Below, in pieces: positions 1 to 64,000 of a DNA stretch of 64,000 nt. The stretch covers positions 98,467 to 162,466 of IMG/VR virus record IMGVR_UViG_3300027973_000028, one strand, 5' to 3'. A program made the position numbers and the translations under genes. Source of the stretch: a virus. The number at the start of each line of letters is the position of its first letter. Position 1 is the first letter of the stretch. The notes under the pieces were generated by a model. It was not told the DNA's origin. It was given only the letters and a program-made list of their open reading frames with translations, and searched no databases.

Positions 1-269
1 CCAGCCAATAATCTATTTAAACACGTGTGCTCATTTATCATAAAATTATTTTCAAAAGTTTCTTTAATTCTACACATTAAAGAGTTAAATTCTTTTATTG
101 GAAAACTTATTTTATAATTAAACCACTTGTGATCAATGTCTTTTTGCCAGCCAAGTTCAGGGTCTATGTCGTTAATTGCCTTATTGTAAAATTCTATTTC
201 TTTTTCTGAAAGAAAATAGTTGTAAACATATATATCTTCACCAAGTTTTTTAAAATTTTTATGAAACAC
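1..269 (-). CDS. Partial gene running off the left edge, possible 2OG-oxygenase N-terminus
   Basis: The frame stays open from a GTG at 269 to the window edge, so the 3' part is missing. The start is supported by AAGGA about six bases upstream. The visible 89 residues begin V-F-H-K-N-F-K-K-L-G and continue D-I-Y-V-Y-N-Y-F-L-S-E-K-E-I. That resembles the N-terminal strand and helix that precede the double-stranded beta helix in the 2-oxoglutarate/Fe(II) oxygenases downstream. No iron-binding residues are inside the window, so the family call is inference from resemblance and context. Confidence 0.5.
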   Translation of the reverse strand, partial: MFHKNFKKLGEDIYVYNYFLSEKEIEFYNKAINDIDPELGWQKDIDHKWFNYKISFPIKEFNSLMCRIKETFENNFMINEHTCLNRLLA

Positions 270-296
270 AAAAATCCTTAATCTAAGCTATTAATT

Positions 297-569
297 TCAC
301 CAAAGCCAAGGTGGCTGACTAGTAAAAACATTATACTCTAGGTTGAAAACATCTCCTATTTGTGGATACTTTCCACGAATATTATTGTCATAATCATAGC
401 ATCTTTTAAAGTGTACATTTGGATGATTTAATTGTTTTGTATAATATTCTTCCCATTTTTCAATTGATCCTAGAATCGTTGTTGCGTCACTGTCTTCTGT
501 GTTTTCTTGAAAATCTTCTAAAACCATTATAACAACATTCATTTTATTTAAAAGAGCATAACTCGCCAT
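297..569 (-). CDS. Small hypothetical phage protein (90 aa)
   Basis: It has an acidic, Tyr/Trp-rich sequence ending in a G-D-V-F-N-L-E-Y-N-V-F style segment and P-P-W-L-W. This recalls the short phage proteins ending in 'IGxxYD...F..P.P.W' that sit next to fibre or capsid genes. The function is unknown. The gene lies in the same orientation as the oxygenase cluster, with a short gap on each side. Confidence 0.6.
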   Translation of the reverse strand: MASYALLNKMNVVIMVLEDFQENTEDSDATTILGSIEKWEEYYTKQLNHPNVHFKRCYDYDNNIRGKYPQIGDVFNLEYNVFTSQPPWLW

Positions 570-638
570 AATTAAAATTAACCTTTTTTAAAAATATATT
601 TTTTATAGGAACATTATATCATATTATCTTATATATTA

Positions 639-1391
639 TTAATGTTCTGATTCTATATTATTTACTTTATTTAAAAATTTTCTTTCTTTTGGCCATCTAT
701 TTGCTAACTCTTTATTTTTTGAAAAAAATCCTTGAGATACAAATCGATCTCCACTTATAACCGGTAGCACTTCGTGAGCAGCGTCTTCGATTCCAACATC
801 AGACCATATCAAAAGAGAATTTGCTTTTGGCTTAAAGTTAAAACCTGTCATTGGCATATTGAAATTGCCGCCTTCGTAATCATCATTAATGTAATAAACT
901 GAAGAGAAATCAGTTCCTGCATTTTTTTCAGGTAAGATGGTTCCGTCACAATGAAGCTTCATATGACTGCCAGTCGCAGCATGGGCTAGCCATGGTTCGG
1001 TTTCTCTGTATATTGTATCGCCCCATATATCAAAAATTATTTCTTCAGTTTTTTGCTGTATGCTTTCAAGTATATCGTAAACTTGACCATAAGTAGGTAT
1101 GGCCATAGATATTTTATAGTTATCACCATGTCTAGTATCTTCCGGATATGGTTCATCTATTTGACCACTATTAAATAAAATATATTCTTCTTCTGACATT
1201 AAAAATGAACGTTTAAATTTTACATCTGGATTTTTTGTATGGGTATATTCTTTCCATCTTATTGGTCCACCATACCCAACGAATTCAAAATTATCTTTTT
1301 TTTCTATGCAGTACTTATGTACAGTTTCTCTTTCTTCTTCTAAAAGAAAATCTGTGAATATAGTTATCATTGGAGTGTAAACTTTTTTCAT
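639..1391 (-). CDS. 2-oxoglutarate/Fe(II)-dependent oxygenase family protein
   Basis: This 250-residue protein shows the prolyl-hydroxylase-like core. It has H-M-K-L-H-C-D-G (His-x-Asp) followed by Y-Y-I-N-D-D-Y-E-G-G-N-F, then K-P-K-A-N-S-L-L-I-W, and a distal A-A-H-E-V-L-P-V-x-x-G-D-R that supplies the second His and the 2OG-binding Arg. Members hydroxylate proteins, nucleobases or small molecules; the substrate here is unknown. It is a tandem paralogue of the next gene (1406-2095), with long shared stretches such as D-F-S-S-V-Y-Y and R-F-V-S-Q-G-F-F-S. It belongs to a run of oxygenase genes transcribed leftward after the fibre genes. Confidence 0.85.
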   Translation of the reverse strand: MKKVYTPMITIFTDFLLEEERETVHKYCIEKKDNFEFVGYGGPIRWKEYTHTKNPDVKFKRSFLMSEEEYILFNSGQIDEPYPEDTRHGDNYKISMAIPTYGQVYDILESIQQKTEEIIFDIWGDTIYRETEPWLAHAATGSHMKLHCDGTILPEKNAGTDFSSVYYINDDYEGGNFNMPMTGFNFKPKANSLLIWSDVGIEDAAHEVLPVISGDRFVSQGFFSKNKELANRWPKERKFLNKVNNIESEH

Positions 1392-1405
1392 ATTTTATTT
1401 ATCCT

Positions 1406-2095
1406 TTAAATTATTGAAAAAAATCCTTGAGAAACAAATCTATCTCCGTTTAAAACGGGAAGCACTTCGTGTGCCATATCTTCGTGGCCAGAATTAGACC
1501 ACATAACAAGAGAATTGGCTAATGGTTTAAAGTTAAAACCCATCATCGGCATGCTGAAATTCCCACCCTCATAATCATCGTTTACATAATAAACCGAAGA
1601 AAAGTCTGTTGATGCATCCCTGTTGGCTATAAAGGTTCCATCACAATGTAACTTCATGTGATCTCCAATTGAAGAATGCGTTAACCATGGACCACTTTCT
1701 CTAAATGTTTTGTGGCCATATGCATCAAGAATTATTTGTTCAGTTTTTTTAAGCATGTGTGTTAGGGTTTCGTGTATCAAGCCATGCGTAGGTATGTCCA
1801 TATACATCTTATAATTATCGCCGTGCTTGCTATCCTCAGGGTATGGTTCTTCTATCTTGCCATTGGTAAACGAAGAGTACTCGTCTTCTGTCATCAAAAA
1901 TGATCGTTTAAATTTTAAGTTTGCATTTTTTGAATGCGTGTACTCCCTCCATCTTACCGCAGACCCATACCCAACAAACTCAAAGTTATCTTTATTTTGC
2001 CTACAATATTTGTCTACAATTTCCCAATCATTTTTTGCAAGGAAGTCAGTGAATATGCTTATCGTGGGAAAATCTTTTTTAATTAAGTTATTCAT
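1406..2095 (-). CDS. 2-oxoglutarate/Fe(II)-dependent oxygenase family protein, tandem paralogue
   Basis: The open frame extends to 2161, but the ATG at 2095 (M-N-N-L-I-K-K-D) matches the N-terminus of the neighbouring paralogue and limits overlap with the upstream gene to a few bases. Core motifs are H-M-K-L-H-C-D-G, Y-Y-V-N-D-D-Y-E-G-G-N-F and M-A-H-E-V-L-P-V-L-N-G-D-R. The close similarity to 639-1391 points to a recent duplication. The substrate is unknown. Confidence 0.83.
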   Translation of the reverse strand: MNNLIKKDFPTISIFTDFLAKNDWEIVDKYCRQNKDNFEFVGYGSAVRWREYTHSKNANLKFKRSFLMTEDEYSSFTNGKIEEPYPEDSKHGDNYKMYMDIPTHGLIHETLTHMLKKTEQIILDAYGHKTFRESGPWLTHSSIGDHMKLHCDGTFIANRDASTDFSSVYYVNDDYEGGNFSMPMMGFNFKPLANSLVMWSNSGHEDMAHEVLPVLNGDRFVSQGFFSII

Positions 2096-2765
2096 AATAA
2101 AATTTTCCAGATGATAAAGCTGAAGGTGGATTATCCTTATGCCAAACATTAATAACAACAACTCTTCTAACTCCTGATATAGGAGGAGTTGTGTTGTGTA
2201 TTACGTGACCTGCATCGAATATTATTAGCCTATTCGGCATACAGGCAATTCTTTCTCTAAGCTCTATAGGAACCACTAATGGATTCATGTTTTCTTTTTC
2301 AAGAGCTTTTTCAGAATCCTCTGATATAGCTGTCGGATGAAGTTCTAAAAAACCACCAACAACATCGTTTGTTTCTGGATAATATACACAGCCGATTATT
2401 GGGCCCCTGAATACTTTAGTGTCAGCGTATAAAAAAGTATCTTCATCTACATGAACATCTAAGAATTGTCCTGGCTTAAAAGTTCTAGTCCAATACTCAA
2501 ATCCACATAATTCCTCAATTGGAAAAGGAAGATTGTTTTCCCAAACTGCCCTAATTAGTCTTTTTCTTGGCGTATTTGCCTCAGATTTATGCCAGCCATC
2601 CCAAAACATATACGGGGCAAAGCAGTCGCACAGCTCGTCGTGATACCCATTCAAGACTGTCGCAATGCGTTCTTCATTGCCCATTGACTCTGGGAAAAAG
2701 TCTTTTGTATATTTAATTTCATCCAATAACATTGGATCTTTTATAAAATCATCTAAAATAATCAT
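2088..2765 (-). CDS. 2-oxoglutarate/Fe(II)-dependent oxygenase-like protein
   Basis: This 225-residue protein contains F-L-D-V-H-V-D-E-D (His-x-Asp), a G-G-F-L-E-L-H-P strand, and I-I-F-D-A-G-H-V-I-H-N-T-T-P-P-I-S-G-V-R-R, giving the distal His and Arg. It is more divergent than the tandem pair next to it and carries extra N-terminal sequence rich in aromatic residues. Its last bases overlap the start of the following oxygenase gene, so the two are probably translationally coupled. The substrate is unknown. Confidence 0.8.
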   Translation of the reverse strand: MIILDDFIKDPMLLDEIKYTKDFFPESMGNEERIATVLNGYHDELCDCFAPYMFWDGWHKSEANTPRKRLIRAVWENNLPFPIEELCGFEYWTRTFKPGQFLDVHVDEDTFLYADTKVFRGPIIGCVYYPETNDVVGGFLELHPTAISEDSEKALEKENMNPLVVPIELRERIACMPNRLIIFDAGHVIHNTTPPISGVRRVVVINVWHKDNPPSALSSGKFYYE

Positions 2766-2778
2766 AATTTATATAGTA

Positions 2779-3498
2779 CTACAGTTTGACCGCATATGTA
2801 ACAGCAGCGCCTGTTGGATTGTGATATACGCATGAATTTTCTGTATTTTTAAGTTTTTCGTGAACTTCGTGAAAGTCTGTAAAAACAGATTCATCTCTAT
2901 ACAGAGAATCCGTGCCAGTATAAAGTATCATCATAGTGCCGTTTTTATTTAACATATTAAAGAACTCAACAACACTATCGGGATCATGGAGCACATCGTG
3001 CACACTCATGCATATAAAATCGTATGTTTCTTTTGTGCCGAGCTCTACTTCTTGCATTGAAAGAATATTATAATTCCAATTTTCATTATCTTTTTTTATT
3101 ATTCTTTCAAATAAATTTAACTGATAATTATTTAATAATGTTAGTTTACACTTTTTATGCATTAGTCTCAATAACCCCGTATTGAACGCGGGCAATGTCA
3201 TCAAACAGGTTTTTGGATTGGCTGTTAAAAATCCAAATTCATGAGTATTTGCCGCATAGTGATACGCTTGATTAGTGTTCCAAAAATGACTTTCTTGGCT
3301 AAATACATCAAAATACCAAATAAGAAAATCCATCCCCGATGCTATCTTTCTTTTGTCTAGATCTAGGGTGTCTAAATATTCTTTTACATTTTTACTTTTT
3401 TGTATTGATTCTTCGACTGATTCTATATCTGTATATTTTATTAAGTTTACTAAATTATCAAAATAATCTTTTTCATACATCATCTTTGATAGCTCCAA
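2779..3498 (-). CDS. Probable class I SAM-dependent methyltransferase-like protein
   Basis: The C-terminal half fits a Rossmann-like methyltransferase. It has a strand and acidic loop near L-T-L-L-N-N-Y, then an E-x-G-T-K-E-T-Y-D-F-I-C-M-S-V-H-D-V-L-H-D-P strand typical of motif IV/post IV, then L-N-K-N-G-T-M-M-I-L-Y. The glycine-rich SAM loop is not a textbook GxGxG, so catalysis is unproven. It lies between oxygenase genes, which suits a shared role in modifying a glycan, nucleotide or virion component. The fold assignment is inference from pattern only. Confidence 0.5.
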   Translation of the reverse strand: MELSKMMYEKDYFDNLVNLIKYTDIESVEESIQKSKNVKEYLDTLDLDKRKIASGMDFLIWYFDVFSQESHFWNTNQAYHYAANTHEFGFLTANPKTCLMTLPAFNTGLLRLMHKKCKLTLLNNYQLNLFERIIKKDNENWNYNILSMQEVELGTKETYDFICMSVHDVLHDPDSVVEFFNMLNKNGTMMILYTGTDSLYRDESVFTDFHEVHEKLKNTENSCVYHNPTGAAVTYAVKL

Positions 3499-3769
3499 TC
3501 GCTAGTTGTCGCATATGCCAAAGTCTTCTTATGTTTCCTATTAAAGAGATTCGTTGATTTTTTAAATATAGATAACATGGGTCTTGACCTATATTTATCT
3601 TGCCAGACTCAACATCGTCTATTGGGGCTATTGTTAATAGTCTAGCAGCAGATATAATTTCATCTATGGTGTATAAATCTATATTTGATCCATCTAAACT
3701 AATACAATATAAATAAAAAGAAATTTTGTTATCTATATACTCCAAGTCTTTTATCGCATTATATCTCAT
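3473..3769 (-). CDS. Hypothetical protein (98 aa)
   Basis: This short protein overlaps its neighbours by about 26 and 4 bases, as expected inside a tightly packed operon. It starts M-R-Y-N-A-I-K-D-L-E-Y-I-D and contains a Q-D-P-C-Y-L-Y-L-K-N-Q-R-I-S-L-I segment. I recognise no domain. The overlap and consistent orientation support it as a real gene. Confidence 0.6.
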   Translation of the reverse strand: MRYNAIKDLEYIDNKISFYLYCISLDGSNIDLYTIDEIISAARLLTIAPIDDVESGKINIGQDPCYLYLKNQRISLIGNIRRLWHMRQLAIGAIKDDV

Positions 3770-3972
3770 GTTAGATCTTCTATTTTTGGAGATAAGGGCA
3801 AGATTATATATCTGTTCATTTCTGCAAAATCACTCGTTAGCACGTATTCTCTGGTCGTGCCACCATTTTCCATAATTATATTTTCATCTTCATCAGAGTA
3901 TGATGGAATAAAATTATCCATCTTTTCTGTAAATTCATGTATAAGTTCTTCACTAACCTTTTTGGGTTCCAT
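3766..3972 (-). CDS. Hypothetical protein (68 aa)
   Basis: A small acidic protein with no recognisable domain. It overlaps the next gene by four bases in an ATG-over-stop arrangement and follows the previous gene by one base, indicating cotranslation in the left-end operon. Confidence 0.55.
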   Translation of the reverse strand: MEPKKVSEELIHEFTEKMDNFIPSYSDEDENIIMENGGTTREYVLTSDFAEMNRYIILPLSPKIEDLT

Positions 3973-3973
3973 G

Positions 3974-4201
3974 TTAACTTATTTTTTTAAGAGCTACAAT
4001 TTGATTGTAAAGAGATGTTATTGCATCTGTTTGCATTTGAGATTTTTCTTCTTCACCCAAAAGATCACTTAATGAATTTGATGCCATTGCTTTTTCCATA
4101 TCTTTTCCAAGAAGAAGACATAGTTTATAAATAGATTTTGTTAAATATATACTGGTTTTCTGCTTAATCAAATTAAGCTCTTCTTGCCCAAGAGCAGCCA
4201 T
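3974..4201 (-). CDS. Hypothetical helical protein (75 aa)
   Basis: It is mostly helical and charged, with heptad-like leucine/isoleucine spacing (E-E-L-N-L-I-K-Q-K and later I-T-S-L-Y-N-Q-I-V-A-L). It starts in the overlap with the stop codon of the oxygenase gene upstream. Function unknown. Confidence 0.6.
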   Translation of the reverse strand: MAALGQEELNLIKQKTSIYLTKSIYKLCLLLGKDMEKAMASNSLSDLLGEEEKSQMQTDAITSLYNQIVALKKIS

Positions 4202-5094
4202 TAGTACTGCTCCATATTTAGTGCCACAAGATACTGTAGTGAATCCTCTTTGTATCCTTTTCCTTCAATTTGTTTTAGATAGTCTTGTCTAAGAAATGGA
4301 AGATAAAGATTTACCTCCATTGTAGAATTTGCTGGGTCTTTCAGCGGATCAAGAACATGTTCATTAAGTTCTTTGTTTGGACTACCATGACAATACCAAC
4401 CGAGATAGGCGTATCTTACTCCGTTGTCTGTAGGTCTTATTTGATGCGCTGCCATATAATCACTAGGGAACATTAATACATCTCCCTTTTTAGGAGAATA
4501 GTCTATATCTAAATAGGGGAAAAAATGAGAGCCTCCTGTAAAGTTTTTTCCATTAAGTTCGGCGTCTGTTTCAACATTATCATTTATATAGAATATTGTT
4601 CCAACTACATTTTTCATGGCTAGCTGCTGACTTGGATGCGGGACGCCATACATATAATCTGTTTGTATATCTGCGTGTGGGCCCATATAAACATTAGATT
4701 TATATTGAGTTATGTGACCTCTGCTCTGCCACCAAACACATTTGTATACCAATGGAAATATTTCTATATATTTTAATAAGCATTTATATTTAACTTCATC
4801 AATAAAAGCCAAAGTTTTTATTGCGTGCAGTTCTTTATCTCTATGAATTCTTGTTGCCCTATATGGCATTTGTTCAATTTGCTCAATCGGAAAAAAGTAT
4901 CCACTATTATTTACGTAAACTTGTTCCCCCGTATTTGGATGGATAGTAAGTGAATACATTTCTGCTTTTTCTTGTTCTATACTTCTTTCGCAAAAACCAT
5001 ACATCCAATCCCAGTCTATGGTGGCAGTATTTTCGAAAAGAACGACTCCACCACCAAGATGTTTTGGCTCTACATCAACGTAATTCATTGTCAT
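4201..5094 (-). CDS. 2-oxoglutarate/Fe(II)-dependent oxygenase family protein (297 aa)
   Basis: The longest oxygenase of the left cluster. It has Y-M-G-P-H-A-D-I-Q (His-x-Asp), V-G-T-I-F-Y-I-N-D-N, F-T-G-G-S-H-F-F-P, then K-K-G-D-V-L-M-F-P, M-A-A-H-Q-I-R-P and G-V-R-Y-A-Y, supplying the distal His and Arg. A long N-terminal domain (roughly residues 1-130) has no clear match. The order of motifs is that of phage prolyl-4-hydroxylase-like proteins. The substrate is unknown. Confidence 0.83.
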   Translation of the reverse strand: MTMNYVDVEPKHLGGGVVLFENTATIDWDWMYGFCERSIEQEKAEMYSLTIHPNTGEQVYVNNSGYFFPIEQIEQMPYRATRIHRDKELHAIKTLAFIDEVKYKCLLKYIEIFPLVYKCVWWQSRGHITQYKSNVYMGPHADIQTDYMYGVPHPSQQLAMKNVVGTIFYINDNVETDAELNGKNFTGGSHFFPYLDIDYSPKKGDVLMFPSDYMAAHQIRPTDNGVRYAYLGWYCHGSPNKELNEHVLDPLKDPANSTMEVNLYLPFLRQDYLKQIEGKGYKEDSLQYLVALNMEQY

Positions 5095-5812
5095 TATTTT
5101 CTCCTGATTTATCGTCTAATTCTGCTAGTTTTAACATGCCCTTAACTCCTGGCCCAATTTTATTACCATCTGCATCTAAGCCAGTTTTTATTCCCTTTAC
5201 CCATGTCCATGGTTTATCTTTTGAATTTTGCATTTTGAGATCATTATATTTTCTTCTTGATTCTTCTAATTCTTTGTTGTCCCATCTATTTACTACTTCA
5301 AACTCAACACTCGGTAGTAAGTCTGTTGGATAGATAGTAAAGAATAAAAATGGACTTCCCTTAGGGAATACAACAGGTTCATTTACCTTATGAATTACCC
5401 AATTTGTTTGAACTTCATCTGGCCACCAGCCAGAAGGGATGCTTGCGGTCATCGGTGACGCACCATCTACATAATAATTTGGCGAACCAGTTGTCCACAA
5501 ACTATAACCTTCTTCTGTGTTTATTGCCCAACCAGTTGCGATTGATATCATTCCATGTATATTTGAGTGAGCAAAATTAAATCCATTGTGAACGCCTCCA
5601 CTAATTATTCTTGCTGGGCTTGCTCCCCCGTCCCAAATTACCACTAGTTCTTCTGGGAGTATCATTTCCCAACCGCTAACATTTGCTGTAGTTACTGGTG
5701 TGCATTGGTATGCGTGTTTGTTATAGGTATTATCCATCCAATCTCTTTTAAGGCGGGACTGCCTTATTTCGACTGAGTTGTTATGAGTTCTTGATAGTAT
5801 TATTTTTGTCAT
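5075..5812 (-). CDS. DUF6065 family protein
   Basis: The 245-residue sequence carries the pattern I associate with DUF6065: an N-terminal R-D-W-M-D near Y-Q-C-x-P, then V-S-G-W-E-M-I-L-P, V-I-W-D-G-G, an F-A-H-S-N-I-H-G strand, Y-S-L-W-T-T-G-S-P-N, W-W-P-D-E-V-Q-T-N-W and F-P-K-G-S-P-F-L-F-F. The family has no established function but recurs in phages and bacteria near oxygenases and glycan-modification genes. Here it is flanked by oxygenases on both sides and overlaps one of them by 20 bases. The family call is from memory of the motif pattern, not a search. Confidence 0.7.
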   Translation of the reverse strand: MTKIILSRTHNNSVEIRQSRLKRDWMDNTYNKHAYQCTPVTTANVSGWEMILPEELVVIWDGGASPARIISGGVHNGFNFAHSNIHGMISIATGWAINTEEGYSLWTTGSPNYYVDGASPMTASIPSGWWPDEVQTNWVIHKVNEPVVFPKGSPFLFFTIYPTDLLPSVEFEVVNRWDNKELEESRRKYNDLKMQNSKDKPWTWVKGIKTGLDADGNKIGPGVKGMLKLAELDDKSGENNDNELR

Positions 5813-5813
5813 G

Positions 5814-6563
5814 CTAAATACCTAAAAATATATAATCTGAATCTAAATTTTTTATTGGTCCAGGCATTTGGCCATAAAATCTTGGACCTCGACCGGCATC
5901 TGGATCTGCTGGTGACCCATCTAAATTATGCCCATATTGAAATCCTTTATGAGTTCTCTCGTTATAGTCGAACATTGTAACAACTGAATATTTTGTGCCA
6001 GATACGACTGGTAACGAACTATGTGCATAAATGTATGTTGAGGGAAACAATATTATGTCTCCAACTTTTGGTTTTATTTTAAATCTAAGTGTATCAAAAA
6101 CCAATTCTCCACCATCATAATTATCATTTAAATAAGCCACAGATGATACAGTACAATTGTAGCTATAGCCATGATCTGCATGCGCAGAGAAGTGTTCTCC
6201 TGGAACATATTTAACAAAATTAAAGCTTTCCATAAAATCCATTTTTATACCGTGTCTTACCTCATAATCATAAAGGCATTCAAGTAGTGGAGATTTTACT
6301 GCTTCGCAAACCTCTTTGATTTCTTTTTGTTCTGGAGAATTTTCCCAAACGGTGTTATCTGGATGTATTTTAAAATCACTACAATTTCTATAACTTTTGT
6401 TTTTATTTAAATCCCCAGTTGTTCCCAAATCCCATTTAAATCTATCATTAGTGGATTTTTCCAATGCAAGCTCAAGTTTATCTATTAGGCTTTCTGCATC
6501 AGGGATGGCTCCTCTGTAGACTATAACACCTAATCTTGCATCAAAAACATATTGTGGGTTCAT
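5814..6563 (-). CDS. 2-oxoglutarate/Fe(II)-dependent oxygenase, prolyl-4-hydroxylase-like
   Basis: A clear member of the superfamily at 249 residues. It has F-S-A-H-A-D-H-G (His-x-Asp), V-A-Y-L-N-D-N-Y-D-G-G-E-L-V-F, K-P-K-V-G-D-I-I-L-F-P, Y-A-H-S-S-L-P-V-V-S-G-T-K-Y, with Lys in place of the usual Arg of G-x-R-Y at the 2OG carboxylate position. It begins the left-end run on the minus strand, opposite the divergently transcribed oxygenase at 6644. The substrate is unknown. Confidence 0.86.
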   Translation of the reverse strand: MNPQYVFDARLGVIVYRGAIPDAESLIDKLELALEKSTNDRFKWDLGTTGDLNKNKSYRNCSDFKIHPDNTVWENSPEQKEIKEVCEAVKSPLLECLYDYEVRHGIKMDFMESFNFVKYVPGEHFSAHADHGYSYNCTVSSVAYLNDNYDGGELVFDTLRFKIKPKVGDIILFPSTYIYAHSSLPVVSGTKYSVVTMFDYNERTHKGFQYGHNLDGSPADPDAGRGPRFYGQMPGPIKNLDSDYIFLGI

Positions 6564-6643
6564 AATTATCTATCTCCGATAAATGTGTGATATAATTTAT
6601 TAAAAGCAAAGCCCATTATACCACAATTTTTGGAGAGCTAATT

Positions 6644-7285
6644 ATGTTTAATGAAGAAATAACAGAAGAAAAACCCTGGAAAGTTCTGCCTGGAACATTT
6701 GGAAATTCTACCGATAATATTAAAATTATAGAAAATTTTATTGAAAAAGAGGATTTGTTATCTTTACAAAATTTTGTAAAAAAAATAGATGAATGGGACA
6801 ACTCAAGAGGAAGTGAATATCATGAAGACGGAACTATTAAATATGGTGCCGACGTTTGGTTAAATAGGACTTGTAGTTCTTATATTGTAAAAAAATTAGA
6901 TAGAAATATTTATGATCTAATTGATTTTTATATTGATAAAATGACTGAAAGTATAAACAGTAATTATAATTGTATTGTTGAAAAAAGACCACCAGTCATT
7001 GTTTGTTGGCGACCTGGAGATTTTCAGATAGCACACGCCGACAAACAGCTTCAAGATGGAAGACCGAATGCTTTTCCAGATTATGACATTAATTCATTAT
7101 TTTATATTAATGATGACTATATCGGGGGAGAATTATTCTATACCCAACATGGTAAAAAGTTAAAGCCAGTAGCAGGTATGGCAGTATCACATCCTGGAGA
7201 TGTGAATTACATACATGGAGTAACTCCAGTACTATCCGGAGTTAGATGGGTTATCCCAGCCTTCTATGCTGTTAAATCTTTTTAA
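6644..7285 (+). CDS. 2-oxoglutarate/Fe(II)-dependent oxygenase, lone plus-strand gene in the late block
   Basis: This is the only plus-strand gene in the first 44 kb. It has Q-I-A-H-A-D-K-Q (His-x-Asp), S-L-F-Y-I-N-D-D-Y-I-G-G-E-L-F-Y, K-P-V-A-G-M-A-V-S-H, Y-I-H-G-V-T-P-V-L-S-G-V-R-W, giving the complete facial triad and Arg. It sits head-to-head with the oxygenase at 5814-6563 and converges on the F-F-x-P-P protein at 7291, with only five bases between the stop codons. Its inverted orientation suggests independent acquisition or expression. Confidence 0.85.
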   Translation: MFNEEITEEKPWKVLPGTFGNSTDNIKIIENFIEKEDLLSLQNFVKKIDEWDNSRGSEYHEDGTIKYGADVWLNRTCSSYIVKKLDRNIYDLIDFYIDKMTESINSNYNCIVEKRPPVIVCWRPGDFQIAHADKQLQDGRPNAFPDYDINSLFYINDDYIGGELFYTQHGKKLKPVAGMAVSHPGDVNYIHGVTPVLSGVRWVIPAFYAVKSF

Positions 7286-7290
7286 TAAGA

Positions 7291-7707
7291 TTATTTAAAT
7301 CCTGGAGGACTAAAGAAAGCTGGAGGACCAAAGAATCCTGGGGGGGCAAAGAACCCTGGAGGAGCGAAGAATCCTGGAGGACTAAAGAACCCTGGAGGAC
7401 CAAAAAATCCTGGAGGACTAAAGAATGCTGGAGGACCGAAGAACCCTGGTGGAGCAAAGAAAGCTGGAGGAGAGAAAGCTCCTACAGTATAATTAATTGC
7501 CGTTCCCAAAGGAGTTACAGTTGTGTCGGTAATCGCTGGAGTTACAACATCATTTAAGCCTGAATTTTGTGTTGGGGTTGTTGTTACTGATCCAACAGTA
7601 AAACCAGCAGCGGTTATTGTTGTATTAGCTGTAGTCTTCGCGGTACCTTCTGCAACTGTAGGTTTAGCTTTTTTTCTATTCTGTTTTTTACCTGAATTTT
7701 CAGCCAT
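7291..7707 (-). CDS. F-F-x-P-P hexapeptide repeat protein (138 aa), unbroken paralogue
   Basis: A basic N-terminus (G-K-K-Q-N-R-K-K-A-K-P) leads into a Thr-rich segment and then about ten tandem copies of (A/G)-F-F-(A/G/S)-P-P. The encoding DNA is an 18-base tandem repeat. Its function is unknown; the position beside a fibre gene suggests a virion surface or adhesion role. It is the paralogue of 16368-16920: both share T-V-G-S-V-T-T-T and the P-L-G-T-A-I-N-Y-T-V-G-A-F-S-P-P segment. This copy reads A-E-G-T with an ordinary GGT Gly codon where the other copy carries the CGGA frame break, so it is an internal control for that finding. Confidence 0.8.
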   Translation of the reverse strand: MAENSGKKQNRKKAKPTVAEGTAKTTANTTITAAGFTVGSVTTTPTQNSGLNDVVTPAITDTTVTPLGTAINYTVGAFSPPAFFAPPGFFGPPAFFSPPGFFGPPGFFSPPGFFAPPGFFAPPGFFGPPAFFSPPGFK

Positions 7708-7708
7708 A

Positions 7709-9730
7709 TTATGATGCCAAGTCTCCTAATGCTACCCATGTATCGGTAGCTCTTTTGATGATTGTAGCAGATGACCACTGCGCACGCAACTTCAAACCTG
7801 GAGTATAGTTAATGGTAACTCCAGCACCAGCTGTTAGCGTGCACTGTCCAGCTCCTGTTTGCAGCACTGTGATGGTGGTTCCAACAGGAAGGGCTACTGA
7901 AGAGTTTGGTGGTATTGTCAAAGTGTTTGCAGAAGCGTTGTTCATTTCAATCATCTTACCGCTGTCCGCTAAGACTAAGGTATAACTAGCTATTTGAGCG
8001 TTGGTGACTGTGTCGGTAAATATTCTTTGATAGTTAGTGCCATCATTAGTGAACTCCCAACAGTCTGTGGTTTCATTCCAGCGTAATTGAACGTTTGTTG
8101 AAGTACCACGTTCAACTTCAACTCCAGCATTTTCGGATGGAGTTCCAGCTTCATTGTTATTTAACACAATCAAATTATCATTGATTGTTAAAGTTTCAGA
8201 GTTAACAGTTGTGGTTGTACCAGAAACTGTAAAGTTGCCAGTAACGGTAAGATTACCTGCCACTGTTGGGTTGGATGTGTTAACCCAGGCTGAACCATTG
8301 TACAAAAGAACCTGGTTAGAAACTGCAGATGTTATTGTAACATCTGACAAATTGTCTATTGTAGCATCTAATGATACTGTAGCTGTTGAACCTTCTGATT
8401 GAGTATGCGCAACAGATATACCTGTTCCAGAAGCCACATTAACCATGTAGTTACCAGTTGTATCTGCACCAAGATCAACGGCATCGTTCACCCAAGCAGA
8501 ACCGTTATACTTAAGGAACTGACCCGAAGCAACAGATGTAATTGTTACATCGGTAATATCATCAATCGCTGATGTTGGGACTCCCCAGTCAATGCCTTTG
8601 GCAGCGCCGCTATTAGCCCTTAAGAAGTAGCCATTTGTTCCTACGCTTAAAACAGATGGTGTATTATCTGCTGTAGCGGTAAATATATCGCCTTTTGCAT
8701 TAGCGAGTGATTTAGCAACAGCGTCGCTTTCTATTTGATTAATTACAAACTCAGTTGTTGCAATTTGCGTATTATCTGTATTCGTAGCTGCTGTTGGGGC
8801 TAATGGTGTTCCAGTTAAAGATGGGCTAGCTAAAGTTGCATAACCTGCAAATGATACGTTAGATGTTGTTGTAGAAGTTACCCTTCCATACGCATCGACT
8901 GTATGACCGCTAATGAATGAAGTAACATTCGAACCAGAAGAATTTGTTTGCTCTACTGTAGCAAGATCGATACTATCCGCATTAACTACTAGTCTACCCG
9001 AACTTGCTGACATAACATTTACTGTATTATTTGTTACTACCAATCCATCGCCAGCTGTAAACCCACCAGTGCCAGTGAATTGTGCGTATGTTAGATTGTC
9101 TGTGCCAAAAATTATGGCATTATTTGCTCCAGATGGGGTCCCGGTTAAGATAAAACCACAGTTTATATTAGCAGATCCAGCTACTACAAATACAGCATCT
9201 CCCTTTGTGACTTCACCTGCAGGGTTATTGTCTGAATCTGTTCTCCTTGTAAGAACAAATGGTGTGCCAACAGCACCAGCGGTAGTCACTGTATAAATAC
9301 CATTTTGTGTTGCAGTAGCTTGATTCTTTACAAGAATGGAATAACCAGCTTCGGCTGTTCCTAGGTCTATTGTAAGCACACCGTTTGCTGTTGCAGTTAG
9401 TGTAGCACCAACACCTGCAGTTCCATTATTATATGTGCACGATGGCAGTGCGGCAGTTGTAGCCAATGCCACAGGATTTTGCCAGCTAACTCCAGCAAAC
9501 AGATCATCTACATATCCTCTTGTGGCAAGAGCTGTTGATCCACTTCCAGCATTCGATGCAAAGACGGACGTAACATTCATTACGCCATTAGCTGCTATAT
9601 TACCAACAACAGTGCCGGCAGAGTTTTTAAATTCAACCAGTGGTGCAGTGGCACCAGACGCTGCTTTAAATACAACAGATTCATCATTAACTGTAATTTC
9701 TGGTGCGGTTTCTGTTCTTAAACGGGCCAT
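7709..9730 (-). CDS. Mosaic fibre/tail-appendage protein (673 aa)
   Basis: A low-complexity Ser/Thr/Asn/Ala-rich beta protein with modules shared with the fibres at 12514, 16923 and 19904. One module begins T-V-T-G-N-F-T-V-S-G-T-T-T-T-V-N and leads to E-V-E-R-G-T-S-T-N-V. Another is Q-F-L-K-Y-N-G-S-A-W-V-N-D. The C-terminus (L-K-L-R-A-Q-W-S-S-A-T then D-T-W-V-A-L-G-D-L) matches that of the 984-aa fibre. It is transcribed immediately upstream of the F-F-x-P-P protein (one base between them). Its role in host binding is inferred from composition and location. Confidence 0.8.
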   Translation of the reverse strand: MARLRTETAPEITVNDESVVFKAASGATAPLVEFKNSAGTVVGNIAANGVMNVTSVFASNAGSGSTALATRGYVDDLFAGVSWQNPVALATTAALPSCTYNNGTAGVGATLTATANGVLTIDLGTAEAGYSILVKNQATATQNGIYTVTTAGAVGTPFVLTRRTDSDNNPAGEVTKGDAVFVVAGSANINCGFILTGTPSGANNAIIFGTDNLTYAQFTGTGGFTAGDGLVVTNNTVNVMSASSGRLVVNADSIDLATVEQTNSSGSNVTSFISGHTVDAYGRVTSTTTSNVSFAGYATLASPSLTGTPLAPTAATNTDNTQIATTEFVINQIESDAVAKSLANAKGDIFTATADNTPSVLSVGTNGYFLRANSGAAKGIDWGVPTSAIDDITDVTITSVASGQFLKYNGSAWVNDAVDLGADTTGNYMVNVASGTGISVAHTQSEGSTATVSLDATIDNLSDVTITSAVSNQVLLYNGSAWVNTSNPTVAGNLTVTGNFTVSGTTTTVNSETLTINDNLIVLNNNEAGTPSENAGVEVERGTSTNVQLRWNETTDCWEFTNDGTNYQRIFTDTVTNAQIASYTLVLADSGKMIEMNNASANTLTIPPNSSVALPVGTTITVLQTGAGQCTLTAGAGVTINYTPGLKLRAQWSSATIIKRATDTWVALGDLAS

Positions 9731-9809
9731 ATCACTCCTATGGAAATTGAACTCTTGATTTATAGTACTAGCAAAAAGCTATTTTTATAGTAATGCCTTT
9801 ATCACAAAT

Positions 9810-10616
9810 TTATTGTGTTATTCTCTTTAGAAATTCTAACATTTTTCCAGTATATTTTATTCTTCCAAAATGAGTTAAGTTTATTGTTGGATCAACCCAA
9901 ATCTTTCCGCCCATCTTTTGCCAATAACGGCAAAAGCCATAGTCTTCGGACAAAAATCTTCCATCATCATCAACGTATGAATTAAACAAAGCATACGCAT
10001 TTTCTATTTCATTACCTGATAGAGCGCCTGTATCATCTTTATATTTTAACTTTTTATATTTCTTAAACATTTTGTCAAATACTTGACGCCTAATTAGCAT
10101 AAAACCAGTGCCCGCTTCATAACATTCTATCGCACCATTATCAATATTAAGTTGTGTTTCTCCGGGCTTAGTCATGTGAACAACATATCTAGTTGCATAT
10201 TCCATAAGATCTTTAGCCTCTAAGTCTTTAGAAGCACCTTCTTTTACTTTATCCCAATTTATTTCTTTAATCGGATACGAGGCGGTCATTACATCTTTTT
10301 CATGCCAAAGCAGCTTTAATATTGCTTCTTTATCAAACTGAAGATCCACGTCAATGAATACCATATGAGTAAAATCTGGATTGCCCATGAATTTAGCAAC
10401 AAGGTTATTTCTCGCACGATTAATTAAAGAATCAGATATTGTACATACAGAGTATTTTAGGCCTATCTCTTTAAAAAAGAGGCAGGTCTGCAAAAAACTC
10501 ATCATAAATGGTTCTGTTACATGTGAATCGTAACAGGGTAGTGCAAAGAAAACGTTCCATTCTTGGAGTTTTTCTTTTGGAATTGTTATATTTATTTGTT
10601 GTTCTTCTACTGGCAT
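9810..10616 (-). CDS. Glycosyltransferase-like protein, GT-A fold
   Basis: The 268-residue protein has F-F-A-L-P-C-Y-D-S at the first strand, S-L-I-N-R-A-R-N-N-L-V, and H-M-V-F-I-D-V-D-L-Q-F, a D-x-D motif that binds the metal and nucleotide sugar in GT-A enzymes. Later come E-A-G-T-G-F-M-L-I-R-R and L-S-E-D-Y-G-F-C-R. It sits among fibre genes, so a plausible role is glycosylating virion fibres or host surface sugars. Donor and acceptor cannot be deduced. Confidence 0.75.
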   Translation of the reverse strand: MPVEEQQINITIPKEKLQEWNVFFALPCYDSHVTEPFMMSFLQTCLFFKEIGLKYSVCTISDSLINRARNNLVAKFMGNPDFTHMVFIDVDLQFDKEAILKLLWHEKDVMTASYPIKEINWDKVKEGASKDLEAKDLMEYATRYVVHMTKPGETQLNIDNGAIECYEAGTGFMLIRRQVFDKMFKKYKKLKYKDDTGALSGNEIENAYALFNSYVDDDGRFLSEDYGFCRYWQKMGGKIWVDPTINLTHFGRIKYTGKMLEFLKRITQ

Positions 10617-10619
10617 AAT

Positions 10620-11390
10620 CTATATTCTATACTGTTTTTTTTCCCAAGTCAAATTACGATTTTCCATATATCTTATATCTAAAGGTTGGTTGTTATCGCC
10701 GTTGTTATTGGGTATACCTTCTCTATTCGAACCAACGCTCATATGTGATTCACACGCTGCAGCTAGCTTTTTTGGAAAATCGTAAAAAATTAAATCAGTT
10801 GCTTTTTCGTTACAAAAATGACATTCAATTTCTCTTAATTCATTTAATATAACATAATAATTTTCTCTTTTTTCAGTAAGTTCTTTTACATTAAAGGGCT
10901 CGTTAACACAATATGGGTGTATTTTATTATTATTTTTAGAAATAAATGTTTTACTTTTTACACAATTATTTAAAGAATATGTTGTATTAAAAAGGCCCAT
11001 TACATCATAGGGTATTGCTGGACAAGAAAAATGATCTATTATTAAATCACAATCTTTTATTTTTTCGTCCAAATATAGATCAAATTGAACTTCTGCTGGA
11101 TAAATATTATCCCAAATTTTTATTACAAAATAACCATTTTCTAAAACCGAAAAACCAATTAACCCTTTAAAGGATTCATTTTCGATATAAGAAACTGATG
11201 GCTCACTAACTTGTTTTCCTAAATAATTTTCATGTATTAGACCAATTATATGATCGCACTCATGTTTTTCATCATAAATGGTGCACAATGAATTTATGAA
11301 AGTAACAAAACAATCTATATCTTTTATCGGATTAATGGTAAAACCATTTATCGTTAAATGCGATACTATTTTTTCATTGTGATTAATCAT
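10620..11390 (-). CDS. Hypothetical protein, possible degenerate S-adenosylmethionine decarboxylase-like fold
   Basis: The central strands (G-L-I-G-F-S-V-L-E-N-G-Y-F-V-I-K-I-W-D followed by A-E-V-Q-F-D-L-Y-L-D) follow the strand pattern of SAM decarboxylases around their E-S-H and D-x-F-T-C-G motifs, but the catalytic Ser, His and Cys are absent. The C-terminal region has C-H-F-C and a later C-E-S-H, which could bind zinc. Its function is unknown. The SpeD resemblance is my weak structural inference; a plain hypothetical protein is equally possible. Confidence 0.5.
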   Translation of the reverse strand: MINHNEKIVSHLTINGFTINPIKDIDCFVTFINSLCTIYDEKHECDHIIGLIHENYLGKQVSEPSVSYIENESFKGLIGFSVLENGYFVIKIWDNIYPAEVQFDLYLDEKIKDCDLIIDHFSCPAIPYDVMGLFNTTYSLNNCVKSKTFISKNNNKIHPYCVNEPFNVKELTEKRENYYVILNELREIECHFCNEKATDLIFYDFPKKLAAACESHMSVGSNREGIPNNNGDNNQPLDIRYMENRNLTWEKKQYRI

Positions 11391-11417
11391 ATTTAATTAA
11401 TAATTTATAATACAAAA

Positions 11418-12455
11418 TTAATTCCAAGTAGACAAAGCAGATCGTTTCCATGTATCTGTTGCTATGCAAATATAAATATGGTTGTCGTCCCATGCCATAT
11501 CTCCGTATTTTCCTGGACTAGATGGAGAGACGGGAACATCTACCGATATATCGTCGAAGGATACTTGATCCTTTTTCCCTCCTAATCCTGCAAAAACTGT
11601 AACAAAGCGATCAAAGGCACCGGGGGGGGAGGAAAAATGAACAATAACATTATTATCATCAACTATAGAATAAATTGTTTCAGTAATATCAAACAATCCA
11701 GTAGTATCCCTTATCACAACTCCAATATCGCTTGTGTTTAATTTGTGATTTATATGTATATTTTTTGCACTGCCGTCACCAGCCATTTGACCAAAATAAT
11801 ATCCTGATAATGGCAAAAACACTGTGGCAACAAGTGAGTCATTTGAAGGTGCTTCTGAAAAATCTAAAATTACTTTTTGTGTTGAATAAGATTGAACAGC
11901 AACTTGGACTACTTCATATGGATAAGTATTGTTTCTGACACAAACAATCACATCTCTTGATCCAAGATTATGGTTTAATTCAATACTAGAAGTAGAACCA
12001 TCTCCAATAATTTCAGAAAAATATATTTCTTCACCAGCAGAAATTATTAATATATCTACAGAATTGGATGTTGGTGGTGTTTCAAAAATAATTTTTGCTT
12101 GACTAGTACTTAGGGCTTCCCATCTAAATTTAATATTTTGTTTTACACTTATTGCACTAGGCGTCGCGGCATTTGACAATGCATTACCTTGTACATAGCC
12201 AAAAACAACTATATCTTGAGTATCAAGATCGTGAGTAATCGTATATTCTGTAGATGATCCATTTCCTATAGTCGTGGAAAATGAAGATATTTCAGATGGG
12301 ATTATATCTACTGCGTTGGCTGGAGATATTTTTGTACCGTCAAACTTAAGAACTTGACCATTTGTAACGCCTGTTAAATCCAGCTCGATACCATTAATAG
12401 TTACGGTAGAGCCTACAATAAGGCTATTCTTGACTACAAAGTTTTTGTCTGCCAC
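11418..12455 (-). CDS. Fibre-like protein with three D-G-S-x-x-x-x-I-x-H-x-L beta repeats
   Basis: The 345-residue protein has an N-terminal module shared with the other fibres (V-N-x-L-x-V-G-S-T-V-T-I-N-G and N-G-Q-V-L-K-F-D-G-T). Three repeats follow, of the form I-G-D-G-S-S-T-E-Y-T-I-T-H-D-L, D-G-S-T-S-S-I-E-L-N-H-N-L and D-G-S-A-K-N-I-H-I-N-H-K-L. It ends near D-D-N-H-I-Y-I-C-I-A-T-D-T-W-K-R. These modules occur once each in the larger fibres at 12514 and 16923. It is likely a tail fibre or decoration protein. Confidence 0.75.
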   Translation of the reverse strand: MADKNFVVKNSLIVGSTVTINGIELDLTGVTNGQVLKFDGTKISPANAVDIIPSEISSFSTTIGNGSSTEYTITHDLDTQDIVVFGYVQGNALSNAATPSAISVKQNIKFRWEALSTSQAKIIFETPPTSNSVDILIISAGEEIYFSEIIGDGSTSSIELNHNLGSRDVIVCVRNNTYPYEVVQVAVQSYSTQKVILDFSEAPSNDSLVATVFLPLSGYYFGQMAGDGSAKNIHINHKLNTSDIGVVIRDTTGLFDITETIYSIVDDNNVIVHFSSPPGAFDRFVTVFAGLGGKKDQVSFDDISVDVPVSPSSPGKYGDMAWDDNHIYICIATDTWKRSALSTWN

Positions 12456-12513
12456 TAAAGTTCACTGTCCCTCTAGTTTTAAACTTATTATTAAGTTTTA
12501 AACTTCTACTATT

Positions 12514-15500
12514 TTACACTGCAATCAATGTTCTTGCAACTTTTACGGTAGCTTGTGTTGACGCGGCATCGGTGATCGTCACTCTCAGCAGTACGTTTCC
12601 TGAAGAAATTGAAGTTGAAACGGTCATTGGTATTCTTGATGCTCCAAGCTCAATTACTGCATACTCCGACATAAAGGAGTCTGTGCCGTCGTGTGCTAAA
12701 AGCACTTCAGAAGTTGTGTACTTAGTGCCTTGAGATACTTGGATAAGGTACTTAGCTGTTCTGTAAGCTGTCTTACTAAAGCTGTCAACGGTTGTGATTG
12801 TGTTAACGGTAACTACTTGAGTTGATGTATTAAGTTCTCCAGTAGAATCAAGAGTGATTGCTCCAAATGATACTGAGGCATTTGTTGCAACGTCTTGGCC
12901 AATCGAGAAGGTTGGGTTTGCGCCTTCGCCACCAACATTTACTATTGTAACACCAGTTCCTGCGGTAACATTTGCAAGATAATCACCAACAGTATCTGTT
13001 CCAAGATTAATTGCGTCGTTAACCCAAGCACTTCCGTTATACTTTAGGAATTCTCCTGCGGCACCACTGACAATCGTGACGTCTGTTAAACCATCTAATG
13101 ACAGTACAGCAGCAGATTGCGCATAGGATTCAGTCGCAATAGCTCCATATGTTGTTCCATCATTTGTGATTTCCCATTTATCATCGGTTTCATTCCAACG
13201 AAGTACGACATTTGTTGATGAACCGCGTTCAACTTCAAGCCCAGCATTTAAAGAAGGGCTGCTAGTCACTCCAGAATTAAGAACAATAATATTGTCTTCT
13301 ACCGCTAAGGTTTCTGTGTTAAGAGTTGTTGTATTACCGTTAACTGTTAAGTTACCTGTTACGGTAAGATCTTGGCCAATGGTAACATTTGAAGGAAGAC
13401 CAACTGTTATTGCACCGGCAGAAGCTGAAACCTCGACTTCATTTGCTGTACCAGTCAAAGACGTTACTGCGTTTGAAGACAAATCACTTACTTGTGATGC
13501 ACGGATGCTAATCGCGGTGTTTGCGGCTGCTGTAAGGCGTCCCTGAGCGTCTACGGTGTAGTTTGGCACCGTATTGGCATTACCGTAGCTACCAGCTGTA
13601 ACAGCTGTGTTACCAAGGGTTAAAGTAACTGCTCCAGAAGTGCCGCCACCAGTAAGTCCAGTTCCGGCCGTTACTGACTCAATGTCACCTGCGTCATTTG
13701 TGAAACTGATTACACCAGTGCTCGAATTGTAGGCAAGATCGCCAGCAACGCTTATCTGAGCTCTTGTATTAGCTGTAAAGTCTGAAACTTGGCTAGCACG
13801 AATGCTAATCGCATTTTGTGAAGCTGCGGTCAAACGGCCTTGAGCGTCTACAGTAAATGTAGCTGCTGTATTTGCGTTACCATAAGTTCCAGCTGTAACA
13901 GCAGTATTGTCAAGATTAATAGTTATAGTATCAGTTGCGCTTGCTATAGAGCTTAAACCCGTACCACCACTGATGGTCAAGGTGTCGGAACCTGAAGTGA
14001 TTGTTTGGTTTGAGCCAGAGTCACCCGCAACTGCAAATGATGTTGCAATATTAGCAATTGTGTTGCTAACATTTGATATTGCATTGTCCGTGTAAGATGT
14101 GGCGTTTGAATAGGCGGTGCTTACATCTGTGTTGCTGGCAATGTTTACATATGTTGTTCCATCATTACTAAACTGCCATTTGTCTGCTGTCTCATTCCAG
14201 CGAAGTTCAACGTTTGTTGAAGTACCGCGTTCAATTTCAAGTCCGGCGTCTGCTGATGGTGAGCCAGTTACGCTTGAATTGAGAAGAACTTTATTATCTT
14301 CTACAGCAAGTGTTTCTGTATTTAGAGTTGTTGTGCTACCTTGAACTGTAAGGTTGCCAGTAACGGTAAGATCTTGACCAATTGTAACATTTGAAGGAAG
14401 GCCTACAGTTACCGCTCCATTTGATGCCGAAACTTCGACTTCATTTGCGGTTCCAGTAAGTGAAGTAACTCCTGCGCTTGCAAAGCTAATAACACCAGTT
14501 GAAGAGTTATAGGCTAGTTCACTGCCAGATGCACTTATTTGTGCTCTAGCGTTTGCTTGGAAGTCTGAAACCTGACTTGCAAGAATACTAATAGCAGTGT
14601 TAGATGCTGACGTCAAACGACCTTGAGCATCGACGGTGTAATTCGGGATCGTGTTTGCATTGCCATAAGATCCAGCTGATACTGAAGTACTATCAAGATT
14701 AAGGGTAATAGTATCGGTGTTTGAAGTTACCGAGCTAAGACCTGTGCCACCCAAAATGCTGAGTGTATCTGAACCTGAAGTAATTGTCTTACTTGTTCCG
14801 GAATCGCCAGCAACTTCAAATGCAGTAGCTACGTTTGCAACTAAGTTAGCAGCGTAGTTCTGTGCTGCGGTTTGTGCACTGGATGCTGCACCGAATGCAT
14901 CAAAAGTATTTGCTGTTACGGCTATTGTTGGAGTAGAGCCTTCACCAGAGTTATTCGTAAGAGTGATTGCAGTGCCGGCAACGAGTGACTCAACATACGA
15001 ACCAATAGTATCCGTTGAAAGATTTACTGCATCATTGATCCAAGCTGAACCGTTATAACGGAGGAAGTCTCCATTAGCAGCTGAAGTTATGGTAACATCA
15101 CCCAAGTCATCAATTGAACCTATTGTAATGGTGGAACCAGCAACTGCTGCGTAAACGCCAACTCTTACAGAGCTAGCAGAAGGAGCTGCCGAAAAATCTA
15201 GAGTAACTGTTCCAGTTGTTGTGGCTTCCCAACGAACATCGATTACTTCATATGGACTTGCTGCATTGCGTGCAACAACAACAACATCTCTTGTTCCAAG
15301 GTTATGAGTAATGGTGAATGTAGAGGCTGTGCCATCTCCAATTGTTTGTACATAAACTGTTCCAGCTAAACCAGTATCTGTTCCTGGAACAAAACTATTT
15401 CCATCAAACTTAAGAACTTGGTTTGTTGTTGCACCTGTTGGATTAATCGTAACACCATTAACGGTAAGAGTATTGGCGTTTAAGTTACCTGTATTTACAG

Positions 15501-15760
15501 TAGATGGCAAAGAAAGAGTGTAGACACCTGAAGTTGCATTAGCGGTTACAGAAACTTGATTTGCGGTGCCAACAACATTTGATATTAAATTAACTCCGTA
15601 TTATAGCATTGGCCGTGCTATTTTTGTAAAACAGTTTACCATCAGCTACGTTTAGGGCTAATTCACCTAGAGACAAAGAGTCTGGTGCTTGGCTTGAAGT
15701 GTCTGACCTTTTAAGAAGTAGGGTATTATTTACCGCAAAAATTGAACCTGAAAACGCCAC
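12514..15760 (-). CDS. Large mosaic fibre protein, 1,081 aa after a +1 shift at 15598 (CGG-A)
   Basis: An apparent open frame begins only at a TTG at 15510. The real 5' end lies upstream: a GTG at 15760 preceded by AGGAG starts a 56-residue reading ending A-N-A-I-I-R-S. It includes L-L-L-K-R-S-D-T-S and G-E-L-A-L-N-V-A-D-G-K-L-F-Y, matching the N-terminus of the fibre at 19904. At codon 55 the sequence reads ATA CGG AGT TAA. Dropping one base (C) gives GGA GTT AAT and joins the rest in frame, with G-T-A-N-Q-V-S-V resembling the G-T-A-N-E-I-A-V-S of its relatives. The downstream protein contains two copies of a long internal module. The coordinates given are for the frameshifted product. Confidence 0.82.
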
Positions 15761-15870
15761 GGAAACTCCTTTAATTGAATATTTAGATATTTAAATCTTT
15801 ATGAATAGTAACTAGTCTATCATTGATATTAATGATAACAAAATAATTTTAATTCAATTACAATAAATAT

Positions 15871-16098
15871 TTACCATTTGCCCAGAGGACACTTCGCTTC
15901 TTTTAATTTAACTTTTAAGGTCATAACACAACCACACTCTTTGCATTGCTTTGTTAGTTTTATCAAACTATCACATTCCTCACAAGTTTTTAGCCTATTA
16001 TCAGCTAACTCATCGGTTGCGCGTTCAACATTGGGATTTAATAAATCCCAAGGACGTGTTTCTCCAAGCTTCTTTTTATATTCCTGCCATGCGTTCAT
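15871..16098 (-). CDS. Small Cys-rich zinc-finger protein (75 aa)
   Basis: It has a Trp-rich N-terminus, then C-E-E-C, C-K-E-C-G-C and a final C-P-L-G-K-W, i.e. six cysteines in a zinc-binding arrangement. Small phage proteins of this type, with a C-x-x-C...L-T-K-Q-C-x-x-C-G-C core, are common near tail genes (I believe they are grouped as DUF6171). Function unknown. It follows the next gene by two bases. Confidence 0.7.
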   Translation of the reverse strand: MNAWQEYKKKLGETRPWDLLNPNVERATDELADNRLKTCEECDSLIKLTKQCKECGCVMTLKVKLKEAKCPLGKW

Positions 16099-16100
16099 AT

Positions 16101-16307
16101 TTAGGCTGGAGGGTGAAATCCATCTTCATCATATGTCCAGCCTTGAGTTACTGATGTCATTAATTCTTCTGGGATTTCTACTATTTTTGGATTAGATGTA
16201 AGTGCGGCGTACATTAATTCGATTTCTTTTGGGACAGACCAATTAAAGGTCACTTCGCCATCAACAACAACTGCAAAGATTGCTTTATCTTCTGGATTTT
16301 GTAGCAT
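16101..16307 (-). CDS. Small phage protein with C-terminal G-W-T-Y-D-x-x-x-F-x-P-P motif (68 aa)
   Basis: The protein ends Q-G-W-T-Y-D-E-D-G-F-H-P-P-A, a motif seen in many small phage proteins encoded next to fibres. It may be a relative of the 297-569 product. A good Shine-Dalgarno (GGAG in the reverse complement just upstream) supports the start. The role is unknown; a fibre accessory is plausible. Confidence 0.65.
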   Translation of the reverse strand: MLQNPEDKAIFAVVVDGEVTFNWSVPKEIELMYAALTSNPKIVEIPEELMTSVTQGWTYDEDGFHPPA

Positions 16308-16367
16308 TTATTTCTCCTATTAAAGTCTTTGACTCTATATTATATCATAAAAAATACTATAATTTGC

Positions 16368-16920
16368 TTAATAACATCCGAAACATGCGCAACACATATC
16401 GGAAACAACATCGTTATATGCCGGACAAGCACACGACGAACATCCGCTTGGTTGACAAAGTGGAGCATTCCAATAATATCTTGTAACTATCTTTCTACAT
16501 CCGTCTTGACAATATGAATTTACAGTTTCAGTACGGTTCAATGAACCAGTACAACTTGTGCATTGTGGAGGAACGAAGAACCCTGGAGGACTAAAGAACG
16601 CTGGAGGACCGAAGAACCCTGGAGGACTAAAGAACGCTGGAGGACCAAAGAACCCTGGAGGGGCAAAAAATGCTGGAGGAGAAAAAGCCCCAACGGTATA
16701 ATTAATCGCTGTTCCTAAGGGCACTACAGCTGTATCAGTTAATCCTGGAGTTACAACATTATTTAGGCCTGAATTTTCTGTTGCTGTAGTGGTTACAGAC
16801 CCAACGGTAAAACCAGCATTGGTTATAGCTGTATTAGCGCTTGACTGAGTTGTTCCGTTCGGATACAGTCGGTTTGGCGGCTTGCCTCACTCCTTTTGAG
16901 TTTCCTAATGGAATTGTCAT
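16368..16920 (-). CDS. F-F-x-P-P repeat protein with Cys-rich C-terminus, 183 aa after a +1 shift at 16857 (CGG-A)
   Basis: The ATG at 16920 has an AAGG Shine-Dalgarno seven bases upstream and opens M-T-I-P-L-G-N-S-K-G. At codon 22 the frame reads GAA CGG AAC and would stop after 28 residues. Skipping the C gives GAA (C) GGA ACA and continues T-T-Q-S-S-A-N-T-A, T-V-G-S-V-T-T-T and six F-F-x-P-P repeats. The paralogue at 7291 reads K-P-T-V-A-E-G-T without any break, so GGA is clearly the ancestral codon. The C-terminal 60 residues are unusual, with about 14 cysteines including C-T-S-C, C-S-S-C-A-C and C-C-A-C-F-G-C, absent from the paralogue. Confidence 0.82.
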
Positions 16921-16922
16921 AA

Positions 16923-19877
16923 CTAAACCTTAAGATCGCCTAAAGCCACCCATGTGTCTGTATCAAGTTTAACCAGTGTAGCAGATGACCATTGTGCTCG
17001 CAATTTTAACCCAGGTGTTCCGTTAATAGCTACTCCAACGGCATAGCCTATTGTTAACTCACCAGAACCTTTTCTTAAAATATCTATTCTGTCTCCAATT
17101 TGAAAAGAAACACTTGAATTTGCTGGGACTGTCAAAGTCATAGCAGAACCGTTGTCCATGGTGACTAACTTAGCTAAGTCGGTTAATTGTAAAGTATAAC
17201 TTGTTCCCGTTTGAGCATTGAGTTGAGATCTAAAGCCTGCCCTAGGAGCTCCCTCTTGCAATGTTGTTGCTGTCACTGAATTTGCTGCAACAGTTGCAGC
17301 TTGCCCTGTGTAGTTTGTTGCAGAAAGGATTTCTGTTCCATTTATTTTTAATACTTTACCTGAAACTAAATTTAAATCCTCAGAAGAAGACCAAGCTAAA
17401 CTTGAACTAGACCAAGTAAAGGATTTATTTGCTGCACCATCTGGGACTATTATTCCAGCTCCATTTGCTGTTGTATTGCTTGGGGATGCAGATGACCCAA
17501 GTTCAATAGTTTTATCTTCAACTGTTATTGTTTCTGTATTAAGAGTGGTTGTATTACCATTAATAGTTATGTTTCCAGTTACAATTAAATTATTATTAAT
17601 TGTTGCGTTTCCACTTACAATCAAATCATCGTCAACAATTACTGTTCCACCGGTTGAGTCAATTGTTAAATTGCCAGAAGTTGTATCAATTTCTCCAGCA
17701 GATGTAACACCAATTGTCACGCTATCAGCAGTTAATCCAGCAAAGGTTACATTATCAGCTGTACCAACAGCCTGACCTATTGACAAAGTATGCGTAGTTC
17801 CTTCTCCAGAAGTTGAAGCTGTTGAAGAAACACCAGTACCTCCAGTAATTGTGGCTACATAATCACCAGTTGTTTTTGTCCCGAGAGCAAACGAATTATC
17901 TGGAACTGTAACAGTTCCGGTAAAAGTCGGTGAGACGAGGGGGGCCTTAGTGTCGATTTGGGTTTGGATAGCAGAAGTGACTCCATCAAGATAGCCGATT
18001 TCTGTATTCGAAACATTGGCAACGACTGCTTGGATTGCGGTCGTATCAACTGTAATTGTTGGAGTGGCATTTTCTCCTGAGTTATTAGAGAGTGTTATTC
18101 CAGTTCCAGCGACCAATGATTGGACAAACGATCCTACTGTGTCTGTACTTAAATCAATTGCATCATTTACCCAAGCACTGCCATTCCATTTAAGGAATTG
18201 ACCAGAAGAAGCACTTGTGATTATTACGTCACCAGCGTCATTCAAGGAAGCCATTGCTGGTCCAGGGACTGGCTCATACCCGTCACCTGTAACAGCAGAA
18301 AATACCGAAGCCCTAAATGCATTAGTTGTTACTGGGGCAGAAAAGTCTAAAGTAACTGCGTTTTCGGTAGTGGCTTCCCATCTTGCAGATATAACTTCAT
18401 ATGGAGAACTATTATTTCTTGTTATGACTACAACATCTCTTGTCCCAAAGTTATGAGTTAAAACATATGTATTGTTTACATTGTCACCAATATTTGAACT
18501 ATAAGTTAATCCACTAGAACCAGAACTTCCTGGAGAAGTAGCGTTGACCCAGGTATTGCTAACGGTACTATATTTTAATACTTGATTATTTACTGGACTT
18601 GTTATCTCAACATCGGTTAGATCAGTAATATTGGCAACAACACTTGCAACGCCTGGTACAAATTTATTTGTACTTGAGTTGTATTTTAATACTTGAGTAT
18701 TTGATGCTCCAGTTGGATCAATTTCAATACCATCTACATATAGAACTGACATACCTACATTACCTGTGAAGGTAGGCGAAGCAAGGTTTGCCTTGAGGTC
18801 TAAAGCAGTTTGGCCTGCTGTAGATACTGGTTTATTTGCATCGGAAGTGTTGTCAACGTTTCCTAAACCAACGTCACCTTTTACTAAACCCGAAGGTGAG
18901 GTAATTGTTTTGTTGGTGAGTGTCTGTGTTCCTGTTGTCGTAACAAGAATTGAAGTATCGGCAATCCCATGGATATTTGTCGTATCTGCTTCGTGGTTAG
19001 TGAGTGCCGTAGCAGCATTAGTTGCTGCTGTTGCTGCTGCGCCATAGGCGTCGAAAGTATTTGTTGTTACGGCAACAGTCGGTGTTGCACTTTCTCCAGA
19101 ATTATTTGTTAGTGTTATTCCAGTGCCAGCAACAAGAGATCGGACGTAATCACCAGTAGTATCTGTACCAAGTACTAATGAATTAATAGCTATTGTAGTC
19201 GATATATCCACATTGCTAGAACCGTTAAAGGAAACAGATCCAGTTACATCTCCAGAAAGAGAAATTGTTCTGGCATTCGTCAGTGCTGCTGCAGTACCGG
19301 TTGTATTTGCATTAATTGTTGCCGGAAGACTCAGTGTAACAGTTCCAGAACTAGAACTAACATCTATTTCATTTGCTGTTCCTGTTAATGAATTAACAAA
19401 TGTATCTTTGTTAATTATATTAGACCAATCAACTTTTGCTTCTAATTCACCAGCTGTTCCAGAATATACTTCGCTAGTGTTTGTGGCATTAGGGATAAAA
19501 GTAAATTTTCCAGTTGAATCATCAAAACCAAAAAAGCCCAATCTTGCTGCGGTTCCGTTATGCCATCTAAATTCTATTCCTCTGTCTTTGTTGTCATCAG
19601 AGGTTGGATTTGTATTGCCACCAAGTGTAAATACAGGATCTTTAACATAAACAGTTGTTGATTCAACAGCGGTTTGAGAACCGTTAACTATTAAATTTCC
19701 ATTTATTGTTAGATTGGCCTCTAGTCTAACATTATCTGAAGTTGACGTTGTTGTACCGTTATACTGAGACCAATGTAGTGTTGTATTTACTAATGTATTT
19801 GAATTATTTTTATAAAACAATATTCCATTATTTGGATCTATTGCTATTTGACCCTGTAGAATATTAGGAGTTGTCAT
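16923..19877 (-). CDS. Large mosaic fibre/tail-appendage protein (984 aa)
   Basis: It starts M-T-T-P-N-I-L-Q-G-Q-I-A-I-D and G-I-L-F-Y-K-N-N, a head module shared in altered form with the fibres at 15760 and 21208. It then strings together the fibre modules of this phage: T-T-L-N-T-E-T-I-T-V-E-D, A-G-T-G-I-T-L-T-N-N-S-G-E, F-L-K-W-N-G-S-A-W-V-N-D, and a long collagen-free beta region. The C-terminal domain (L-K-L-R-A-Q-W-S-S-A-T, D-T-W-V-A-L-G-D-L) is shared with the 673-aa fibre. It lies two bases from the F-F-x-P-P gene, mirroring the 7291/7709 pair. Confidence 0.8.
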   Translation of the reverse strand: MTTPNILQGQIAIDPNNGILFYKNNSNTLVNTTLHWSQYNGTTTSTSDNVRLEANLTINGNLIVNGSQTAVESTTVYVKDPVFTLGGNTNPTSDDNKDRGIEFRWHNGTAARLGFFGFDDSTGKFTFIPNATNTSEVYSGTAGELEAKVDWSNIINKDTFVNSLTGTANEIDVSSSSGTVTLSLPATINANTTGTAAALTNARTISLSGDVTGSVSFNGSSNVDISTTIAINSLVLGTDTTGDYVRSLVAGTGITLTNNSGESATPTVAVTTNTFDAYGAAATAATNAATALTNHEADTTNIHGIADTSILVTTTGTQTLTNKTITSPSGLVKGDVGLGNVDNTSDANKPVSTAGQTALDLKANLASPTFTGNVGMSVLYVDGIEIDPTGASNTQVLKYNSSTNKFVPGVASVVANITDLTDVEITSPVNNQVLKYSTVSNTWVNATSPGSSGSSGLTYSSNIGDNVNNTYVLTHNFGTRDVVVITRNNSSPYEVISARWEATTENAVTLDFSAPVTTNAFRASVFSAVTGDGYEPVPGPAMASLNDAGDVIITSASSGQFLKWNGSAWVNDAIDLSTDTVGSFVQSLVAGTGITLSNNSGENATPTITVDTTAIQAVVANVSNTEIGYLDGVTSAIQTQIDTKAPLVSPTFTGTVTVPDNSFALGTKTTGDYVATITGGTGVSSTASTSGEGTTHTLSIGQAVGTADNVTFAGLTADSVTIGVTSAGEIDTTSGNLTIDSTGGTVIVDDDLIVSGNATINNNLIVTGNITINGNTTTLNTETITVEDKTIELGSSASPSNTTANGAGIIVPDGAANKSFTWSSSSLAWSSSEDLNLVSGKVLKINGTEILSATNYTGQAATVAANSVTATTLQEGAPRAGFRSQLNAQTGTSYTLQLTDLAKLVTMDNGSAMTLTVPANSSVSFQIGDRIDILRKGSGELTIGYAVGVAINGTPGLKLRAQWSSATLVKLDTDTWVALGDLKV

Positions 19878-19903
19878 CTAAAACCTTCGCTGTCTTTTAA
19901 TTT

Positions 19904-21208
19904 TTAGAAGGTTCCACCATCAAATGTTATCCCGTCGATGGATCCACCAGTTATCGTAATGTTATTGGCGTTTTGAACCGAAATTGTTCCTAGGCCAAGA
20001 TTAATTCTTGCATTTGCTGCGTCTGTAGCGCCAGTGCCGCCGTTAGCTATTGCTATAGTTGTGCCATTCCAAACACCTGTAACTATTGTTCCAACTGATG
20101 TCAAACTAGAATTAACTATTGTAGAACCAAGTGTTGTATTACTTAATACTAATGTTCCACCAATTTTAAATTCTTTTCCAGCTAAAAGATTAAGATGTTC
20201 AGAAGATGTCCATGCATCTGTTGCATCAACCCAGTTAAATGTTTTGTTTGTTGCGCCAAGTATTGTTATACCAGCTCCATCAGCAGTAGTGTCTGTAGGC
20301 GACGCTGCATTGGCAAGTACAATATTTTTATCTTCTACCACTAATGTTGCAGTATTAAGAGTTGTAGTATTGCCTTGAACTGTTAGATCGCCAGTTACAA
20401 CAAGATTATTAGATATGGTTACGTTAGCTGGAAGGCTTACCGTTATTGCTCCGTTTGCTGCAGACACAGCTATTTCATTAGCAGTTCCAGCTAGGCTAAT
20501 AACTCCACTATTTGTAATGGTTAATGTATTAGATCCATCATTATATGATTTAGATATACCGGTTCCAGCTGTTATTGCAGAGTCAATTGCATCTTGTGCA
20601 GCTTCGTTAAAATCTGAAACTTGACTTGCAGTTATTGCTATAGTTGTATTTCCTGCTGCTGTCAATCGACCCTGCGCATCGACTGTAAATGTTCCCACTG
20701 TTCCAGCAGCCCCGTAAGATCCTAATGTTACAGATGTATTATCAAGATTAACCGTTACTGTATCTGAAGTTGTAGCCGAACTTAATCCTAAGCCACCCAA
20801 AATGCTAAGAGTATCTACTCCTGATGTTATTGTTTGACTTGAACCTGAATCACCTGCGACAGTAAATGATGTTGCTACGTTTGAAATATTTGAATTAATA
20901 TTTGCAATTAGACCATCAACATAGAGTTTTGTTGTTGGATGTGTGTTTGCAGTTGGTGTTGGAACAACTATTGTTCCAGAAAAAGTTTTATTACCAGATA
21001 TTGTTTGTTCTGTCCCAAGCGTAGCATATGCTCCATAGCCTGCAATCGCTATGACATTGGTGGCAGTGCCACCGGCTCCGCCAGTTCCTTTTCCATAATA
21101 AAGGGTATTGTCCGCTTCGTTAAATGCTAATTCAGCATTCTCAAGACTCCCTGGGGCGCCTGCTGCTTGTTCGCTAGACCTTCTTTTGATCCTTAGTGTA
21201 TTAGCCAT
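19904..21208 (-). CDS. Mosaic fibre protein (434 aa)
   Basis: The N-terminal head module begins L-R-I-K-R-R-S-S-E-Q-A-A-G-A-P and has E-L-A-F-N-E-A-D-N-T-L-Y-Y-G-K-G. It is followed by the shared modules G-T-A-N-E-I-A-V-S-A-A-N-G and T-T-T-L-N-T-A-T-L-V-V-E-D. The head module is a common phage fibre N-terminus that attaches to the tail. It is the intact comparison for the frame-broken 12514-15760 gene. Confidence 0.8.
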   Translation of the reverse strand: MANTLRIKRRSSEQAAGAPGSLENAELAFNEADNTLYYGKGTGGAGGTATNVIAIAGYGAYATLGTEQTISGNKTFSGTIVVPTPTANTHPTTKLYVDGLIANINSNISNVATSFTVAGDSGSSQTITSGVDTLSILGGLGLSSATTSDTVTVNLDNTSVTLGSYGAAGTVGTFTVDAQGRLTAAGNTTIAITASQVSDFNEAAQDAIDSAITAGTGISKSYNDGSNTLTITNSGVISLAGTANEIAVSAANGAITVSLPANVTISNNLVVTGDLTVQGNTTTLNTATLVVEDKNIVLANAASPTDTTADGAGITILGATNKTFNWVDATDAWTSSEHLNLLAGKEFKIGGTLVLSNTTLGSTIVNSSLTSVGTIVTGVWNGTTIAIANGGTGATDAANARINLGLGTISVQNANNITITGGSIDGITFDGGTF

Positions 21209-21210
21209 TT

Positions 21211-21549
21211 TTAAAAATTCCCTCCATCAACAAGATTTGACTCTGCATAATTGATCCACTGAGAACCGTTATAACGCAAAACTTGACCATTAGCAACTGA
21301 ATTTATAGTAACATCAGTAAGACCATTTAAAACCGATTGAATTGAAACATTTGCTTCTACGGCGACAATTCTATCCTTTACTGTTAAATGCGAACCAGCT
21401 GGATTAATACCCACAACAGTCTGTATTGCCTCAACGGCGTCATTCAGATCTGAGTGCTGTTGATGATGGGGTACAGTATTAGAATTAAGGGTATCGGTAG
21501 ATGCCGGATTAATTAAATTATCTAATGCCGATGGATATCGAATGGCCAT
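21211..21549 (-). CDS. Small fibre/tail-associated protein (112 aa)
   Basis: The protein contains V-P-H-H-Q-Q-H-S-D-L-N-D-A-V-E-A-I-Q-T-V-V-G, a motif common in phage head or tail appendage proteins (His-rich loop then an amphipathic helix). It ends with V-L-R-Y-N-G-S-Q-W-I-N-Y, a shortened copy of the Y-N-G-S-A-W module of the big fibres. It lies two bases from the fibre at 19904. Confidence 0.7.
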   Translation of the reverse strand: MAIRYPSALDNLINPASTDTLNSNTVPHHQQHSDLNDAVEAIQTVVGINPAGSHLTVKDRIVAVEANVSIQSVLNGLTDVTINSVANGQVLRYNGSQWINYAESNLVDGGNF

Positions 21550-21557
21550 TTCTTCTC

Positions 21558-21971
21558 CTATATTGATAGTATTTTATTACTATCATTACTCCAATTTATA
21601 GTAACAGCTAACGGACTATTACTACCCTCAAAGGGTAGACCATCCGAAGTGTCTATATAGAATATCAATCTTGAATTTGAATCAGAAGATCCCACTTGAT
21701 ATAAAACTATTGCATCAAAAGAACTTCCAGAATATGCAGATGTAGATACGTCGTCTGCATCGAGAATACCATTTGTTGTTGTTTTATTCGTTAAAACTGA
21801 TGATCTTTGCTTAATTGCAGATGAAGAAATATTGGACACAAACTCATCAGTATTTTGATTTGCCGTATAAGTTGCTGTATTTATAAAAAGTATTTTTAAA
21901 TCATTTGTATCAACAGCTATATCTCCATTTAAAAGAGCTTCTTTAGCTTTTTTATAAATAAAATTAGCCAT
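21558..21971 (-). CDS. Hypothetical tail-associated protein (137 aa)
   Basis: It starts M-A-N-F-I-Y-K-K-A-K-E-A-L-L-N-G and contains alternating polar/hydrophobic beta segments, ending A-V-T-I-N-W-S-N-D. This resembles small phage proteins beginning 'ANxxxxKxxExLLxG' that sit among fibre genes. Function unknown. It overlaps no gene and follows the 21974 gene by two bases. Confidence 0.65.
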   Translation of the reverse strand: MANFIYKKAKEALLNGDIAVDTNDLKILFINTATYTANQNTDEFVSNISSSAIKQRSSVLTNKTTTNGILDADDVSTSAYSGSSFDAIVLYQVGSSDSNSRLIFYIDTSDGLPFEGSNSPLAVTINWSNDSNKILSI

Positions 21972-21973
21972 AA

Positions 21974-22750
21974 TTAAATACCTACATCTTTTGATATTTT
22001 AATTCTATATTTGTAACCTTTTTCAAAATAATTTTTACCTTCCGTAGAATAAGAAGGGGTTGCATCATTTAGTGAAGGGAAATCTACATAGACTTCAGAT
22101 TTCCAAGAGTGCATACTAATTTGTGCTGTTACTTTTTCCCATCTAGATGGAGCTCTTTGTACTAATTTTCTTTGACATGTAAAATATTTATTATTTAAAA
22201 AGTTAGAGGCCGGCCTATCACTGAATGTAACTATAACTCTTCCGTTATTGTAATCATTATATAAATAGAATTCTCCATCTGCCGGATCAGTTTCTACTAT
22301 ATAAAATAAAGGATTTTTTGCAAGTATCTGATAACTTACATCTATATCTGTTTTAATTGATTTATCTTGTATTAAAACAGGAACTAAACCTGGATCAGTA
22401 ATCTCTGTCGTGTTAGGTGTTGCGCCACAACCAGACCAAGTAAATTCTATTTCTTCTGTAGAAACTATGTTTCCAGAAGCATCTACTAAATTTTCTACTG
22501 TTATACAGTATTGTGTATCCTCAACTAACTCTGTTGTTCTCCAGTAAAGAGTTAAAACTCTTGAGATTTGATTATAATCTTTTATTGTATTAATAGCTTC
22601 AAATGGAGCTGATACCTGAGTTGGTGTTGCTCCAGCGACAACTAACCCAAAATTTTCATTTTTTAATGAAGATATTTTTACAGTTCTACCAAATTTGATA
22701 GATACTAAATAACACCCGACTGAAGCTTGGTCAACTAAATATAAGGCCAC
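21974..22750 (-). CDS. Hypothetical structural protein with bacterial Ig-like features (258 aa)
   Basis: A beta-rich sequence with L-T-L-Y-W-R-T-T-E-L-V-E-D-T-Q-Y-C-I-T-V and D-A-S-G-N-I-V-S-T-E-E. This fits an Ig-like domain of the 'D-x-x-G-N-x-x' type common in tail proteins. The second half has no recognisable family. It sits downstream of the major capsid gene across a terminator. Confidence 0.6.
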   Translation of the reverse strand: MALYLVDQASVGCYLVSIKFGRTVKISSLKNENFGLVVAGATPTQVSAPFEAINTIKDYNQISRVLTLYWRTTELVEDTQYCITVENLVDASGNIVSTEEIEFTWSGCGATPNTTEITDPGLVPVLIQDKSIKTDIDVSYQILAKNPLFYIVETDPADGEFYLYNDYNNGRVIVTFSDRPASNFLNNKYFTCQRKLVQRAPSRWEKVTAQISMHSWKSEVYVDFPSLNDATPSYSTEGKNYFEKGYKYRIKISKDVGI

Positions 22751-22802
22751 TTAATTCTCCAAAAAGATAAATTAACTATAATAGTAAGTGGTTTATCGCA
22801 AA

Positions 22803-22840
22803 TACGAAAATAGGGGGTGGAGATTTCTCTCACACCCCCC
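22803..22840 (-). terminator. Rho-independent terminator after the major capsid gene
   Basis: On the minus strand a G-run/C-run stem (GGGGGTG paired with CACCCCC, extended by GAG/CTC) with a short AT-rich loop is followed by TATTTTCG. It lies just past the capsid stop codon and could raise capsid transcript stability or separate capsid from fibre transcription. Confidence 0.75.
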
Positions 22841-22883
22841 ACTTTCTAGGGATTCGTAACTATAACTAACCCTAAGGATTATA

Positions 22884-23948
22884 TTAGCTAAGTGTAACCT
22901 GATTTGTAACTTGTACTTCGTAGTTACGAGCAAGGTTAATATTCTTGGCCACTGTAATTCCTTCACCATCACCAAGCATCACGATGTCGTAACGCTCTTT
23001 CATCTTCATCTGACGAATGTCGCGACTTGGATCAGCGAACTGATCTGTGGTCATGTCATCCTTGACAAGAAGTGAACCGACTTCATTGCGGTCAATCAAG
23101 AACACGTCAGACTTAGCTGGCGTTGCACCCGACTTTGCAGTGAAGCTTACGAATGGTGATACGATTACATTCAAACCCATAGGAGCGGTGTTGTTTAGTG
23201 CACCTTCTCTTGAGTCTGGACGGTAACCCCAACTTGTATTGACTGCTGCTGCAGAACCACCTGTGTGGAAGATGGCATCCTTGAGGAATACCGACCACAT
23301 AAGTGGGTGGAGGATAAAGTCTGTTGGGACATGATTTTCTGCCATAAGAACAGCAGCCATGTCGACAACATCATCCCAGTGAAGAGTGTCGTTGAACTCG
23401 CCATCGATCCCTCTACCGGTTGTGCTATCGTAACCGCCATCAGCATTGTCGAACACAATTGTAGCTGCGTCCTTGAAACGTGACAAGGCAATTTGTTCCT
23501 TAAGACGAGCCATTGCTCTACCTGCAGCGCGGACGTGAAGGCCTACGATATCCCAGAGTGAGTCTGAAATGACTTCTTCTGTAAAGGAGAGCTTGACGCC
23601 CTTCTTGGATACTTTGCCTTCAATCTGCTTTGCAAAGGCGAGCGCTTGCTCTGGATACTCTTGGCCCTCAGGAATCTCTGCTGCTTGAATAGCATTGACT
23701 GCTGGGAACTCGAGTGAACGGCCCTTACCTAGGCGTACTGTCGAGAGAAGTGGAGTCACAAGAAGTTGTGGCTCTGCTGCCTCTTTAAGTGTACGTGAAA
23801 TAACCTTTGGGAAAAGTATTGCTGCATCAGGTGATGCAAATGCTTCCTTAATAGTTACTCTATTATTTTCGTCTATATGCCCGTCCTCGGTTAAAGCGTT
23901 CTCCCAAGCTGGGAGACCCGAGAGGAGCTCTTGGATTGTCTTACTCAT
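22884..23948 (-). CDS. Major capsid protein, HK97 fold
   Basis: The 354-residue protein has the expected layout. An N-terminal helical arm is followed by P-K-V-I-S-R-T-L-K-E-A-A-E-P and L-V-T-P-L-L. An E-loop-like R-L-G-K-G-R-S-L-E-F-P-A-V is followed by an A-domain with I-A-L-S-R-F-K-D-A, T-D-F-I-L-H-P-L-M-W-S-V-F and V-F-L-I-D-R-N-E-V-G. Gene order portal, protease/scaffold, then this gene is canonical. GC content and codon bias are higher than in neighbours, as expected for a very highly expressed gene. A strong terminator follows it. Confidence 0.9.
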   Translation of the reverse strand: MSKTIQELLSGLPAWENALTEDGHIDENNRVTIKEAFASPDAAILFPKVISRTLKEAAEPQLLVTPLLSTVRLGKGRSLEFPAVNAIQAAEIPEGQEYPEQALAFAKQIEGKVSKKGVKLSFTEEVISDSLWDIVGLHVRAAGRAMARLKEQIALSRFKDAATIVFDNADGGYDSTTGRGIDGEFNDTLHWDDVVDMAAVLMAENHVPTDFILHPLMWSVFLKDAIFHTGGSAAAVNTSWGYRPDSREGALNNTAPMGLNVIVSPFVSFTAKSGATPAKSDVFLIDRNEVGSLLVKDDMTTDQFADPSRDIRQMKMKERYDIVMLGDGEGITVAKNINLARNYEVQVTNQVTLS

Positions 23949-23975
23949 CTTAGGAATATTCCTCCTGTTTAATTT

Positions 23976-24737
23976 CTAAAGTGTTAGATTGACACGGAAT
24001 GCGCCAATCACATTATTTACGTCCAAATTAGAACGTATACCCAATTTACCTGAGAATGAACCCGAGCGTGTAAGCTCGTATACAGTTTTCAGGGCACCTG
24101 GATCTGATGGCAACTGCATGTAGGAGAGAAGGCCGTCATCAAAGTTTGTAGCAAACTTCTCAACCTCAACTACCTTACCTACTTGCAACCATGGGTAGCT
24201 ACCACAATCGTTCTTTGAAAGAACTACTGGGCGGCCCATATGGTCTGCCTTAATTAATGAACCAACAGTTACATCGTTATTAACGAGATTAACCATTGGG
24301 TACTCAACGTATCCATGAGTAATGAATCCAGCGCCTTGCGAAGTGCCTTTATCAAACGGACGGTAGAGGTCATACTGAGCACAACCAATTGGGATTGATC
24401 TAAGCTCTACTGAAACTGTATCAGTTGCACCCGAGCTGTATGATGGTGTTGCACCATCCAAAGGATCCCACGATGCTGGCATCGTGTCGCCCCAAGTTAC
24501 TGCAGAACCTGTTCCGTTTGCAGGAACAATTCTTGCATCACCGCTAGCATCTGCAACGACCGAAAGAATTGTACCCTTAGTGATTACAATTTCAAAACGA
24601 TCATCTTCTGAATCTGAATACCATGTTGGCAATCCTGCTGATGGAAGCAAGTAGGCTGCTGGTGCAATACCAGGAGAGACTACAAAACGACCAGCACCTG
24701 TTTTAGTGCCAACTTTACGAAATTTAGCTAATGACAT
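23976..24737 (-). CDS. Probable capsid-associated (decoration/minor capsid) protein (253 aa)
   Basis: It lies between the protease/scaffold and the major capsid gene. It is beta-rich, with F-E-I-V-I-T-K-G-T-I-L-S-V, a P-A-N-G-T-G-S segment and S-L-I-K-A-D-H-M-G-R-P-V. Like the capsid gene it has stronger codon bias than nearby genes, which suggests high expression. The position and composition fit a head decoration or stabilising protein; no family recognised with certainty. Confidence 0.6.
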   Translation of the reverse strand: MSLAKFRKVGTKTGAGRFVVSPGIAPAAYLLPSAGLPTWYSDSEDDRFEIVITKGTILSVVADASGDARIVPANGTGSAVTWGDTMPASWDPLDGATPSYSSGATDTVSVELRSIPIGCAQYDLYRPFDKGTSQGAGFITHGYVEYPMVNLVNNDVTVGSLIKADHMGRPVVLSKNDCGSYPWLQVGKVVEVEKFATNFDDGLLSYMQLPSDPGALKTVYELTRSGSFSGKLGIRSNLDVNNVIGAFRVNLTL

Positions 24738-24760
24738 TTAATATCTCCTTAAAGTTGTGA

Positions 24761-25657
24761 TTAGAGTTTACGACGACCCATGAAGGCATCTACAAAAAGT
24801 TGTTCAACAGCATTGGTCTTTACTTCTTCAATTTCTTCTTCTTGCTTATCTGAAAATATAACATTTTGTTCATTTTCAACAGCAATTTCAGAATTGATTT
24901 CTGGCATATTAACACGCTTTGTTTTTGTAACAGGCATGCTTGCCAAATCTCTTAAAGAATCAGCCAAAGAAGAAGCTGTTCTATTTGAATGATCAGCTAT
25001 TAGTTCTTCTCTTGCTTCATATGACTCTATTCCGTTTGCAATTTTTGCATCTACAACTCTTTCAACAAGAGTTCTATGCAATGCATTCTTGAGTTTCTGA
25101 TTTTCTTCTTCGAGGGACTGAAGCTTCTTTGTTTTGTCATCGACATCTTGCTCAGAGGCTTGCTCATCGGCTTTTATTGTGCCAGTGAGGTCTGTCTTTG
25201 ACTCTTCAGTCTTCTCATTTTCTTTAGAAGTAGTAGTCTCAGAAGAATCAACAGTATCAACCTGTTCTTCTTTTGAATCTAAAACCTCTTCAGATCCTTT
25301 AGCATCTTCTTTCGCTACTTCTTCAGTTTCATTTGAAGTTGTATCAATTACTGATGCTTTTACGTTTTCTAAATCTTTAATTTTTGCAGAAAGAATATCA
25401 ACCAAAGATTCATCTTTGTTTTCTTTAGCAATTTTTAGTGCATTATCCAATGCTACTATTAAATCTGAGCCATCATTTTCTTTTGATTCATTGGACTCAT
25501 CTTTAGCAAGTACTTCTTCTTCTGTTGCAGCTTGCTCTTTGTTTTGCGCTGCATCCGTAGTTTCCTCTGACGAGGATGGAGAAGTTGCTTGAGATAGATC
25601 TTGGCTAAGCTCTTCAACCGTAGCCAATATATCTTCATTCTTGACTTCATCATTCAT
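24761..25657 (-). CDS. Possible nested scaffold protein from an internal start
   Basis: Within the protease-scaffold gene, in the post-shift frame, an ATG at 25657 (M-N-D-E-V-K-N-E-D-I-L) is preceded by GAGGAG nine bases upstream. The product would be about 298 acidic, coiled-coil-like residues with no protease domain. Nested scaffolds of this kind are known from other phages (lambda Nu3 inside C). Its translation would not need the +1 shift. The start is inferred from sequence only. Confidence 0.5.
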   Translation of the reverse strand: MNDEVKNEDILATVEELSQDLSQATSPSSSEETTDAAQNKEQAATEEEVLAKDESNESKENDGSDLIVALDNALKIAKENKDESLVDILSAKIKDLENVKASVIDTTSNETEEVAKEDAKGSEEVLDSKEEQVDTVDSSETTTSKENEKTEESKTDLTGTIKADEQASEQDVDDKTKKLQSLEEENQKLKNALHRTLVERVVDAKIANGIESYEAREELIADHSNRTASSLADSLRDLASMPVTKTKRVNMPEINSEIAVENEQNVIFSDKQEEEIEEVKTNAVEQLFVDAFMGRRKL

Positions 25658-26522
25658 GTTTAATTTCTCCTCAAGAATATCTTTCTTATGATTCTCAACA
25701 TATAGTAATGAATCATTAGTATATTTGTAATCTTCGCTTTCGTGAATCGCATAAGCCGTTAAAAAAGCCCCCTTCAAATGCATATAAAGAGGTTTTGATT
25801 CTTTAGATTTAAGGCCTTTTAATATTGATTTATGTTCTTCAACCGAGTAAATTTCTTCTTCGTTCATGCTTAAAACAAAAGCCGAACTCCTTGCTACCCA
25901 GTCATTTGATGAATTCTCAACCTTAACATCTTTATTTCCGGCTTTTCTTACGCCAGACTTAGAATCTGCTGGTTGATTAACAAAAGAATATTCCTTAAAG
26001 GATATATCTTGCATATCTACAAAGGCCAGTTTACCCTTATAAACTTGACCTCTTTTAAATTTAGCCAATTTTGGTCTGCCGTCTTCGGACTCTGCGGCCA
26101 AATCTTCTCCGGTAATTGAGCATACTGCTTTGCCGGCTCTACCGCCTACTGAGCCAGTTAAATATCTTTTATCTAAAACTTTTTGTATTGCGTTAGGATC
26201 AGTGATAGCAACCTGTAACCTAACAAATGAAGAACCATCTTCTTCTTTGTCCATCTTTGCTGCCATAACTCTGCCAATTGGCTCGGAGTTCAAATCATGA
26301 TTAAGTATGATTGGTTTCGGGTATGGCTCAACCCATGATTGTAAGGCGTTTTCTAATGCTTGAGCTGAATAATTGTTATAGTTAGCTGTTAATCCGTTCG
26401 TGGATTGCAGCTACCTCAATTATCAAACCTTTATTTAAATTTTCTGATTCAGAAAAATTAAAATCTACACCAGAAAAATCCGGAAGTTGAACCCTAAAGG
26501 TTTCAACAAAATCAAAGGCCAT
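24761..26522 (-). CDS. Prohead protease fused to scaffold, 586 aa after a +1 shift at 26396 (CGG-A)
   Basis: The ATG at 26522 is preceded by GGAG six bases upstream. At codon 43 the sequence reads CAC GAA CGG ATT AAC AGC TAA. A +1 shift gives H-E-G-L-T-A-N-Y and joins an open frame running to 24761. The recoded junction restores the protease motif A-I-H-E-G-x-T-x-N-x-x-x-Y, followed by K-P-I-I-L-N-H-D and S-E-P-I-G-R-V, so the break is inside the conserved protease domain (about residues 1-180). The rest is an acidic, Glu/Ser-rich scaffold ending V-D-A-F-M-G-R-R-K-L. An internal ATG at 25657 with a Shine-Dalgarno could yield scaffold alone. Confidence 0.85.
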
Positions 26523-26596
26523 TTATATCTCCATTTTTAAGAACTATACGTATAGTAATTTGTTTTTATAACATTAAACAATTTTATATGATTATA

Positions 26597-27376
26597 TCAG
26601 ACTTTTAGTAGGTTTTCCAAAAATTCAGAACTTCTCTTATCACCATTGCGTTTATACTCATCTAAGTGTGCCGGAGACATAATATGAGGTGCATAGATAT
26701 AGGATGCACTAAACAACGAAAAATTATTTTTAGTTGCATTAGCTGACCAACCCAAATCCTCTCCCTGTTGATGGAATACATAATCTACATTATTGTAAAC
26801 ATCTTTAGACATCATTTTTGCAGCCATTATTATATCTGACTGAAAAAAAGATCCAAGTGGATATGATTTTTCTCTGTATGCCATTTCGCCAACTTTATCT
26901 TTCCAGCTCATTACGCTTGGGAATTGATTGCCTACTGGAGTCATATACATAAGAGGGGAAACTGCATCGGCTCCGGCTTTAATGTGTGCTATTAATAGTT
27001 CTAGTGTGTTTGGATTTTCCAATAAAATATCTGAATCCAAACTTAGATAATAATCTGGTTGATGTTCTCTGACTGTTTGAAGAACAGAATTTCTTAAAGA
27101 AATCATATTATGATATTTAGATAGTGTCCATTGTCTTCCATTGTTTTTGTGTTCATAATGATTAATGTCATTTCTTTCATTAATCACAAACAAAGGAATT
27201 CTTGGATCTAGCTTTTTCCAAGCATGAAGTGCTTTGGTGGTGGCAATATCATCAGGAGCAGTTTCAAAAACAAAACCAATATTAGAAATATCTAATGATT
27301 GCTTTAATATACATCTGATCCATTGAGATAAAATCCAATCTCTTTTGTAGATTGGACATCCTATAATAAGTTTCAT
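26597..27376 (-). CDS. Glycosyltransferase family 2-like protein
   Basis: A 259-residue GT-A-type sequence: K-L-I-I-G-C-P-I-Y-K-R-D-W first strand, V-F-E-T-A-P-D-D, and Y-Y-L-S-L-D-S-D-I-L-L with the D-x-D metal/nucleotide-sugar motif. Q-Q-G-E-D-L-G-W-S follows near the acceptor side. It sits between the portal-associated gene and the protease, an unusual spot. This suggests a head or host-glycan modifying role, but substrate and target are unknown. Confidence 0.75.
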   Translation of the reverse strand: MKLIIGCPIYKRDWILSQWIRCILKQSLDISNIGFVFETAPDDIATTKALHAWKKLDPRIPLFVINERNDINHYEHKNNGRQWTLSKYHNMISLRNSVLQTVREHQPDYYLSLDSDILLENPNTLELLIAHIKAGADAVSPLMYMTPVGNQFPSVMSWKDKVGEMAYREKSYPLGSFFQSDIIMAAKMMSKDVYNNVDYVFHQQGEDLGWSANATKNNFSLFSASYIYAPHIMSPAHLDEYKRNGDKRSSEFLENLLKV

Positions 27377-27379
27377 TTT

Positions 27380-27691
27380 TTATTCAGCTGTTTTAGTTTC
27401 TTTTTTTACTACTGGTTTTGCTGGTTCTTTTTCATCTTTTTTAGATGCAGACTCTGCTAGCAAATCTATTTTTTGTTCTTTATTCTGTGCTACTTCTTGT
27501 GAGGCGACTTCTTCTTCTTCAGGTTCTTCCATCAAAACTTGGAAACCTTCCATAAAGGCATCGACTATTTCAACTAGAATTTGTAATGCAAGTCTTATTT
27601 GATTATTTGCTACAGCTTTTCTAAAGCCTTCAATTGCATCTTCTTCAAGAAGAAATTGTTTTGAAATTTCAGAATTAATCATTAAACTCAT
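27380..27691 (-). CDS. Hypothetical protein between portal and glycosyltransferase (103 aa)
   Basis: The N-terminal half is helical (A-I-E-G-F-R-K-A-V-A-N-N-Q-I-R-L-A-L). The C-terminal half is Lys/Glu/Ala-rich and probably disordered. The start overlaps the portal stop codon by 17 bases, indicating coupling to portal translation. Function unknown. Confidence 0.65.
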   Translation of the reverse strand: MSLMINSEISKQFLLEEDAIEGFRKAVANNQIRLALQILVEIVDAFMEGFQVLMEEPEEEEVASQEVAQNKEQKIDLLAESASKKDEKEPAKPVVKKETKTAE

Positions 27692-29366
27692 TGGTGTTTT
27701 TGTCCTTAATTAAATTTTCAATTGGATTTTCGTCTTCATTAGTATACACTACATTATAGTCTTTTTCTAGCGCATTTTCAATTGCTGATAACCAAGACAT
27801 ATCAGATCTTCTAATATTTGGAGAACTATTTCTGCCATTTTGATTTGCTGGTCTTACTGAGTTACCAGTTCCTCTTCTATTTGAAGGAAGATTTCTTTGA
27901 CCCTTAGGAGCAGAAGCTTGTTTGTCTCCATCCTTTTTAACATCAGTAGCTTTAGCTGGAGTGTTTTGTGCTGCTATTTTAGCCTGAGCTTGAGCTATAT
28001 CAATTTGGACTCTACCCTGTATTGACGGAAACAAATTCTCCTCATCAACTTCTGGATCTAAACCAAGTTCTACTCTTGCTTCGTCTAAGCTAATTAGTGA
28101 ATTAGCATATTTTTGCATGATATGTGTTTCTTTTTTAACCTGAGTATCAACATCAATTTCTTTAAACTTAAAGAAGCATCTGTCTGACACAGTTTCTTCG
28201 ACTGGATTAACTATAGGATCATAACCAGCTTCGAATAGAAGTTCATTAAATATGTGAAGTCTAATCATATCAGAAAATTGTTTTTGATATTGTTTAACCT
28301 TATCGTATAGCGCAACATCTAATCGATCAGTTACCGATCTATTGCCACCATTCATCATCATGCCGAGATGATGAGGGGAAACACCAAGTCCTACTGCAAC
28401 TCTTTCCTTAAAGTGCTCAAGGTAGCTTGATGCATCAAGTGCCTCTTTACCAGAACCAACAATTTCTATATCATGTCTATGGGGCAAGATCAACCCACCC
28501 TCTGATCTTAGATTTTCTATTTCTGCGGCCGCTCTATCAATTTCATCTGGCTCAGCTGGCTGTTCTGGAGTTCCAATTCTATATTTATATAGCGGGAACA
28601 ATTCTCTATGAACTAAATTTTGGATATCTTCTTCTATTTGCCTAAGAGCAACAACGTCATCTAAAACTGTTGTAAGGAATGGGGTTCCAAAAGCTCTTCC
28701 AGTTTTTCTGTCGACACTTATATGTATAACCCTATCTGCAGACCAAACTGGATTTTTATTTGTAGGAGAATACGTTAAAGGATCTGTCATCTGCTCATAC
28801 ATCTTTGGCCTATTATGCTTATCCCTCATTATTCTGACTTGTTCAGTGGGTATAAGATAATAGCCAACAATTGACTCAGTTCCAGATATAGGATTTAATT
28901 TTGTTGGGAAATATTCTGATATATCGGCGCGTGCTTTTACAATAAAAACATTTCCATATTTAAATAACTGATCTGAAACTTCTAATAAGAAATCTGAAAA
29001 TGGTCTTTTCATAGCCATTTCCATAAAATCTATTCTTTGGTATAAATACGAAACTGCTTCTGGATTTTCTCCGACAATTTGCCAGCCTTCTTTCCAAAAC
29101 AATTCTTTATATTTGTTTAAAGCTTGTTTAACATACGAGTCTGTATCAACAGCCTGCATTATTCTTTCAAAGTCATATGGAGACGGCTCAAAAGTACTTC
29201 TAGTATTATACCAATACGTAGAACCCTGATAGCCAAGTGCTAGTGTAGCAACTTTCATCGTCTTTGAGATTGTTTTTACATCTTCTGGTTCTATAGTTCT
29301 AGCTATAAAATCAGAGTTAGAAAAACCTTCTACTTGACGAAAGGGTATATAATCTTTTAAAGCCAT
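27675..29366 (-). CDS. Portal protein
   Basis: The 563-residue protein matches phage portals in order. An N-terminal arm is followed by Y-D-F-E-R-I-M-Q-A-V-D-T-D-S-Y-V-K-Q-A-L, W-K-E-G-W-Q-I-V-G, G-N-V-F-I-V-K-A-R, I-P-T-E-Q-V-R-I-M-R, and D-R-V-I-H-I-S-V-D-R. Then come P-F-L-T-T-V-L-D-D-V-V-A-L-R-Q-I-E-E and L-G-V-S-P-H-H-L-G-M-M-M-N-G-G-N. The C-terminus is basic and disordered. It would form the ring at the unique capsid vertex. It is close to the terminase in the expected order, although fibre-like genes lie in between. Confidence 0.9.
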   Translation of the reverse strand: MALKDYIPFRQVEGFSNSDFIARTIEPEDVKTISKTMKVATLALGYQGSTYWYNTRSTFEPSPYDFERIMQAVDTDSYVKQALNKYKELFWKEGWQIVGENPEAVSYLYQRIDFMEMAMKRPFSDFLLEVSDQLFKYGNVFIVKARADISEYFPTKLNPISGTESIVGYYLIPTEQVRIMRDKHNRPKMYEQMTDPLTYSPTNKNPVWSADRVIHISVDRKTGRAFGTPFLTTVLDDVVALRQIEEDIQNLVHRELFPLYKYRIGTPEQPAEPDEIDRAAAEIENLRSEGGLILPHRHDIEIVGSGKEALDASSYLEHFKERVAVGLGVSPHHLGMMMNGGNRSVTDRLDVALYDKVKQYQKQFSDMIRLHIFNELLFEAGYDPIVNPVEETVSDRCFFKFKEIDVDTQVKKETHIMQKYANSLISLDEARVELGLDPEVDEENLFPSIQGRVQIDIAQAQAKIAAQNTPAKATDVKKDGDKQASAPKGQRNLPSNRRGTGNSVRPANQNGRNSSPNIRRSDMSWLSAIENALEKDYNVVYTNEDENPIENLIKDKNTNEFND

Positions 29367-29422
29367 TATTGTCTCCTATAAAAACTAATTAAAATAGTAC
29401 TAATTTTAATAGTTTTTATAAC

Positions 29423-29626
29423 TTAGTTTTGTGAGATGCCGGCTTTGTCAAAGGTATTCTTAATAATAAGTCCCTTAACTGATTCAAGCCAAAAAATCGT
29501 TTCAGCCTCAGAAAAGTCAGAACGATACGAAAGATTCTTATCACTAATCTTAATTTCAACTACGAACTCAGTTTTTACTGGATTGCTTTCATTTGTTTCT
29601 GTTGTTACTTCATTATTTTCACTCAT
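29423..29626 (-). CDS. Hypothetical acidic protein (67 aa)
   Basis: An acidic N-terminus leads into a beta-rich core (F-V-V-E-I-K-I-S-D-K-N-L-S-Y). No family recognised. It is tightly spaced with the 29628 gene, one base apart, and so probably real. Confidence 0.55.
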   Translation of the reverse strand: MSENNEVTTETNESNPVKTEFVVEIKISDKNLSYRSDFSEAETIFWLESVKGLIIKNTFDKAGISQN

Positions 29627-29627
29627 C

Positions 29628-29876
29628 TTAGTGTCCTTTTTGTTTTTCTATTATTGCTGTTAATTGCTTTATTGTAGCATCTTTTATTACTACCTCAGTC
29701 ATTAATTGAGATAGTTTTTCTTGAAAAGATGCTATTATTAAATTAATATCTAAATTAGAATCATTATTATTTTGTGGATCAAAACTTTCCGATAATTGCA
29801 TTGAATGTTTTTCCTCTATTGTTTGTTGTTCAAACATTAAATCTTGTTTATTTTTTTTGATAAACAGTTTTGACAT
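29628..29876 (-). CDS. Hypothetical protein with C-terminal coiled coil (82 aa)
   Basis: The last 35 residues (L-I-I-A-S-F-Q-E-K-L-S-Q-L-M-T-E-V) have heptad spacing, and the N-terminus is polar. It could be a small oligomeric structural or regulatory protein. No domain match recognised. Confidence 0.5.
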   Translation of the reverse strand: MSKLFIKKNKQDLMFEQQTIEEKHSMQLSESFDPQNNNDSNLDINLIIASFQEKLSQLMTEVVIKDATIKQLTAIIEKQKGH

Positions 29877-29929
29877 AAGTATATTATATACTATCTTTCA
29901 ATAGTAGTTTTGTCAATTCTAGTATAATA

Positions 29930-31868
29930 TTATTTTTCTAATTCTAATACCCTTTTGCGAAGATCTTGAATACTTGCAACGGCCAATGCCAATAGATCAA
30001 GATGCTTATACATCTCAATTTCTCCGTCGCCATCTTCTTCGTAATTATAAACAGACAGTAAACCGTTAGAAACTTCTTCGACTTCTTCTGCTATAAATCC
30101 AATATTAATAGATGATTCTCTTCTTATTCTTTGTTCTTCTGTTTCTGGTTTGCGACTATTAATTTGTGGTTTCCAGGTAAATGTTACTGGCCTTAATGAA
30201 TCTATAATTGAAATATTATTAAAATCTTGTATATTTTCTTTTAATTCTCTTTTAGAAGAAACTCTAAAAACTTCACCGCCGCTAACACATAAAGTAGTTC
30301 CACTACTCGGACTTGTTGAAAGACCGGTAATACGTCTTTGTGAAACAAATTCGTTATAATTAATATACCAAGTTTGACCTCCAATCCACGAGCTGCCAGA
30401 GAAGCTTGTATCAATAAGCAAGCCTTGATCACCTCCAGCAAATATATAACATTGTGTCGCACCATCGGGACTGGCAGTCCCGAGCGCTATTTGGCCTCCA
30501 TCTATAGGGAGAGAAATTCTCCCACCTACAGTCAAACTAGTTCCACTAATTTCTGAACCAGTTATTGAGGTACCAGTAATATTGACTCCATTAATATTTG
30601 CTGCAGTGATCGTTCCAGTTACCAGATCGCCACCAATGCTTCCAGATGTTGCGTTTATTTCTCCACTAATATTTGCGCTTGTTGCCGTTAAAGAGCCATC
30701 ACTATTTACTTGAAAAGCACCGTTGTTAATATCTATTGAAGTTCCAGAAATAGTTCCACCAGTTATTAAATCTCCAGATATATTTCCTGAGGTAGCATTA
30801 ATGGTTCCAGTAATATTTGCATTGCTTGCTACTAAACCGCCTTGGGGCGTTACCCTAAATGGCGCACTTGAGAATGTGCTATTTCCTAAATAAATTCCGC
30901 TTGAATCAGCTTTAAATATAGAATTACTAGAACCAATAGAAATAGTTCCACCACTTAACTCTCCAGAAAAAGTTCCACCAGCAGCGGAAAGATTTCCAGA
31001 AAAAGTGCCACCAGCTGCAGAAAGATTGCCAGTAAAAGTTAAATTTGTTCCATCCCAGTAAAGATATTTTGTAGAACTTCCTACTTTAAATTCTGCAGTT
31101 GATATAACACTCCCAGTTGTGTTCGCCTTCCATCTGTTATGTTCGTTTATAAATACTGCACCTGCTTTTACTGTTCCTCGTATCGCAGCTTGGTCAAATT
31201 CAGCAAAGCCGTCTCCTCTTATCAGCCATCCGGCAGTGTTTGCCGAATAGTTGGAAGATCTAATAACTGCCGTATTAGCTGGGGCAGAGTATACAGTTGC
31301 GGCACCTGCTTGGGTCAAAACTATTTCATGAGCTCCAATTGTCCCAGCTGTTATTTTTGCAGCAGTTAGGCTTGCTATATATTGATTTGATATAAGAGGA
31401 TTTGCTTGATCACTTTGAACTATTGGAGACCAACTACTTGGATTATTGCTGGAATCTATTGTTCTTATTCTTCCAAAATATCTTCTTGTTGTTGAATCTG
31501 TGCTATTTGCTACTGCAACTGTAAACACATTTGATCCAGACGTTCCAGAAGAATATATGGTCGCGTTTGTTATCGGAGAAATATTTGGATAAGATCCAGA
31601 GACCTGGTTAGCCTCATAAAGCTCATAACCATATGATCTTGCGTCTTTATCTGATGCGTTGTCAAAAACAAACATCACCTTTTCAAATGAAGAATACAGA
31701 GCAAGGTTTAGTGGATAATCTGGAATTGTTTGATCTGTTGGAACAGAAAATATTATTGCTTGTGATGGAGCGGAATTTATATTTAAATCTGAGTCTTTTA
31801 CTCTAGCTGTTAATATGTAATTTTTTCCGTGGTTTTAAATTTTCTATTTTTCTTCTGACTTTAGCCAT
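29930..31868 (-). CDS. Tail protein with C-terminal S74 intramolecular chaperone, 645 aa after a +1 shift at 31829 (CGG-A)
   Basis: The ATG at 31868 overlaps the previous stop (TAATG) and has GGAGGA eight bases upstream. At codon 14 the frame reads CCA CGG AAA and would end after 21 residues. The +1 reading (CCA, GGA, AAA) joins G-K-N-Y-I-L-T-A-R-V-K-D-S-D to the long frame. The N-terminal part is Ig/FnIII-like (Y-G-Y-E-L-Y-E-A, Y-F-G-R-I-R-T-I-D). The middle holds S-A-A-G-G-T-F-S-G-x-L-S repeats. The C-terminus has S-S-K-R-E-L-K-E-N-I, R-P-V-T-F-T-W, N-I-G-F-I-A-E-E-V, the peptidase S74 autoprocessing chaperone that trims trimeric fibres. Confidence 0.85.
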
Positions 31869-32821
31869 TAGACTGTTCCTCCAGAAACTATTCTACCAAA
31901 TAAATATGGACTAACTTCTTCCTTATCTATTTTTGCATAAACGTTGAGTGCGTATGAATAGTGGTCAACCTCTATTCTTCCATCTTTAGAAGAAGGATTT
32001 CTTTCATAGTCTGCTTTTATTTCAAAAATATAATCTTTATAATATAAATCATCTGTAGAAAATACTAATATATTTTCTTTTTTATTCTCACTAAACAAAT
32101 CTATCTCCTGCCAATCAACTTCAATGATATCTTGAGGTGTTGCATCTGACGATAAAGAAATTATCCTTAATTTAAACTTTCCTAAATCAGGGCTTTTGTT
32201 GCAAAATAACTCAAAAAATGGACCAGTAAAAGTTCCAATTAATTTTGCTCCAGGATTTTTGCTAGATCCATTTTCCCAATCTGTTTCAATATTTAAATAA
32301 GAAAATGAATAAAATGCTGAAGTATTTGAACTTACATCAAAAGATGTTTCATCTATGTCCGATGACTGTGTTATGAATTCTGCCTGTTGTTCCGAACATG
32401 AGATATAGTCTTCATAAACGCCATTGTTTACTTTTTTAATTTTTTTAATATCATCTGTTTTATAGTAAAGACTATATTGATTTTCAATTTGTATACTTTT
32501 TTCATGACTAGTAGCTGCTTGAAAATAAATTCTATTACCGATAATATGTGATTTAACTGCTATAAAATTATAGTCATCACTTGATTTTGATTCATAAACA
32601 ACTATATATGAATTTTGTTTTACCTCTTCTTGCAGTGAGGAGCTAATAAATTTATCTATTGATACATTAGATATATCTACGAATAACCAATTATCTTTTT
32701 CTACATCCTGTTTTAGGATAGGAATATTTATTTTCCTTCTAAGAATCGGATATACATATGAAGTATCCTGATTGGGTATAGACGGATTGGCCGTCACAGG
32801 TAAATATCTAAACCAAGTCAT
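31868..32821 (-). CDS. Hypothetical tail/structural protein (317 aa)
   Basis: A beta-rich sequence beginning M-T-W-F-R-Y-L-P-V-T with no recognised domain. Genes on both sides are structural and the stop/start overlap is one base with the S74 protein, so a baseplate or tail role is likely but inferred from context only. Confidence 0.65.
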   Translation of the reverse strand: MTWFRYLPVTANPSIPNQDTSYVYPILRRKINIPILKQDVEKDNWLFVDISNVSIDKFISSSLQEEVKQNSYIVVYESKSSDDYNFIAVKSHIIGNRIYFQAATSHEKSIQIENQYSLYYKTDDIKKIKKVNNGVYEDYISCSEQQAEFITQSSDIDETSFDVSSNTSAFYSFSYLNIETDWENGSSKNPGAKLIGTFTGPFFELFCNKSPDLGKFKLRIISLSSDATPQDIIEVDWQEIDLFSENKKENILVFSTDDLYYKDYIFEIKADYERNPSSKDGRIEVDHYSYALNVYAKIDKEEVSPYLFGRIVSGGTV

Positions 32822-32823
32822 AA

Positions 32824-34389
32824 TTAAATTTGAATAACCTCAATTACGTAATCGTAATTTTCATTATAAAGATTGTCATCAATTTCAATATCAATTATAG
32901 CATCTGCAGCTGGAACTCCACCATCCAATATATCTGTTATGTATTCAACAATGTTTACAGAAGTGGGTGATGGGGGTATTGATTGTTCTGTTTCTCTTAC
33001 TGATTGATAATCTATATCGGTTGATCTAATTCTTTCAGAACCATCTGATCCAGTATGAGTGTGTGTGGATAAATTTACGCCATCTATTTTTGCGTTATTT
33101 TTTACAAAAATATCTCCATCAATAATTCCGCCATTCTTTAATAAATATTGCGGGTGATGATTTTCTGTTAGGTCATCTAAACTAGAGTGACTTGATACTA
33201 GATCACTTTCTGTCCTGTATGTTTGGTGAGTTAAATCAAATATCTTAGCGTATTCATCACTTTTTACAGTTTTAATTATTACTGGCTTTGGTTGACCCTT
33301 AGAGGATAATTGATATATGTAATTTGAGTATCTTCTTTTGCTTATTACAAGAGAAAATAATTTTTCTACATTAAAATTAATAACATTACTTCTCTGTATC
33401 ATATCTGCCAAAATCATCCCAAAATTTGAGTTAATAATATTTGTTGCAGATAATAACTCTTGTGTCATTACAGGTAGCTCTCTTGACAATGCTGTTGTGT
33501 AATAATCCAGTTCCATTGAAGAAACTATTTGGTTTTTAAAATCAATAGATTGAGATAAATATCTTTCATAAAAAATGTCACAATTATCAACATAATCTCG
33601 TTTTAAAGATTCTAAGATATTTTTAGTTTCATCATGTAAAGCATTTAATTTAATTGAAAAAAACGCTTGGAATTCGACTGCTTGTTTTTTTGTTGTTTTA
33701 TCCAACTCGGAAGCTGGTATTTCGCCTGGGGACGATATGATTGTCTGCCTGATGTACTGCGTGTGTTGTGACGCCATCTTGGCCCACGAGTCAAATTGTA
33801 GTGCGATCTGTTTTTGTGAGTCATCTTCATAATCATCTCCAAACTTTAACAATAAAATATCTTTTATATTTGACGCCTCGTTTAGCATAAATATAAGTAA
33901 ATTTCGTAAATCAAATAAATATGCAAAAGATGACTGTGAAATTGATTGATGGTAATTTTCTATCATTCTTCTAGCACTTGTGGACATAGATCTTTCTGCA
34001 TACTTATATTCATTGAAAGAAATGTGATCCGGTGCATTTTTTTGTGTAGAATTATATTTTAATAATTCTTTCCATAATTTTCTATGTGATTCTTCTAAAG
34101 AAATATTTATAGATGGATTTATATAAATATTTAATAATAATTTTTCTAAAGTTAATTTAGTTTGATTTAAAAAACTATAGGTTTGCATTATTTGACTTCT
34201 ACACCCTTCTAGGGGTATAAAATAGTCTGGCCTGAGAGCGTATTCAAACTTTCCAGGAATAGTCCCAGTCTTGCTTGCATTTATGGTTTCTTGAGGTGTT
34301 CTTTGTTCAAAAAAAGAAACGTCAGCTTTTTCTGCTGAATAAAAATTATTTGAACCATTTACATTTGTTTGTATATTATTAATTGACAT
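32824..34389 (-). CDS. Structural protein with H-T-H-T-G motif (521 aa)
   Basis: The first 350 residues are mainly helical. Near the C-terminus H-H-P-Q-Y-L-L-K-N-G-G, G-D-I-F-V-K-N-N-A-K-I-D-G-V and S-T-H-T-H-T-G-S-D-G-S form a motif frequent in phage baseplate, needle and fibre-attachment proteins. It lies immediately downstream of the terminase. The call as a tail or connector component is inference from motif and order. Confidence 0.65.
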   Translation of the reverse strand: MSINNIQTNVNGSNNFYSAEKADVSFFEQRTPQETINASKTGTIPGKFEYALRPDYFIPLEGCRSQIMQTYSFLNQTKLTLEKLLLNIYINPSINISLEESHRKLWKELLKYNSTQKNAPDHISFNEYKYAERSMSTSARRMIENYHQSISQSSFAYLFDLRNLLIFMLNEASNIKDILLLKFGDDYEDDSQKQIALQFDSWAKMASQHTQYIRQTIISSPGEIPASELDKTTKKQAVEFQAFFSIKLNALHDETKNILESLKRDYVDNCDIFYERYLSQSIDFKNQIVSSMELDYYTTALSRELPVMTQELLSATNIINSNFGMILADMIQRSNVINFNVEKLFSLVISKRRYSNYIYQLSSKGQPKPVIIKTVKSDEYAKIFDLTHQTYRTESDLVSSHSSLDDLTENHHPQYLLKNGGIIDGDIFVKNNAKIDGVNLSTHTHTGSDGSERIRSTDIDYQSVRETEQSIPPSPTSVNIVEYITDILDGGVPAADAIIDIEIDDNLYNENYDYVIEVIQI

Positions 34390-34397
34390 AAATTAAC

Positions 34398-36245
34398 CTA
34401 AAATATTTTTCTTTTTAATTTTGGTTTTCCAGCCATTCTTCCAATCCTAGAAGCCATAAGAGCATCTGCCCTACCAACCGATGGGGTATGCTTTGACTCT
34501 ACACTGTCTTCCGAGTTACTCGGTTTTGGCATATAAAATGTGTTGGAAAACGATTGAGTTTTTGTAGTATAATTTGATTTCATAAGATCACCATAATTTT
34601 GGGTTATAGCCAAAAGAGCCAACATGAGCGCATCATGCGCGTGATCCATTGCTGATCCACTCGCTTCAAAAACTGGTCTTCCTGTTTGGGTGGTTCTTAC
34701 AACTATATAAGATATTAATTGCAAATAAAGTTCTTCATCTGTTTCTGAAAAAAGAATTTTTTCTTTTTCTAAATATTGCCTCAAGTTGTCAACCATAAAT
34801 GGTTTCATTTCTTTTTTAACTGGAAGATGAGTATAGGGATCTTTTACTTCTATTGTTTCGGCAAAAGAAACACCCTTTACTCTTTCTCTTAGTTTTGTTT
34901 GAGGATTTTCTACTCCAGCTTTATGTAGAAGTTCTACTTGAACTTCACCAAAACCTCTGTCTACATAAATATGTCTAGGTTCGAATATTTTATTTAATTC
35001 CATTATTCTATCTACAGCTTTAGTTAAAGTATATTCTGAACGAGGTATTTCTTCTCTATAACAAACTCTTGTTCTTCCTCTAAATCTCTCGTCTTCATAG
35101 TTGTCATTGCATGCTTCAACTATAACAATATTTGTTCCAGCTCCATATTTATCCCAGTCAACACCTATGGTAAAAAATGATCTAGCCGAAGTAACTTCGG
35201 GGTTGTATTTCCAACCTGGATTAACGAATGCCGTGTCAACATATTTTCTTGGGTATACGCCTTCTGAGTCTTCGCCCCAGTCAGCTTCTATTTCGTGACG
35301 ATAACCCATTTCTGTATATTGTTCTCTAAACTCATCTTCTTGTTCTTTAGAGAAATAAGGGTTGCAGTATGATGGAAACCAAAACTCTTTAAATCTTTCG
35401 GACCTACACCATTCCCAAAATTTTTCTCTTCTACCAGTTGGAGTAGAAGCGCCAATCATCATCTTGTCAGGTTGATCTTCTGCGGTTTTCTGCAACATCG
35501 CGTACAATGCATCTAGGTCGTCAGTATGCATGTAATCCATTTCGTCCAACACTATCACGTGTGCTTCCTGACCACGAGCTACGTCTGACTTTCCGCCCGA
35601 ACGCATACCAGATGTAAAGAATCTAATAGTTGAGCCATTAGAAAATTCCATCATGAATTGAGGGCTGCTAACTTTTCTTGTTATCGAATTCATAACAACT
35701 TCGTTCTTGCCGGCTATTCTTCCAATCTCTTGATAGATGAGTTCTACTTGCGTTTTCATTGGAGCAATAACAAGACATCTTCCGTCTTTGTGCGTATAGC
35801 TATAATGTAAAAGTGTTATAGCTAGTGTGAAAGTTTTTCCTAAACGACGACCAGCTCTTAATACTTTTCTTAATGATGGGTCTCTTAGTATTAATATTTG
35901 ATAAACTCTAGGTTGAACTTGTAAAAAGTTTTTTGCCCAAACAACAGGATCTTTAGCTATGTGCATTTGCCTTTGTTGTTCTGCTGATATCCCAAGATCC
36001 AGAAGTTCTCTATCCATCTCGAATGGTTCATCAATCAAGAGGGATAGTTCTTTATTGGTTAAAGGTTTACTCGTTACCGGTGTCCCGTCAACCCAGTTAA
36101 TGTGTTGTAGTTTATTTTCAAAAACCCATTCAATTCTATTAACCTGTTTAAATAATTCTATATCTTGATCTTTAATTAATTCTAAAAGATCTTCTCTAGA
36201 AAGTTTTTCTAATTTTTTTCTAAACTCTTTAGCTTTATGATCCAT
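34398..36245 (-). CDS. terL: Terminase large subunit
   Basis: A 615-residue packaging motor. The ATPase domain has the Walker A-like R-A-G-R-R-L-G-K-T (about 130-138), Walker B V-I-V-L-D-E-M-D-Y (about 230-238) and a coupling G-A-S-T-P-T-G motif. The RNase H-like nuclease domain has F-F-T-I-G-V-D-W-D-K-Y-G (first Asp about 363), Y-V-D-R-G-F-G and a final M-D-H-A-H-D-A-L. A long helical N-terminal extension of about 100 residues precedes the ATPase. Length and motif order fit a complete, functional TerL. Confidence 0.95.
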   Translation of the reverse strand: MDHKAKEFRKKLEKLSREDLLELIKDQDIELFKQVNRIEWVFENKLQHINWVDGTPVTSKPLTNKELSLLIDEPFEMDRELLDLGISAEQQRQMHIAKDPVVWAKNFLQVQPRVYQILILRDPSLRKVLRAGRRLGKTFTLAITLLHYSYTHKDGRCLVIAPMKTQVELIYQEIGRIAGKNEVVMNSITRKVSSPQFMMEFSNGSTIRFFTSGMRSGGKSDVARGQEAHVIVLDEMDYMHTDDLDALYAMLQKTAEDQPDKMMIGASTPTGRREKFWEWCRSERFKEFWFPSYCNPYFSKEQEDEFREQYTEMGYRHEIEADWGEDSEGVYPRKYVDTAFVNPGWKYNPEVTSARSFFTIGVDWDKYGAGTNIVIVEACNDNYEDERFRGRTRVCYREEIPRSEYTLTKAVDRIMELNKIFEPRHIYVDRGFGEVQVELLHKAGVENPQTKLRERVKGVSFAETIEVKDPYTHLPVKKEMKPFMVDNLRQYLEKEKILFSETDEELYLQLISYIVVRTTQTGRPVFEASGSAMDHAHDALMLALLAITQNYGDLMKSNYTTKTQSFSNTFYMPKPSNSEDSVESKHTPSVGRADALMASRIGRMAGKPKLKRKIF

Positions 36246-36247
36246 AA

Positions 36248-37552
36248 TTATCCAAAATGAGATGCCATCATTGCAGCTTCTGATCCTAGCACGCTTCTTG
36301 CATTTAGTCTAGAATTTTGAATAGCCATGACGCCTCTTGCTCTTGATGTTGCAGCTGCTTCCGTATCTTTGTAGCCCATTCCAAACATTGGTTTATTAAT
36401 TGAACCTTGAAGAGATTTGTTCGCATCGCGAGCTAGGTTTATTCCACTCTTGATTACTTCTCCACCCATTCTTCCTAAGTCATAAACAAATGATGCTGCG
36501 GCAACAAACTGTAGACCAGGTATTGCCATTGCCGCTGCTCGTGCTCCAAGAACTTTTGCTCCTGCTGAAGTTCCAAGTACTCTAGCGGTACCCCCCTTGC
36601 CAAGAGTTTTAAGAACACTTCCTTCAAGGGCACGTGTTGCAATACCTGGACCCTGAAGACCAATCTTTGCTAAAGCTGTTTCCATATGGGTTACTGCCAT
36701 TTTAGCTCCAGTTTCAGATGCACCCATTAAACCAGCTGAATTTGCAAAACCTTGTGCTCCTCTAAAGTATCCACCAAGATATTGTGTTCCTTTGCCACCC
36801 ATAGAAGATGCTAGTAAGTTTCCAGCCACACCTTTAGCCTCAGCACCACCTGCCCTAATAGTTGACATCGCCGTACCATAAACTGAGGTATCTACTGGGC
36901 CAAGTGTTTGACTTATGAATAAATTTTTATTATTCATTCCACCTAGTCTTTGCATTCGTGTTCCAAAAGACTCAATATTTCCAACACCACGTAAGTCCAT
37001 TCTTCTTGCAGCTGATATAGATGCTAAAAGACCTGGCCCCAGTGCAGCTTCACCAGCATTAACCCCAGAGGCTTGTCTTAACCTGCCCATCCCAAATTTT
37101 TCTGTTTTATTAAACATTCCATGGCCTTGAGCATAGGTATATAAGTTATTTCCTTCGTTAGCACCAAACACGCTTACTGAGTGAAATCTTCCCAATGCCC
37201 TTGGCCTTAACGTGGCGTTATTTACTCTTGATGGTTTAAAAAATGAAGTCTTAGTTCCTATAGCTGCATCGTCTGCAAATCTTCTACTTCCAAATAAGAA
37301 TGATTTTCTTGTCGCCGGAGTTGGTGTAAGATCGCCGTTTTGGAATACTTGATAGCTTGCTCGTCTTGTAGCTCTTCTTGAAGCATCGTCAAAAAATCCT
37401 CCACGCAAGAGCGTGTTAGCACCTCTTCTTGAGCTCATTCCAACTGATGCAGATATTCCCGGGGCAGCCCCCATCATTCGCATAGCCAATGGTTCGTTGG
37501 CTTGTGGATTAGCGTAATCCTCAAACTGTCCAGTTAATGGATTAAGTGCCAT
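36248..37552 (-). CDS. Gly/Ala/Arg-rich probable virion internal protein (434 aa)
   Basis: A basic low-complexity protein rich in Gly, Ala and Arg, with one hydrophobic segment near A-M-A-I-P-G-L-Q-F-V-A-A-A-S-F-V. It has no recognisable enzymatic motif. It neighbours a glycine-zipper membrane protein and a very large virion-like protein, an arrangement like the ejection or internal protein set of some phages. It starts one base into the stop of the upstream gene. Confidence 0.6.
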   Translation of the reverse strand: MALNPLTGQFEDYANPQANEPLAMRMMGAAPGISASVGMSSRRGANTLLRGGFFDDASRRATRRASYQVFQNGDLTPTPATRKSFLFGSRRFADDAAIGTKTSFFKPSRVNNATLRPRALGRFHSVSVFGANEGNNLYTYAQGHGMFNKTEKFGMGRLRQASGVNAGEAALGPGLLASISAARRMDLRGVGNIESFGTRMQRLGGMNNKNLFISQTLGPVDTSVYGTAMSTIRAGGAEAKGVAGNLLASSMGGKGTQYLGGYFRGAQGFANSAGLMGASETGAKMAVTHMETALAKIGLQGPGIATRALEGSVLKTLGKGGTARVLGTSAGAKVLGARAAAMAIPGLQFVAAASFVYDLGRMGGEVIKSGINLARDANKSLQGSINKPMFGMGYKDTEAAATSRARGVMAIQNSRLNARSVLGSEAAMMASHFG

Positions 37553-38079
37553 TAATATCCGCCTCTTGCATTGTGCATTCCGAGAACTATGTCTCCCGAT
37601 GCATTTAATTCAGTTGCCAACTGTCTTGATTTTGCGTAGGGGCTTTGAGAATAAAAATCTTGATTATTTTGTATTCTTCTGCGTGTATAATCAAGCGGTG
37701 CTATAGCCCCTATTGCTGCTCCAGCTATTGCTCCTATCGCTCCGCCCTTTTTGCCGCCAATTCCAATTCCACCTACTACACCACCCACTAACCCACCAAT
37801 ACCAGTTGATACAGCTTGCATTCTTCCGGTGGGAGCTACTGGATTGACTTTCATATAATCCATCGGAGCAGATGCTCTCATCAATCCACCAACTGAACCA
37901 CCAAGAATTGATCCAGCCAAAAATCTTCCTGACAATTCTGTTCCCAAAAATGCTCTATCTGCGTCAGGAGTACCAAAAGCCGCTTCCATCATTCCTTCTT
38001 TAGCAGACTTTCCTGCAGTGTTGATTGCGCCTAAGCCAAATAGAGCTCCAAACCCAACTGCTGCACCTACTTTTATCAT
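37552..38079 (-). CDS. Glycine-zipper membrane-associated protein (175 aa)
   Basis: Two hydrophobic Gly-rich stretches are obvious: V-G-A-A-V-G-F-G-A-L-F-G-L-G-A near the N-terminus and G-G-L-V-G-G-V-V-G-G-I-G-I-G-G with G-A-I-A-G-A-A-I-G-A-I after residue 95. Glycine zippers of this kind insert into membranes and occur in phage DNA-ejection proteins. No family assigned. Confidence 0.6.
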   Translation of the reverse strand: MIKVGAAVGFGALFGLGAINTAGKSAKEGMMEAAFGTPDADRAFLGTELSGRFLAGSILGGSVGGLMRASAPMDYMKVNPVAPTGRMQAVSTGIGGLVGGVVGGIGIGGKKGGAIGAIAGAAIGAIAPLDYTRRRIQNNQDFYSQSPYAKSRQLATELNASGDIVLGMHNARGGY

Positions 38080-38083
38080 TTAA

Positions 38084-41000
38084 CTACCCTCCGAATAAAT
38101 GATTATTTTTATCATTTCCCATTTTATGATGATTTATTTTATTTCTATCTAAATTGCCAACAACGCCGGCTGTTACCAGTGGATCTCTTCTATATGAGTT
38201 AATAGTACTGCTAACTGGATTAGATTGATTCATCATTTGTCCAGTTGGCATTCTAGTTGGTTGTTGTTCAATTGTTTCATCATATAAAGAATGCTCTCTA
38301 TATTTCTTTGCGGCCATGTAACCCAACCCAACAGCACCTAGGGCCAATCCTGCTACGCCCATTTTTGTTTTATTATTAATATAAAATTCAAGCATTTTGT
38401 TTGGATTTTGACCAAGCTTAGCTCTTCTTATTTGATTTCTTGCTTTTGTTGCATTGTTGCCTTGAGATAGAATTTCTGCTGAATCATTCAAGAATCCAAT
38501 AATACTACCTCTAGCTCCATCGAGTGCTCCACCCAATCCAGATCTTCTTGCAACCTGTTGATCAACCATTGCTCCAACCCTTAGAACATCATCGCCAACA
38601 GTATCTATAATCCCAGACCTCATACCTCTTCCAACAACGTCGTTTGATAAATCTAATCCAGCTTTTTTCAAACCTAGAAAAGCTTGATCAGCTGCATCCC
38701 CTTCTAAGTTTGCAACTCCAACTCTTCCTGAAACTAATCTTTCTGTAAATTGATCAATAAGATCATCTTTAGTTATTTTAGAAGCTGTAAGTACTGCTTT
38801 TGTTTGAGTATGAAATTCCGCAAGTTGTTGCATAACGTCTGCTTCAAATCCAAGATTTGCTTTGTTTGCTCCATTAGCTGCTTCAGATAAATCAAATAAA
38901 CTTGATACTAAATTTCTTGCATCTTCTTTTGAAGTACCTTCTGCCAAATGAAACATTGCGTTCATTATATTATCAGAATCTCTTGTTGCATATGAATAAC
39001 TGATTTCACCGGTTTTAAATAAATTTGTTGTTTTTGGTATGGCTGATTTTTCTGCCGCCTTTTCCATTACCGATAGTGGCATAAAAATATTTTCTTTTAA
39101 TACCGATTCTGTACCAACTTTACCAAACACATCAAATTCTCTTACACCTTTAAGATGGGTTACTCCAAATTCAGCCATGATATCACCATAGTCAGCGTAT
39201 TTCATTGCATCCATTGTCCCATTTGCTATGGCTGCAGCTTTTGCCCTTTCAACATATGGAGTAGAGGCGTCTGCCATTATTGTGCTAAATACCCTACTTC
39301 TAATATCTAAGAAGGCATATGGGTCTGCGGCTTTTTGTGCGGCTGTGGCAAATTGATCAACTGCACCAGGTGCTCTTGCAGTATAATCTTCAAGTCCAAC
39401 ACTAAAGTGCCCACCAAGTGAAGATCTACCTCTTGCAATATTAATTGCATCTGCTGTTGTTTCTGGATCAGAACCAAATAGACTATATGTTTGCCCTAGT
39501 CTTGCCATCAAAGTTGTTTCATTTGCAGACGCTGTTACTTTTCCTAATGTTTTTTGAAGGTTTGTTACTTCATCTATCTGATGAGCTTGAGTATAATTTA
39601 TTCCCAAATCTATAATATTTAAATCTGATTGATTTGCCATTATTGCTGGAGCGTTAGATCCATATTGAGATAAAAATCCGGGAGTTTGCAGAACTCCAGT
39701 TCTTGCATCATTTAAATTTCTTGTTATTATACTTTCAGCTAAACTTTGATCTACATCAGATATATTTGCACCTACTGCAAATTTATACTTACCTTCTTTT
39801 CCATCAAACTGAAGTAACCCAGAACCAAGTCCAGCTATATCCGTACGGAGCTTTACCCCCTTCATTCCACTTTCTGTTAAAGTTGATTGAAAAACTTGTT
39901 CGGATAAATTTGAAACACTAGCTATATTAGTTGTTGGTGTTACCGCTGAAGCGCCTAATATTACACTTTGTGCACCCTTAACTAAAGGAGAGTATTGAGC
40001 TCTTGCGGCAGATTCTACTACATCTAATTTATCTGCTATTTGATATTTTGCAACATAACTTTGCAAGAATGCGTCAGTATCTGCAATGTGCGTACCACTA
40101 TATATTTTTTCAAATAATTCCTTTGCCCCGGAGTCTCCAGCTATCATATCTTGTTCAATTAATTGTAATAAGTTTGTATTTGTTGCAATAGCTTCAACAG
40201 AAGATGTTCCAGTTGATCCACCAAAATGAATTTTTGACATAAAATCTTCAGAATATAACAGGTCTCTAAATCTAGATAATTCTTGAGCGTCTGATCCTAC
40301 TGCTGTAGAAAGTTTTTCATTTACTTTATCATTTAGATAAGCCCTAGAATATTGAAGTGTATCAACTATAAAATTTTCATCATTAGTCATTCTTTGTGTA
40401 AACATTTGAACTGCTTTTTGTGCACCCTCGTGCTTATCATACCCTGACATTTGCTGCATCGTGCTGAATAGTGCATTTATGTCAAAATATATGTTGTGAC
40501 CAGCAACAACTTCTGCTTCCATTAGTTTATTTAAAAATTTTGAAGACTCATCCAAAAATCCTGCTCCGTTTGTTCCATGTGGAATAACCTTTGTGTTACC
40601 AGCTAAGAATTCTGACATAGCCATTGAGCCACCATTGGCATTTGCTACATTTAATCCACCCATTTGTCTTGAGGCGTAGGATAGGTTGTAGTCTGGAAGT
40701 ATATTAACTTTTCCGCCGCCAATCATTTCAGCAATAGCCATTGATCGTGTTTGTGCGCCCTCAAAAAGTCCAGCTGTTTCTACGTCAAATGTATATACTT
40801 TTTTATTTTCAAGTAATTCTTTTAAAGTTTTTTGACTACCTTGTTTTACAGTCCTAAGTCCAGCAATATTTGACATTCCAACATTGAATGCTTCTAATCC
40901 AACTCGTTCTGGATTAACGTTTAGCAAAACGCTGTTTAGCAGCATCCCTGCTGGGTTTCTTGAACTGGTATCAACTTGATACCTAAATAACTGTCTGTAC

Positions 41001-41390
41001 AAGTTTGCTGAAGGTAAATTTATATTAGGAAGACCAACTTCCTGCATTAAGGCAGGGAGCCTGAGAATTTCATCAGTGTAGCTTTTTCTTAATTGATCCC
41101 TTGCAGTCTTGTTTAAAACTGATAAATCTATTTTTCCTTCACTTCTTAATATTTCTAAGTTAGCTCTACTCGCAGCTCTTGGATCCAATTCTGTTTCTAG
41201 TGCTCTTAAATATCTTTGCTGAAAACCTTCATACCTAGAAATAAATTCATCAGATGTTCCATATACTTTATCTAAAACTGTTTTATCTATTATTTTGCTA
41301 GCAACCCCTCCGGTTAACAGAGGGTAGGTTTAAGCCATTTTTAACAAACCTTCCAACACCAGTTGTAAAATAACTATCATCTATTTTCAT
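38084..41390 (-). CDS. Very large virion-like protein with DnaQ-type exonuclease signature, 1,101 aa after a +1 shift at 41312 (CGG-A)
   Basis: The ATG at 41390 overlaps the previous gene and follows an AGAAGAG site. At codon 27 AAC CGG AGG leads to a stop after 30 residues; the +1 reading gives N-G-G-V-A-S-K and joins the long frame, which otherwise lacks a normal start. About 200 residues in lie the DEDDh motifs: Y-T-F-D-V-E-T-A-G (ExoI), V-A-G-H-N-I-Y-F-D-I (ExoII) and H-I-A-D-T-D-A-F-L (ExoIII), with D-T-L-Q-Y-S-R between. A hydrophobic segment (M-G-V-A-G-L-A-L-G-A-V-G-L-G-Y) lies near the C-terminus. The remainder is unknown. An internal or ejected virion nuclease is a reasonable inference. 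Confidence 0.8.
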
Positions 41391-42117
41391 TTTGCTCTTC
41401 TGGAATTTCTACTATAGTTTGAGCTTCAATATATTCATCGAGCTCATAAGTACCAAGTTTTTGTTTTAATAATTTTTCTTTTTGGATTTCAATTGCTTGA
41501 ACTTTATATAAAATATCAGATATTGCTTGAGCACTATCAATCTGCATTTGTCCAGCTTTTGCTTTTGCTTCTCTAGTGGCTAACAATTGATTTCTTAAAT
41601 CTTTTCTTCTTTTATGAAGCTTATCTTCTAACTCTACAGCTAAGTGTAATTCTTTTCTAAGAATTGGTTCCCCACTTTCATCAATTCCAATAATATTTTC
41701 TTGAATAAAATGTTCTTTTGCTAACAGTTTTGTTTTTCTTAAGTATTGAACTTCTTGATCAACTAAGTCTCTTATCATGGAAACTTCAACTAAATTATCA
41801 TAATGAACTTCAAGTTGGTCCATATATTCAGCTGTGAATTGAGAAACGATAGACATTTCAATTGGACATGGCTTTCCTTTTGGTGCAAGATTTTCTTTAA
41901 GTAATGGGCATGTTTCGGCAAAAATGCATTTAGTCGCTTCGCAGTTCATTGGTATTGAAGAAAACATTGATGTTCTTGTTTTCTGTGGACGTACGAGTTC
42001 TACAACTCTATCCTTTTCTTCTTCGGTCCAATTTTCTGGAAAGAATAAATCTGGTCTTAGTGATTCAAATTCTTTAATAAAACTTTTTTTTTGATTTATG
42101 TTTTCTAATTCACCCAT
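41377..42117 (-). CDS. Cys-cluster plus coiled-coil protein (246 aa)
   Basis: The N-terminal third has N-C-E-A-T-K-C-I-F-A-E-T-C-P-L followed by K-P-C-P-I-E, four cysteines that could bind zinc or an Fe-S cluster. The rest is a long charged helix. No family recognised. A packaging or head-assembly accessory is possible given its neighbours; the small terminase subunit has not otherwise been found in this window. Confidence 0.6.
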   Translation of the reverse strand: MGELENINQKKSFIKEFESLRPDLFFPENWTEEEKDRVVELVRPQKTRTSMFSSIPMNCEATKCIFAETCPLLKENLAPKGKPCPIEMSIVSQFTAEYMDQLEVHYDNLVEVSMIRDLVDQEVQYLRKTKLLAKEHFIQENIIGIDESGEPILRKELHLAVELEDKLHKRRKDLRNQLLATREAKAKAGQMQIDSAQAISDILYKVQAIEIQKEKLLKQKLGTYELDEYIEAQTIVEIPEEQNENR

Positions 42118-42292
42118 TAAAATCTATCCATTCTGAGCTATAAAAGCTATCATTTTTAAAAGTCTCTATCACCAAACTGTTACAATACTGACAAAGATAT
42201 TCATTTTTTATAATTATATCAGATTCTTTATCATCTATAAATTGCTCTTTATATATTAAACCCATGGTGCTATTACACCTCGGGCAGAGCAT
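42110..42292 (-). CDS. Small zinc-ribbon protein (60 aa)
   Basis: C-P-R-C at the N-terminus and C-Q-Y-C in the middle form a classic two-knuckle zinc ribbon. It overlaps the next gene by eight bases. Function unknown. Confidence 0.65.
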   Translation of the reverse strand: MLCPRCNSTMGLIYKEQFIDDKESDIIIKNEYLCQYCNSLVIETFKNDSFYSSEWIDFNG

Positions 42293-42293
42293 C

Positions 42294-42707
42294 TTACATC
42301 TCTTCCAAAAGTTTCATTAAACCTTTTTGTAATTTAATCTGGAGTTCTGCATCGTGTGTGGCATTAACGAATGTGCTTACTTCCCTCATCTCATCTGGAG
42401 ATAAATAAGAAGATATTTTATATCTTGATCCCTTGCATATGTCGCAATAGATTTCTTTCTGACCCAGATAACATTCACATTTCTCAATGATATCAAAATG
42501 CTCTAGTGCACTAGCTACATCTAGCCATTTATTCTTGAATAACTTTTTTGTCTGCTCTTTATAAGCCCTAAGCTTTTGGGCATCGTTTGACAGAAGTGTT
42601 CCCATGTCTAAAGAATGTTTCATTAGTTCATTTATGCTTTTATACAAAAAATTAGCTAACTGAAAATCTCCATTTTTATCTGTATAATTCTTCCAATCAT
42701 CCATCAC
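42294..42707 (-). CDS. Hypothetical protein with C-x-C...C-x-x-C motif (137 aa)
   Basis: It is helical, with a central C-E-C-Y-L-G-Q-K-E-I-Y-C-D-I-C that could bind zinc. Two ATGs in tandem mark the start. No family assigned. Confidence 0.6.
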   Translation of the reverse strand: MMDDWKNYTDKNGDFQLANFLYKSINELMKHSLDMGTLLSNDAQKLRAYKEQTKKLFKNKWLDVASALEHFDIIEKCECYLGQKEIYCDICKGSRYKISSYLSPDEMREVSTFVNATHDAELQIKLQKGLMKLLEEM

Positions 42708-42733
42708 ATATCACATCTTTCCTATATAAAATA

Positions 42734-43030
42734 TTAAGCGTATCTTCCTGATCCCCTAGGTCCCTTGTAACCGCCCCTTGAACCATCTCTATTTCTCATC
42801 ATACCAGCACCACCAAACAAAGCGGCACCGGTGAGAGCTCTTGCCCCCACCTGCCTCTGCCTAAGACCTACTGCTGTTTGCCTAGCTGTTGATCCTGCTG
42901 CTGTATTTTTTGAGGCTATCTTCATTAACCTTTTCGCCCCGCGAGAACCATTATCAATATACTTTTGTGCTGATGCTGTATTATGCAGCATTGATCCAAC
43001 ACGCCTTGTTGCACCTGCTCTAATCCCCAT
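42734..43030 (-). CDS. Small basic Gly/Arg/Ala-rich protein (98 aa)
   Basis: Strongly basic and low complexity (R-A-G-A-T-R-R-V-G, G-S-R-G-G-Y-K-G-P-R-G), comparable to the next gene and to 36248-37552. Possibly a DNA-binding internal virion protein. Function not determined. Confidence 0.55.
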   Translation of the reverse strand: MGIRAGATRRVGSMLHNTASAQKYIDNGSRGAKRLMKIASKNTAAGSTARQTAVGLRQRQVGARALTGAALFGGAGMMRNRDGSRGGYKGPRGSGRYA

Positions 43031-43032
43031 AA

Positions 43033-43299
43033 TTAATGACCGTACATTCCAGTTGGCCTACCAGGAGTTCTCCTACCTGTTCCGCTTCCTCTTCTTTTTG
43101 AAAGTCCAGACATCCCAGCAGCTCCGCCGACAACCATGCCCGCCCTCATTTTACCTGACCTTGCCAATGCTTTAGTTCCAGGGTTAGAGCCAGCCTTGCG
43201 ACCAATTGCCCCTACTGCACCAAAAAAACCATGTGCCTGTCTATTTGCACCAAATGTTTTTCTTGCTGCGGACCCTGCTGCCATTCCTTGTTTAAACAT
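43033..43299 (-). CDS. Small basic Gly/Arg/Ala-rich protein (88 aa)
   Basis: It has a hydrophobic Gly/Ala patch (A-G-M-V-V-G-G-A-A-G-M-S-G-L) and an Arg-rich C-terminus (K-R-R-G-S-G-T-G-R-R-T-P-G-R). It lies two bases from the preceding gene, which is of the same type. Confidence 0.55.
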   Translation of the reverse strand: MFKQGMAAGSAARKTFGANRQAHGFFGAVGAIGRKAGSNPGTKALARSGKMRAGMVVGGAAGMSGLSKRRGSGTGRRTPGRPTGMYGH

Positions 43300-43310
43300 T
43301 TAAAAATATC

Positions 43311-44723
43311 CTACTTTGCTAGTTTAGTTTTCTTAGATGGTTTAATTAAATTAAAACTAAATTTATCTTCATTGTAATCGATATTGAAAATAGTACCTTT
43401 AGGTATAGTATTTTGAACTATTATCCTAGATAGTTCAGTCTCTATTTGATCTCTTCGTATTTGTGATAAACCTCTTGCGCCCTTTACTGAATCAATACCC
43501 TTATCAATCAAAGCATTGATTACATTGCTATTGTATTCTGCTGAAAAACCTTTTTTAATTAATTTATTTAAAACTACTCTCATTTCTAGTTCTGCTATTT
43601 TTTCACAATCTTGTCTTGACAAATGATTAAAAACTATTATTTTATCTAATCTATTAATCATTTCTGGTTTAAAGTATTTTCTTATTGCATCCATTGTATG
43701 TTTTTCTACAATATGTTTGGGTGGTAATGCGGTTGTAGAATTAAGATAATGAACATTTTTATTAAAACCAGTTCCACTTCCAATTAAATGATCCACAGTT
43801 TTATCGTTTCCTAAATTTGTTGTAAGAATAATAATTGTTCCTCTAAAGTCAACCTTATTTCCTTTTGCGTCTGTTACAACGCCTTCGTCAAATATCGTCA
43901 AAAATGTATTCCAAATATCAGGGTGAGCTTTTTCTACCTCATCAATAAGAACTACCGAATTTGGATTCTTCTGAATCTGGTTAACTAATTGCCCACCTTC
44001 ATCATGGCCTACATATCCTGGCGGAGAACCAATCAGCTTAGCACCTTCGTGCTTTTGTTGATACTCGCCACAATCAATTCTTACCATTGGCGTATCTGAA
44101 CTGAATAAAAAATCATGCAGTGTTTTTGCAAGATGTGTTTTACCCACTCCAGATGAACCAGATAATAAGAATACACCCAATGGCCTATTGACATCATTCA
44201 TATCAGCCTGAGATCTCAATAGTGCTTGACACACTGCTTGTATAGCTTCATCTTGGCCAATAATATTATTTTTTAAATAATGTTCTAAAGAAATAAACTT
44301 TTGTTTTGAAACTTTCTTTATTTGTTTTTGTTTATTACCTTTACCTAAAGGTTTTTGTCCATATCTTGATATTATATTTTTTATTTCATCAAAATTTTTA
44401 TCAAGCTCAACTTCTGGCTCTAATGGCGACGATGCATATGCGATTGCAATCCAATAATCTATATCTAGACCTGGATTAAGCATTACACATCCGGTATATA
44501 ATGCTTCTATACATCTTTCGGCATTAGACCTAGTCATCATTCCTAGTGCGGCTGAGATATCTGTCTTTAAATTAAAAATAACATGTTGAAGAATTTTTCT
44601 TCTTCTATCTTTTTCTGTTTTTACTGTTATCTGAGAAACGAATTCATCAATTTCTTCCGGTTCCAAGACTTTGTATTTTACATATACATTTAAATCTGGA
44701 ACGTATATTTGATATATCTTCAT
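43311..44723 (-). CDS. AAA+ ATPase of the ClpA/ClpB C-terminal (D2) type
   Basis: The central AAA+ module has L-L-S-G-S-S-G-V-G-K-T-H-L-A-K (Walker A), F-L-F-S, G-E-Y-Q-Q-K-H-E, P-P-G-Y-V-G-H-D-E-G-G (pore loop), V-V-L-I-D-E-V-E-K-A-H (Walker B) and L-T-T-N-L-G (sensor 1). C-terminal R-D-Q-I-E-T-E-L-S follows. The N-terminal 130 residues are not Clp-like. It is the first gene of the leftward late block. The TTG at 44735 is less likely than the ATG at 44723, which has GGGAGA just upstream. A role as unfoldase in head maturation or host-protein removal is inference. Confidence 0.85.
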   Translation of the reverse strand: MKIYQIYVPDLNVYVKYKVLEPEEIDEFVSQITVKTEKDRRRKILQHVIFNLKTDISAALGMMTRSNAERCIEALYTGCVMLNPGLDIDYWIAIAYASSPLEPEVELDKNFDEIKNIISRYGQKPLGKGNKQKQIKKVSKQKFISLEHYLKNNIIGQDEAIQAVCQALLRSQADMNDVNRPLGVFLLSGSSGVGKTHLAKTLHDFLFSSDTPMVRIDCGEYQQKHEGAKLIGSPPGYVGHDEGGQLVNQIQKNPNSVVLIDEVEKAHPDIWNTFLTIFDEGVVTDAKGNKVDFRGTIIILTTNLGNDKTVDHLIGSGTGFNKNVHYLNSTTALPPKHIVEKHTMDAIRKYFKPEMINRLDKIIVFNHLSRQDCEKIAELEMRVVLNKLIKKGFSAEYNSNVINALIDKGIDSVKGARGLSQIRRDQIETELSRIIVQNTIPKGTIFNIDYNEDKFSFNLIKPSKKTKLAK

Positions 44724-44743
44724 ACGTTCTCCCAACCATTTTT

Positions 44744-44843
44744 AAAAATAAAGATTCTATATATACTATATATTATAATAATATATATATATAGTAATAT
44801 TATATATATAGATATATATAAAGGGGTAGGGGGTAGGGGGTAA
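44744..44843. repeat. AT-rich stretch and G4-5-TA repeats in the divergent region
   Basis: About 75 bases of nearly pure A/T (TATATA runs) are followed by three G-runs separated by TA (44823-44842). This separates the leftward late block from the rightward genes. It is a candidate promoter, origin or recombination site; I see no conserved box that decides between them. Confidence 0.5.
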
Positions 44844-44880
44844 ATTCCCAGTCTACTAAACTTTTTATGCTTTGTCAAAT

Positions 44881-45021
44881 TCACTTTGAATATTTTTCAA
44901 CCGAAGGACAATCTTCCATGCATGGTCCGCAGAAAGACCAAAATCTTACTAAATCATCAACAGTATTAATTTTTTTTTCAAGTAAAAACTTTGCTCGATA
45001 AAAATCTTCTTTTTTTGTCAT
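44881..45021 (-). CDS. Small Cys-containing protein (46 aa) in the divergent gap
   Basis: The frame from ATG at 45021 encodes 46 residues: helical, then V-R-F-W-S-F-C-G-P-C-M-E-D-C-P-S. C-x-x-C-x-x-x-C suggests metal binding. No clear Shine-Dalgarno is visible, so the gene is tentative, but its codon use matches neighbours and the protein looks folded rather than random. Confidence 0.4.
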   Translation of the reverse strand: MTKKEDFYRAKFLLEKKINTVDDLVRFWSFCGPCMEDCPSVEKYSK

Positions 45022-45098
45022 ATTGTGTCGCATTGATATTCCGTTCTATGTATACTTGCCTAGAGCAATTATACCATCCATCAAACACAGGAGACTAT

Positions 45099-45329
45099 AT
45101 GGAAAACACCTTAATCGACTATAAAAAAGAAATTGATGAAAAAATTGTATACATTAAAAAATTGGTTAAGTTAAAAGAAAAAGTACGTTTTGTGCAACTT
45201 GGCGCAGATGTACAATCTAGGGTAGAATATAAGTACATAGAAAAGCAAGTTGATAAAAAAATTGCTGAAACAAAAAAAATAGCCAATGAACTTATTCTTA
45301 AACAAAAAAGAAATCAAAAAGGACAATAA
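45099..45329 (+). CDS. Hypothetical coiled-coil protein upstream of recA (76 aa)
   Basis: A longer frame exists from 44991, but the ATG at 45099 follows AGGAG and avoids a low-complexity extension. The sequence is charged and helical (Y-K-K-E-I-D-E-K-I-V-Y-I-K-K-L-V). It ends five bases before recA, so the two are probably cotranscribed. Function unknown. Confidence 0.7.
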   Translation: MENTLIDYKKEIDEKIVYIKKLVKLKEKVRFVQLGADVQSRVEYKYIEKQVDKKIAETKKIANELILKQKRNQKGQ

Positions 45330-45334
45330 AAAAA

Positions 45335-46297
45335 ATGGCAAATGAATCCAAGGGGCTAGAGCTAGCAATAGCACAACTTGAAAGACAATTTGGATCAGGC
45401 TCTATTATGAAGCTTGGTAATTTTACGACTCAACCTTGGCCGTCAGTTCCTACTGGTGCTCCGACTCTAGATAGAATTTTAGGTAATGGCGGTTTACCTC
45501 GTGGCAGAATAGTAGAAATATACGGTCCAGAATCATCTGGCAAATCGACTGTAGCTTTGTCAGTTATTGCTGAAGCACAGAAGATTGGTTTAAAATGTGC
45601 CTATATAGATGCAGAACATGCTCTAGATCCAATATACATGCAATCTCTTGGGGTAGATCTCGATGCATTGCTTTTATCTCAGCCCGATTATGGCGAACAA
45701 GCACTAGAAATTGTAGACAAGTTAGTTAGAACAGGTGAAATTGGAGTAATCGTTATAGATTCAGTTGCTGCTCTTATTCCTAAGGCAGAGCTGGAGGGGG
45801 AGATGGAAGCCTCTCAGATGGGTCTACAAGCTCGTCTAATGGCCAAAGCGATGAGAAAGCTAGTTGCACTAGCCTCGGAAAATAAAACGCTCCTATTGTT
45901 CATAAACCAACTTAGAAGTAAAATTGGTATTATGTTTGGAAATCCAGAAACAACTCCAGGTGGAATGGCCCTAAAATATGCAGCTTCTGTAAGAATAGAT
46001 CTTCGCAAGAAAGAAGACATTAAAGATAAAGAAGGTGTGTCTATTGGAATTAAAGTAAAAGCTAAAGTTATTAAAAATAAAATGGCTCCTCCATTAAAAA
46101 TGGTAGAATTTGATATACTTTACGGTAAGGGAGTTGACCAATACGGATGCCTATTTGACATAGGTATTGAGAAACAAATATTTACACAAAAAGGCGCATG
46201 GGTTTACTATAAAGATGAAAACTTTGCTCAAGGTAGAGATAATGCAATTGAAAAACTTAAATCAAGAGAAGACATCATTGATCAAATAAGATTATGA
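45335..46297 (+). CDS. recA: RecA recombinase
   Basis: The 320-residue protein is a full bacterial-type RecA core. It has V-P-T-G-A-P-T-L-D-R-I-L-G, Walker A G-P-E-S-S-G-K-S-T (64-72), A-Y-I-D-A-E-H-A-L-D-P, Walker B V-I-V-I-D-S-V-A-A-L, L-L-F-I-N-Q-L-R-S-K-I-G (L2) and P-E-T-T-P-G-G-M-A-L-K. It lacks the long acidic C-terminal tail of cellular RecA. It would form filaments on single-stranded DNA for repair and recombination-dependent replication. The stop codon overlaps the next gene's start (ATGA). Confidence 0.97.
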   Translation: MANESKGLELAIAQLERQFGSGSIMKLGNFTTQPWPSVPTGAPTLDRILGNGGLPRGRIVEIYGPESSGKSTVALSVIAEAQKIGLKCAYIDAEHALDPIYMQSLGVDLDALLLSQPDYGEQALEIVDKLVRTGEIGVIVIDSVAALIPKAELEGEMEASQMGLQARLMAKAMRKLVALASENKTLLLFINQLRSKIGIMFGNPETTPGGMALKYAASVRIDLRKKEDIKDKEGVSIGIKVKAKVIKNKMAPPLKMVEFDILYGKGVDQYGCLFDIGIEKQIFTQKGAWVYYKDENFAQGRDNAIEKLKSREDIIDQIRL

Positions 46298-46446
46298 ACC
46301 CAGTATTGAATCCAGCTGTTTGCGAAGAATGTTCTTTTCCACCTAATTTTGCTGTTAATTGCATTTCAAAAAAAACAGATGAAGTTCAAGTTTTTACAAT
46401 TAAATGTAGAGATTGCGGAGATCAATGGAAGGAGCAATTAAATTAA
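46294..46446 (+). CDS. Small zinc-ribbon protein (50 aa)
   Basis: The ATG overlaps the recA stop. The product has C-E-E-C near residue 9 and C-R-D-C-G-D-Q-W near residue 38, a compact zinc ribbon. Coupled to recA, so perhaps a recombination or nucleic-acid accessory; that is inference. Confidence 0.65.
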   Translation: MNPVLNPAVCEECSFPPNFAVNCISKKTDEVQVFTIKCRDCGDQWKEQLN

Positions 46447-46447
46447 T

Positions 46448-47302
46448 ATGAATATGTTTGAAGAGTCTTTTAGAAAAAATCCAAATATAGAGCAAATCGC
46501 ACCAAAACTTTTTATTTATAGAAATTTCATAAATGGTGATTTATTAGAAAAAATAAATTCTATCTTAGTAAAACAAATAGATACCCCGTCAGTTACCCAT
46601 AATGTTGATTGGTATAACGATAGATTCACAACTCTTATTCCAGAAATGCACGAAGTATGGGAACTTGCCTCTGAATTAATTTATCCAGAACTAGCGATGC
46701 ACCCGCAACTTTGCCTATTGAGGGCTAAAGTTGGAGATGATGGGATGTATCATCACGCTGATGCACCTGGTGCGCCACACGAAGATTGTGGCCCAATTTG
46801 TGGCACGTGTGAGATAGCAAAAAGTGTTTTGATATCCCCAGACAGATGGGACACTTGCTGTAGACTTCACTATGGATTGATAGTATATTTTGGTGACTTT
46901 GAGGGTGGAGAAGTATATTATCCAAATTTTAATTCAAAAGCAGAGTATATTGGTGATTTTACCTCATTTGAAAATGATGATGAGTTGCGCGTTAAACCAA
47001 ATAATGGAGATTTAATAATTCACGGTTCACATAGAGATTATTGTCATGGAACAAAAGAAATTACAAGTGGAGTACGCTTTGCTTTTTCTAACTTTGTAAT
47101 ACCAGCACATACTAATCCTGGAACTTTTTATAACTATAAAACAAAAGAATATTATGATCAAATAGAGTTTATAAAACAAGACCCAGATAGTAGATGGTCA
47201 ACTTGGTTTGAAACGATTAATGGATATGCTTGGGAAGAACCACCAGCGGTGTTAGAAGATAAGAAAAATGGCATAACAGGCATTAGGTATAGAGATCTAT
47301 AA
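46448..47302 (+). CDS. 2-oxoglutarate/Fe(II)-dependent oxygenase with inserted Cys cluster (284 aa)
   Basis: Core motifs: Y-H-H-A-D-A-P (His-x-Asp), G-L-I-V-Y-F-G-D-F-E-G-G-E-V-Y-Y-P, K-P-N-N-G-D-L-I-I-H-G-S-H, H-G-T-K-E-I-T-S-G-V-R-F-A. Between the first His and the Gly-Gly strand lies C-G-P-I-C-G-T-C and further D-T-C-C-R residues. These could form a structural metal site not seen in the left-cluster oxygenases. It begins the plus-strand accessory metabolism group. Substrate unknown. Confidence 0.85.
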   Translation: MNMFEESFRKNPNIEQIAPKLFIYRNFINGDLLEKINSILVKQIDTPSVTHNVDWYNDRFTTLIPEMHEVWELASELIYPELAMHPQLCLLRAKVGDDGMYHHADAPGAPHEDCGPICGTCEIAKSVLISPDRWDTCCRLHYGLIVYFGDFEGGEVYYPNFNSKAEYIGDFTSFENDDELRVKPNNGDLIIHGSHRDYCHGTKEITSGVRFAFSNFVIPAHTNPGTFYNYKTKEYYDQIEFIKQDPDSRWSTWFETINGYAWEEPPAVLEDKKNGITGIRYRDL

Positions 47303-47359
47303 TATTTATTATGTTATATTATTATAATAATTTAATTTATTTAAAAAAGTTTTAGATTT

Positions 47360-48154
47360 ATGAAATTACATTGGATGAGCGTTCATGACGACAGTAGCAT
47401 AGATAGTTTAAGAGAAAATTCAAAAATATTAAATGAATGCAATTATTATTCAAATTTATTAGTTTATCATTCAACAAATAATGACTATTGGATAAAGTGC
47501 GCAAATGTTTTAGATTTAAATCATAAATTTAAATATCTTTTAGCAATCAGGACTTATTCTATAAGTCCAGAATATTTTGTAATGATGTATAAATCGTTTA
47601 ATGAAATTCAAAAAAATAGAATAATGTTTAATATAGTTTCTGGAGATATCCATGATGGTGAATTTTCGATAAATGATCTTGTTACCGGACAAGATAATTT
47701 TAACACAGTAGAGAAAAGAGTTGCTTATACAGATAAGTGGATGCAAAAAACTTTATCTATTTTAAATAGACAAAAACAAGAAATACCAGAAATAGTCATG
47801 TCTGGCATTTCGGATGAAACACTAAATTCTTCTGCAAAATTTGCTAACTATAATTTAGCTATGATGTCTGAATATATAGAGTCACCAAAAAAGTTTGAAA
47901 AAAATAAAAATAGAATGATCGCAGCTGCTGTAGTCATAAGAGATTCTTATGACGATGCAGAGCGTGTTGTTGATCAAATTGACCAAAAGCATCAAAAAAA
48001 ATGGACAATTTTTGGAACAGAAGAACAAGTTATAGAAAAAATAAAATATTTAGAGAGTATTGGAGTTACAGATTTAATGATACGAACTCATAGAAATGAT
48101 GATCAATACAATTTAATACACACCTTAGCAAAAAAGAACCATGGAGTAATTTAA
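47360..48154 (+). CDS. Luciferase-like monooxygenase (SsuD/bacterial luciferase superfamily)
   Basis: The 264-residue protein follows the TIM-barrel pattern of this family: F-K-Y-L-L-A-I-R-T-Y near strand 2, S-P-E-Y-F-V-M-M-Y-K-S-F-N-E-I, N-R-I-M-F-N-I-V-S-G-D, then W-T-I-F-G-T-E-E-Q-V-I-E-K-I-K-Y-L-E-S-I-G-V near the C-terminus. In bacteria these flavin-dependent enzymes cleave alkanesulfonates or oxidise diverse substrates using reduced FMN. It is shorter than SsuD (about 380 residues). The neighbours are two oxygenases and an SGNH-like hydrolase. The phage role is unknown. Confidence 0.72.
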   Translation: MKLHWMSVHDDSSIDSLRENSKILNECNYYSNLLVYHSTNNDYWIKCANVLDLNHKFKYLLAIRTYSISPEYFVMMYKSFNEIQKNRIMFNIVSGDIHDGEFSINDLVTGQDNFNTVEKRVAYTDKWMQKTLSILNRQKQEIPEIVMSGISDETLNSSAKFANYNLAMMSEYIESPKKFEKNKNRMIAAAVVIRDSYDDAERVVDQIDQKHQKKWTIFGTEEQVIEKIKYLESIGVTDLMIRTHRNDDQYNLIHTLAKKNHGVI

Positions 48155-48158
48155 TAAA

Positions 48159-48815
48159 ATGAAAAAAATATACTTAATTGGAGACTGTCATTTATCTAGA
48201 GTTTCTGAACATTATGAAGAAGATAACAACCAAGTTGACATGACTTTTTGGGGCAAGGCAGCAAAGAAAATTTGGGATCTAGATTTTCAAGAAATGTATA
48301 AAGAGGATGAATTGTCTTCTGGCAAAGAGTCACAAAAATTTCAAAATGATGGTGTTATTCCATTTTCTGAAATAAAAGATGATGGAATATTATTTTCTTG
48401 GTTTGGATATGTAGATGTAAGAACATTCTTATCAGCATATGATAACGCAGAAACTGTGGCAAGAAAGTATATAGACCAATTAAAACAAAATTTTAATAAT
48501 TCAAAAATAGTGATAATAGAACCACTCCCGCAGTTTACGGAGATGCTATTAAAGTATGAAGGGATCAGCCCATCTTATACCTATGAGCAAAGATTGGAGC
48601 AGAATAGAAAGTTCTTAGACTCCATGCATGTGCATGCGCGTGAGGCTGGAATAACAGACTTTATTCTTCAATCGGAGATACTGGATTCATTAGGTGTATC
48701 TAAGTTAATTCCTGAAATGACACATGATAAAGCTCCTCATCCAGTAGATGGCCTTCAAGACAAATATAATAAAAAAATATTAGATCTATTTATAAAAAAG
48801 GCATTAGAATTATAA
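48159..48815 (+). CDS. SGNH/GDSL-like hydrolase-fold protein
   Basis: The N-terminus K-K-I-Y-L-I-G-D-C-H-L-S-R is the G-D-S-(L) block with Cys in place of the nucleophilic Ser. F-S-W-F-G-Y-V-D-V-R-T and later S-K-I-V-I-I-E-P-L-P follow, with C-terminal K-A-P-H-P-V-D-G-L as a possible D-x-x-H-like block. Cys at the nucleophile position could mean altered or lost esterase activity. It is encoded within a four-gene group, starting four bases after the monooxygenase, and its stop is adjacent to the next start. Confidence 0.55.
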   Translation: MKKIYLIGDCHLSRVSEHYEEDNNQVDMTFWGKAAKKIWDLDFQEMYKEDELSSGKESQKFQNDGVIPFSEIKDDGILFSWFGYVDVRTFLSAYDNAETVARKYIDQLKQNFNNSKIVIIEPLPQFTEMLLKYEGISPSYTYEQRLEQNRKFLDSMHVHAREAGITDFILQSEILDSLGVSKLIPEMTHDKAPHPVDGLQDKYNKKILDLFIKKALEL

Positions 48816-49358
48816 ATGATTAAGTTAACTAAAGATATTTTATTATTTACAGATTTATTTGAAGATTTAGATAAAATATTTTTAAATTTAACAGAACTAG
48901 ACTGGAAAATGTGGGGTCGAAATAACAATGATCCAAACTACAGAATTGGCGAAACAGGCACAATAGACGATAACGAGTATTTATCTACTCAGATAAAATC
49001 TGCTACTCAAAAATGCCTAGATGATTATATGCTAAATTTGGGTATAGATAAAAATTTATATTATCATTACCAACATGGTCTATATGTAAGAAAATGGGAT
49101 TTTCCAATGGCCGGCATGAGTGCTCATAGAGATTACACTTATGATGATCAAGGTGGAATCAAAAAAGTTGCATATACAATATGCGGTTACCTTAATGATG
49201 ATTATGAAGGTGGATTAATAGAATTTCCGGAACACGATCTTTCGATTAAACCGCCGGCTGGATCCGCAATTGTTTTTAACTCAAATGAATTACATCTGGT
49301 AACAGACTTAAAAGATAAACACAGATACATGTGGTCTTGCTTTGTTTATAACAAATAA
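48816..49358 (+). CDS. 2-oxoglutarate/Fe(II)-dependent oxygenase (180 aa)
   Basis: Motifs: M-S-A-H-R-D-Y-T (His-x-Asp), I-C-G-Y-L-N-D-D-Y-E-G-G-L-I-E-F, K-P-P-A-G-S-A-I-V-F-N-S, E-L-H-L-V, D-K-H-R-Y-M-W. The distal His and Arg are in place. It directly abuts the SGNH-like gene. Shorter than the left-cluster enzymes. Substrate unknown. Confidence 0.83.
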   Translation: MIKLTKDILLFTDLFEDLDKIFLNLTELDWKMWGRNNNDPNYRIGETGTIDDNEYLSTQIKSATQKCLDDYMLNLGIDKNLYYHYQHGLYVRKWDFPMAGMSAHRDYTYDDQGGIKKVAYTICGYLNDDYEGGLIEFPEHDLSIKPPAGSAIVFNSNELHLVTDLKDKHRYMWSCFVYNK

Positions 49359-49384
49359 TCGACTCATGCTAATCCTTTGATCCC

Positions 49385-49420
49385 CCGCCCCAAATCCGCG
49401 GCGAATTATTTTTTTTATTT
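49385..49420 (+). terminator. Possible terminator after the plus-strand oxygenase group
   Basis: A short GC stem (CGCC pairing with GGCG around CAAATCCGC) precedes a T-rich run. The stem is short, so this is a tentative call. Confidence 0.35.
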
Positions 49421-49454
49421 TTAATAATTTGTAGTATTATGATACTATAAGGGG

Positions 49455-49844
49455 ATGGAAGAAAAATACTTATGGATACTTTTAGGGCTTATATTTGGAG
49501 TTACTATTAGACTTATGAATGAACACATCTTTAGAAAGATTCTATCCTTTTTTATGACCTCTAGAGATCCGCACTATGACGAGTCTGGCCTCTGTTCATT
49601 TGCAGTTGGTGAATCTGAAGAGTTAACCAAGTTTATCACCATTCATGGAGACGCAAAAGGTAATCTTATATTCTCTGCTTTTGAACCAGAAGAATGGGAG
49701 ATGATGGTTGGTATGTGTGAAATTACCGGTAAAGACATTTCTCAGTTTATTGAAGAAATCCAAGAGGATAATAAATCAAGAATGCTAGTAGTAGATCCAA
49801 CTAAATTTACAGATGATGATGAGGATCCATTCGGAATGTTCTAG
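49455..49844 (+). CDS. Membrane-anchored acidic protein (129 aa)
   Basis: One N-terminal hydrophobic segment (W-I-L-L-G-L-I-F-G-V-T-I) is followed by a soluble acidic domain ending D-D-D-E-D-P-F-G-M-F. No family recognised. It ends before the bidirectional terminator at 49866. Confidence 0.6.
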   Translation: MEEKYLWILLGLIFGVTIRLMNEHIFRKILSFFMTSRDPHYDESGLCSFAVGESEELTKFITIHGDAKGNLIFSAFEPEEWEMMVGMCEITGKDISQFIEEIQEDNKSRMLVVDPTKFTDDDEDPFGMF

Positions 49845-49865
49845 TAAGATATAAAAAGATATATA

Positions 49866-49903
49866 AAAAAAGACCCCTATCCATTCGGAGAAGGGTCTTT
49901 TTT
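49866..49903. terminator. Bidirectional terminator between convergent genes
   Basis: AAAGACCC and GGGTCTTT arms with A- and T-runs outside make a symmetric hairpin between the plus-strand gene ending at 49844 and the minus-strand gene ending at 49919, so it can stop transcription from either side. Confidence 0.85.
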
Positions 49904-49918
49904 AATTTATATAGGTTT

Positions 49919-50137
49919 TTAGAAGTCTGAGCTATATTCGTAGTTATCCATATCATAATTATCGTAATTTACTCCAACTTGGGCTGAAGCGCCATAATAA
50001 GTCTTTACACTAAGAGCATCCTCAAATTCATCTTCAACCCACTGTAGACAGTCTGGACAACGTAGATTATCATCATACATTCCCTCTGATACCACTATCT
50101 CTGATGAACAGTATGGGCAATCTATAAAGCTTGACAT
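49919..50137 (-). CDS. Small zinc-ribbon protein (72 aa)
   Basis: C-P-Y-C near the N-terminus and L-R-C-P-D-C around residue 30 form a zinc ribbon. The C-terminus is acidic and Tyr-rich. It is the only minus-strand gene in this part of the window. Function unknown. Confidence 0.65.
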   Translation of the reverse strand: MSSFIDCPYCSSEIVVSEGMYDDNLRCPDCLQWVEDEFEDALSVKTYYGASAQVGVNYDNYDMDNYEYSSDF

Positions 50138-50541
50138 ATTCTTATCTTCCCTTCGCCTTATTAGGCATTGTTGTTATGGATGTTTATTCTTCTTATTATA
50201 TAACAGCTCAATCATAATACACATTTGTATAGATCAAAACAACTCCTGATCAAACTTTTTTTCTGCGGGCCAATTCTTATTCTCAACCTGTATAAACATA
50301 TATAAAATTCCTATAAGCCTAAAAAATAGGTAAAAAATATAAGGGGGTAATAGTGAGTATATGTTGTGCTTCATAAGTTTTAACGAGGCCACCCCTGTAT
50401 ACCCCATCGCTCCTCTGTTTACAAGAGCTAACCGTTGACAATGAGGTTATAAAACACAATGTAAGTCTGACACTACATAGGCGAAGGTGATATGGATGCA
50501 CCTACCAATACATCCCACTACATGTTCCTTAAGGAGGAGAC
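50138..50541. other. Intergenic region at the start of the accessory/early-like arm
   Basis: About 400 bases without a credible gene. It contains an isolated TTGACA at 50435 without a good -10 partner, and an AGGTG/CACCT hairpin near 50484-50502. It ends in a strong AAGGAGG-like ribosome-binding site before 50542. It probably carries the promoter for the right arm, but I cannot place it. Confidence 0.4.
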
Positions 50542-50835
50542 ATGTTTACATCAATCATTGAGTGGTTAGTATTCCTTACAGTAGTAGGCAGTATCGCAGC
50601 ATCTGTAGGCCTGATGGTCTATGGTGTGTATGTGGTCGTGTCAGATATAAGTACTGTTAATGCAGTGCTGGTCTTGACAGGGCTATTTGGTACAGTGTTC
50701 TCACTGCTTGCGCCATTTATATTCAATGGTGTTATCCCAGCTAATAACTGGGGATTAATGGTTGGTTTTAGCTGCTGGTTGGTAGCTCTTCCTGCCTTTA
50801 TAATACTGGGTGCTTGGGCTATAGAGCGCAAGTAA
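50542..50835 (+). CDS. Small membrane protein, three predicted TM segments (97 aa)
   Basis: Hydrophobic segments around residues 8-32, 40-62 and 72-92 suggest three membrane passes with few charges. AAGGAGG precedes the start. It could be a holin or superinfection-exclusion type protein, but topology alone cannot settle that. Confidence 0.65.
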   Translation: MFTSIIEWLVFLTVVGSIAASVGLMVYGVYVVVSDISTVNAVLVLTGLFGTVFSLLAPFIFNGVIPANNWGLMVGFSCWLVALPAFIILGAWAIERK

Positions 50836-50851
50836 TCAGTTAATCAACTAA

Positions 50852-50893
50852 GAAGGCTCTTCCATGGTAGTGCATGGGAGAGCTTTCTTTTTT
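50852..50893 (+). terminator. Terminator 1 of the cassette series
   Basis: AGGCTCT-TCCATG pairs with CATGGGA-GAGCTTT, followed by a T-run leading straight into the conserved TATGGCTAG element. Confidence 0.85.
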
Positions 50894-50917
50894 ATGGCTA
50901 GGTATAAGACATCTAGC
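50893..50917 (+). promoter_or_regulatory. Post-terminator element 1 (TATGGCTAG, hairpin GCTAG/CTAGC)
   Basis: The conserved TATG-box directly follows the terminator T-run. The GCTAG/CTAGC arms make a divergent member of the family. Confidence 0.5.
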
Positions 50918-50920
50918 TAT

Positions 50921-50973
50921 GTCTCATCAGATCGACATTAACTGTCTGTGACCCCAGCGTAGGTAGTGGCTGG
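50921..50973 (+). promoter_or_regulatory. Structured leader 1
   Basis: It has a GTC/GAC hairpin, the conserved linker containing TTAACTGTC and GTGACCCC, then a CCAGC/GCTGG hairpin. The layout matches leaders at 56018, 56814 and 57527. An additional ACACGC/GCGTGT hairpin follows near 50994-51020, just before the ribosome-binding site of the ATC-start gene. Confidence 0.55.
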
Positions 50974-51035
50974 ACAACACACTGCTATGGAGACACGCGT
51001 GCCATATATAACAGCGTGTAATAAGGAGGTAGCTT

Positions 51036-51320
51036 ATCGCTGCTATAACACAAGGTAAGACAGTTACATTCAAGCAAGTTGATGATATCATCAATTCTGC
51101 CGCTAAGGAATACCGGGTTTACCACTACAATGGTGGACAGGTCTTCATCCGTTTAAGCGCGTTGGATAATATGATGATGGTTATCGACCATTCAACAGTA
51201 GACATTACAGTTGAGTTGTTTGACGGAACTGCATACTTGGCTGCATATGCCAATAACAACACTGAATACAGCAACCGTTTTATTGCTGCGCCATCACAAT
51301 TGGCTGTGTTGTTTGCTTAA
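51036..51320 (+). CDS. Hypothetical protein with apparent ATC start (94 aa)
   Basis: An open frame from a stop at 51030 to TAA at 51320 has no ATG, GTG or TTG near the ribosome-binding site. AAGGAGG followed by six bases (TAGCTT) reaches ATC at 51036. The product reads I-A-A-I-T-Q-G-K-T-V-T-F-K-Q and Y-R-V-Y-H-Y-N-G-G-Q-V-F-I-R, ending A-P-S-Q-L-A-V-L-F-A, clearly protein-like. The first ATG is about 50 codons in. No family recognised. The 57645 gene shares the same leader layout and ATC start. Confidence 0.6.
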   Translation: MAAITQGKTVTFKQVDDIINSAAKEYRVYHYNGGQVFIRLSALDNMMMVIDHSTVDITVELFDGTAYLAAYANNNTEYSNRFIAAPSQLAVLFA

Positions 51321-51336
51321 GTAAGTAATAAAGAAA

Positions 51337-51373
51337 GATACCCTGGGGTCTTCGGACCCTGGGGTTCTTTTTT
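51337..51373 (+). terminator. Terminator 2 of the cassette series
   Basis: ACCC-TG-GGGTC, TTCG loop, GACCC-TG-GGGT followed by T-run. Confidence 0.9.
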
Positions 51374-51399
51374 TATGACTAGGACAAAGGTCTTATGTC
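51374..51399 (+). promoter_or_regulatory. Post-terminator element 2 (TATGACTAGG hairpin)
   Basis: GACTAGGAC pairs with GTCTTA(T)GTC around an AAAG loop, one bulge. Confidence 0.6.
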
Positions 51400-51424
51400 A
51401 ATACTCTCTAGGAGGGGAGTAGAT

Positions 51425-51694
51425 ATGAATATGAAAGACAAACTAATAATGGCAATAATTGCAGTATTATCAGTGCTTGCAATTGTTAGCTTTGTAGATG
51501 CAAGTAACAACCCAGTATCCTGCCAAGTTGACAGTTTGGTAGCGACATATGGAGATACCTATTGGACATTGAGCAGTGATGCTGGTTGTGTTGGTGGGTA
51601 TGATAAGCAAAGTAGGGTTGGGCAGATAATTGATCTTAATGGAGGTTCTGCGGATCTCCGTCATGGTCAATTGGTAATATTCCCAACTAAGTAA
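51425..51694 (+). CDS. Exported LysM-like protein (89 aa)
   Basis: The ATG at 51425 follows AGGAGGGG; the longer frame from 51395 would run through the conserved hairpin and is rejected. A hydrophobic N-terminus (L-I-M-A-I-I-A-V-L-S-V-L-A-I-V) acts as signal or anchor. The remainder fits a LysM repeat: Y-G-D-T-Y-W-T-L-S-S, then V-G-Q-I-I-D-L-N-G-G and L-R-H-G-Q-L-V-I-F-P. LysM binds peptidoglycan or chitin. A role in cell-wall interaction is inference. Confidence 0.6.
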   Translation: MNMKDKLIMAIIAVLSVLAIVSFVDASNNPVSCQVDSLVATYGDTYWTLSSDAGCVGGYDKQSRVGQIIDLNGGSADLRHGQLVIFPTK

Positions 51695-51721
51695 ATTAAG
51701 TAAGTAAACCCAAAAAGAATT

Positions 51722-51762
51722 CCCCGAGCTGGTACCCTCTGCCAGCTTGGGGTTTTCTTTTT
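51722..51762 (+). terminator. Terminator 3 of the cassette series
   Basis: CCCCGAGCTGG pairs with CCAGCTTGGGG followed by TTTTCTTTTT. Confidence 0.92.
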
Positions 51763-51786
51763 ATGACTAGAGCTCAGGCTTTAGTC
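51762..51786 (+). promoter_or_regulatory. Post-terminator element 3 (GACTAGAGC/GCTTTAGTC)
   Basis: A nine-base stem with one G-U pair and a TCAG loop, one of the best members of the family. Confidence 0.65.
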
Positions 51787-51898
51787 GGGCTATAAGCGTT
51801 ACGCCCTGAAAGTAATGCACCGGTCGTTGGCTACCGTAAAGCTAACACCTGTTGCGCAATTTGGGACTTTCTCTCCCAAAAAAACAGGAGGAATACTA

Positions 51899-52222
51899 AT
51901 GATTACAATGATCATTATCGCAACACTCATGGTTGTGGCTGCAGTTGCAGTTACAGTCTGCGTGATGCAGCAAAAGGCAATCGTTCTGATCAATCAGATC
52001 AAGAACCTCATCGTTCAATTGAGCGAAGAGAAAGCAAAAGCAGCCAAGGTTCTTTCCGAAAAGGAACAAGAACTGAGGGAAGCCAAGGATACAGCACGCC
52101 GTCATTTAAATGATTGGAATGCTCTCTACTTGGAGAAAAGGGCAGCTGAAGCCAAAAAGGCAGAAGCAGCAAAGAAGACAGAAGCGAAAGCTACTGTAAA
52201 GAAGACCAAAACAACCAAATAA
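51899..52222 (+). CDS. Membrane-anchored coiled-coil protein with Lys/Ala-rich tail (107 aa)
   Basis: The ATG at 51899 follows AGGAGG; an upstream frame from 51815 would cross leader hairpins and is rejected. One N-terminal membrane segment (I-I-I-A-T-L-M-V-V-A-A-V-A-V-T-V) is followed by a long helix (L-S-E-E-K-A-K-A-A-K-V) and a Lys/Thr tail. The shape resembles spanin-like or scaffold anchors, but no family is clear. Confidence 0.55.
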   Translation: MITMIIIATLMVVAAVAVTVCVMQQKAIVLINQIKNLIVQLSEEKAKAAKVLSEKEQELREAKDTARRHLNDWNALYLEKRAAEAKKAEAAKKTEAKATVKKTKTTK

Positions 52223-52263
52223 GACAAATTAGGGAAAGTCCTAATTGCGCAACAACAAAAGAT

Positions 52264-52298
52264 GCCCTGGGGGTTAACACCCCTGGGGTTTTCTTTTT
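52264..52298 (+). terminator. Terminator 4 of the cassette series
   Basis: CCCTGGGGGT-TAAC-ACCCCTGGGG followed by TTTTCTTTTT. Confidence 0.88.
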
Positions 52299-52315
52299 AT
52301 ACCTAGAACATAGGT
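52298..52315 (+). promoter_or_regulatory. Post-terminator element 4 (ACCTA/TAGGT)
   Basis: A shorter member: TATACCTAG box, five-base stem and GAACA loop. Confidence 0.5.
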
Positions 52316-52347
52316 CCTTATAATAAGTGAAGGGAGGTGAAATAGAA

Positions 52348-52521
52348 ATGGAAAACGCTAGGAATGGCATATTCCCACATAAGTGTGGATGGCCATCCTG
52401 TGAGTTTGTAGTGGAATTGGACGATGAGCCCAATTGCTTTACTCATTCACCAGACAGCGGCAGTTCCGAGGTCGGCTACTCTGCAAGGAGAGATGCTGAA
52501 CGCGGAATCGTACGGTTCTGA
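52348..52521 (+). CDS. Small zinc-finger-like protein (57 aa)
   Basis: The ATG at 52348 follows AGGGAGGTG; the GTG at 52327 lies inside that site. H-K-C-G-W-P-S-C-E-F and C-F-T-H could bind zinc. The C-terminus is Arg-rich. Function unknown. Confidence 0.6.
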   Translation: MENARNGIFPHKCGWPSCEFVVELDDEPNCFTHSPDSGSSEVGYSARRDAERGIVRF

Positions 52522-52598
52522 TGGGATGGCAGCCAACTGACTAAGAGTCGGGGCAGATGAATAGTGCCTGGCAACAGAAACTATCATGAAAGAATAAT

Positions 52599-52631
52599 CT
52601 CAGGGGTTAGCATCCCTGAGATTTTCTTTTT
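52599..52631 (+). terminator. Terminator 5 of the cassette series
   Basis: CTCAGGG/CCCTGAG with GTTAGCAT loop then TTTTCTTTT. Confidence 0.9.
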
Positions 52632-52656
52632 ATGACTAGGGAAAAGGTCTCTAGTC
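52631..52656 (+). promoter_or_regulatory. Post-terminator element 5 (GACTAGGGA/TCTCTAGTC)
   Basis: A nine-base stem with one wobble and an AAAGG loop. Confidence 0.65.
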
Positions 52657-52750
52657 TGGTTAGCAGACCATAATCTGTTTAGCCGTAGCTGTACATACGG
52701 TGCCAGCGTGATGGGCGCATCCCATCTTTATGATTTCTTAAGGAGGAATC

Positions 52751-53041
52751 ATGTTCGGCATCATATTGCTACAAAACTGGTTGACTTTTGCGATATTCGC
52801 AATTTTGATATCAGTCTCGGTAATGATCATTATCGAGGAAACAAAAGGTAAAGGTATCATTAACACTATCCTATACACTTTAGGATTTGTGTCACTGTTG
52901 TCTTTATGGCCTGTATTTAATATCTATACAGCCATACCTATCACAAACGATAATAATTTATTATTTATAATAGCTTTATTTACAACATATTTTGCTCTGG
53001 TATTTGCTGGAACAGAGTTGATGGATAAAGCTACAAAATAA
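52751..53041 (+). CDS. Small membrane protein (96 aa)
   Basis: TTAAGGAGGAATC precedes the ATG. Three hydrophobic stretches (residues about 8-28, 38-56, 67-88) suggest an integral membrane protein comparable in size to the 50542 product but not obviously homologous. Function unknown. Confidence 0.62.
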   Translation: MFGIILLQNWLTFAIFAILISVSVMIIIEETKGKGIINTILYTLGFVSLLSLWPVFNIYTAIPITNDNNLLFIIALFTTYFALVFAGTELMDKATK

Positions 53042-53098
53042 TAAAAAACTAGAATACTTTAGTTGTACAGAGCTAAAGTTTTCTTACCAAACTAAGAA

Positions 53099-53133
53099 GT
53101 CCTTGGGGTTAGCATCCCAGGGATTTCTTTTTT
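53099..53133 (+). terminator. Terminator 6 of the cassette series
   Basis: TCCTTGGG/CCCAGGGA with GTTAGCAT loop and T-run. Confidence 0.88.
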
Positions 53134-53157
53134 ATGCCTAGTGGATAGGTCACTAGG
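53133..53157 (+). promoter_or_regulatory. Post-terminator element 6 (CCTAGTGG/TCACTAGG)
   Basis: An eight-base stem including one wobble and an ATAGG loop. The stem sequence differs from elements 2 and 5 but is compensated on both arms. Confidence 0.65.
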
Positions 53158-53207
53158 TAGGCAATCTTATTATGCCTACAAATAATAAGAGGAAGGGGAG
53201 CCTCATC

Positions 53208-53393
53208 GTGTCTGACACCTTGAAGCGCTTTCCTACCCTGACCTTACAATGCGCAGACACAATCTGCTTCATTTGTAAGACAGAAACCAAAGTCAATGGG
53301 GATACCAACCCCTATGACCTTGGTTTTGCCAGGGTAGGTGGCAACTCCGCCAACGGGTACGAGATCTATCACATCTCGTGCTGCAACGGCTGA
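53208..53393 (+). CDS. Small Cys-containing protein (61 aa), probable GTG start
   Basis: An in-frame ATG at 53172 has no ribosome-binding site, while GTG at 53208 follows GGGGAG seven bases upstream. The protein has C-F-I-C and a later I-S-C-C-N-G, so it may bind zinc. Function unknown. Confidence 0.58.
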   Translation: MSDTLKRFPTLTLQCADTICFICKTETKVNGDTNPYDLGFARVGGNSANGYEIYHISCCNG

Positions 53394-53458
53394 GTTAGCC
53401 TAATACTGGCCACCTGTGCCTGTCTCATAACTGGGGGACATTAAACTACTCAGTGAGA

Positions 53459-53497
53459 GGGTAGCCCAAAGCATTAGCTAGGGCTACCCTCTTTTTA
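53459..53497 (+). terminator. Terminator 7 of the cassette series
   Basis: GGGTAGCCC/GGGCTACCC nine-base stem with T-run. Confidence 0.92.
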
Positions 53498-53523
53498 TAT
53501 GACTAGGAGAAAGGCTTCTGGTT
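53498..53523 (+). promoter_or_regulatory. Post-terminator element 7 (GACTAGGAG/CTTCTGGTT)
   Basis: A nine-pair stem with wobble pairs and an AAAGG loop. Confidence 0.6.
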
Positions 53524-53551
53524 AAACCAAACATACAACAAAGGAGAAACC

Positions 53552-53821
53552 ATGCGTACATCACCACGCTGTGTTGGTATAGTAAAACCAACAAGTAGGC
53601 GAGTGTTAAAGAAGGGGTTGGAGAGGTATCCTCAGATAAAGGGGGATGTAACTCAACAACGGTGCTTAAAAAGTATCAACTGCCCACACCACAGGGTTGC
53701 TAATGCTAGAATTATGGAGCTTCCATTAGAAGAACCATATGTAGAGCTAACAAGAGAGCAAATAAGGCAATTGATTAACATCGGTTACATGGCTGAAACA
53801 GGCCGTCCATACTACTTATAG
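53552..53821 (+). CDS. Hypothetical basic protein (89 aa)
   Basis: AAAGGAG precedes the ATG. Basic N-terminal half with two Cys and C-P-H-H, helical C-terminal half (L-T-R-E-Q-I-R-Q-L-I). It could bind nucleic acid; no family recognised. Confidence 0.58.
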   Translation: MRTSPRCVGIVKPTSRRVLKKGLERYPQIKGDVTQQRCLKSINCPHHRVANARIMELPLEEPYVELTREQIRQLINIGYMAETGRPYYL

Positions 53822-53845
53822 ACCATAGGTCAAAGGAGAATAACA

Positions 53846-54973
53846 ATGAAATCATTAAAGCGTTTATTAATAATCTCTACTGTTGCAATTTCTTTTATTG
53901 GGGTCAATGAAAGTTCTGCTTCAGCTAGAAATAACAAATGTGTAAAAGTTGGCACATTTAAAACGGCAGTAAAAGTTAAGTACGAATGCAAGAGATTGAC
54001 CACAGGTCTCAGATGGGTAAAGGTACAAACAAAAGTTGTACCAACAACACCTGCTGAAGTTATAATACCAATACCAACTGATTGGTCAAATATTGAAAAG
54101 TATGCACAAAACATACCATACGCAGCATGGAAGGCAAGTGTTGGCGCGATCACCACTGGTATGCCTCAGATGCCAACAGTGAATATCATTAATGGACCAA
54201 ATGCCCTTATAGCTTATTCAACTCCGGAAGTTAAGATTAATTTAACATCACGTTTATTTTCATCTGCAAAGCAACTTTCGCAGGTAAATATTATGCGTTT
54301 TGGGTATGATGATATTGGATGGGCTAATTCAAAGTGGTTAGAGCAATTTAATGGCCAAGATAATTCTGTTCCAAGAGAAATATTCGATACGTGTAAAACT
54401 ACCACGACATGTTGGGGTGGCATTTCGCGCAATACCAAAAGTGGAATAGCTTGGTTTGCTTTGGCAACAATGAAAGATAATCTATCTGAACCTAAACTTG
54501 TAAACGGGACTAACTACGCGCACTCATATGCTCATGCAATCCAATACGCAGCACTGTCTGAAATACCAGCACAAAGACTGCCAAGATGGTTGCTTGAAGG
54601 AGTTGCTACTTATTCACAAGCTGCTGTTGAAGGCATGGTAAGTTTTGATTTATACAAGTCTGAACGCACAAGAGAAACAGGAGGATTAAATAACTCTCTT
54701 GAATGGCTTGAATCATTTCTTGCCCCAACAGGCAATGATTGGTCTCATTGGAACAAATATACTGGTAATGATTCTTGGAGAGTTTATGATGTTGGTTTTA
54801 TGGCAACCGAAGCGTTAGTAGCCCTCAGAGGACCAAACACTGTAATGAGTTTGTATACAAAAGTAGGAAGTGGTCAAACTTTTGATCAAGCGTTTAATGA
54901 GCTATATGGAATCTCTTGGGCTGAAGCTCACAAGATAATTGCTCGTGTAATTTCCTTACAAATTAACAAATAA
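53846..54973 (+). CDS. Exported gluzincin-like protein with altered HExxH (375 aa)
   Basis: A signal peptide (R-L-L-I-I-S-T-V-A-I-S-F-I-G-V) leads to a short N-terminal module N-K-C-V-K-V-G and Y-E-C-K-R...L-R-W-V-K, the Cys/Trp module I associate with exported actinobacterial proteins. The catalytic-like part has Y-A-H-S-Y-A-H-A-I-Q-Y and, about 20 residues on, W-L-L-E-G-V-A-T-Y. In active gluzincins the first motif is H-E-x-x-H; here the Glu is replaced by Ser. The downstream E-G-x-A-x-Y is present. So it resembles a zinc metallopeptidase that may be inactive or altered. Confidence 0.68.
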   Translation: MKSLKRLLIISTVAISFIGVNESSASARNNKCVKVGTFKTAVKVKYECKRLTTGLRWVKVQTKVVPTTPAEVIIPIPTDWSNIEKYAQNIPYAAWKASVGAITTGMPQMPTVNIINGPNALIAYSTPEVKINLTSRLFSSAKQLSQVNIMRFGYDDIGWANSKWLEQFNGQDNSVPREIFDTCKTTTTCWGGISRNTKSGIAWFALATMKDNLSEPKLVNGTNYAHSYAHAIQYAALSEIPAQRLPRWLLEGVATYSQAAVEGMVSFDLYKSERTRETGGLNNSLEWLESFLAPTGNDWSHWNKYTGNDSWRVYDVGFMATEALVALRGPNTVMSLYTKVGSGQTFDQAFNELYGISWAEAHKIIARVISLQINK

Positions 54974-54988
54974 TCTTATTAAAGAATA

Positions 54989-55015
54989 GAGGGTCCTTCG
55001 GGGCCCTTTTTTCTT
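54989..55015 (+). terminator. Terminator 8 of the cassette series
   Basis: AGGGTCC-TTCG-GGGCCCT stem with T-run. Confidence 0.9.
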
Positions 55016-55041
55016 TATGACTAGTGGATAGGCCACTAGTC
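55016..55041 (+). promoter_or_regulatory. Post-terminator element 8, perfect inverted repeat
   Basis: GACTAGTGG and CCACTAGTC form a perfect nine-base stem with an ATAGG loop, preceded by TAT. This is the clearest member of the family. Confidence 0.7.
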
Positions 55042-55061
55042 TTTAGTTAAGGAGAAGAGTA

Positions 55062-55388
55062 ATGAAAGAAATGGAATGGTGTGGATGCATGGATGTGCGT
55101 TCATGGAAAGATGGCTTTGCTGATATTTTTAGCAGAGAGTTAGTAGAAGGTAAAAGAAAAGGTGAGTTGTATGAATTGTTTGAAGTTAAAAGCTTTGAAG
55201 AATTTAAGGATGAGTTAAGTGATATTGCATGGGGTGTAGGACGTATTGTTGGTGGTTTGGTTGGTAAGCCATATGTACGGATTATTGGTGATGCAATACA
55301 TTACAATAAGGTTGTTTCTCGTATGAATGAATATGGTTGTATGAGGAGCAAGCGATTTCTTATTAAGGGTGAATGTCCTAATAAGTGA
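55062..55388 (+). CDS. Possible MazG-like all-alpha NTP pyrophosphohydrolase (108 aa)
   Basis: The helix E-E-F-K-D-E-L-S-D-I-A-W-G-V-G resembles the E-x-x-x-E-x-x-D metal-binding helix of all-alpha nucleoside triphosphate pyrophosphohydrolases. H-Y-N-K-V-V-S-R-M-N-E-Y-G-C-M-R-S-K-R resembles the basic segment seen in phage MazG-like proteins. Such enzymes trim nucleotide pools or alarmones. The assignment is by pattern only. The gene has an in-frame CGG-A read as Arg (position 55276) without a frame break. Confidence 0.5.
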   Translation: MKEMEWCGCMDVRSWKDGFADIFSRELVEGKRKGELYELFEVKSFEEFKDELSDIAWGVGRIVGGLVGKPYVRIIGDAIHYNKVVSRMNEYGCMRSKRFLIKGECPNK

Positions 55389-55416
55389 TTTAAGTTAATT
55401 AGTAAATAATTGACGG

Positions 55417-55458
55417 GGTATGCCCCTAGGGTCGTTTGATCCTAGGGGTATATTTTTT
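55417..55458 (+). terminator. Terminator 9 of the cassette series
   Basis: CCCCTAGG/CCTAGGGG with flanking TA/TA pairing and a T-run. Confidence 0.9.
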
Positions 55459-55482
55459 ATGCCTAGTGGAATGGCCGCAGGT
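55458..55482 (+). promoter_or_regulatory. Post-terminator element 9 (GCCT.GTGG/CCGC.AGGT)
   Basis: The stem has GCC where most copies have GAC, matched by GGT opposite, with an AATGG loop and one bulged A. Confidence 0.6.
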
Positions 55483-55504
55483 TATAGATTATAGGAGAAG
55501 AGAA

Positions 55505-55936
55505 ATGAAAGAGAAAGCAATTATAGTTGATATTGATGGTACTTTGTTTGAAGAGGTGCCAGGTTGGACAATGGAGACTGATGCATGGTGGGTGGAAGAA
55601 ACACTTAAGATGCGTGAGTTGAAAGTTGGAATTGGATTAATTAAAGTATTTAAGGAAATGGGATTTAAGTTGGTTTTCTTGACAGCAAGAGGACAAAGCT
55701 GCAAGAAGAATACTTTGATTAAGTTTAAGGAAGCTGGTATTGATAACTTGGTAGATTCGATGTGGCACAGGCCAGTTAAGTGGAATGGCGTGGCACCAGT
55801 TGAATATAAGAAGTTCATGATGCAACGGATTATGAAAAAGTATGATGTTGTGTTTGCTATGGATGATAGCGACAAGAACTTGGAAATGTTTAAGGGATTG
55901 GGTATCAAGGTATTTGATGCAAAGAGGTGGTGGTGA
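55505..55936 (+). CDS. HAD-superfamily phosphatase, polynucleotide 3'-phosphatase-like (143 aa)
   Basis: The ATG at 55505 follows AGGAGAAG; the frame upstream runs over the terminator element and is rejected. HAD motif I is V-D-I-D-G-T-L, motif II L-T-A-R-G, and motif IV F-A-M-D-D-S-D-K-N-L. The arrangement D-I-D-G-T, T-A-R, D-D resembles phage polynucleotide kinase phosphatase domains or small nucleotide phosphatases. The substrate is unknown. It contains an in-frame CGG-A read as Arg at 55827-55829. Confidence 0.75.
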   Translation: MKEKAIIVDIDGTLFEEVPGWTMETDAWWVEETLKMRELKVGIGLIKVFKEMGFKLVFLTARGQSCKKNTLIKFKEAGIDNLVDSMWHRPVKWNGVAPVEYKKFMMQRIMKKYDVVFAMDDSDKNLEMFKGLGIKVFDAKRWW

Positions 55937-55967
55937 GGTTATTGATAAACCTCAGACCAAAGAAACT

Positions 55968-55992
55968 AGGGTCCTTCGAGGCCCTTTTTTCT
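55968..55992 (+). terminator. Terminator 10 of the cassette series
   Basis: AGGGTCC/GGCCCT-like stem with TTCG loop and T-run. Confidence 0.88.
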
Positions 55993-55993
55993 T

Positions 55994-56019
55994 TATGACT
56001 AGGACACAAGTCTTAAGTC
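55994..56019 (+). promoter_or_regulatory. Post-terminator element 10 (GACTAGGAC/GTCTTA.AGTC)
   Basis: Same fold as element 2, with an ACAA loop and one bulge. Confidence 0.62.
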
Positions 56020-56070
56020 TGTCTATTGGTAGACATAAACTTCATGACCCCACTATTGGTAGTAGGTGGC
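56018..56070 (+). promoter_or_regulatory. Structured leader 2 (TTGG loops)
   Basis: GTCTA-TTGG-TAGAC hairpin, linker with TTCATGACCCC, then ACTA-TTGG-TAGT hairpin. A CACAG/CTGTG hairpin follows near 56088-56102 before the TTG-start gene. Confidence 0.6.
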
Positions 56071-56122
56071 AAATCATACTACCAGGGCACAGCCTTCACT
56101 GTGACTAATAAAGGAGAATAAA

Positions 56123-56803
56123 TTGGAAATGAACGAAGAGCCCAAAGCAATGCCAAAGTGGTTGGGTAAATTCCCAGCCTACATCAAACAATTGTGGTTG
56201 GATTCAAACAAAATTGAACCCACACCACCAGTGGAACCATCACTGCCAGCAGAAGGCGAATTTCGTTTTCTGTTGATTCCACAAAATGACACAAGCAACT
56301 CCGAGGCGGTACCGATGTTGGTGCTCATCCAGAAAGTACTTCAAGATGGGTACTTCCAGGTAATGCTTACTCATTGTGAAGATGCAATGCAAACATACTC
56401 TGATCTTTACGTCACTAGTGGCGAAACAGGTTTGGGGTATGGTGTTTTCATTAGCACCGCAATACAAAATCAAGCTAACGTGAATTGCTTGAGCGAAACT
56501 GCAGTTGGTAAGTTGATTCCTTCAATGGTACGAGCTAGGGGTACATACAATTTTGGACCTAATGATGAGTGGCGCAGAGGACGTCGCTTTTCTTCAGATC
56601 GATTTGTTGCACAACTAGATCCACGTTGGAAGTTCGTTAATGAACAACTTACTGCAATGCAATACCTACTGGGCGCATATGAAGATGAAGGCGATACTCG
56701 TGACTCTGAATTGAGCGCAAAACACCAAGCAGAAGACATGAAATCGTTTTACCAAGTTGACCGTGACAATGGTGAACTTCTTCCATCGCAGAAAAACAAC
56801 TAA
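56123..56803 (+). CDS. Hypothetical protein, TTG start (226 aa)
   Basis: AAAGGAG with six-base spacing points to TTG at 56123 rather than the ATG two codons later. The sequence has a Pro-rich N-terminal third, then a mixed alpha/beta core (F-R-F-L-L-I-P-Q-N-D). No family recognised. Confidence 0.65.
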   Translation: MEMNEEPKAMPKWLGKFPAYIKQLWLDSNKIEPTPPVEPSLPAEGEFRFLLIPQNDTSNSEAVPMLVLIQKVLQDGYFQVMLTHCEDAMQTYSDLYVTSGETGLGYGVFISTAIQNQANVNCLSETAVGKLIPSMVRARGTYNFGPNDEWRRGRRFSSDRFVAQLDPRWKFVNEQLTAMQYLLGAYEDEGDTRDSELSAKHQAEDMKSFYQVDRDNGELLPSQKNN

Positions 56804-56813
56804 GTAAGTAATA

Positions 56814-56869
56814 GGTCTGATTGGATCGACCTTAACTGTCCATGAACCAACCGTTAACCAAGAGGTTGT
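56814..56869 (+). promoter_or_regulatory. Structured leader 3 (no preceding terminator)
   Basis: GGTC-TGATTGGATC-GACC hairpin, conserved linker CTTAACTGTCCATGAACC, then a CAACC/GGTTG hairpin. This leader lacks an adjacent terminator and CTAG element, so the leader is a separable module. Confidence 0.6.
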
Positions 56870-56911
56870 AATTCACATGGTTATTTAATCACAAACAAAA
56901 GGAGAAGGATA

Positions 56912-57430
56912 ATGTCAGATAACAAAAACAAATTCCAGTCAAGGCTGGATGCAATCTCAAAGGTTGCAATTGTTTTACATGCCTTTGGCACATGGTATGA
57001 ACTACAAATTGAATCCAGTGACAAAAATCGGTTGACTGATGGGGCACTGAAGTATACACAGCATGTTAGCTTGTTCCCAAGCAGCAGAACATTGTATTCT
57101 TTTGTTGGTGTTTCAGAAGATGGTGCAATTGTCAATGGTTTCATGCATGATGGAACAAGCAACGACAATGGTGGTTATGGCAGTGATTCGTTTGAATTGA
57201 CGATGAAAGATGGATCACACAAAGTCATAACAGGACCATGGAGCTCAAGACCAGGAGTTCATACTGTTAACAGCGGTATTCAATACACTGAAGTTAGAGT
57301 TGGTTATGGTATGTATGGATTCTCAAGGGAATTCATTGAAGCCATAATTGATCGATTTAACCTCGATGTAAATCTTGACTCAGTAACTTTGGAAGACAAA
57401 GAAATTAATCTGAAAGTAACACCTAAGTAA
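56912..57430 (+). CDS. Hypothetical protein (172 aa)
   Basis: AAAGGAGAAGG precedes the ATG. Mixed alpha/beta sequence with T-W-Y-E-L-Q-I-E-S near residue 30 and F-V-G-V-S-E-D-G around 68; no recognised family. Part of the cassette series. Confidence 0.62.
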   Translation: MSDNKNKFQSRLDAISKVAIVLHAFGTWYELQIESSDKNRLTDGALKYTQHVSLFPSSRTLYSFVGVSEDGAIVNGFMHDGTSNDNGGYGSDSFELTMKDGSHKVITGPWSSRPGVHTVNSGIQYTEVRVGYGMYGFSREFIEAIIDRFNLDVNLDSVTLEDKEINLKVTPK

Positions 57431-57474
57431 GTAGCAGCGGTGAGCCTGGAGTTAGGTTTCAGGCTAAGGAAATT

Positions 57475-57500
57475 AGGGTCCTTCGGGGCCCTTTTTTCTT
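57475..57500 (+). terminator. Terminator 11 of the cassette series
   Basis: AGGGTCC-TTCG-GGGCCCT with T-run; an upstream AGCCTG/CAGGCT hairpin at about 57442-57464 may assist. Confidence 0.9.
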
Positions 57501-57526
57501 TATGACTAGGAATAAGGTTCCAAGTC
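57501..57526 (+). promoter_or_regulatory. Post-terminator element 11 (GACT.GGAA/TTCC.AGTC)
   Basis: The inner stem GGAA/TTCC replaces GGAC/GTCT of other copies with matching change on both arms; TAAGG loop. Confidence 0.65.
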
Positions 57527-57581
57527 CGTCTGATTGGATCGACGTAAAATGTCCATGACCCCTGGTTATTGGTTACCCAGG
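57527..57581 (+). promoter_or_regulatory. Structured leader 4 (TTGG loops)
   Basis: CGTC-(T)-GAT-TGG-ATC-GACG hairpin, linker GTCCATGACCCC, then CCTGG/CCAGG hairpin with TATTGGTTA. An AGAGAG/CTCTCT hairpin follows before the ATC-start gene. Confidence 0.62.
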
Positions 57582-57644
57582 ACAACTACGTAACCAGAGA
57601 GACACTATCTCTCTATAATAAAAAGTGTAATAAGGAGGAATGTT

Positions 57645-58097
57645 ATCAAAGAGCAAATCAACAAAATCAACCAGGTCACTGATGGTGACAAGGTCAAGTG
57701 CGAGCCGTGCTTTGGCACAGGTAAGTACATGAGCAAAACCGTCATCGATGGAACATGTTTCCGTTGCAAAGGCACTGGTTCAGAAAAAGCAATGTCAATC
57801 AAGCAATACAATTTCATCAAGGAATTGTTCATGGCATTGGTGAAAATGAACATCATTGTGAAAGAGAACAATGAATGGCATGAAATGGTTAACACCATGA
57901 ACCAACACAAGGATGGAATTACATTGCGGTCATCCAAGTGGGCATCAGACAAGATTGAGGAATACAAGGCTCGCAAGAACCGTGTCCTCAAACCTAAGAG
58001 GCCAGTGTATTCAGTTGAATTTGAGCAGTGGGATGAACCACAGTGGGTAACTGAAGAATGGAAAGCTGGAGAAGATGCAGAGGCTGACATATACTAG
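57645..58097 (+). CDS. DnaJ-type zinc-finger protein with apparent ATC start (150 aa)
   Basis: The obvious ATG at 57729 would cut off half of a Cys-rich domain. Reading upstream in frame gives K-C-E-P-C-F-G-T-G-K-Y then C-F-R-C-K-G-T-G-S-E, two C-x-x-C-x-G-x-G units as in DnaJ zinc centres. The only codon at proper distance from AAGGAGG is ATC at 57645 (spacing six). The helical C-terminal half ends in an acidic tail. Probable zinc binding; partner unknown. Confidence 0.65.
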   Translation: MKEQINKINQVTDGDKVKCEPCFGTGKYMSKTVIDGTCFRCKGTGSEKAMSIKQYNFIKELFMALVKMNIIVKENNEWHEMVNTMNQHKDGITLRSSKWASDKIEEYKARKNRVLKPKRPVYSVEFEQWDEPQWVTEEWKAGEDAEADIY

Positions 58098-58134
58098 CAC
58101 CGCCAGGTGTATAGGTAGTCATCAAGTCAAAGAA

Positions 58135-58164
58135 GAGGGGGTCCTTCGGGGCCCTCTTTTCTTT
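58135..58164 (+). terminator. Terminator 12 of the cassette series
   Basis: GAGGGGGTCC-TTCG-GGGCCCTC with T-run. Confidence 0.9.
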
Positions 58165-58189
58165 TATGCCTAGGACACAGGTCTCAGGC
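58165..58189 (+). promoter_or_regulatory. Post-terminator element 12 (GCCTAGGAC/GTCTCAGGC)
   Basis: The outer stem GCC/GGC replaces GAC/GTC of most copies, a compensated change; loop ACAG. Confidence 0.65.
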
Positions 58190-58215
58190 TAACACTCTCT
58201 AGGAGGGGAGTAATC

Positions 58216-59667
58216 ATGAAGAATAAACCAACAACAAACAAGGAGGAAACGGTGTATAAAGACACTGTCTACGCAAAACTGAGAAGGGCACTTTACAATG
58301 TCATTCTCGAAGGTAAATTCATGCAAGAAACTCAATGGGACGAGAATGGACGATGCCACATGGTTCAGACATTTGGTGACCGTGGAATTATTGCAACAAT
58401 GCAACGAAAAGCAAATAACAAAGGATGGGTTGTATTCTTTACTTTGTGCATGTACAAGCACGAGCAAAATCACATTCCATTCATGCGTGATTTGAAAGTT
58501 AGATTGACTATCAATGAAACTCCATCTGGAGTAAGATTATTGTGGTTTGTTAATGGTAAGCCACAATGGATGGTAGAAAGTAGTCAAATGGCTTTCTCAA
58601 ATAAATTCCATCATACTGGACATATAGTTCAAGAAGTTATTAATCAGATCAAGAGTATATATTCTCCTGAAGATTTTATACCGATCTTGAAGTACATGCA
58701 AAATCCAACATGCAAAGAGTATACTTTGTATGGCCTTAACCAAAGGTGGATGAAAAAGTTATCAGGTGGAACAAACCCTAGGCAAATCTTGAATAAAATC
58801 TATGGCAAAGATGGGCAGGATGGGTTGAGCAGAAATGCTTTTGGTTCAAATATTGGCAAAAAGAGTTTTGCTACATTTGCTATAGCAGCTGAGCTAGTGC
58901 GATATTTGAAATCATTTCCTACATCATTCTTTGATAAAATCATTCTTGATGACTTTGCAGTACAAGATATTGCATACTTGGGGATGATGTATCAAGATGT
59001 AACTTACATCCAATATTTCATTAAGTACTTTAATCACAGTAAAATCCAACAAGATTTTATTAATGCGATTAATAACTTTGAAATGTATCCACATTCTGAT
59101 TATGACATTTCAGATGCTACAGAACGTTTCTTTAGGATGAGCATTTGGCAGGAAGCACGTGATACCGGCAGGATGTTCAAGGAAATAAAGAACAGAGCTG
59201 TTCGGAGAAACATCATTGCACTTAAAGGCACGGTTCAAGAAACCCATGACCTTGTCACTATCGAGAATGCAAAGCTAGCTCGAGAAGATAAGCAAATCAA
59301 ATACAGTGATAAGAGCCTTATCCTGGATGGTCAACAGATAACAGATAATATTATTTCTGTTCTTCCGAAGACAACGTTTGATTTAATATTATGGGGTTCA
59401 CAACAGCACAACTGCATAGGTAGCTATGGAGATCGTGTTGCTCGTGGCACAGGTGCGATTGTTGTTGGATTCAAAGATGTGACAACAGATACTTGGGTCG
59501 GCCATGCTGAACTCAATAACTATTTCAACAGCTTTGGAAGTTCTTGGACAATCATGCAGTTGAGGGGCAAATATAACTCAAACCTTGATGAGTCAGATGA
59601 AACTACTATTCGTTTGTTTCTGGACAACATACTCAATGCTTGGAATGAAGAGTTAGTATTGCCATAA
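58216..59667 (+). CDS. PcfJ-like protein (483 aa)
   Basis: The last 110 residues carry the PcfJ pattern: S-Q-Q-H-N-C-I-G-S-Y-G-D-R-V-A-R-G, I-V-V-G-F-K-D, W-V-G-H-A-E-L-N and M-Q-L-R-G-K-Y-N-S-N. PcfJ-domain proteins occur on conjugative plasmids and phages without a proven biochemical role. The N-terminal 370 residues are not recognised. It uses the early-arm codon preference, including CGG AGA read normally at 59195. Confidence 0.65.
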   Translation: MKNKPTTNKEETVYKDTVYAKLRRALYNVILEGKFMQETQWDENGRCHMVQTFGDRGIIATMQRKANNKGWVVFFTLCMYKHEQNHIPFMRDLKVRLTINETPSGVRLLWFVNGKPQWMVESSQMAFSNKFHHTGHIVQEVINQIKSIYSPEDFIPILKYMQNPTCKEYTLYGLNQRWMKKLSGGTNPRQILNKIYGKDGQDGLSRNAFGSNIGKKSFATFAIAAELVRYLKSFPTSFFDKIILDDFAVQDIAYLGMMYQDVTYIQYFIKYFNHSKIQQDFINAINNFEMYPHSDYDISDATERFFRMSIWQEARDTGRMFKEIKNRAVRRNIIALKGTVQETHDLVTIENAKLAREDKQIKYSDKSLILDGQQITDNIISVLPKTTFDLILWGSQQHNCIGSYGDRVARGTGAIVVGFKDVTTDTWVGHAELNNYFNSFGSSWTIMQLRGKYNSNLDESDETTIRLFLDNILNAWNEELVLP

Positions 59668-59694
59668 AGTTTTACCTCAGGTAAATAAGAGAGA

Positions 59695-59719
59695 AGGGTC
59701 CTTCGGGACTCTTTTCTTT
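59695..59719 (+). terminator. Terminator 13 of the cassette series
   Basis: AGGGTCC-TTCG-GGACTCT with T-run. Confidence 0.85.
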
Positions 59720-59745
59720 TATGCCTAGTTCACAGGTCTCAGATC
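59720..59745 (+). promoter_or_regulatory. Post-terminator element 13 (TATGCCTAG, weak stem)
   Basis: The TATGCCTAG box and ACAGG are conserved but the stem is poor. This shows the box itself may be the more constant part. Confidence 0.45.
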
Positions 59746-59797
59746 ACTGAGGTCGCTAGGCAAGTAATACAAACCAATAAACCCTTAAGGAGGGAAT

Positions 59798-62389
59798 ATG
59801 GAAGACCAACCGGTCAAACCGCCCGATGCAGCGGCCAATGCATCAACAAAGGAGAAGAAGATGCCAAAAGGTATCATCACTTTCCTGAAGGGGCGCTTTC
59901 GCGTTCTGACAAATAATCCAACTCCGAAAGAGGAGCAGGCATACAATTTGTCTCAGGAAACCAATAAGCCAGTCCCGTTTGGACGGATCAAGACTGTTAC
60001 TGGATACAATTATGTCCAGGACGTCTACGCTGTTCAGACTGGTGACTTCACCTACTCCTTGTTGGAGAACAAACTTACTAAGCGGGGAATTAAGTTCCGT
60101 TTAGGAGTCGTCTCTAACAAGGATCTATCAGAGCTCGTAATCAAACACGAACTGTTCAGTCTTAATGACATGATCAGTAAGTGCAGGTTCGCATGGGCTA
60201 ACGCATCATACACCTTCTTCCTGGAGGTTCAAGACAGTAAAGAAGCATCAAGCTTTGATCTGTCTGATCTTGGGTTGGAGGTCTATGACTTCAAGAAGAC
60301 CAGCAAACGTTTGCAGGAAGTGACTCGTATCACTCAAATGCATTCGTCTGGTCCGATTGGCAAACTTGATTATCGCATGTTGGAAGATCTTCCTGGTGAA
60401 GAACTTGCATATGATGGTCCAGTATTTGTCAGCGACTCATTTGCAGTGCGTTCTTGCTTTAGTATGACTGATGGTCCTGCTAAGAACAAGCACATTGCAA
60501 TGATCAATCGCGGTAAGATCGGTCCAATGATTGGTCGTATTCTGATGGATCAAGGTGAAGTTAAGGGCCTTGTCCACGTTGTTCCACGACAACAGCTAGG
60601 TGCGGATGTGGTTTTCCACAAATCTGCTCTGAAGCGAGAGTTAAAGACTGACGATGGACGTTGGCACTATACTGCCTTCAAACACAAGAACCTCCACACT
60701 GCTATGTGGGATATGCAAACTATGTTCAATAACCATACCTGGTTAATGACCAAAGAGCAATTCACACTGGACATGGAGTCTGTTATCACTGACTTTAACA
60801 AGTCTGTTGAGAATGGACAGCTTCCTGACTGGATTATCCACCAGGAAACTGACGGGCACAAGGATGACTCAGCTCCACAAGTAGAGCATGTGACATCTGG
60901 CTGGAAGAAGAGTTACATCCGCTGGCAACAAGCTGGTTTGGATGTAACTGCATCTAGCAACCTCGTCTACATGGCTTTCGGATCATTGCTGAACCAAATG
61001 CGTTCTGCTTTGAAACGAAACACGTGGTGGGTTCCCATCTCTAATGCCTTTACGGCGACAGTAACCACCTTCGATGCTTTGGAGGTCATGGGTAACTTTG
61101 AGCTGCCTCAGCACAAACGAGACATGGTGTTCTTTGATGAACGCTTTGGCTGTATTGTGCCGACTAAGCGGTTCATTGAGACTGCTGACCTTCATGACAC
61201 GTGGGATCAGGACGGTGACCAAGCTAAGTTCATCCGCATTAAACTGTGGAGTTCTTCGCTTGTTATGAGCCTTGATGGATACAACCATCCGGAACTCAGG
61301 GAAACATATGTCATTCCTGCTGATTTGGTAGTGCCAAGCACTCCTGAAGAGGCAATTGATATGTGTGTCGTTATCCGTTCACCAAACGGTCCTGGCGGTT
61401 ACTCTATCGAACGGTTTGATGCTGAAACGATGCCATGGCTTCGTGTAGCGGAAGATCGTGTACAGGTAATTGATCTGGCCAAAGCACCAGCTGCAATGAG
61501 CACTTTGCTCGTTACAACTGAATGCGGTCAGATTAATAGCTCCACTACCTACAGCAAGGAATTGTTCAACCGGGATCATGCTCTTAATATGATCTTGGCA
61601 CAGATGAATAACCCTGGTGTTGGTAGGTACGCTAATCTCATTATGGTTTGGGCTGCAACATTTGGTCCAAGCTATCCTGATAAGTTGCCTGCAATTGGTA
61701 ACGATGTCATTGACTGTGTTCAACAGACCGCAGACCTTGGTTCATTTGTTCAATTGCAAAGTGACTACTCAGAAATGGCTGAAAGCATTGCTCAGGCGAT
61801 CATTGACAGCGGTTGTGGTATTGACCGTTATGTTCTTGAGACCCGGTTCCCTGCACTCAGCGATGAGACACGCCAAATGCTGGTAGATATTGCAGTAGAC
61901 GGTCAGTTTACTGAGATGTACAACGCATACAATCAAACTATTACAAAGGTGCAAAATATCGCATCCAAGGGTAGCTTTGATCTGCGTTTGACATCTGACA
62001 CTCGTAACAAAGTGTACAATGCAATTCCAGCTATGAGGGAGTCAACCTCTGTTTGGTGCCGTGGCATCTGGTCAAAGTATGAACGTGAACTCTCAAGGGT
62101 TGACGGTAAGTACTCTGAACTGTCCAAGAATACCAATCGCTTTGTAAAGATGTCTGCTGTTGCACAACGCACAGAAGAAATCTCTACCATCATTGGTGCA
62201 CTGTTGGATGAAGTCAAGGCAACATCACATCCTGAGCTCTATGCTCTTGCTATCTACCGTTGGATCATTGATCCGGAACTGACTCGCAGTAAGTATGGCG
62301 TGTCTGACCGTATCATCTTCCAGAACGGAATAGACGGACAAGAGACCATCATGGATCTCATTATCACAGCAATCAAGGACCTGAAGTAA
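59798..62389 (+). CDS. Candidate single-chain RNA polymerase with D-x-D-G-D motif (YonO/QDE-1-like)
   Basis: The 863-residue protein contains D-T-W-D-Q-D-G-D-Q-A-K-F-I at 467-479. The D-Q-D-G-D at 470-474 has the D-x-D-G-D form of the catalytic loop in QDE-1-like and phage YonO-like double-psi beta-barrel polymerases. Then V-V-I-R-S-P-N-G-P-G-G-Y-S (525-536) resembles the R-x-P strand of such barrels, and G-L-V-H-V-V-P-R-Q-Q-L-G-A-D-V-V (257-272) could be part of the first barrel. No T7-type motifs are present. A phage RNA polymerase is the best reading, but a nonpolymerase DPBB protein cannot be excluded. The next gene is a candidate SSB. Confidence 0.55.
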   Translation: MEDQPVKPPDAAANASTKEKKMPKGIITFLKGRFRVLTNNPTPKEEQAYNLSQETNKPVPFGRIKTVTGYNYVQDVYAVQTGDFTYSLLENKLTKRGIKFRLGVVSNKDLSELVIKHELFSLNDMISKCRFAWANASYTFFLEVQDSKEASSFDLSDLGLEVYDFKKTSKRLQEVTRITQMHSSGPIGKLDYRMLEDLPGEELAYDGPVFVSDSFAVRSCFSMTDGPAKNKHIAMINRGKIGPMIGRILMDQGEVKGLVHVVPRQQLGADVVFHKSALKRELKTDDGRWHYTAFKHKNLHTAMWDMQTMFNNHTWLMTKEQFTLDMESVITDFNKSVENGQLPDWIIHQETDGHKDDSAPQVEHVTSGWKKSYIRWQQAGLDVTASSNLVYMAFGSLLNQMRSALKRNTWWVPISNAFTATVTTFDALEVMGNFELPQHKRDMVFFDERFGCIVPTKRFIETADLHDTWDQDGDQAKFIRIKLWSSSLVMSLDGYNHPELRETYVIPADLVVPSTPEEAIDMCVVIRSPNGPGGYSIERFDAETMPWLRVAEDRVQVIDLAKAPAAMSTLLVTTECGQINSSTTYSKELFNRDHALNMILAQMNNPGVGRYANLIMVWAATFGPSYPDKLPAIGNDVIDCVQQTADLGSFVQLQSDYSEMAESIAQAIIDSGCGIDRYVLETRFPALSDETRQMLVDIAVDGQFTEMYNAYNQTITKVQNIASKGSFDLRLTSDTRNKVYNAIPAMRESTSVWCRGIWSKYERELSRVDGKYSELSKNTNRFVKMSAVAQRTEEISTIIGALLDEVKATSHPELYALAIYRWIIDPELTRSKYGVSDRIIFQNGIDGQETIMDLIITAIKDLK

Positions 62390-62412
62390 TAGGTTCTTCC
62401 GAGTAAAGAGAG

Positions 62413-62445
62413 AGAGCCCCTGGGGAAACCTAGGGGTTCTTTCTT
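62413..62445 (+). terminator. Terminator 14 of the cassette series
   Basis: AGCCCCTGGGG/CCTAGGGGTTCT-type stem with T-run after the candidate RNA polymerase gene. Confidence 0.88.
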
Positions 62446-62462
62446 TATTCCTAGATCCTAGG
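62446..62462 (+). promoter_or_regulatory. Post-terminator element 14 (CCTAG-ATC-CTAGG)
   Basis: A five-base perfect stem with an ATC loop directly after the terminator. A second copy, CCTAG-ATC-TTAGG, follows a T-run at 62493-62505. Confidence 0.6.
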
Positions 62463-62492
62463 TCTTTAGTTATTATATTAATATTTTTTTTT

Positions 62493-62505
62493 CCTAGATC
62501 TTAGG
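62493..62505 (+). promoter_or_regulatory. Second copy of the CCTAG-ATC-TTAGG element
   Basis: It follows a long T-run without its own terminator stem, so it is a partial duplication of the preceding site. Confidence 0.45.
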
Positions 62506-62575
62506 ACCCTATTCTAAAGTCACTCGGCGATTGCTTAGCCCTCAGACTCAAAATAGGCTGAGATTCTAAATCCTC

Positions 62576-62674
62576 TTTGGCTCATTTCCCTTGACGGGCT
62601 TGGGCTAAAAGGGGGGATTTTCTCTCTTCTTTGCTCAATGTCCCTAACGGGTCTGGGCCAAAAGGGGGGGATTA
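62576..62674 (+). repeat. Two imperfect direct repeats of about 45 bases before the SSB-like gene
   Basis: Each unit runs TTTG(G)CTCA, CCCTxACGGG, TGGGCxAAAAGGGGGG(G) then A/T-rich sequence (62576-62622 and 62630-62674). A partial third, AAAAGGGGGGTTTTC, occurs at 63506-63520. Possible operator, RNA structure or replication-related repeat. Confidence 0.6.
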
Positions 62675-62733
62675 TTCCCTATTATAAAGGCATTCTTGGG
62701 AGCCTACAATTCCAAGAGAACAAGGAGACGATT

Positions 62734-63246
62734 GTGACACTCACAGTCTACATTAATACCCCTCCTGCTGTTCGGGAGAACAAGACCACAGGTGAGACTT
62801 TCTTCTCATCTTTGGTTGGCGTTTCTGCCGAACTCAGGGCAACACTTCCACAGGTGGACGTTCTCAACTGGAACATCCAAAAGTGGGAAAACCTCACGCT
62901 TGACGCTGAAGTTGCTGCACTCATTGGCTACACCGCTGATGAGCCAGTTGACGAAGTGGTCATTCCAAAGCACGAAGCCATTGACGCCTTCTTCCAATCT
63001 GCTGTTGCAGGTGGACTGAAGTTGGCAATCGTTTGTGACTCCGTCCAGCACGGGAAAGTCACTGAAGGTGTTAACCCTAACACTAACAAGAACGAGCGCC
63101 GTATGGCTATCTGGCCTGAAGGTGAGTTCAGCATTGAACTGTTCAAGCCGACTGCAAAGGCTAAAGTCAGTGCTGCTACGGCAGACCGCTTGCGTAACAA
63201 CAAGCAAGAAACAGCAGTAACTTCGGACGGAGATGCACCGTTCTGA
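62734..63246 (+). CDS. Candidate single-stranded DNA-binding protein (170 aa)
   Basis: The GTG at 62734 is preceded by AAGGAG at six-base spacing; the frame upstream crosses the G-run repeats and is rejected. The N-terminus is beta-rich (L-T-V-Y-I-N-T-P, F-F-S-S-L-V-G-V), compatible with an OB fold. The last residues are S-D-G-D-A-P-F, the acidic-aromatic tip typical of SSB proteins, which recruits partner proteins. The identity is inferred from tail and context, as no full OB signature was verified. Confidence 0.5.
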   Translation: MTLTVYINTPPAVRENKTTGETFFSSLVGVSAELRATLPQVDVLNWNIQKWENLTLDAEVAALIGYTADEPVDEVVIPKHEAIDAFFQSAVAGGLKLAIVCDSVQHGKVTEGVNPNTNKNERRMAIWPEGEFSIELFKPTAKAKVSAATADRLRNNKQETAVTSDGDAPF

Positions 63247-63271
63247 GTTGACTGCTCATTCCCCAAGGTGT

Positions 63272-63321
63272 GGAGTGTGGGACATTTGCTTCGGCGAGTG
63301 TCCTACACTCCCCCTTTTTTT
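63272..63321 (+). terminator. Terminator after the SSB-like gene
   Basis: GGAGTGT.GGACA.TGC-TTCG-GCG.TGTCC.ACACTCC followed by C and T runs, a long strong hairpin. Confidence 0.88.
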
Positions 63322-63548
63322 ACTTAGTTCCTCGGCTACTCCTACGGAGTAGGCCTCAGAACTAATTCGCTGGCTGACGCCAGCTCAGACTCTTGCTATC
63401 CCCTCCTTGGATGTGCTAGCTCAGTAGTATAATAATATTGTATTACTGGGCTAGACATTCTAAAAAAAAATTCAACTAGTACAATAGTCACCAAAACTCA
63501 ACTACAAAAGGGGGGTTTTCTAAATATTCCTATCTTGAAAGGATTGTT
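63322..63548. other. Structured intergenic region with candidate promoter
   Basis: It holds a long imperfect hairpin at 63325-63363 centred on CTACTCC/GGAGTAG, a perfect GCTGGC/GCCAGC hairpin near 63370, and a TTGGAT...TATAAT pair near 63407-63433 spaced by 15 bases. A near-palindrome CAGTA...TACTG overlaps that -10. The A4G6T4 motif lies at 63506. It likely contains the promoter for the 63549 genes and possibly an additional regulatory site. Confidence 0.45.
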
Positions 63549-63767
63549 ATGACATCAGAAGATACCGTATGGCACATCTCAAGTGCAATCATTGCTGCAA
63601 TGTTTCCACCTAAATCATGGTGTGAAGAAGCAACCAACGATGAACTTGACAAAGCATTGTTCAGGGTCCTCAACAGTGAAGGGGAATCAAAAATCTCTCA
63701 CATCAAAGGACTGAACAAGTTGGATGAAGTCCTTGCTACTCTTGCTAAAGAAGCAGGAATAAAATAA
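63549..63767 (+). CDS. Hypothetical acidic protein (72 aa)
   Basis: It follows GAAAGGA. Helical sequence with W-H-I-S-S-A-I-I-A-A-M-F and a C-terminal charged helix. Overlaps the next start by one base (TAATG). Confidence 0.6.
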   Translation: MTSEDTVWHISSAIIAAMFPPKSWCEEATNDELDKALFRVLNSEGESKISHIKGLNKLDEVLATLAKEAGIK

Positions 63768-63988
63768 TGTCAACAATAAGAATTAACACAAACACGTGTT
63801 TGCATTGCAAGCAAGAAGGTTTCATCGAAATGTCAGAAGATGAATACAATCGAGGCATCAATGCATTCAACGAAGGAGAATTAATTCAATGTGCATTCCC
63901 AGGTCTATCTGTAGATCAAAGGGAACAAGTCATTTCTGGAACTCATCCAGAGTGTTGGAATGAACTGTTCGCAGAAAAAGAACATTAG
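63767..63988 (+). CDS. Small Cys-containing protein (73 aa)
   Basis: T-C-L-H-C-K-Q-E-G near the N-terminus and H-P-E-C-W-N near the C-terminus suggest a zinc site. Translationally coupled to the previous gene. Function unknown. The stop lies just inside the window. Confidence 0.6.
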   Translation: MSTIRINTNTCLHCKQEGFIEMSEDEYNRGINAFNEGELIQCAFPGLSVDQREQVISGTHPECWNELFAEKEH

Positions 63989-64000
63989 ATCTACGGGCAT

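What the first reader, a model, noticed from the sequence alone, without database searches (positions are those of the whole stretch)
50893..62505. A conserved TATG(A/C)CTAG hairpin follows almost every terminator in the right arm
Fourteen sites plus one partial copy share a T-run, then TAT(G/N)(A/C)CTAG, a loop of form NNAGG or similar, and a second arm. Stems covary: GACTAGTGG/CCACTAGTC at 55019, GACTAGAGC/GCTTTAGTC at 51765, GCCTAGGAC/GTCTCAGGC at 58168, GGAA/TTCC inner stem at 57504. I see none in the late block. It could be a promoter for a phage RNA polymerase, an RNA processing site that makes defined 5' ends, or a binding site for a regulator. A host sigma-70 promoter is unlikely as no -35 partner recurs.
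Basis: partly seen in the sequence, partly recalled or inferred. Interest (0 to 1): 0.88.

Follow-up and report, generated by a model that had tools for sequence, protein, structure and literature searches.

The report
Phage start signals behind gene stops
In a group of large uncultured phages almost every early gene ends in a stop signal for transcription that is followed at once by the same short hairpin-forming sequence, which most likely restarts transcription for the next gene and may be read by an unusual polymerase that the phage itself encodes.

Summary
All 14 full sites are present, on the + strand only. They lie behind 13 of 13 scanned array terminators and behind none of 18 other stem-plus-T candidates in the 162-kb record. 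A site-level profile from seven phage lineages (55 sites) shows a motif without indels: T-run, TATG, 2 nt, TAG, 6 nt, G(G/A)YY. The flanking arms vary but pair: arm swapping destroys the pairing (0 of 20,000 swaps as good). Some leaders fold as a short hairpin, others as a longer one, while the TATG/TAG/GG spacing stays fixed. This argues that the sequence is read as DNA and the helix is the 5' end of the RNA. No sigma-70 partner exists. A near-identical phage pair differs by one gene-terminator-motif cassette placed before an operon, so the motif should restore expression. The 59798 protein models as a single-chain two-barrel RNA polymerase (nearest folds RDR2/QDE-1; DxDGD triad). Best reading: a phage promoter with a built-in 5' RNA hairpin, possibly read by that polymerase. 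The polymerase link is inference: some relatives keep the enzyme and lack the motif. Phages 0305phi8-36 and P23-45 are close precedents, so this is a new variant, not a new kind.

The parts
50852..50887 (+). intrinsic terminator upstream of site 1
50893..50918 (+). motif site 1 (TATGGCTAG..), short hairpin
51340..51365 (+). terminator 2
51374..51399 (+). motif site 2 (TATGACTAG..), short hairpin with one bulge
51722..51752 (+). terminator 3
51762..51787 (+). motif site 3, 9-bp stem GACTAGAGC/GCTTTAGTC
52264..52289 (+). terminator 4
52298..52323 (+). motif site 4 (TATACCTAG..), weak stem
52596..52623 (+). terminator 5
52631..52656 (+). motif site 5, 9-bp stem
53095..53128 (+). terminator 6
53133..53158 (+). 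motif site 6 (TATGCCTAG..), 9-bp stem
53457..53491 (+). terminator 7 (read from sequence; missed by the scan)
53498..53523 (+). motif site 7, 9-bp stem with G-U pairs
54988..55009 (+). terminator 8
55016..55041 (+). motif site 8, perfect 9-bp stem GACTAGTGG/CCACTAGTC; SD follows at +34
55419..55452 (+). terminator 9
55458..55483 (+). motif site 9
55968..55985 (+). terminator 10
55994..56019 (+). motif site 10
57475..57492 (+). terminator 11
57501..57526 (+). motif site 11
58134..58159 (+). terminator 12
58165..58190 (+). motif site 12 (GCCTAGGAC/GTCTCAGGC)
59693..59714 (+). terminator 13
59720..59761 (+). motif site 13, upstream of the polymerase gene; long form: outer stem GCCTAG/CTAGGC plus inner hairpin starting at the conserved GG
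59798..62389 (+). 863-aa protein, predicted single-chain two-barrel (RDR/QDE-1-like) RNA polymerase with D470xD472GD474
62412..62441 (+). terminator 14
62446..62471 (+). motif site 14 (TATTCCTAG..), weak stem
62486..62505 (+). partial copy (T-run, CCTAG), no terminator stem
50181..50541 (+). conserved upstream control region at the start of the array, shared with relatives that lack the motif

Best explanation
Each copy is a phage-specific promoter fused to the 3' side of the terminator of the gene before it. The terminator's T-run is also the upstream part of the promoter; TATG, TAG and GG at fixed spacing are the bases the polymerase reads. The transcript starts at or near the G of TATG (inferred), so its 5' end is locked in a helix that is kept by compensatory changes, either as a short 9-bp hairpin or as a longer two-part hairpin, just upstream of the Shine-Dalgarno sequence. 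The array is therefore a row of insulated one-gene units (gene, terminator, promoter) that can be gained or lost as cassettes without shutting off the genes behind them. Shown: the motif, its fixed spacing, the covariation, the tie to terminators, the cassette swap, the polymerase-like fold. Inferred: promoter activity, the start point, and which polymerase.
For: Site-level profile of 55 sites from 7 phages: T-run, T1 A2 T3 G4 T7 A8 G9 G16 G17 C21 with no indels, near-zero information at +10..+12. The same fixed bases occur whether the leader folds short or long (GG in a loop or in a stem), and the helix starts at +4 in most sites: the bases are read as sequence, the helix is a separate constraint. 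Covariation: arm swap -7.28 vs -3.95 over all sites, -5.08 within phages, 0 of 20,000; 87% of cells paired, 24 two-sided changes vs 8.5 in shuffles, 5 of 9 pairs with two-sided change, slid registers 31-51% paired. SD begins at +34 or later in nearly all sites and there is no room for another promoter in the shortest leaders. No sigma-70 enrichment (31 vs 31.4 expected; site-centred score 6.4 vs 6.7 in controls). L013 and L021 are 98-99% identical on both sides of a swapped segment; L013 has gene + terminator + motif, L021 a gene with neither, ahead of the same operon. Relatives L015 and L016 have the block as one operon with neither internal terminators nor motif, so the two come and go together. 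Strict motif hits in IMG/VR fall only in records that also encode the polymerase, apart from isolated chance hits. Polymerase: D-x-D-x-D aspartates invariant in 13 homologues, AF2 pLDDT 77, and the nine best PDB folds are all RDR2 or QDE-1; it is the only D.DGD ORF of 250 aa or more in the genome.
Against: No transcript data. Records G004-G006, G008 and G010 keep the polymerase gene and show no hit to the motif pattern, and G003 (L013) has only one AATG variant, so the enzyme needs no such site there. The non-array genes show a different promoter-like word, TTACTAT(A/T), 13 vs 0.78 expected, which the enzyme might read instead. The phage also encodes a weak sigma region-4 match. TM-scores to RDR2/QDE-1 are low (about 0.3), Pfam RdRP does not detect the family, and the most distant homologue (L038) has lost the G of DxDGD.
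Confidence: 0.6

Rival explanations
1. RNA processing or stability element: transcripts run through leaky terminators and a nuclease cuts in the T-run or TATG, leaving a 3' end capped by the terminator hairpin and a 5' end capped by the conserved hairpin.
For: Covarying helix of two architectures right behind each terminator; transcripts could come from the conserved upstream region that all members share.
Against: The long T-runs and strong stems look like real intrinsic terminators (28 found vs 9.4 expected), which would starve distal genes; GG at +16/+17 is conserved in both loop and stem contexts, odd for an RNA-recognition site; relatives without terminators also lack the element though their polycistronic mRNA would need processing just as much.
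Confidence: 0.15
2. Promoter read as a DNA hairpin (N4 vRNAP style): the arms pair in one extruded DNA strand, and transcription starts downstream of the hairpin.
For: Conserved plus freely covarying stem bases is the signature described for N4 promoters (PMC4496689).
Against: Stem length and loop position are not fixed: loops of 3-7 nt and a second, longer architecture, and some sites hardly pair; T opposite the invariant G and G opposite the invariant T are common while C opposite the invariant A is absent, which a template-strand hairpin would see as mismatches; no N4-type polymerase was identified.
Confidence: 0.08
3. Antitermination or regulator-binding site: an RNA hairpin bound by a phage factor, or a cis-acting RNA as in HK022 put, that lets polymerase from the upstream promoter pass the terminators.
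For: Strict coupling of terminator and element; shared upstream control region.
Against: The element lies behind each terminator, so as RNA it cannot help with the one before it, and one copy at the array start would serve; the T-run and TAT upstream of the helix are among the best conserved bases; L013 has its single copy after its only array terminator, with none left to overcome.
Confidence: 0.1
4. Promoter, but read by host RNA polymerase redirected by a phage sigma-like factor and not by the 863-aa polymerase.
For: Weak sigma region-4 match at G000:16646-17206 (E 7e-5); phages that keep the polymerase but lack the motif.
Against: No -35/-10 pair; sigma matches are weak or absent in most relatives that carry the motif; motif-bearing records all encode the polymerase.
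Confidence: 0.25

Closest known systems
Bacillus thuringiensis phage 0305phi8-36: RDR-like RNA polymerase orf99, 14 copies of a 21-bp phage-specific promoter candidate and a monocistronic host-takeover region (Hardies et al. 2007, PMC2147016)
   Same: Large tailed phage, RDR-family polymerase gene, right arm of small one-gene units, repeated phage-specific promoter candidate in noncoding gaps, same kind of inference
   Different: No hairpin or terminator coupling is described for the 21-bp motif; the logo is a figure and the genome was not in the collection, so the sequences could not be compared; no sequence homology of the polymerases was shown here
Thermus phage P23-45 gp96 (virion) and gp64 (non-virion) two-barrel RNA polymerases with AT-rich and GC-rich promoter motifs (PMC10770324)
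   Same: Single-chain two-barrel polymerases with DxDxD; conserved motifs tied by TSS mapping and ChIP-seq to early genes; relatives lacking one polymerase lack its motif
   Different: Motifs are not reported as hairpins or as fused to intrinsic terminators; here some relatives keep the polymerase and lack the motif
SPbeta YonO (PMC5467207)
   Same: About 100-kDa single-chain two-barrel DNA-dependent RNA polymerase of a phage
   Different: Its promoter sequence was left undetermined; it transcribes late genes
Phage N4 vRNAP hairpin promoters (PMC4496689)
   Same: Inverted repeat with conserved and freely covarying stem bases ahead of early genes
   Different: Fixed small DNA hairpin upstream of the start, T7-like polymerase; here geometry varies and the helix most likely lies in the RNA
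SPO1 host-takeover module (terminal redundancy)
   Same: Row of small early genes, each apparently its own transcript (as cited in PMC2147016)
   Different: Read by host sigma-A polymerase (own knowledge); promoters not built as terminator-motif-hairpin units

Membership tests
single-chain two-barrel RNA polymerase (RDR/QDE-1/YonO type) | DxDGD catalytic aspartate triad | tested here: met
   HDTWDQDGD; the three aspartates invariant in 13 aligned homologues, with a one-residue gap at G in L038
single-chain two-barrel RNA polymerase (RDR/QDE-1/YonO type) | two-barrel RDR-like fold | tested here: met
   AF2 pLDDT 77.1, pTM 0.73; nine best PDB hits all RDR2/QDE-1, E 1.3e-5 to 2.4e-2; TM-scores low (0.2-0.34)
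single-chain two-barrel RNA polymerase (RDR/QDE-1/YonO type) | sequence match to Pfam RdRP PF05183 | tested here: not met
   no match at E<=10 or in hmmscan
single-chain two-barrel RNA polymerase (RDR/QDE-1/YonO type) | RNA synthesis on DNA | not testable with these tools
   needs biochemistry
phage-specific promoter | fixed-spacing conserved bases at repeated sites ahead of genes | tested here: met
   55 sites, no indels over +1..+21
phage-specific promoter | transcript 5' ends at the sites | not testable with these tools
   no RNA data for these phages
host sigma-70 promoter | -35 and -10 hexamers at proper spacing | tested here: not met
   31 vs 31.4 expected; site-centred score not above control
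N4-type DNA hairpin promoter | hairpin of fixed size with conserved and variable stem bases | tested here: not met
   covarying stem present but stem and loop geometry varies between two architectures
0305phi8-36 21-bp promoter class | sequence of the 21-bp logo | not testable with these tools
   record not in the collection; figure not held as text
known RNA family (Rfam 15) | match at gathering score | tested here: not met
   no match in the window

The most novel reading that the evidence does not exclude
An RDR/QDE-1-type RNA polymerase of a DNA phage reads a promoter that is physically fused to the preceding terminator and doubles as a self-complementary 5' leader, so that gene-terminator-promoter cassettes can be slotted into an operon without polar effects. 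It would be a new promoter class for the least understood polymerase clade and a design rule for phage gene acquisition.
Probability: 0.35. Interest if true: 0.82.

Novelty: new variant of a known kind. Interest (0 to 1): 0.62.

Why it matters
For the RDR/QDE-1-like phage polymerases the promoter is either unknown (YonO) or only proposed (0305phi8-36). Here is a polymerase candidate together with about 55 candidate promoter sites from seven lineages, with base-level conservation and natural losses and gains to test against. The cassette swap between two near-identical phages shows how a phage can add a terminated gene to an operon and keep the rest of the operon on. The sequences are short enough to test directly in a cell-free system.

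Tried and rejected
Exact 9-mer enrichment over the window is not significant and misleads; the longer fixed-spacing pattern is needed. Sigma-70 promoters: no enrichment. Rfam: nothing. Nearby annotated phages: no DNA or protein match to the polymerase; TerL relatives Moorella MTATph1 and Bacillus KLEB27-3 show no PF05183 match, and the end regions fetched show no D.DGD frame and no array of the motif. Bacterial genome scan for the polymerase: no relative, so no host. G.U against A.C asymmetry as a test of RNA versus DNA pairing is not significant against column shuffles (0.76 vs 0.72, P 0.08) and only suggestive at invariant positions. Four IMG/VR contigs with single motif hits (L039, L040, L043, L045) look like chance matches in AT-rich DNA without terminators.
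Full report
What the window is. The window is the right end (98467-162466) of a 162,466-bp uncultured virus record. Nearly all genes from 3 to 143 kb lie on the minus strand; the right arm carries small plus-strand genes. RecA/UvsX-like and terminase genes mark it as a tailed phage; its terminase is nearest to Moorella phage MTATph1, 37.6%. No annotated phage DNA matches the right arm.

Fourteen sites and one partial copy lie at the stated places. The short word alone is not rarer than chance, but the fixed pattern TTTATGNNTAGNNNNNNGR is found 10 times on one strand of the array and nowhere else in the record, control 0. The terminator scan found 13 array terminators, all with the motif, and 18 other stem-plus-T candidates, none with it.

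It is conserved in relatives. With the 863-aa protein as a marker, 17 IMG/VR records were found, one of them the same phage. The motif is present in L009 (same phage), L011/L012/L022 (polymerase 43% identical), L019/L020 (37%), L010 (42%), L037 (41%) and L038 (27%). In L010 and L037 the 5' arm reads GGGTAG where the window has GACTAG, and the 3' arm has changed with it. Strict pattern scans of IMG/VR hit only such records, plus four isolated chance hits.

Anatomy. Counting the first T of TATG as +1, 55 sites share a T-run, TATG, TAG (+7..+9), GG or GA (+16,+17), YY and C21, without indels. Positions +10..+12 carry almost no information but pair with +18..+20. Swapping arms between sites costs 3.3 kcal/mol on average over all sites and 2.2 within phages, 0 of 20,000 swaps as good. 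On 23 sites of one register, 87% of cells are paired, 24 cells have two-sided changes (shuffles 8.5), and slid registers fall to 31-51%. Sites that fail as short hairpins often fold in a second way: outer stem from +4, a 5-nt bulge, an inner hairpin that starts at the GG; examples are window 59720, L022 1901, 2945, 3941, 9977 and L037 8115. For these weak sites own downstream sequence folds better than swapped sequence in energy (P 0.009), although the pairing of +4..+9 alone is not higher than in swaps (P 0.90). Because TATG, TAG and GG keep their spacing in both folds, I read them as DNA-recognised bases and the helix as an RNA feature. The SD sequence starts at +34 or later in nearly all sites; L019 2093 is an exception with no hairpin and SD at +25.

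Coupling to terminators, and a natural experiment. In L015 and L016 the same gene block is one operon without internal terminators and without the motif. L013 and L021 are 98-99% identical on both sides of one swapped segment: L013 about 6600-6875 holds a gene, a terminator and a motif copy; L021 has another gene with neither; the following operon, including the polymerase gene, is the same. A terminator placed there would silence the operon unless the motif restarts transcription or cancels the stop. This is the strongest argument for promoter function short of RNA data.

The polymerase. The 863-aa protein has no Pfam or PHROGs match of note. Its family has HDTWDQDGD. The first AF2 model (7 sequences) hit QDE-1 alone (E 2e-4); the better model (13 sequences, pLDDT 77) hit RDR2 and QDE-1 in its nine best places. 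It is the only ORF of 250 aa or more with D.DGD in the genome. I take it as a single-chain two-barrel RNA polymerase with good but not full confidence: TM-scores are about 0.3 and no activity is known.

Who reads the motif. Association is strong in one direction only: records with the motif encode the polymerase, but L014, L015, L016, L021 and L023 keep the polymerase without the motif in the sequence held. The tree puts these in one clade with L013 (one copy) and L019 (seven copies), so losses, gains or both are possible. The minus-strand genes have their own promoter-like word TTACTAT(A/T), 16.6-fold enriched in gaps, and a weak sigma region-4 match exists. So the polymerase could read this motif, the other one or both; I put 0.35-0.4 on this motif.

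Against what is known. Hardies et al. (PMC2147016) described in phage 0305phi8-36 an RDR-like polymerase, 14 copies of a 21-bp phage-specific promoter candidate and a monocistronic host-takeover region. P23-45 (PMC10770324) has two two-barrel polymerases with motifs mapped by TSS sequencing and ChIP-seq. YonO's promoter was left open (PMC5467207). N4 promoters are hairpins with conserved and free stem bases (PMC4496689). The present element works like the first two and adds the fusion to a terminator, the covarying 5' helix and the cassette behaviour: a new variant of a known kind.

Noticed in passing
record G000 minus strand, e.g. 7296, 14361, 24786, 37708, 90018, 94105, 108259, 121253, 125024: A second promoter-like word, (G/A)TTACTAT(A/T), is 16.6-fold enriched in gaps between minus-strand genes (13 seen, 0.78 expected); relatives have copies ahead of AGGAG.
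   Followed up: partly
window 50935-51030, 56030-56120, 56815-56905, 57530-57630; L013 6880, 7483; L019 about 640-740: Longer leaders carry a second repeated RNA-like element: a hairpin with an AUUGG loop, a spacer ending in CATGA, and an apparent H-type pseudoknot. The 57530 and L019 copies show a compensatory change, TTGGTTAC/GTAACCAG versus TTGATTAC/GTAATCAG. It is also present in phages that lack the terminator motif.
   Followed up: partly
window 53155-53200: Leader with a strong possible pseudoknot (GTAGGC/GCCTAC with TCTTATTAT/ATAATAAGA) close to the start of the next gene; none of 40 shuffles as good.
   Followed up: no
window 50181-50541; L013 6400-6617; L015 4880-5090; L038 about 6680-6920: A conserved region of about 200 bp (GGGCCAGTA.TAGTGGGTATAT ... 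TTTAACGAGCCCACCCGGGTATGGGG) opens the array in the members checked, with or without the motif; it is likely the main early control region.
   Followed up: no
L022 about 8880-8950 and 6080-6122: Some sites follow AT-rich hairpins made of the motif's own letters (CTAGTAA..TTACTAG plus T-run) instead of GC-rich terminators, as if a motif copy had turned into a terminator.
   Followed up: no
G000:C1:16646-17206 minus strand: 186-aa protein with a weak sigma-70 region 4 match (E 7e-5, below cut-off).
   Followed up: partly
window 58216-59667: 483-aa PcfJ-like protein (Pfam E 2e-11) encoded just before the polymerase.
   Followed up: no
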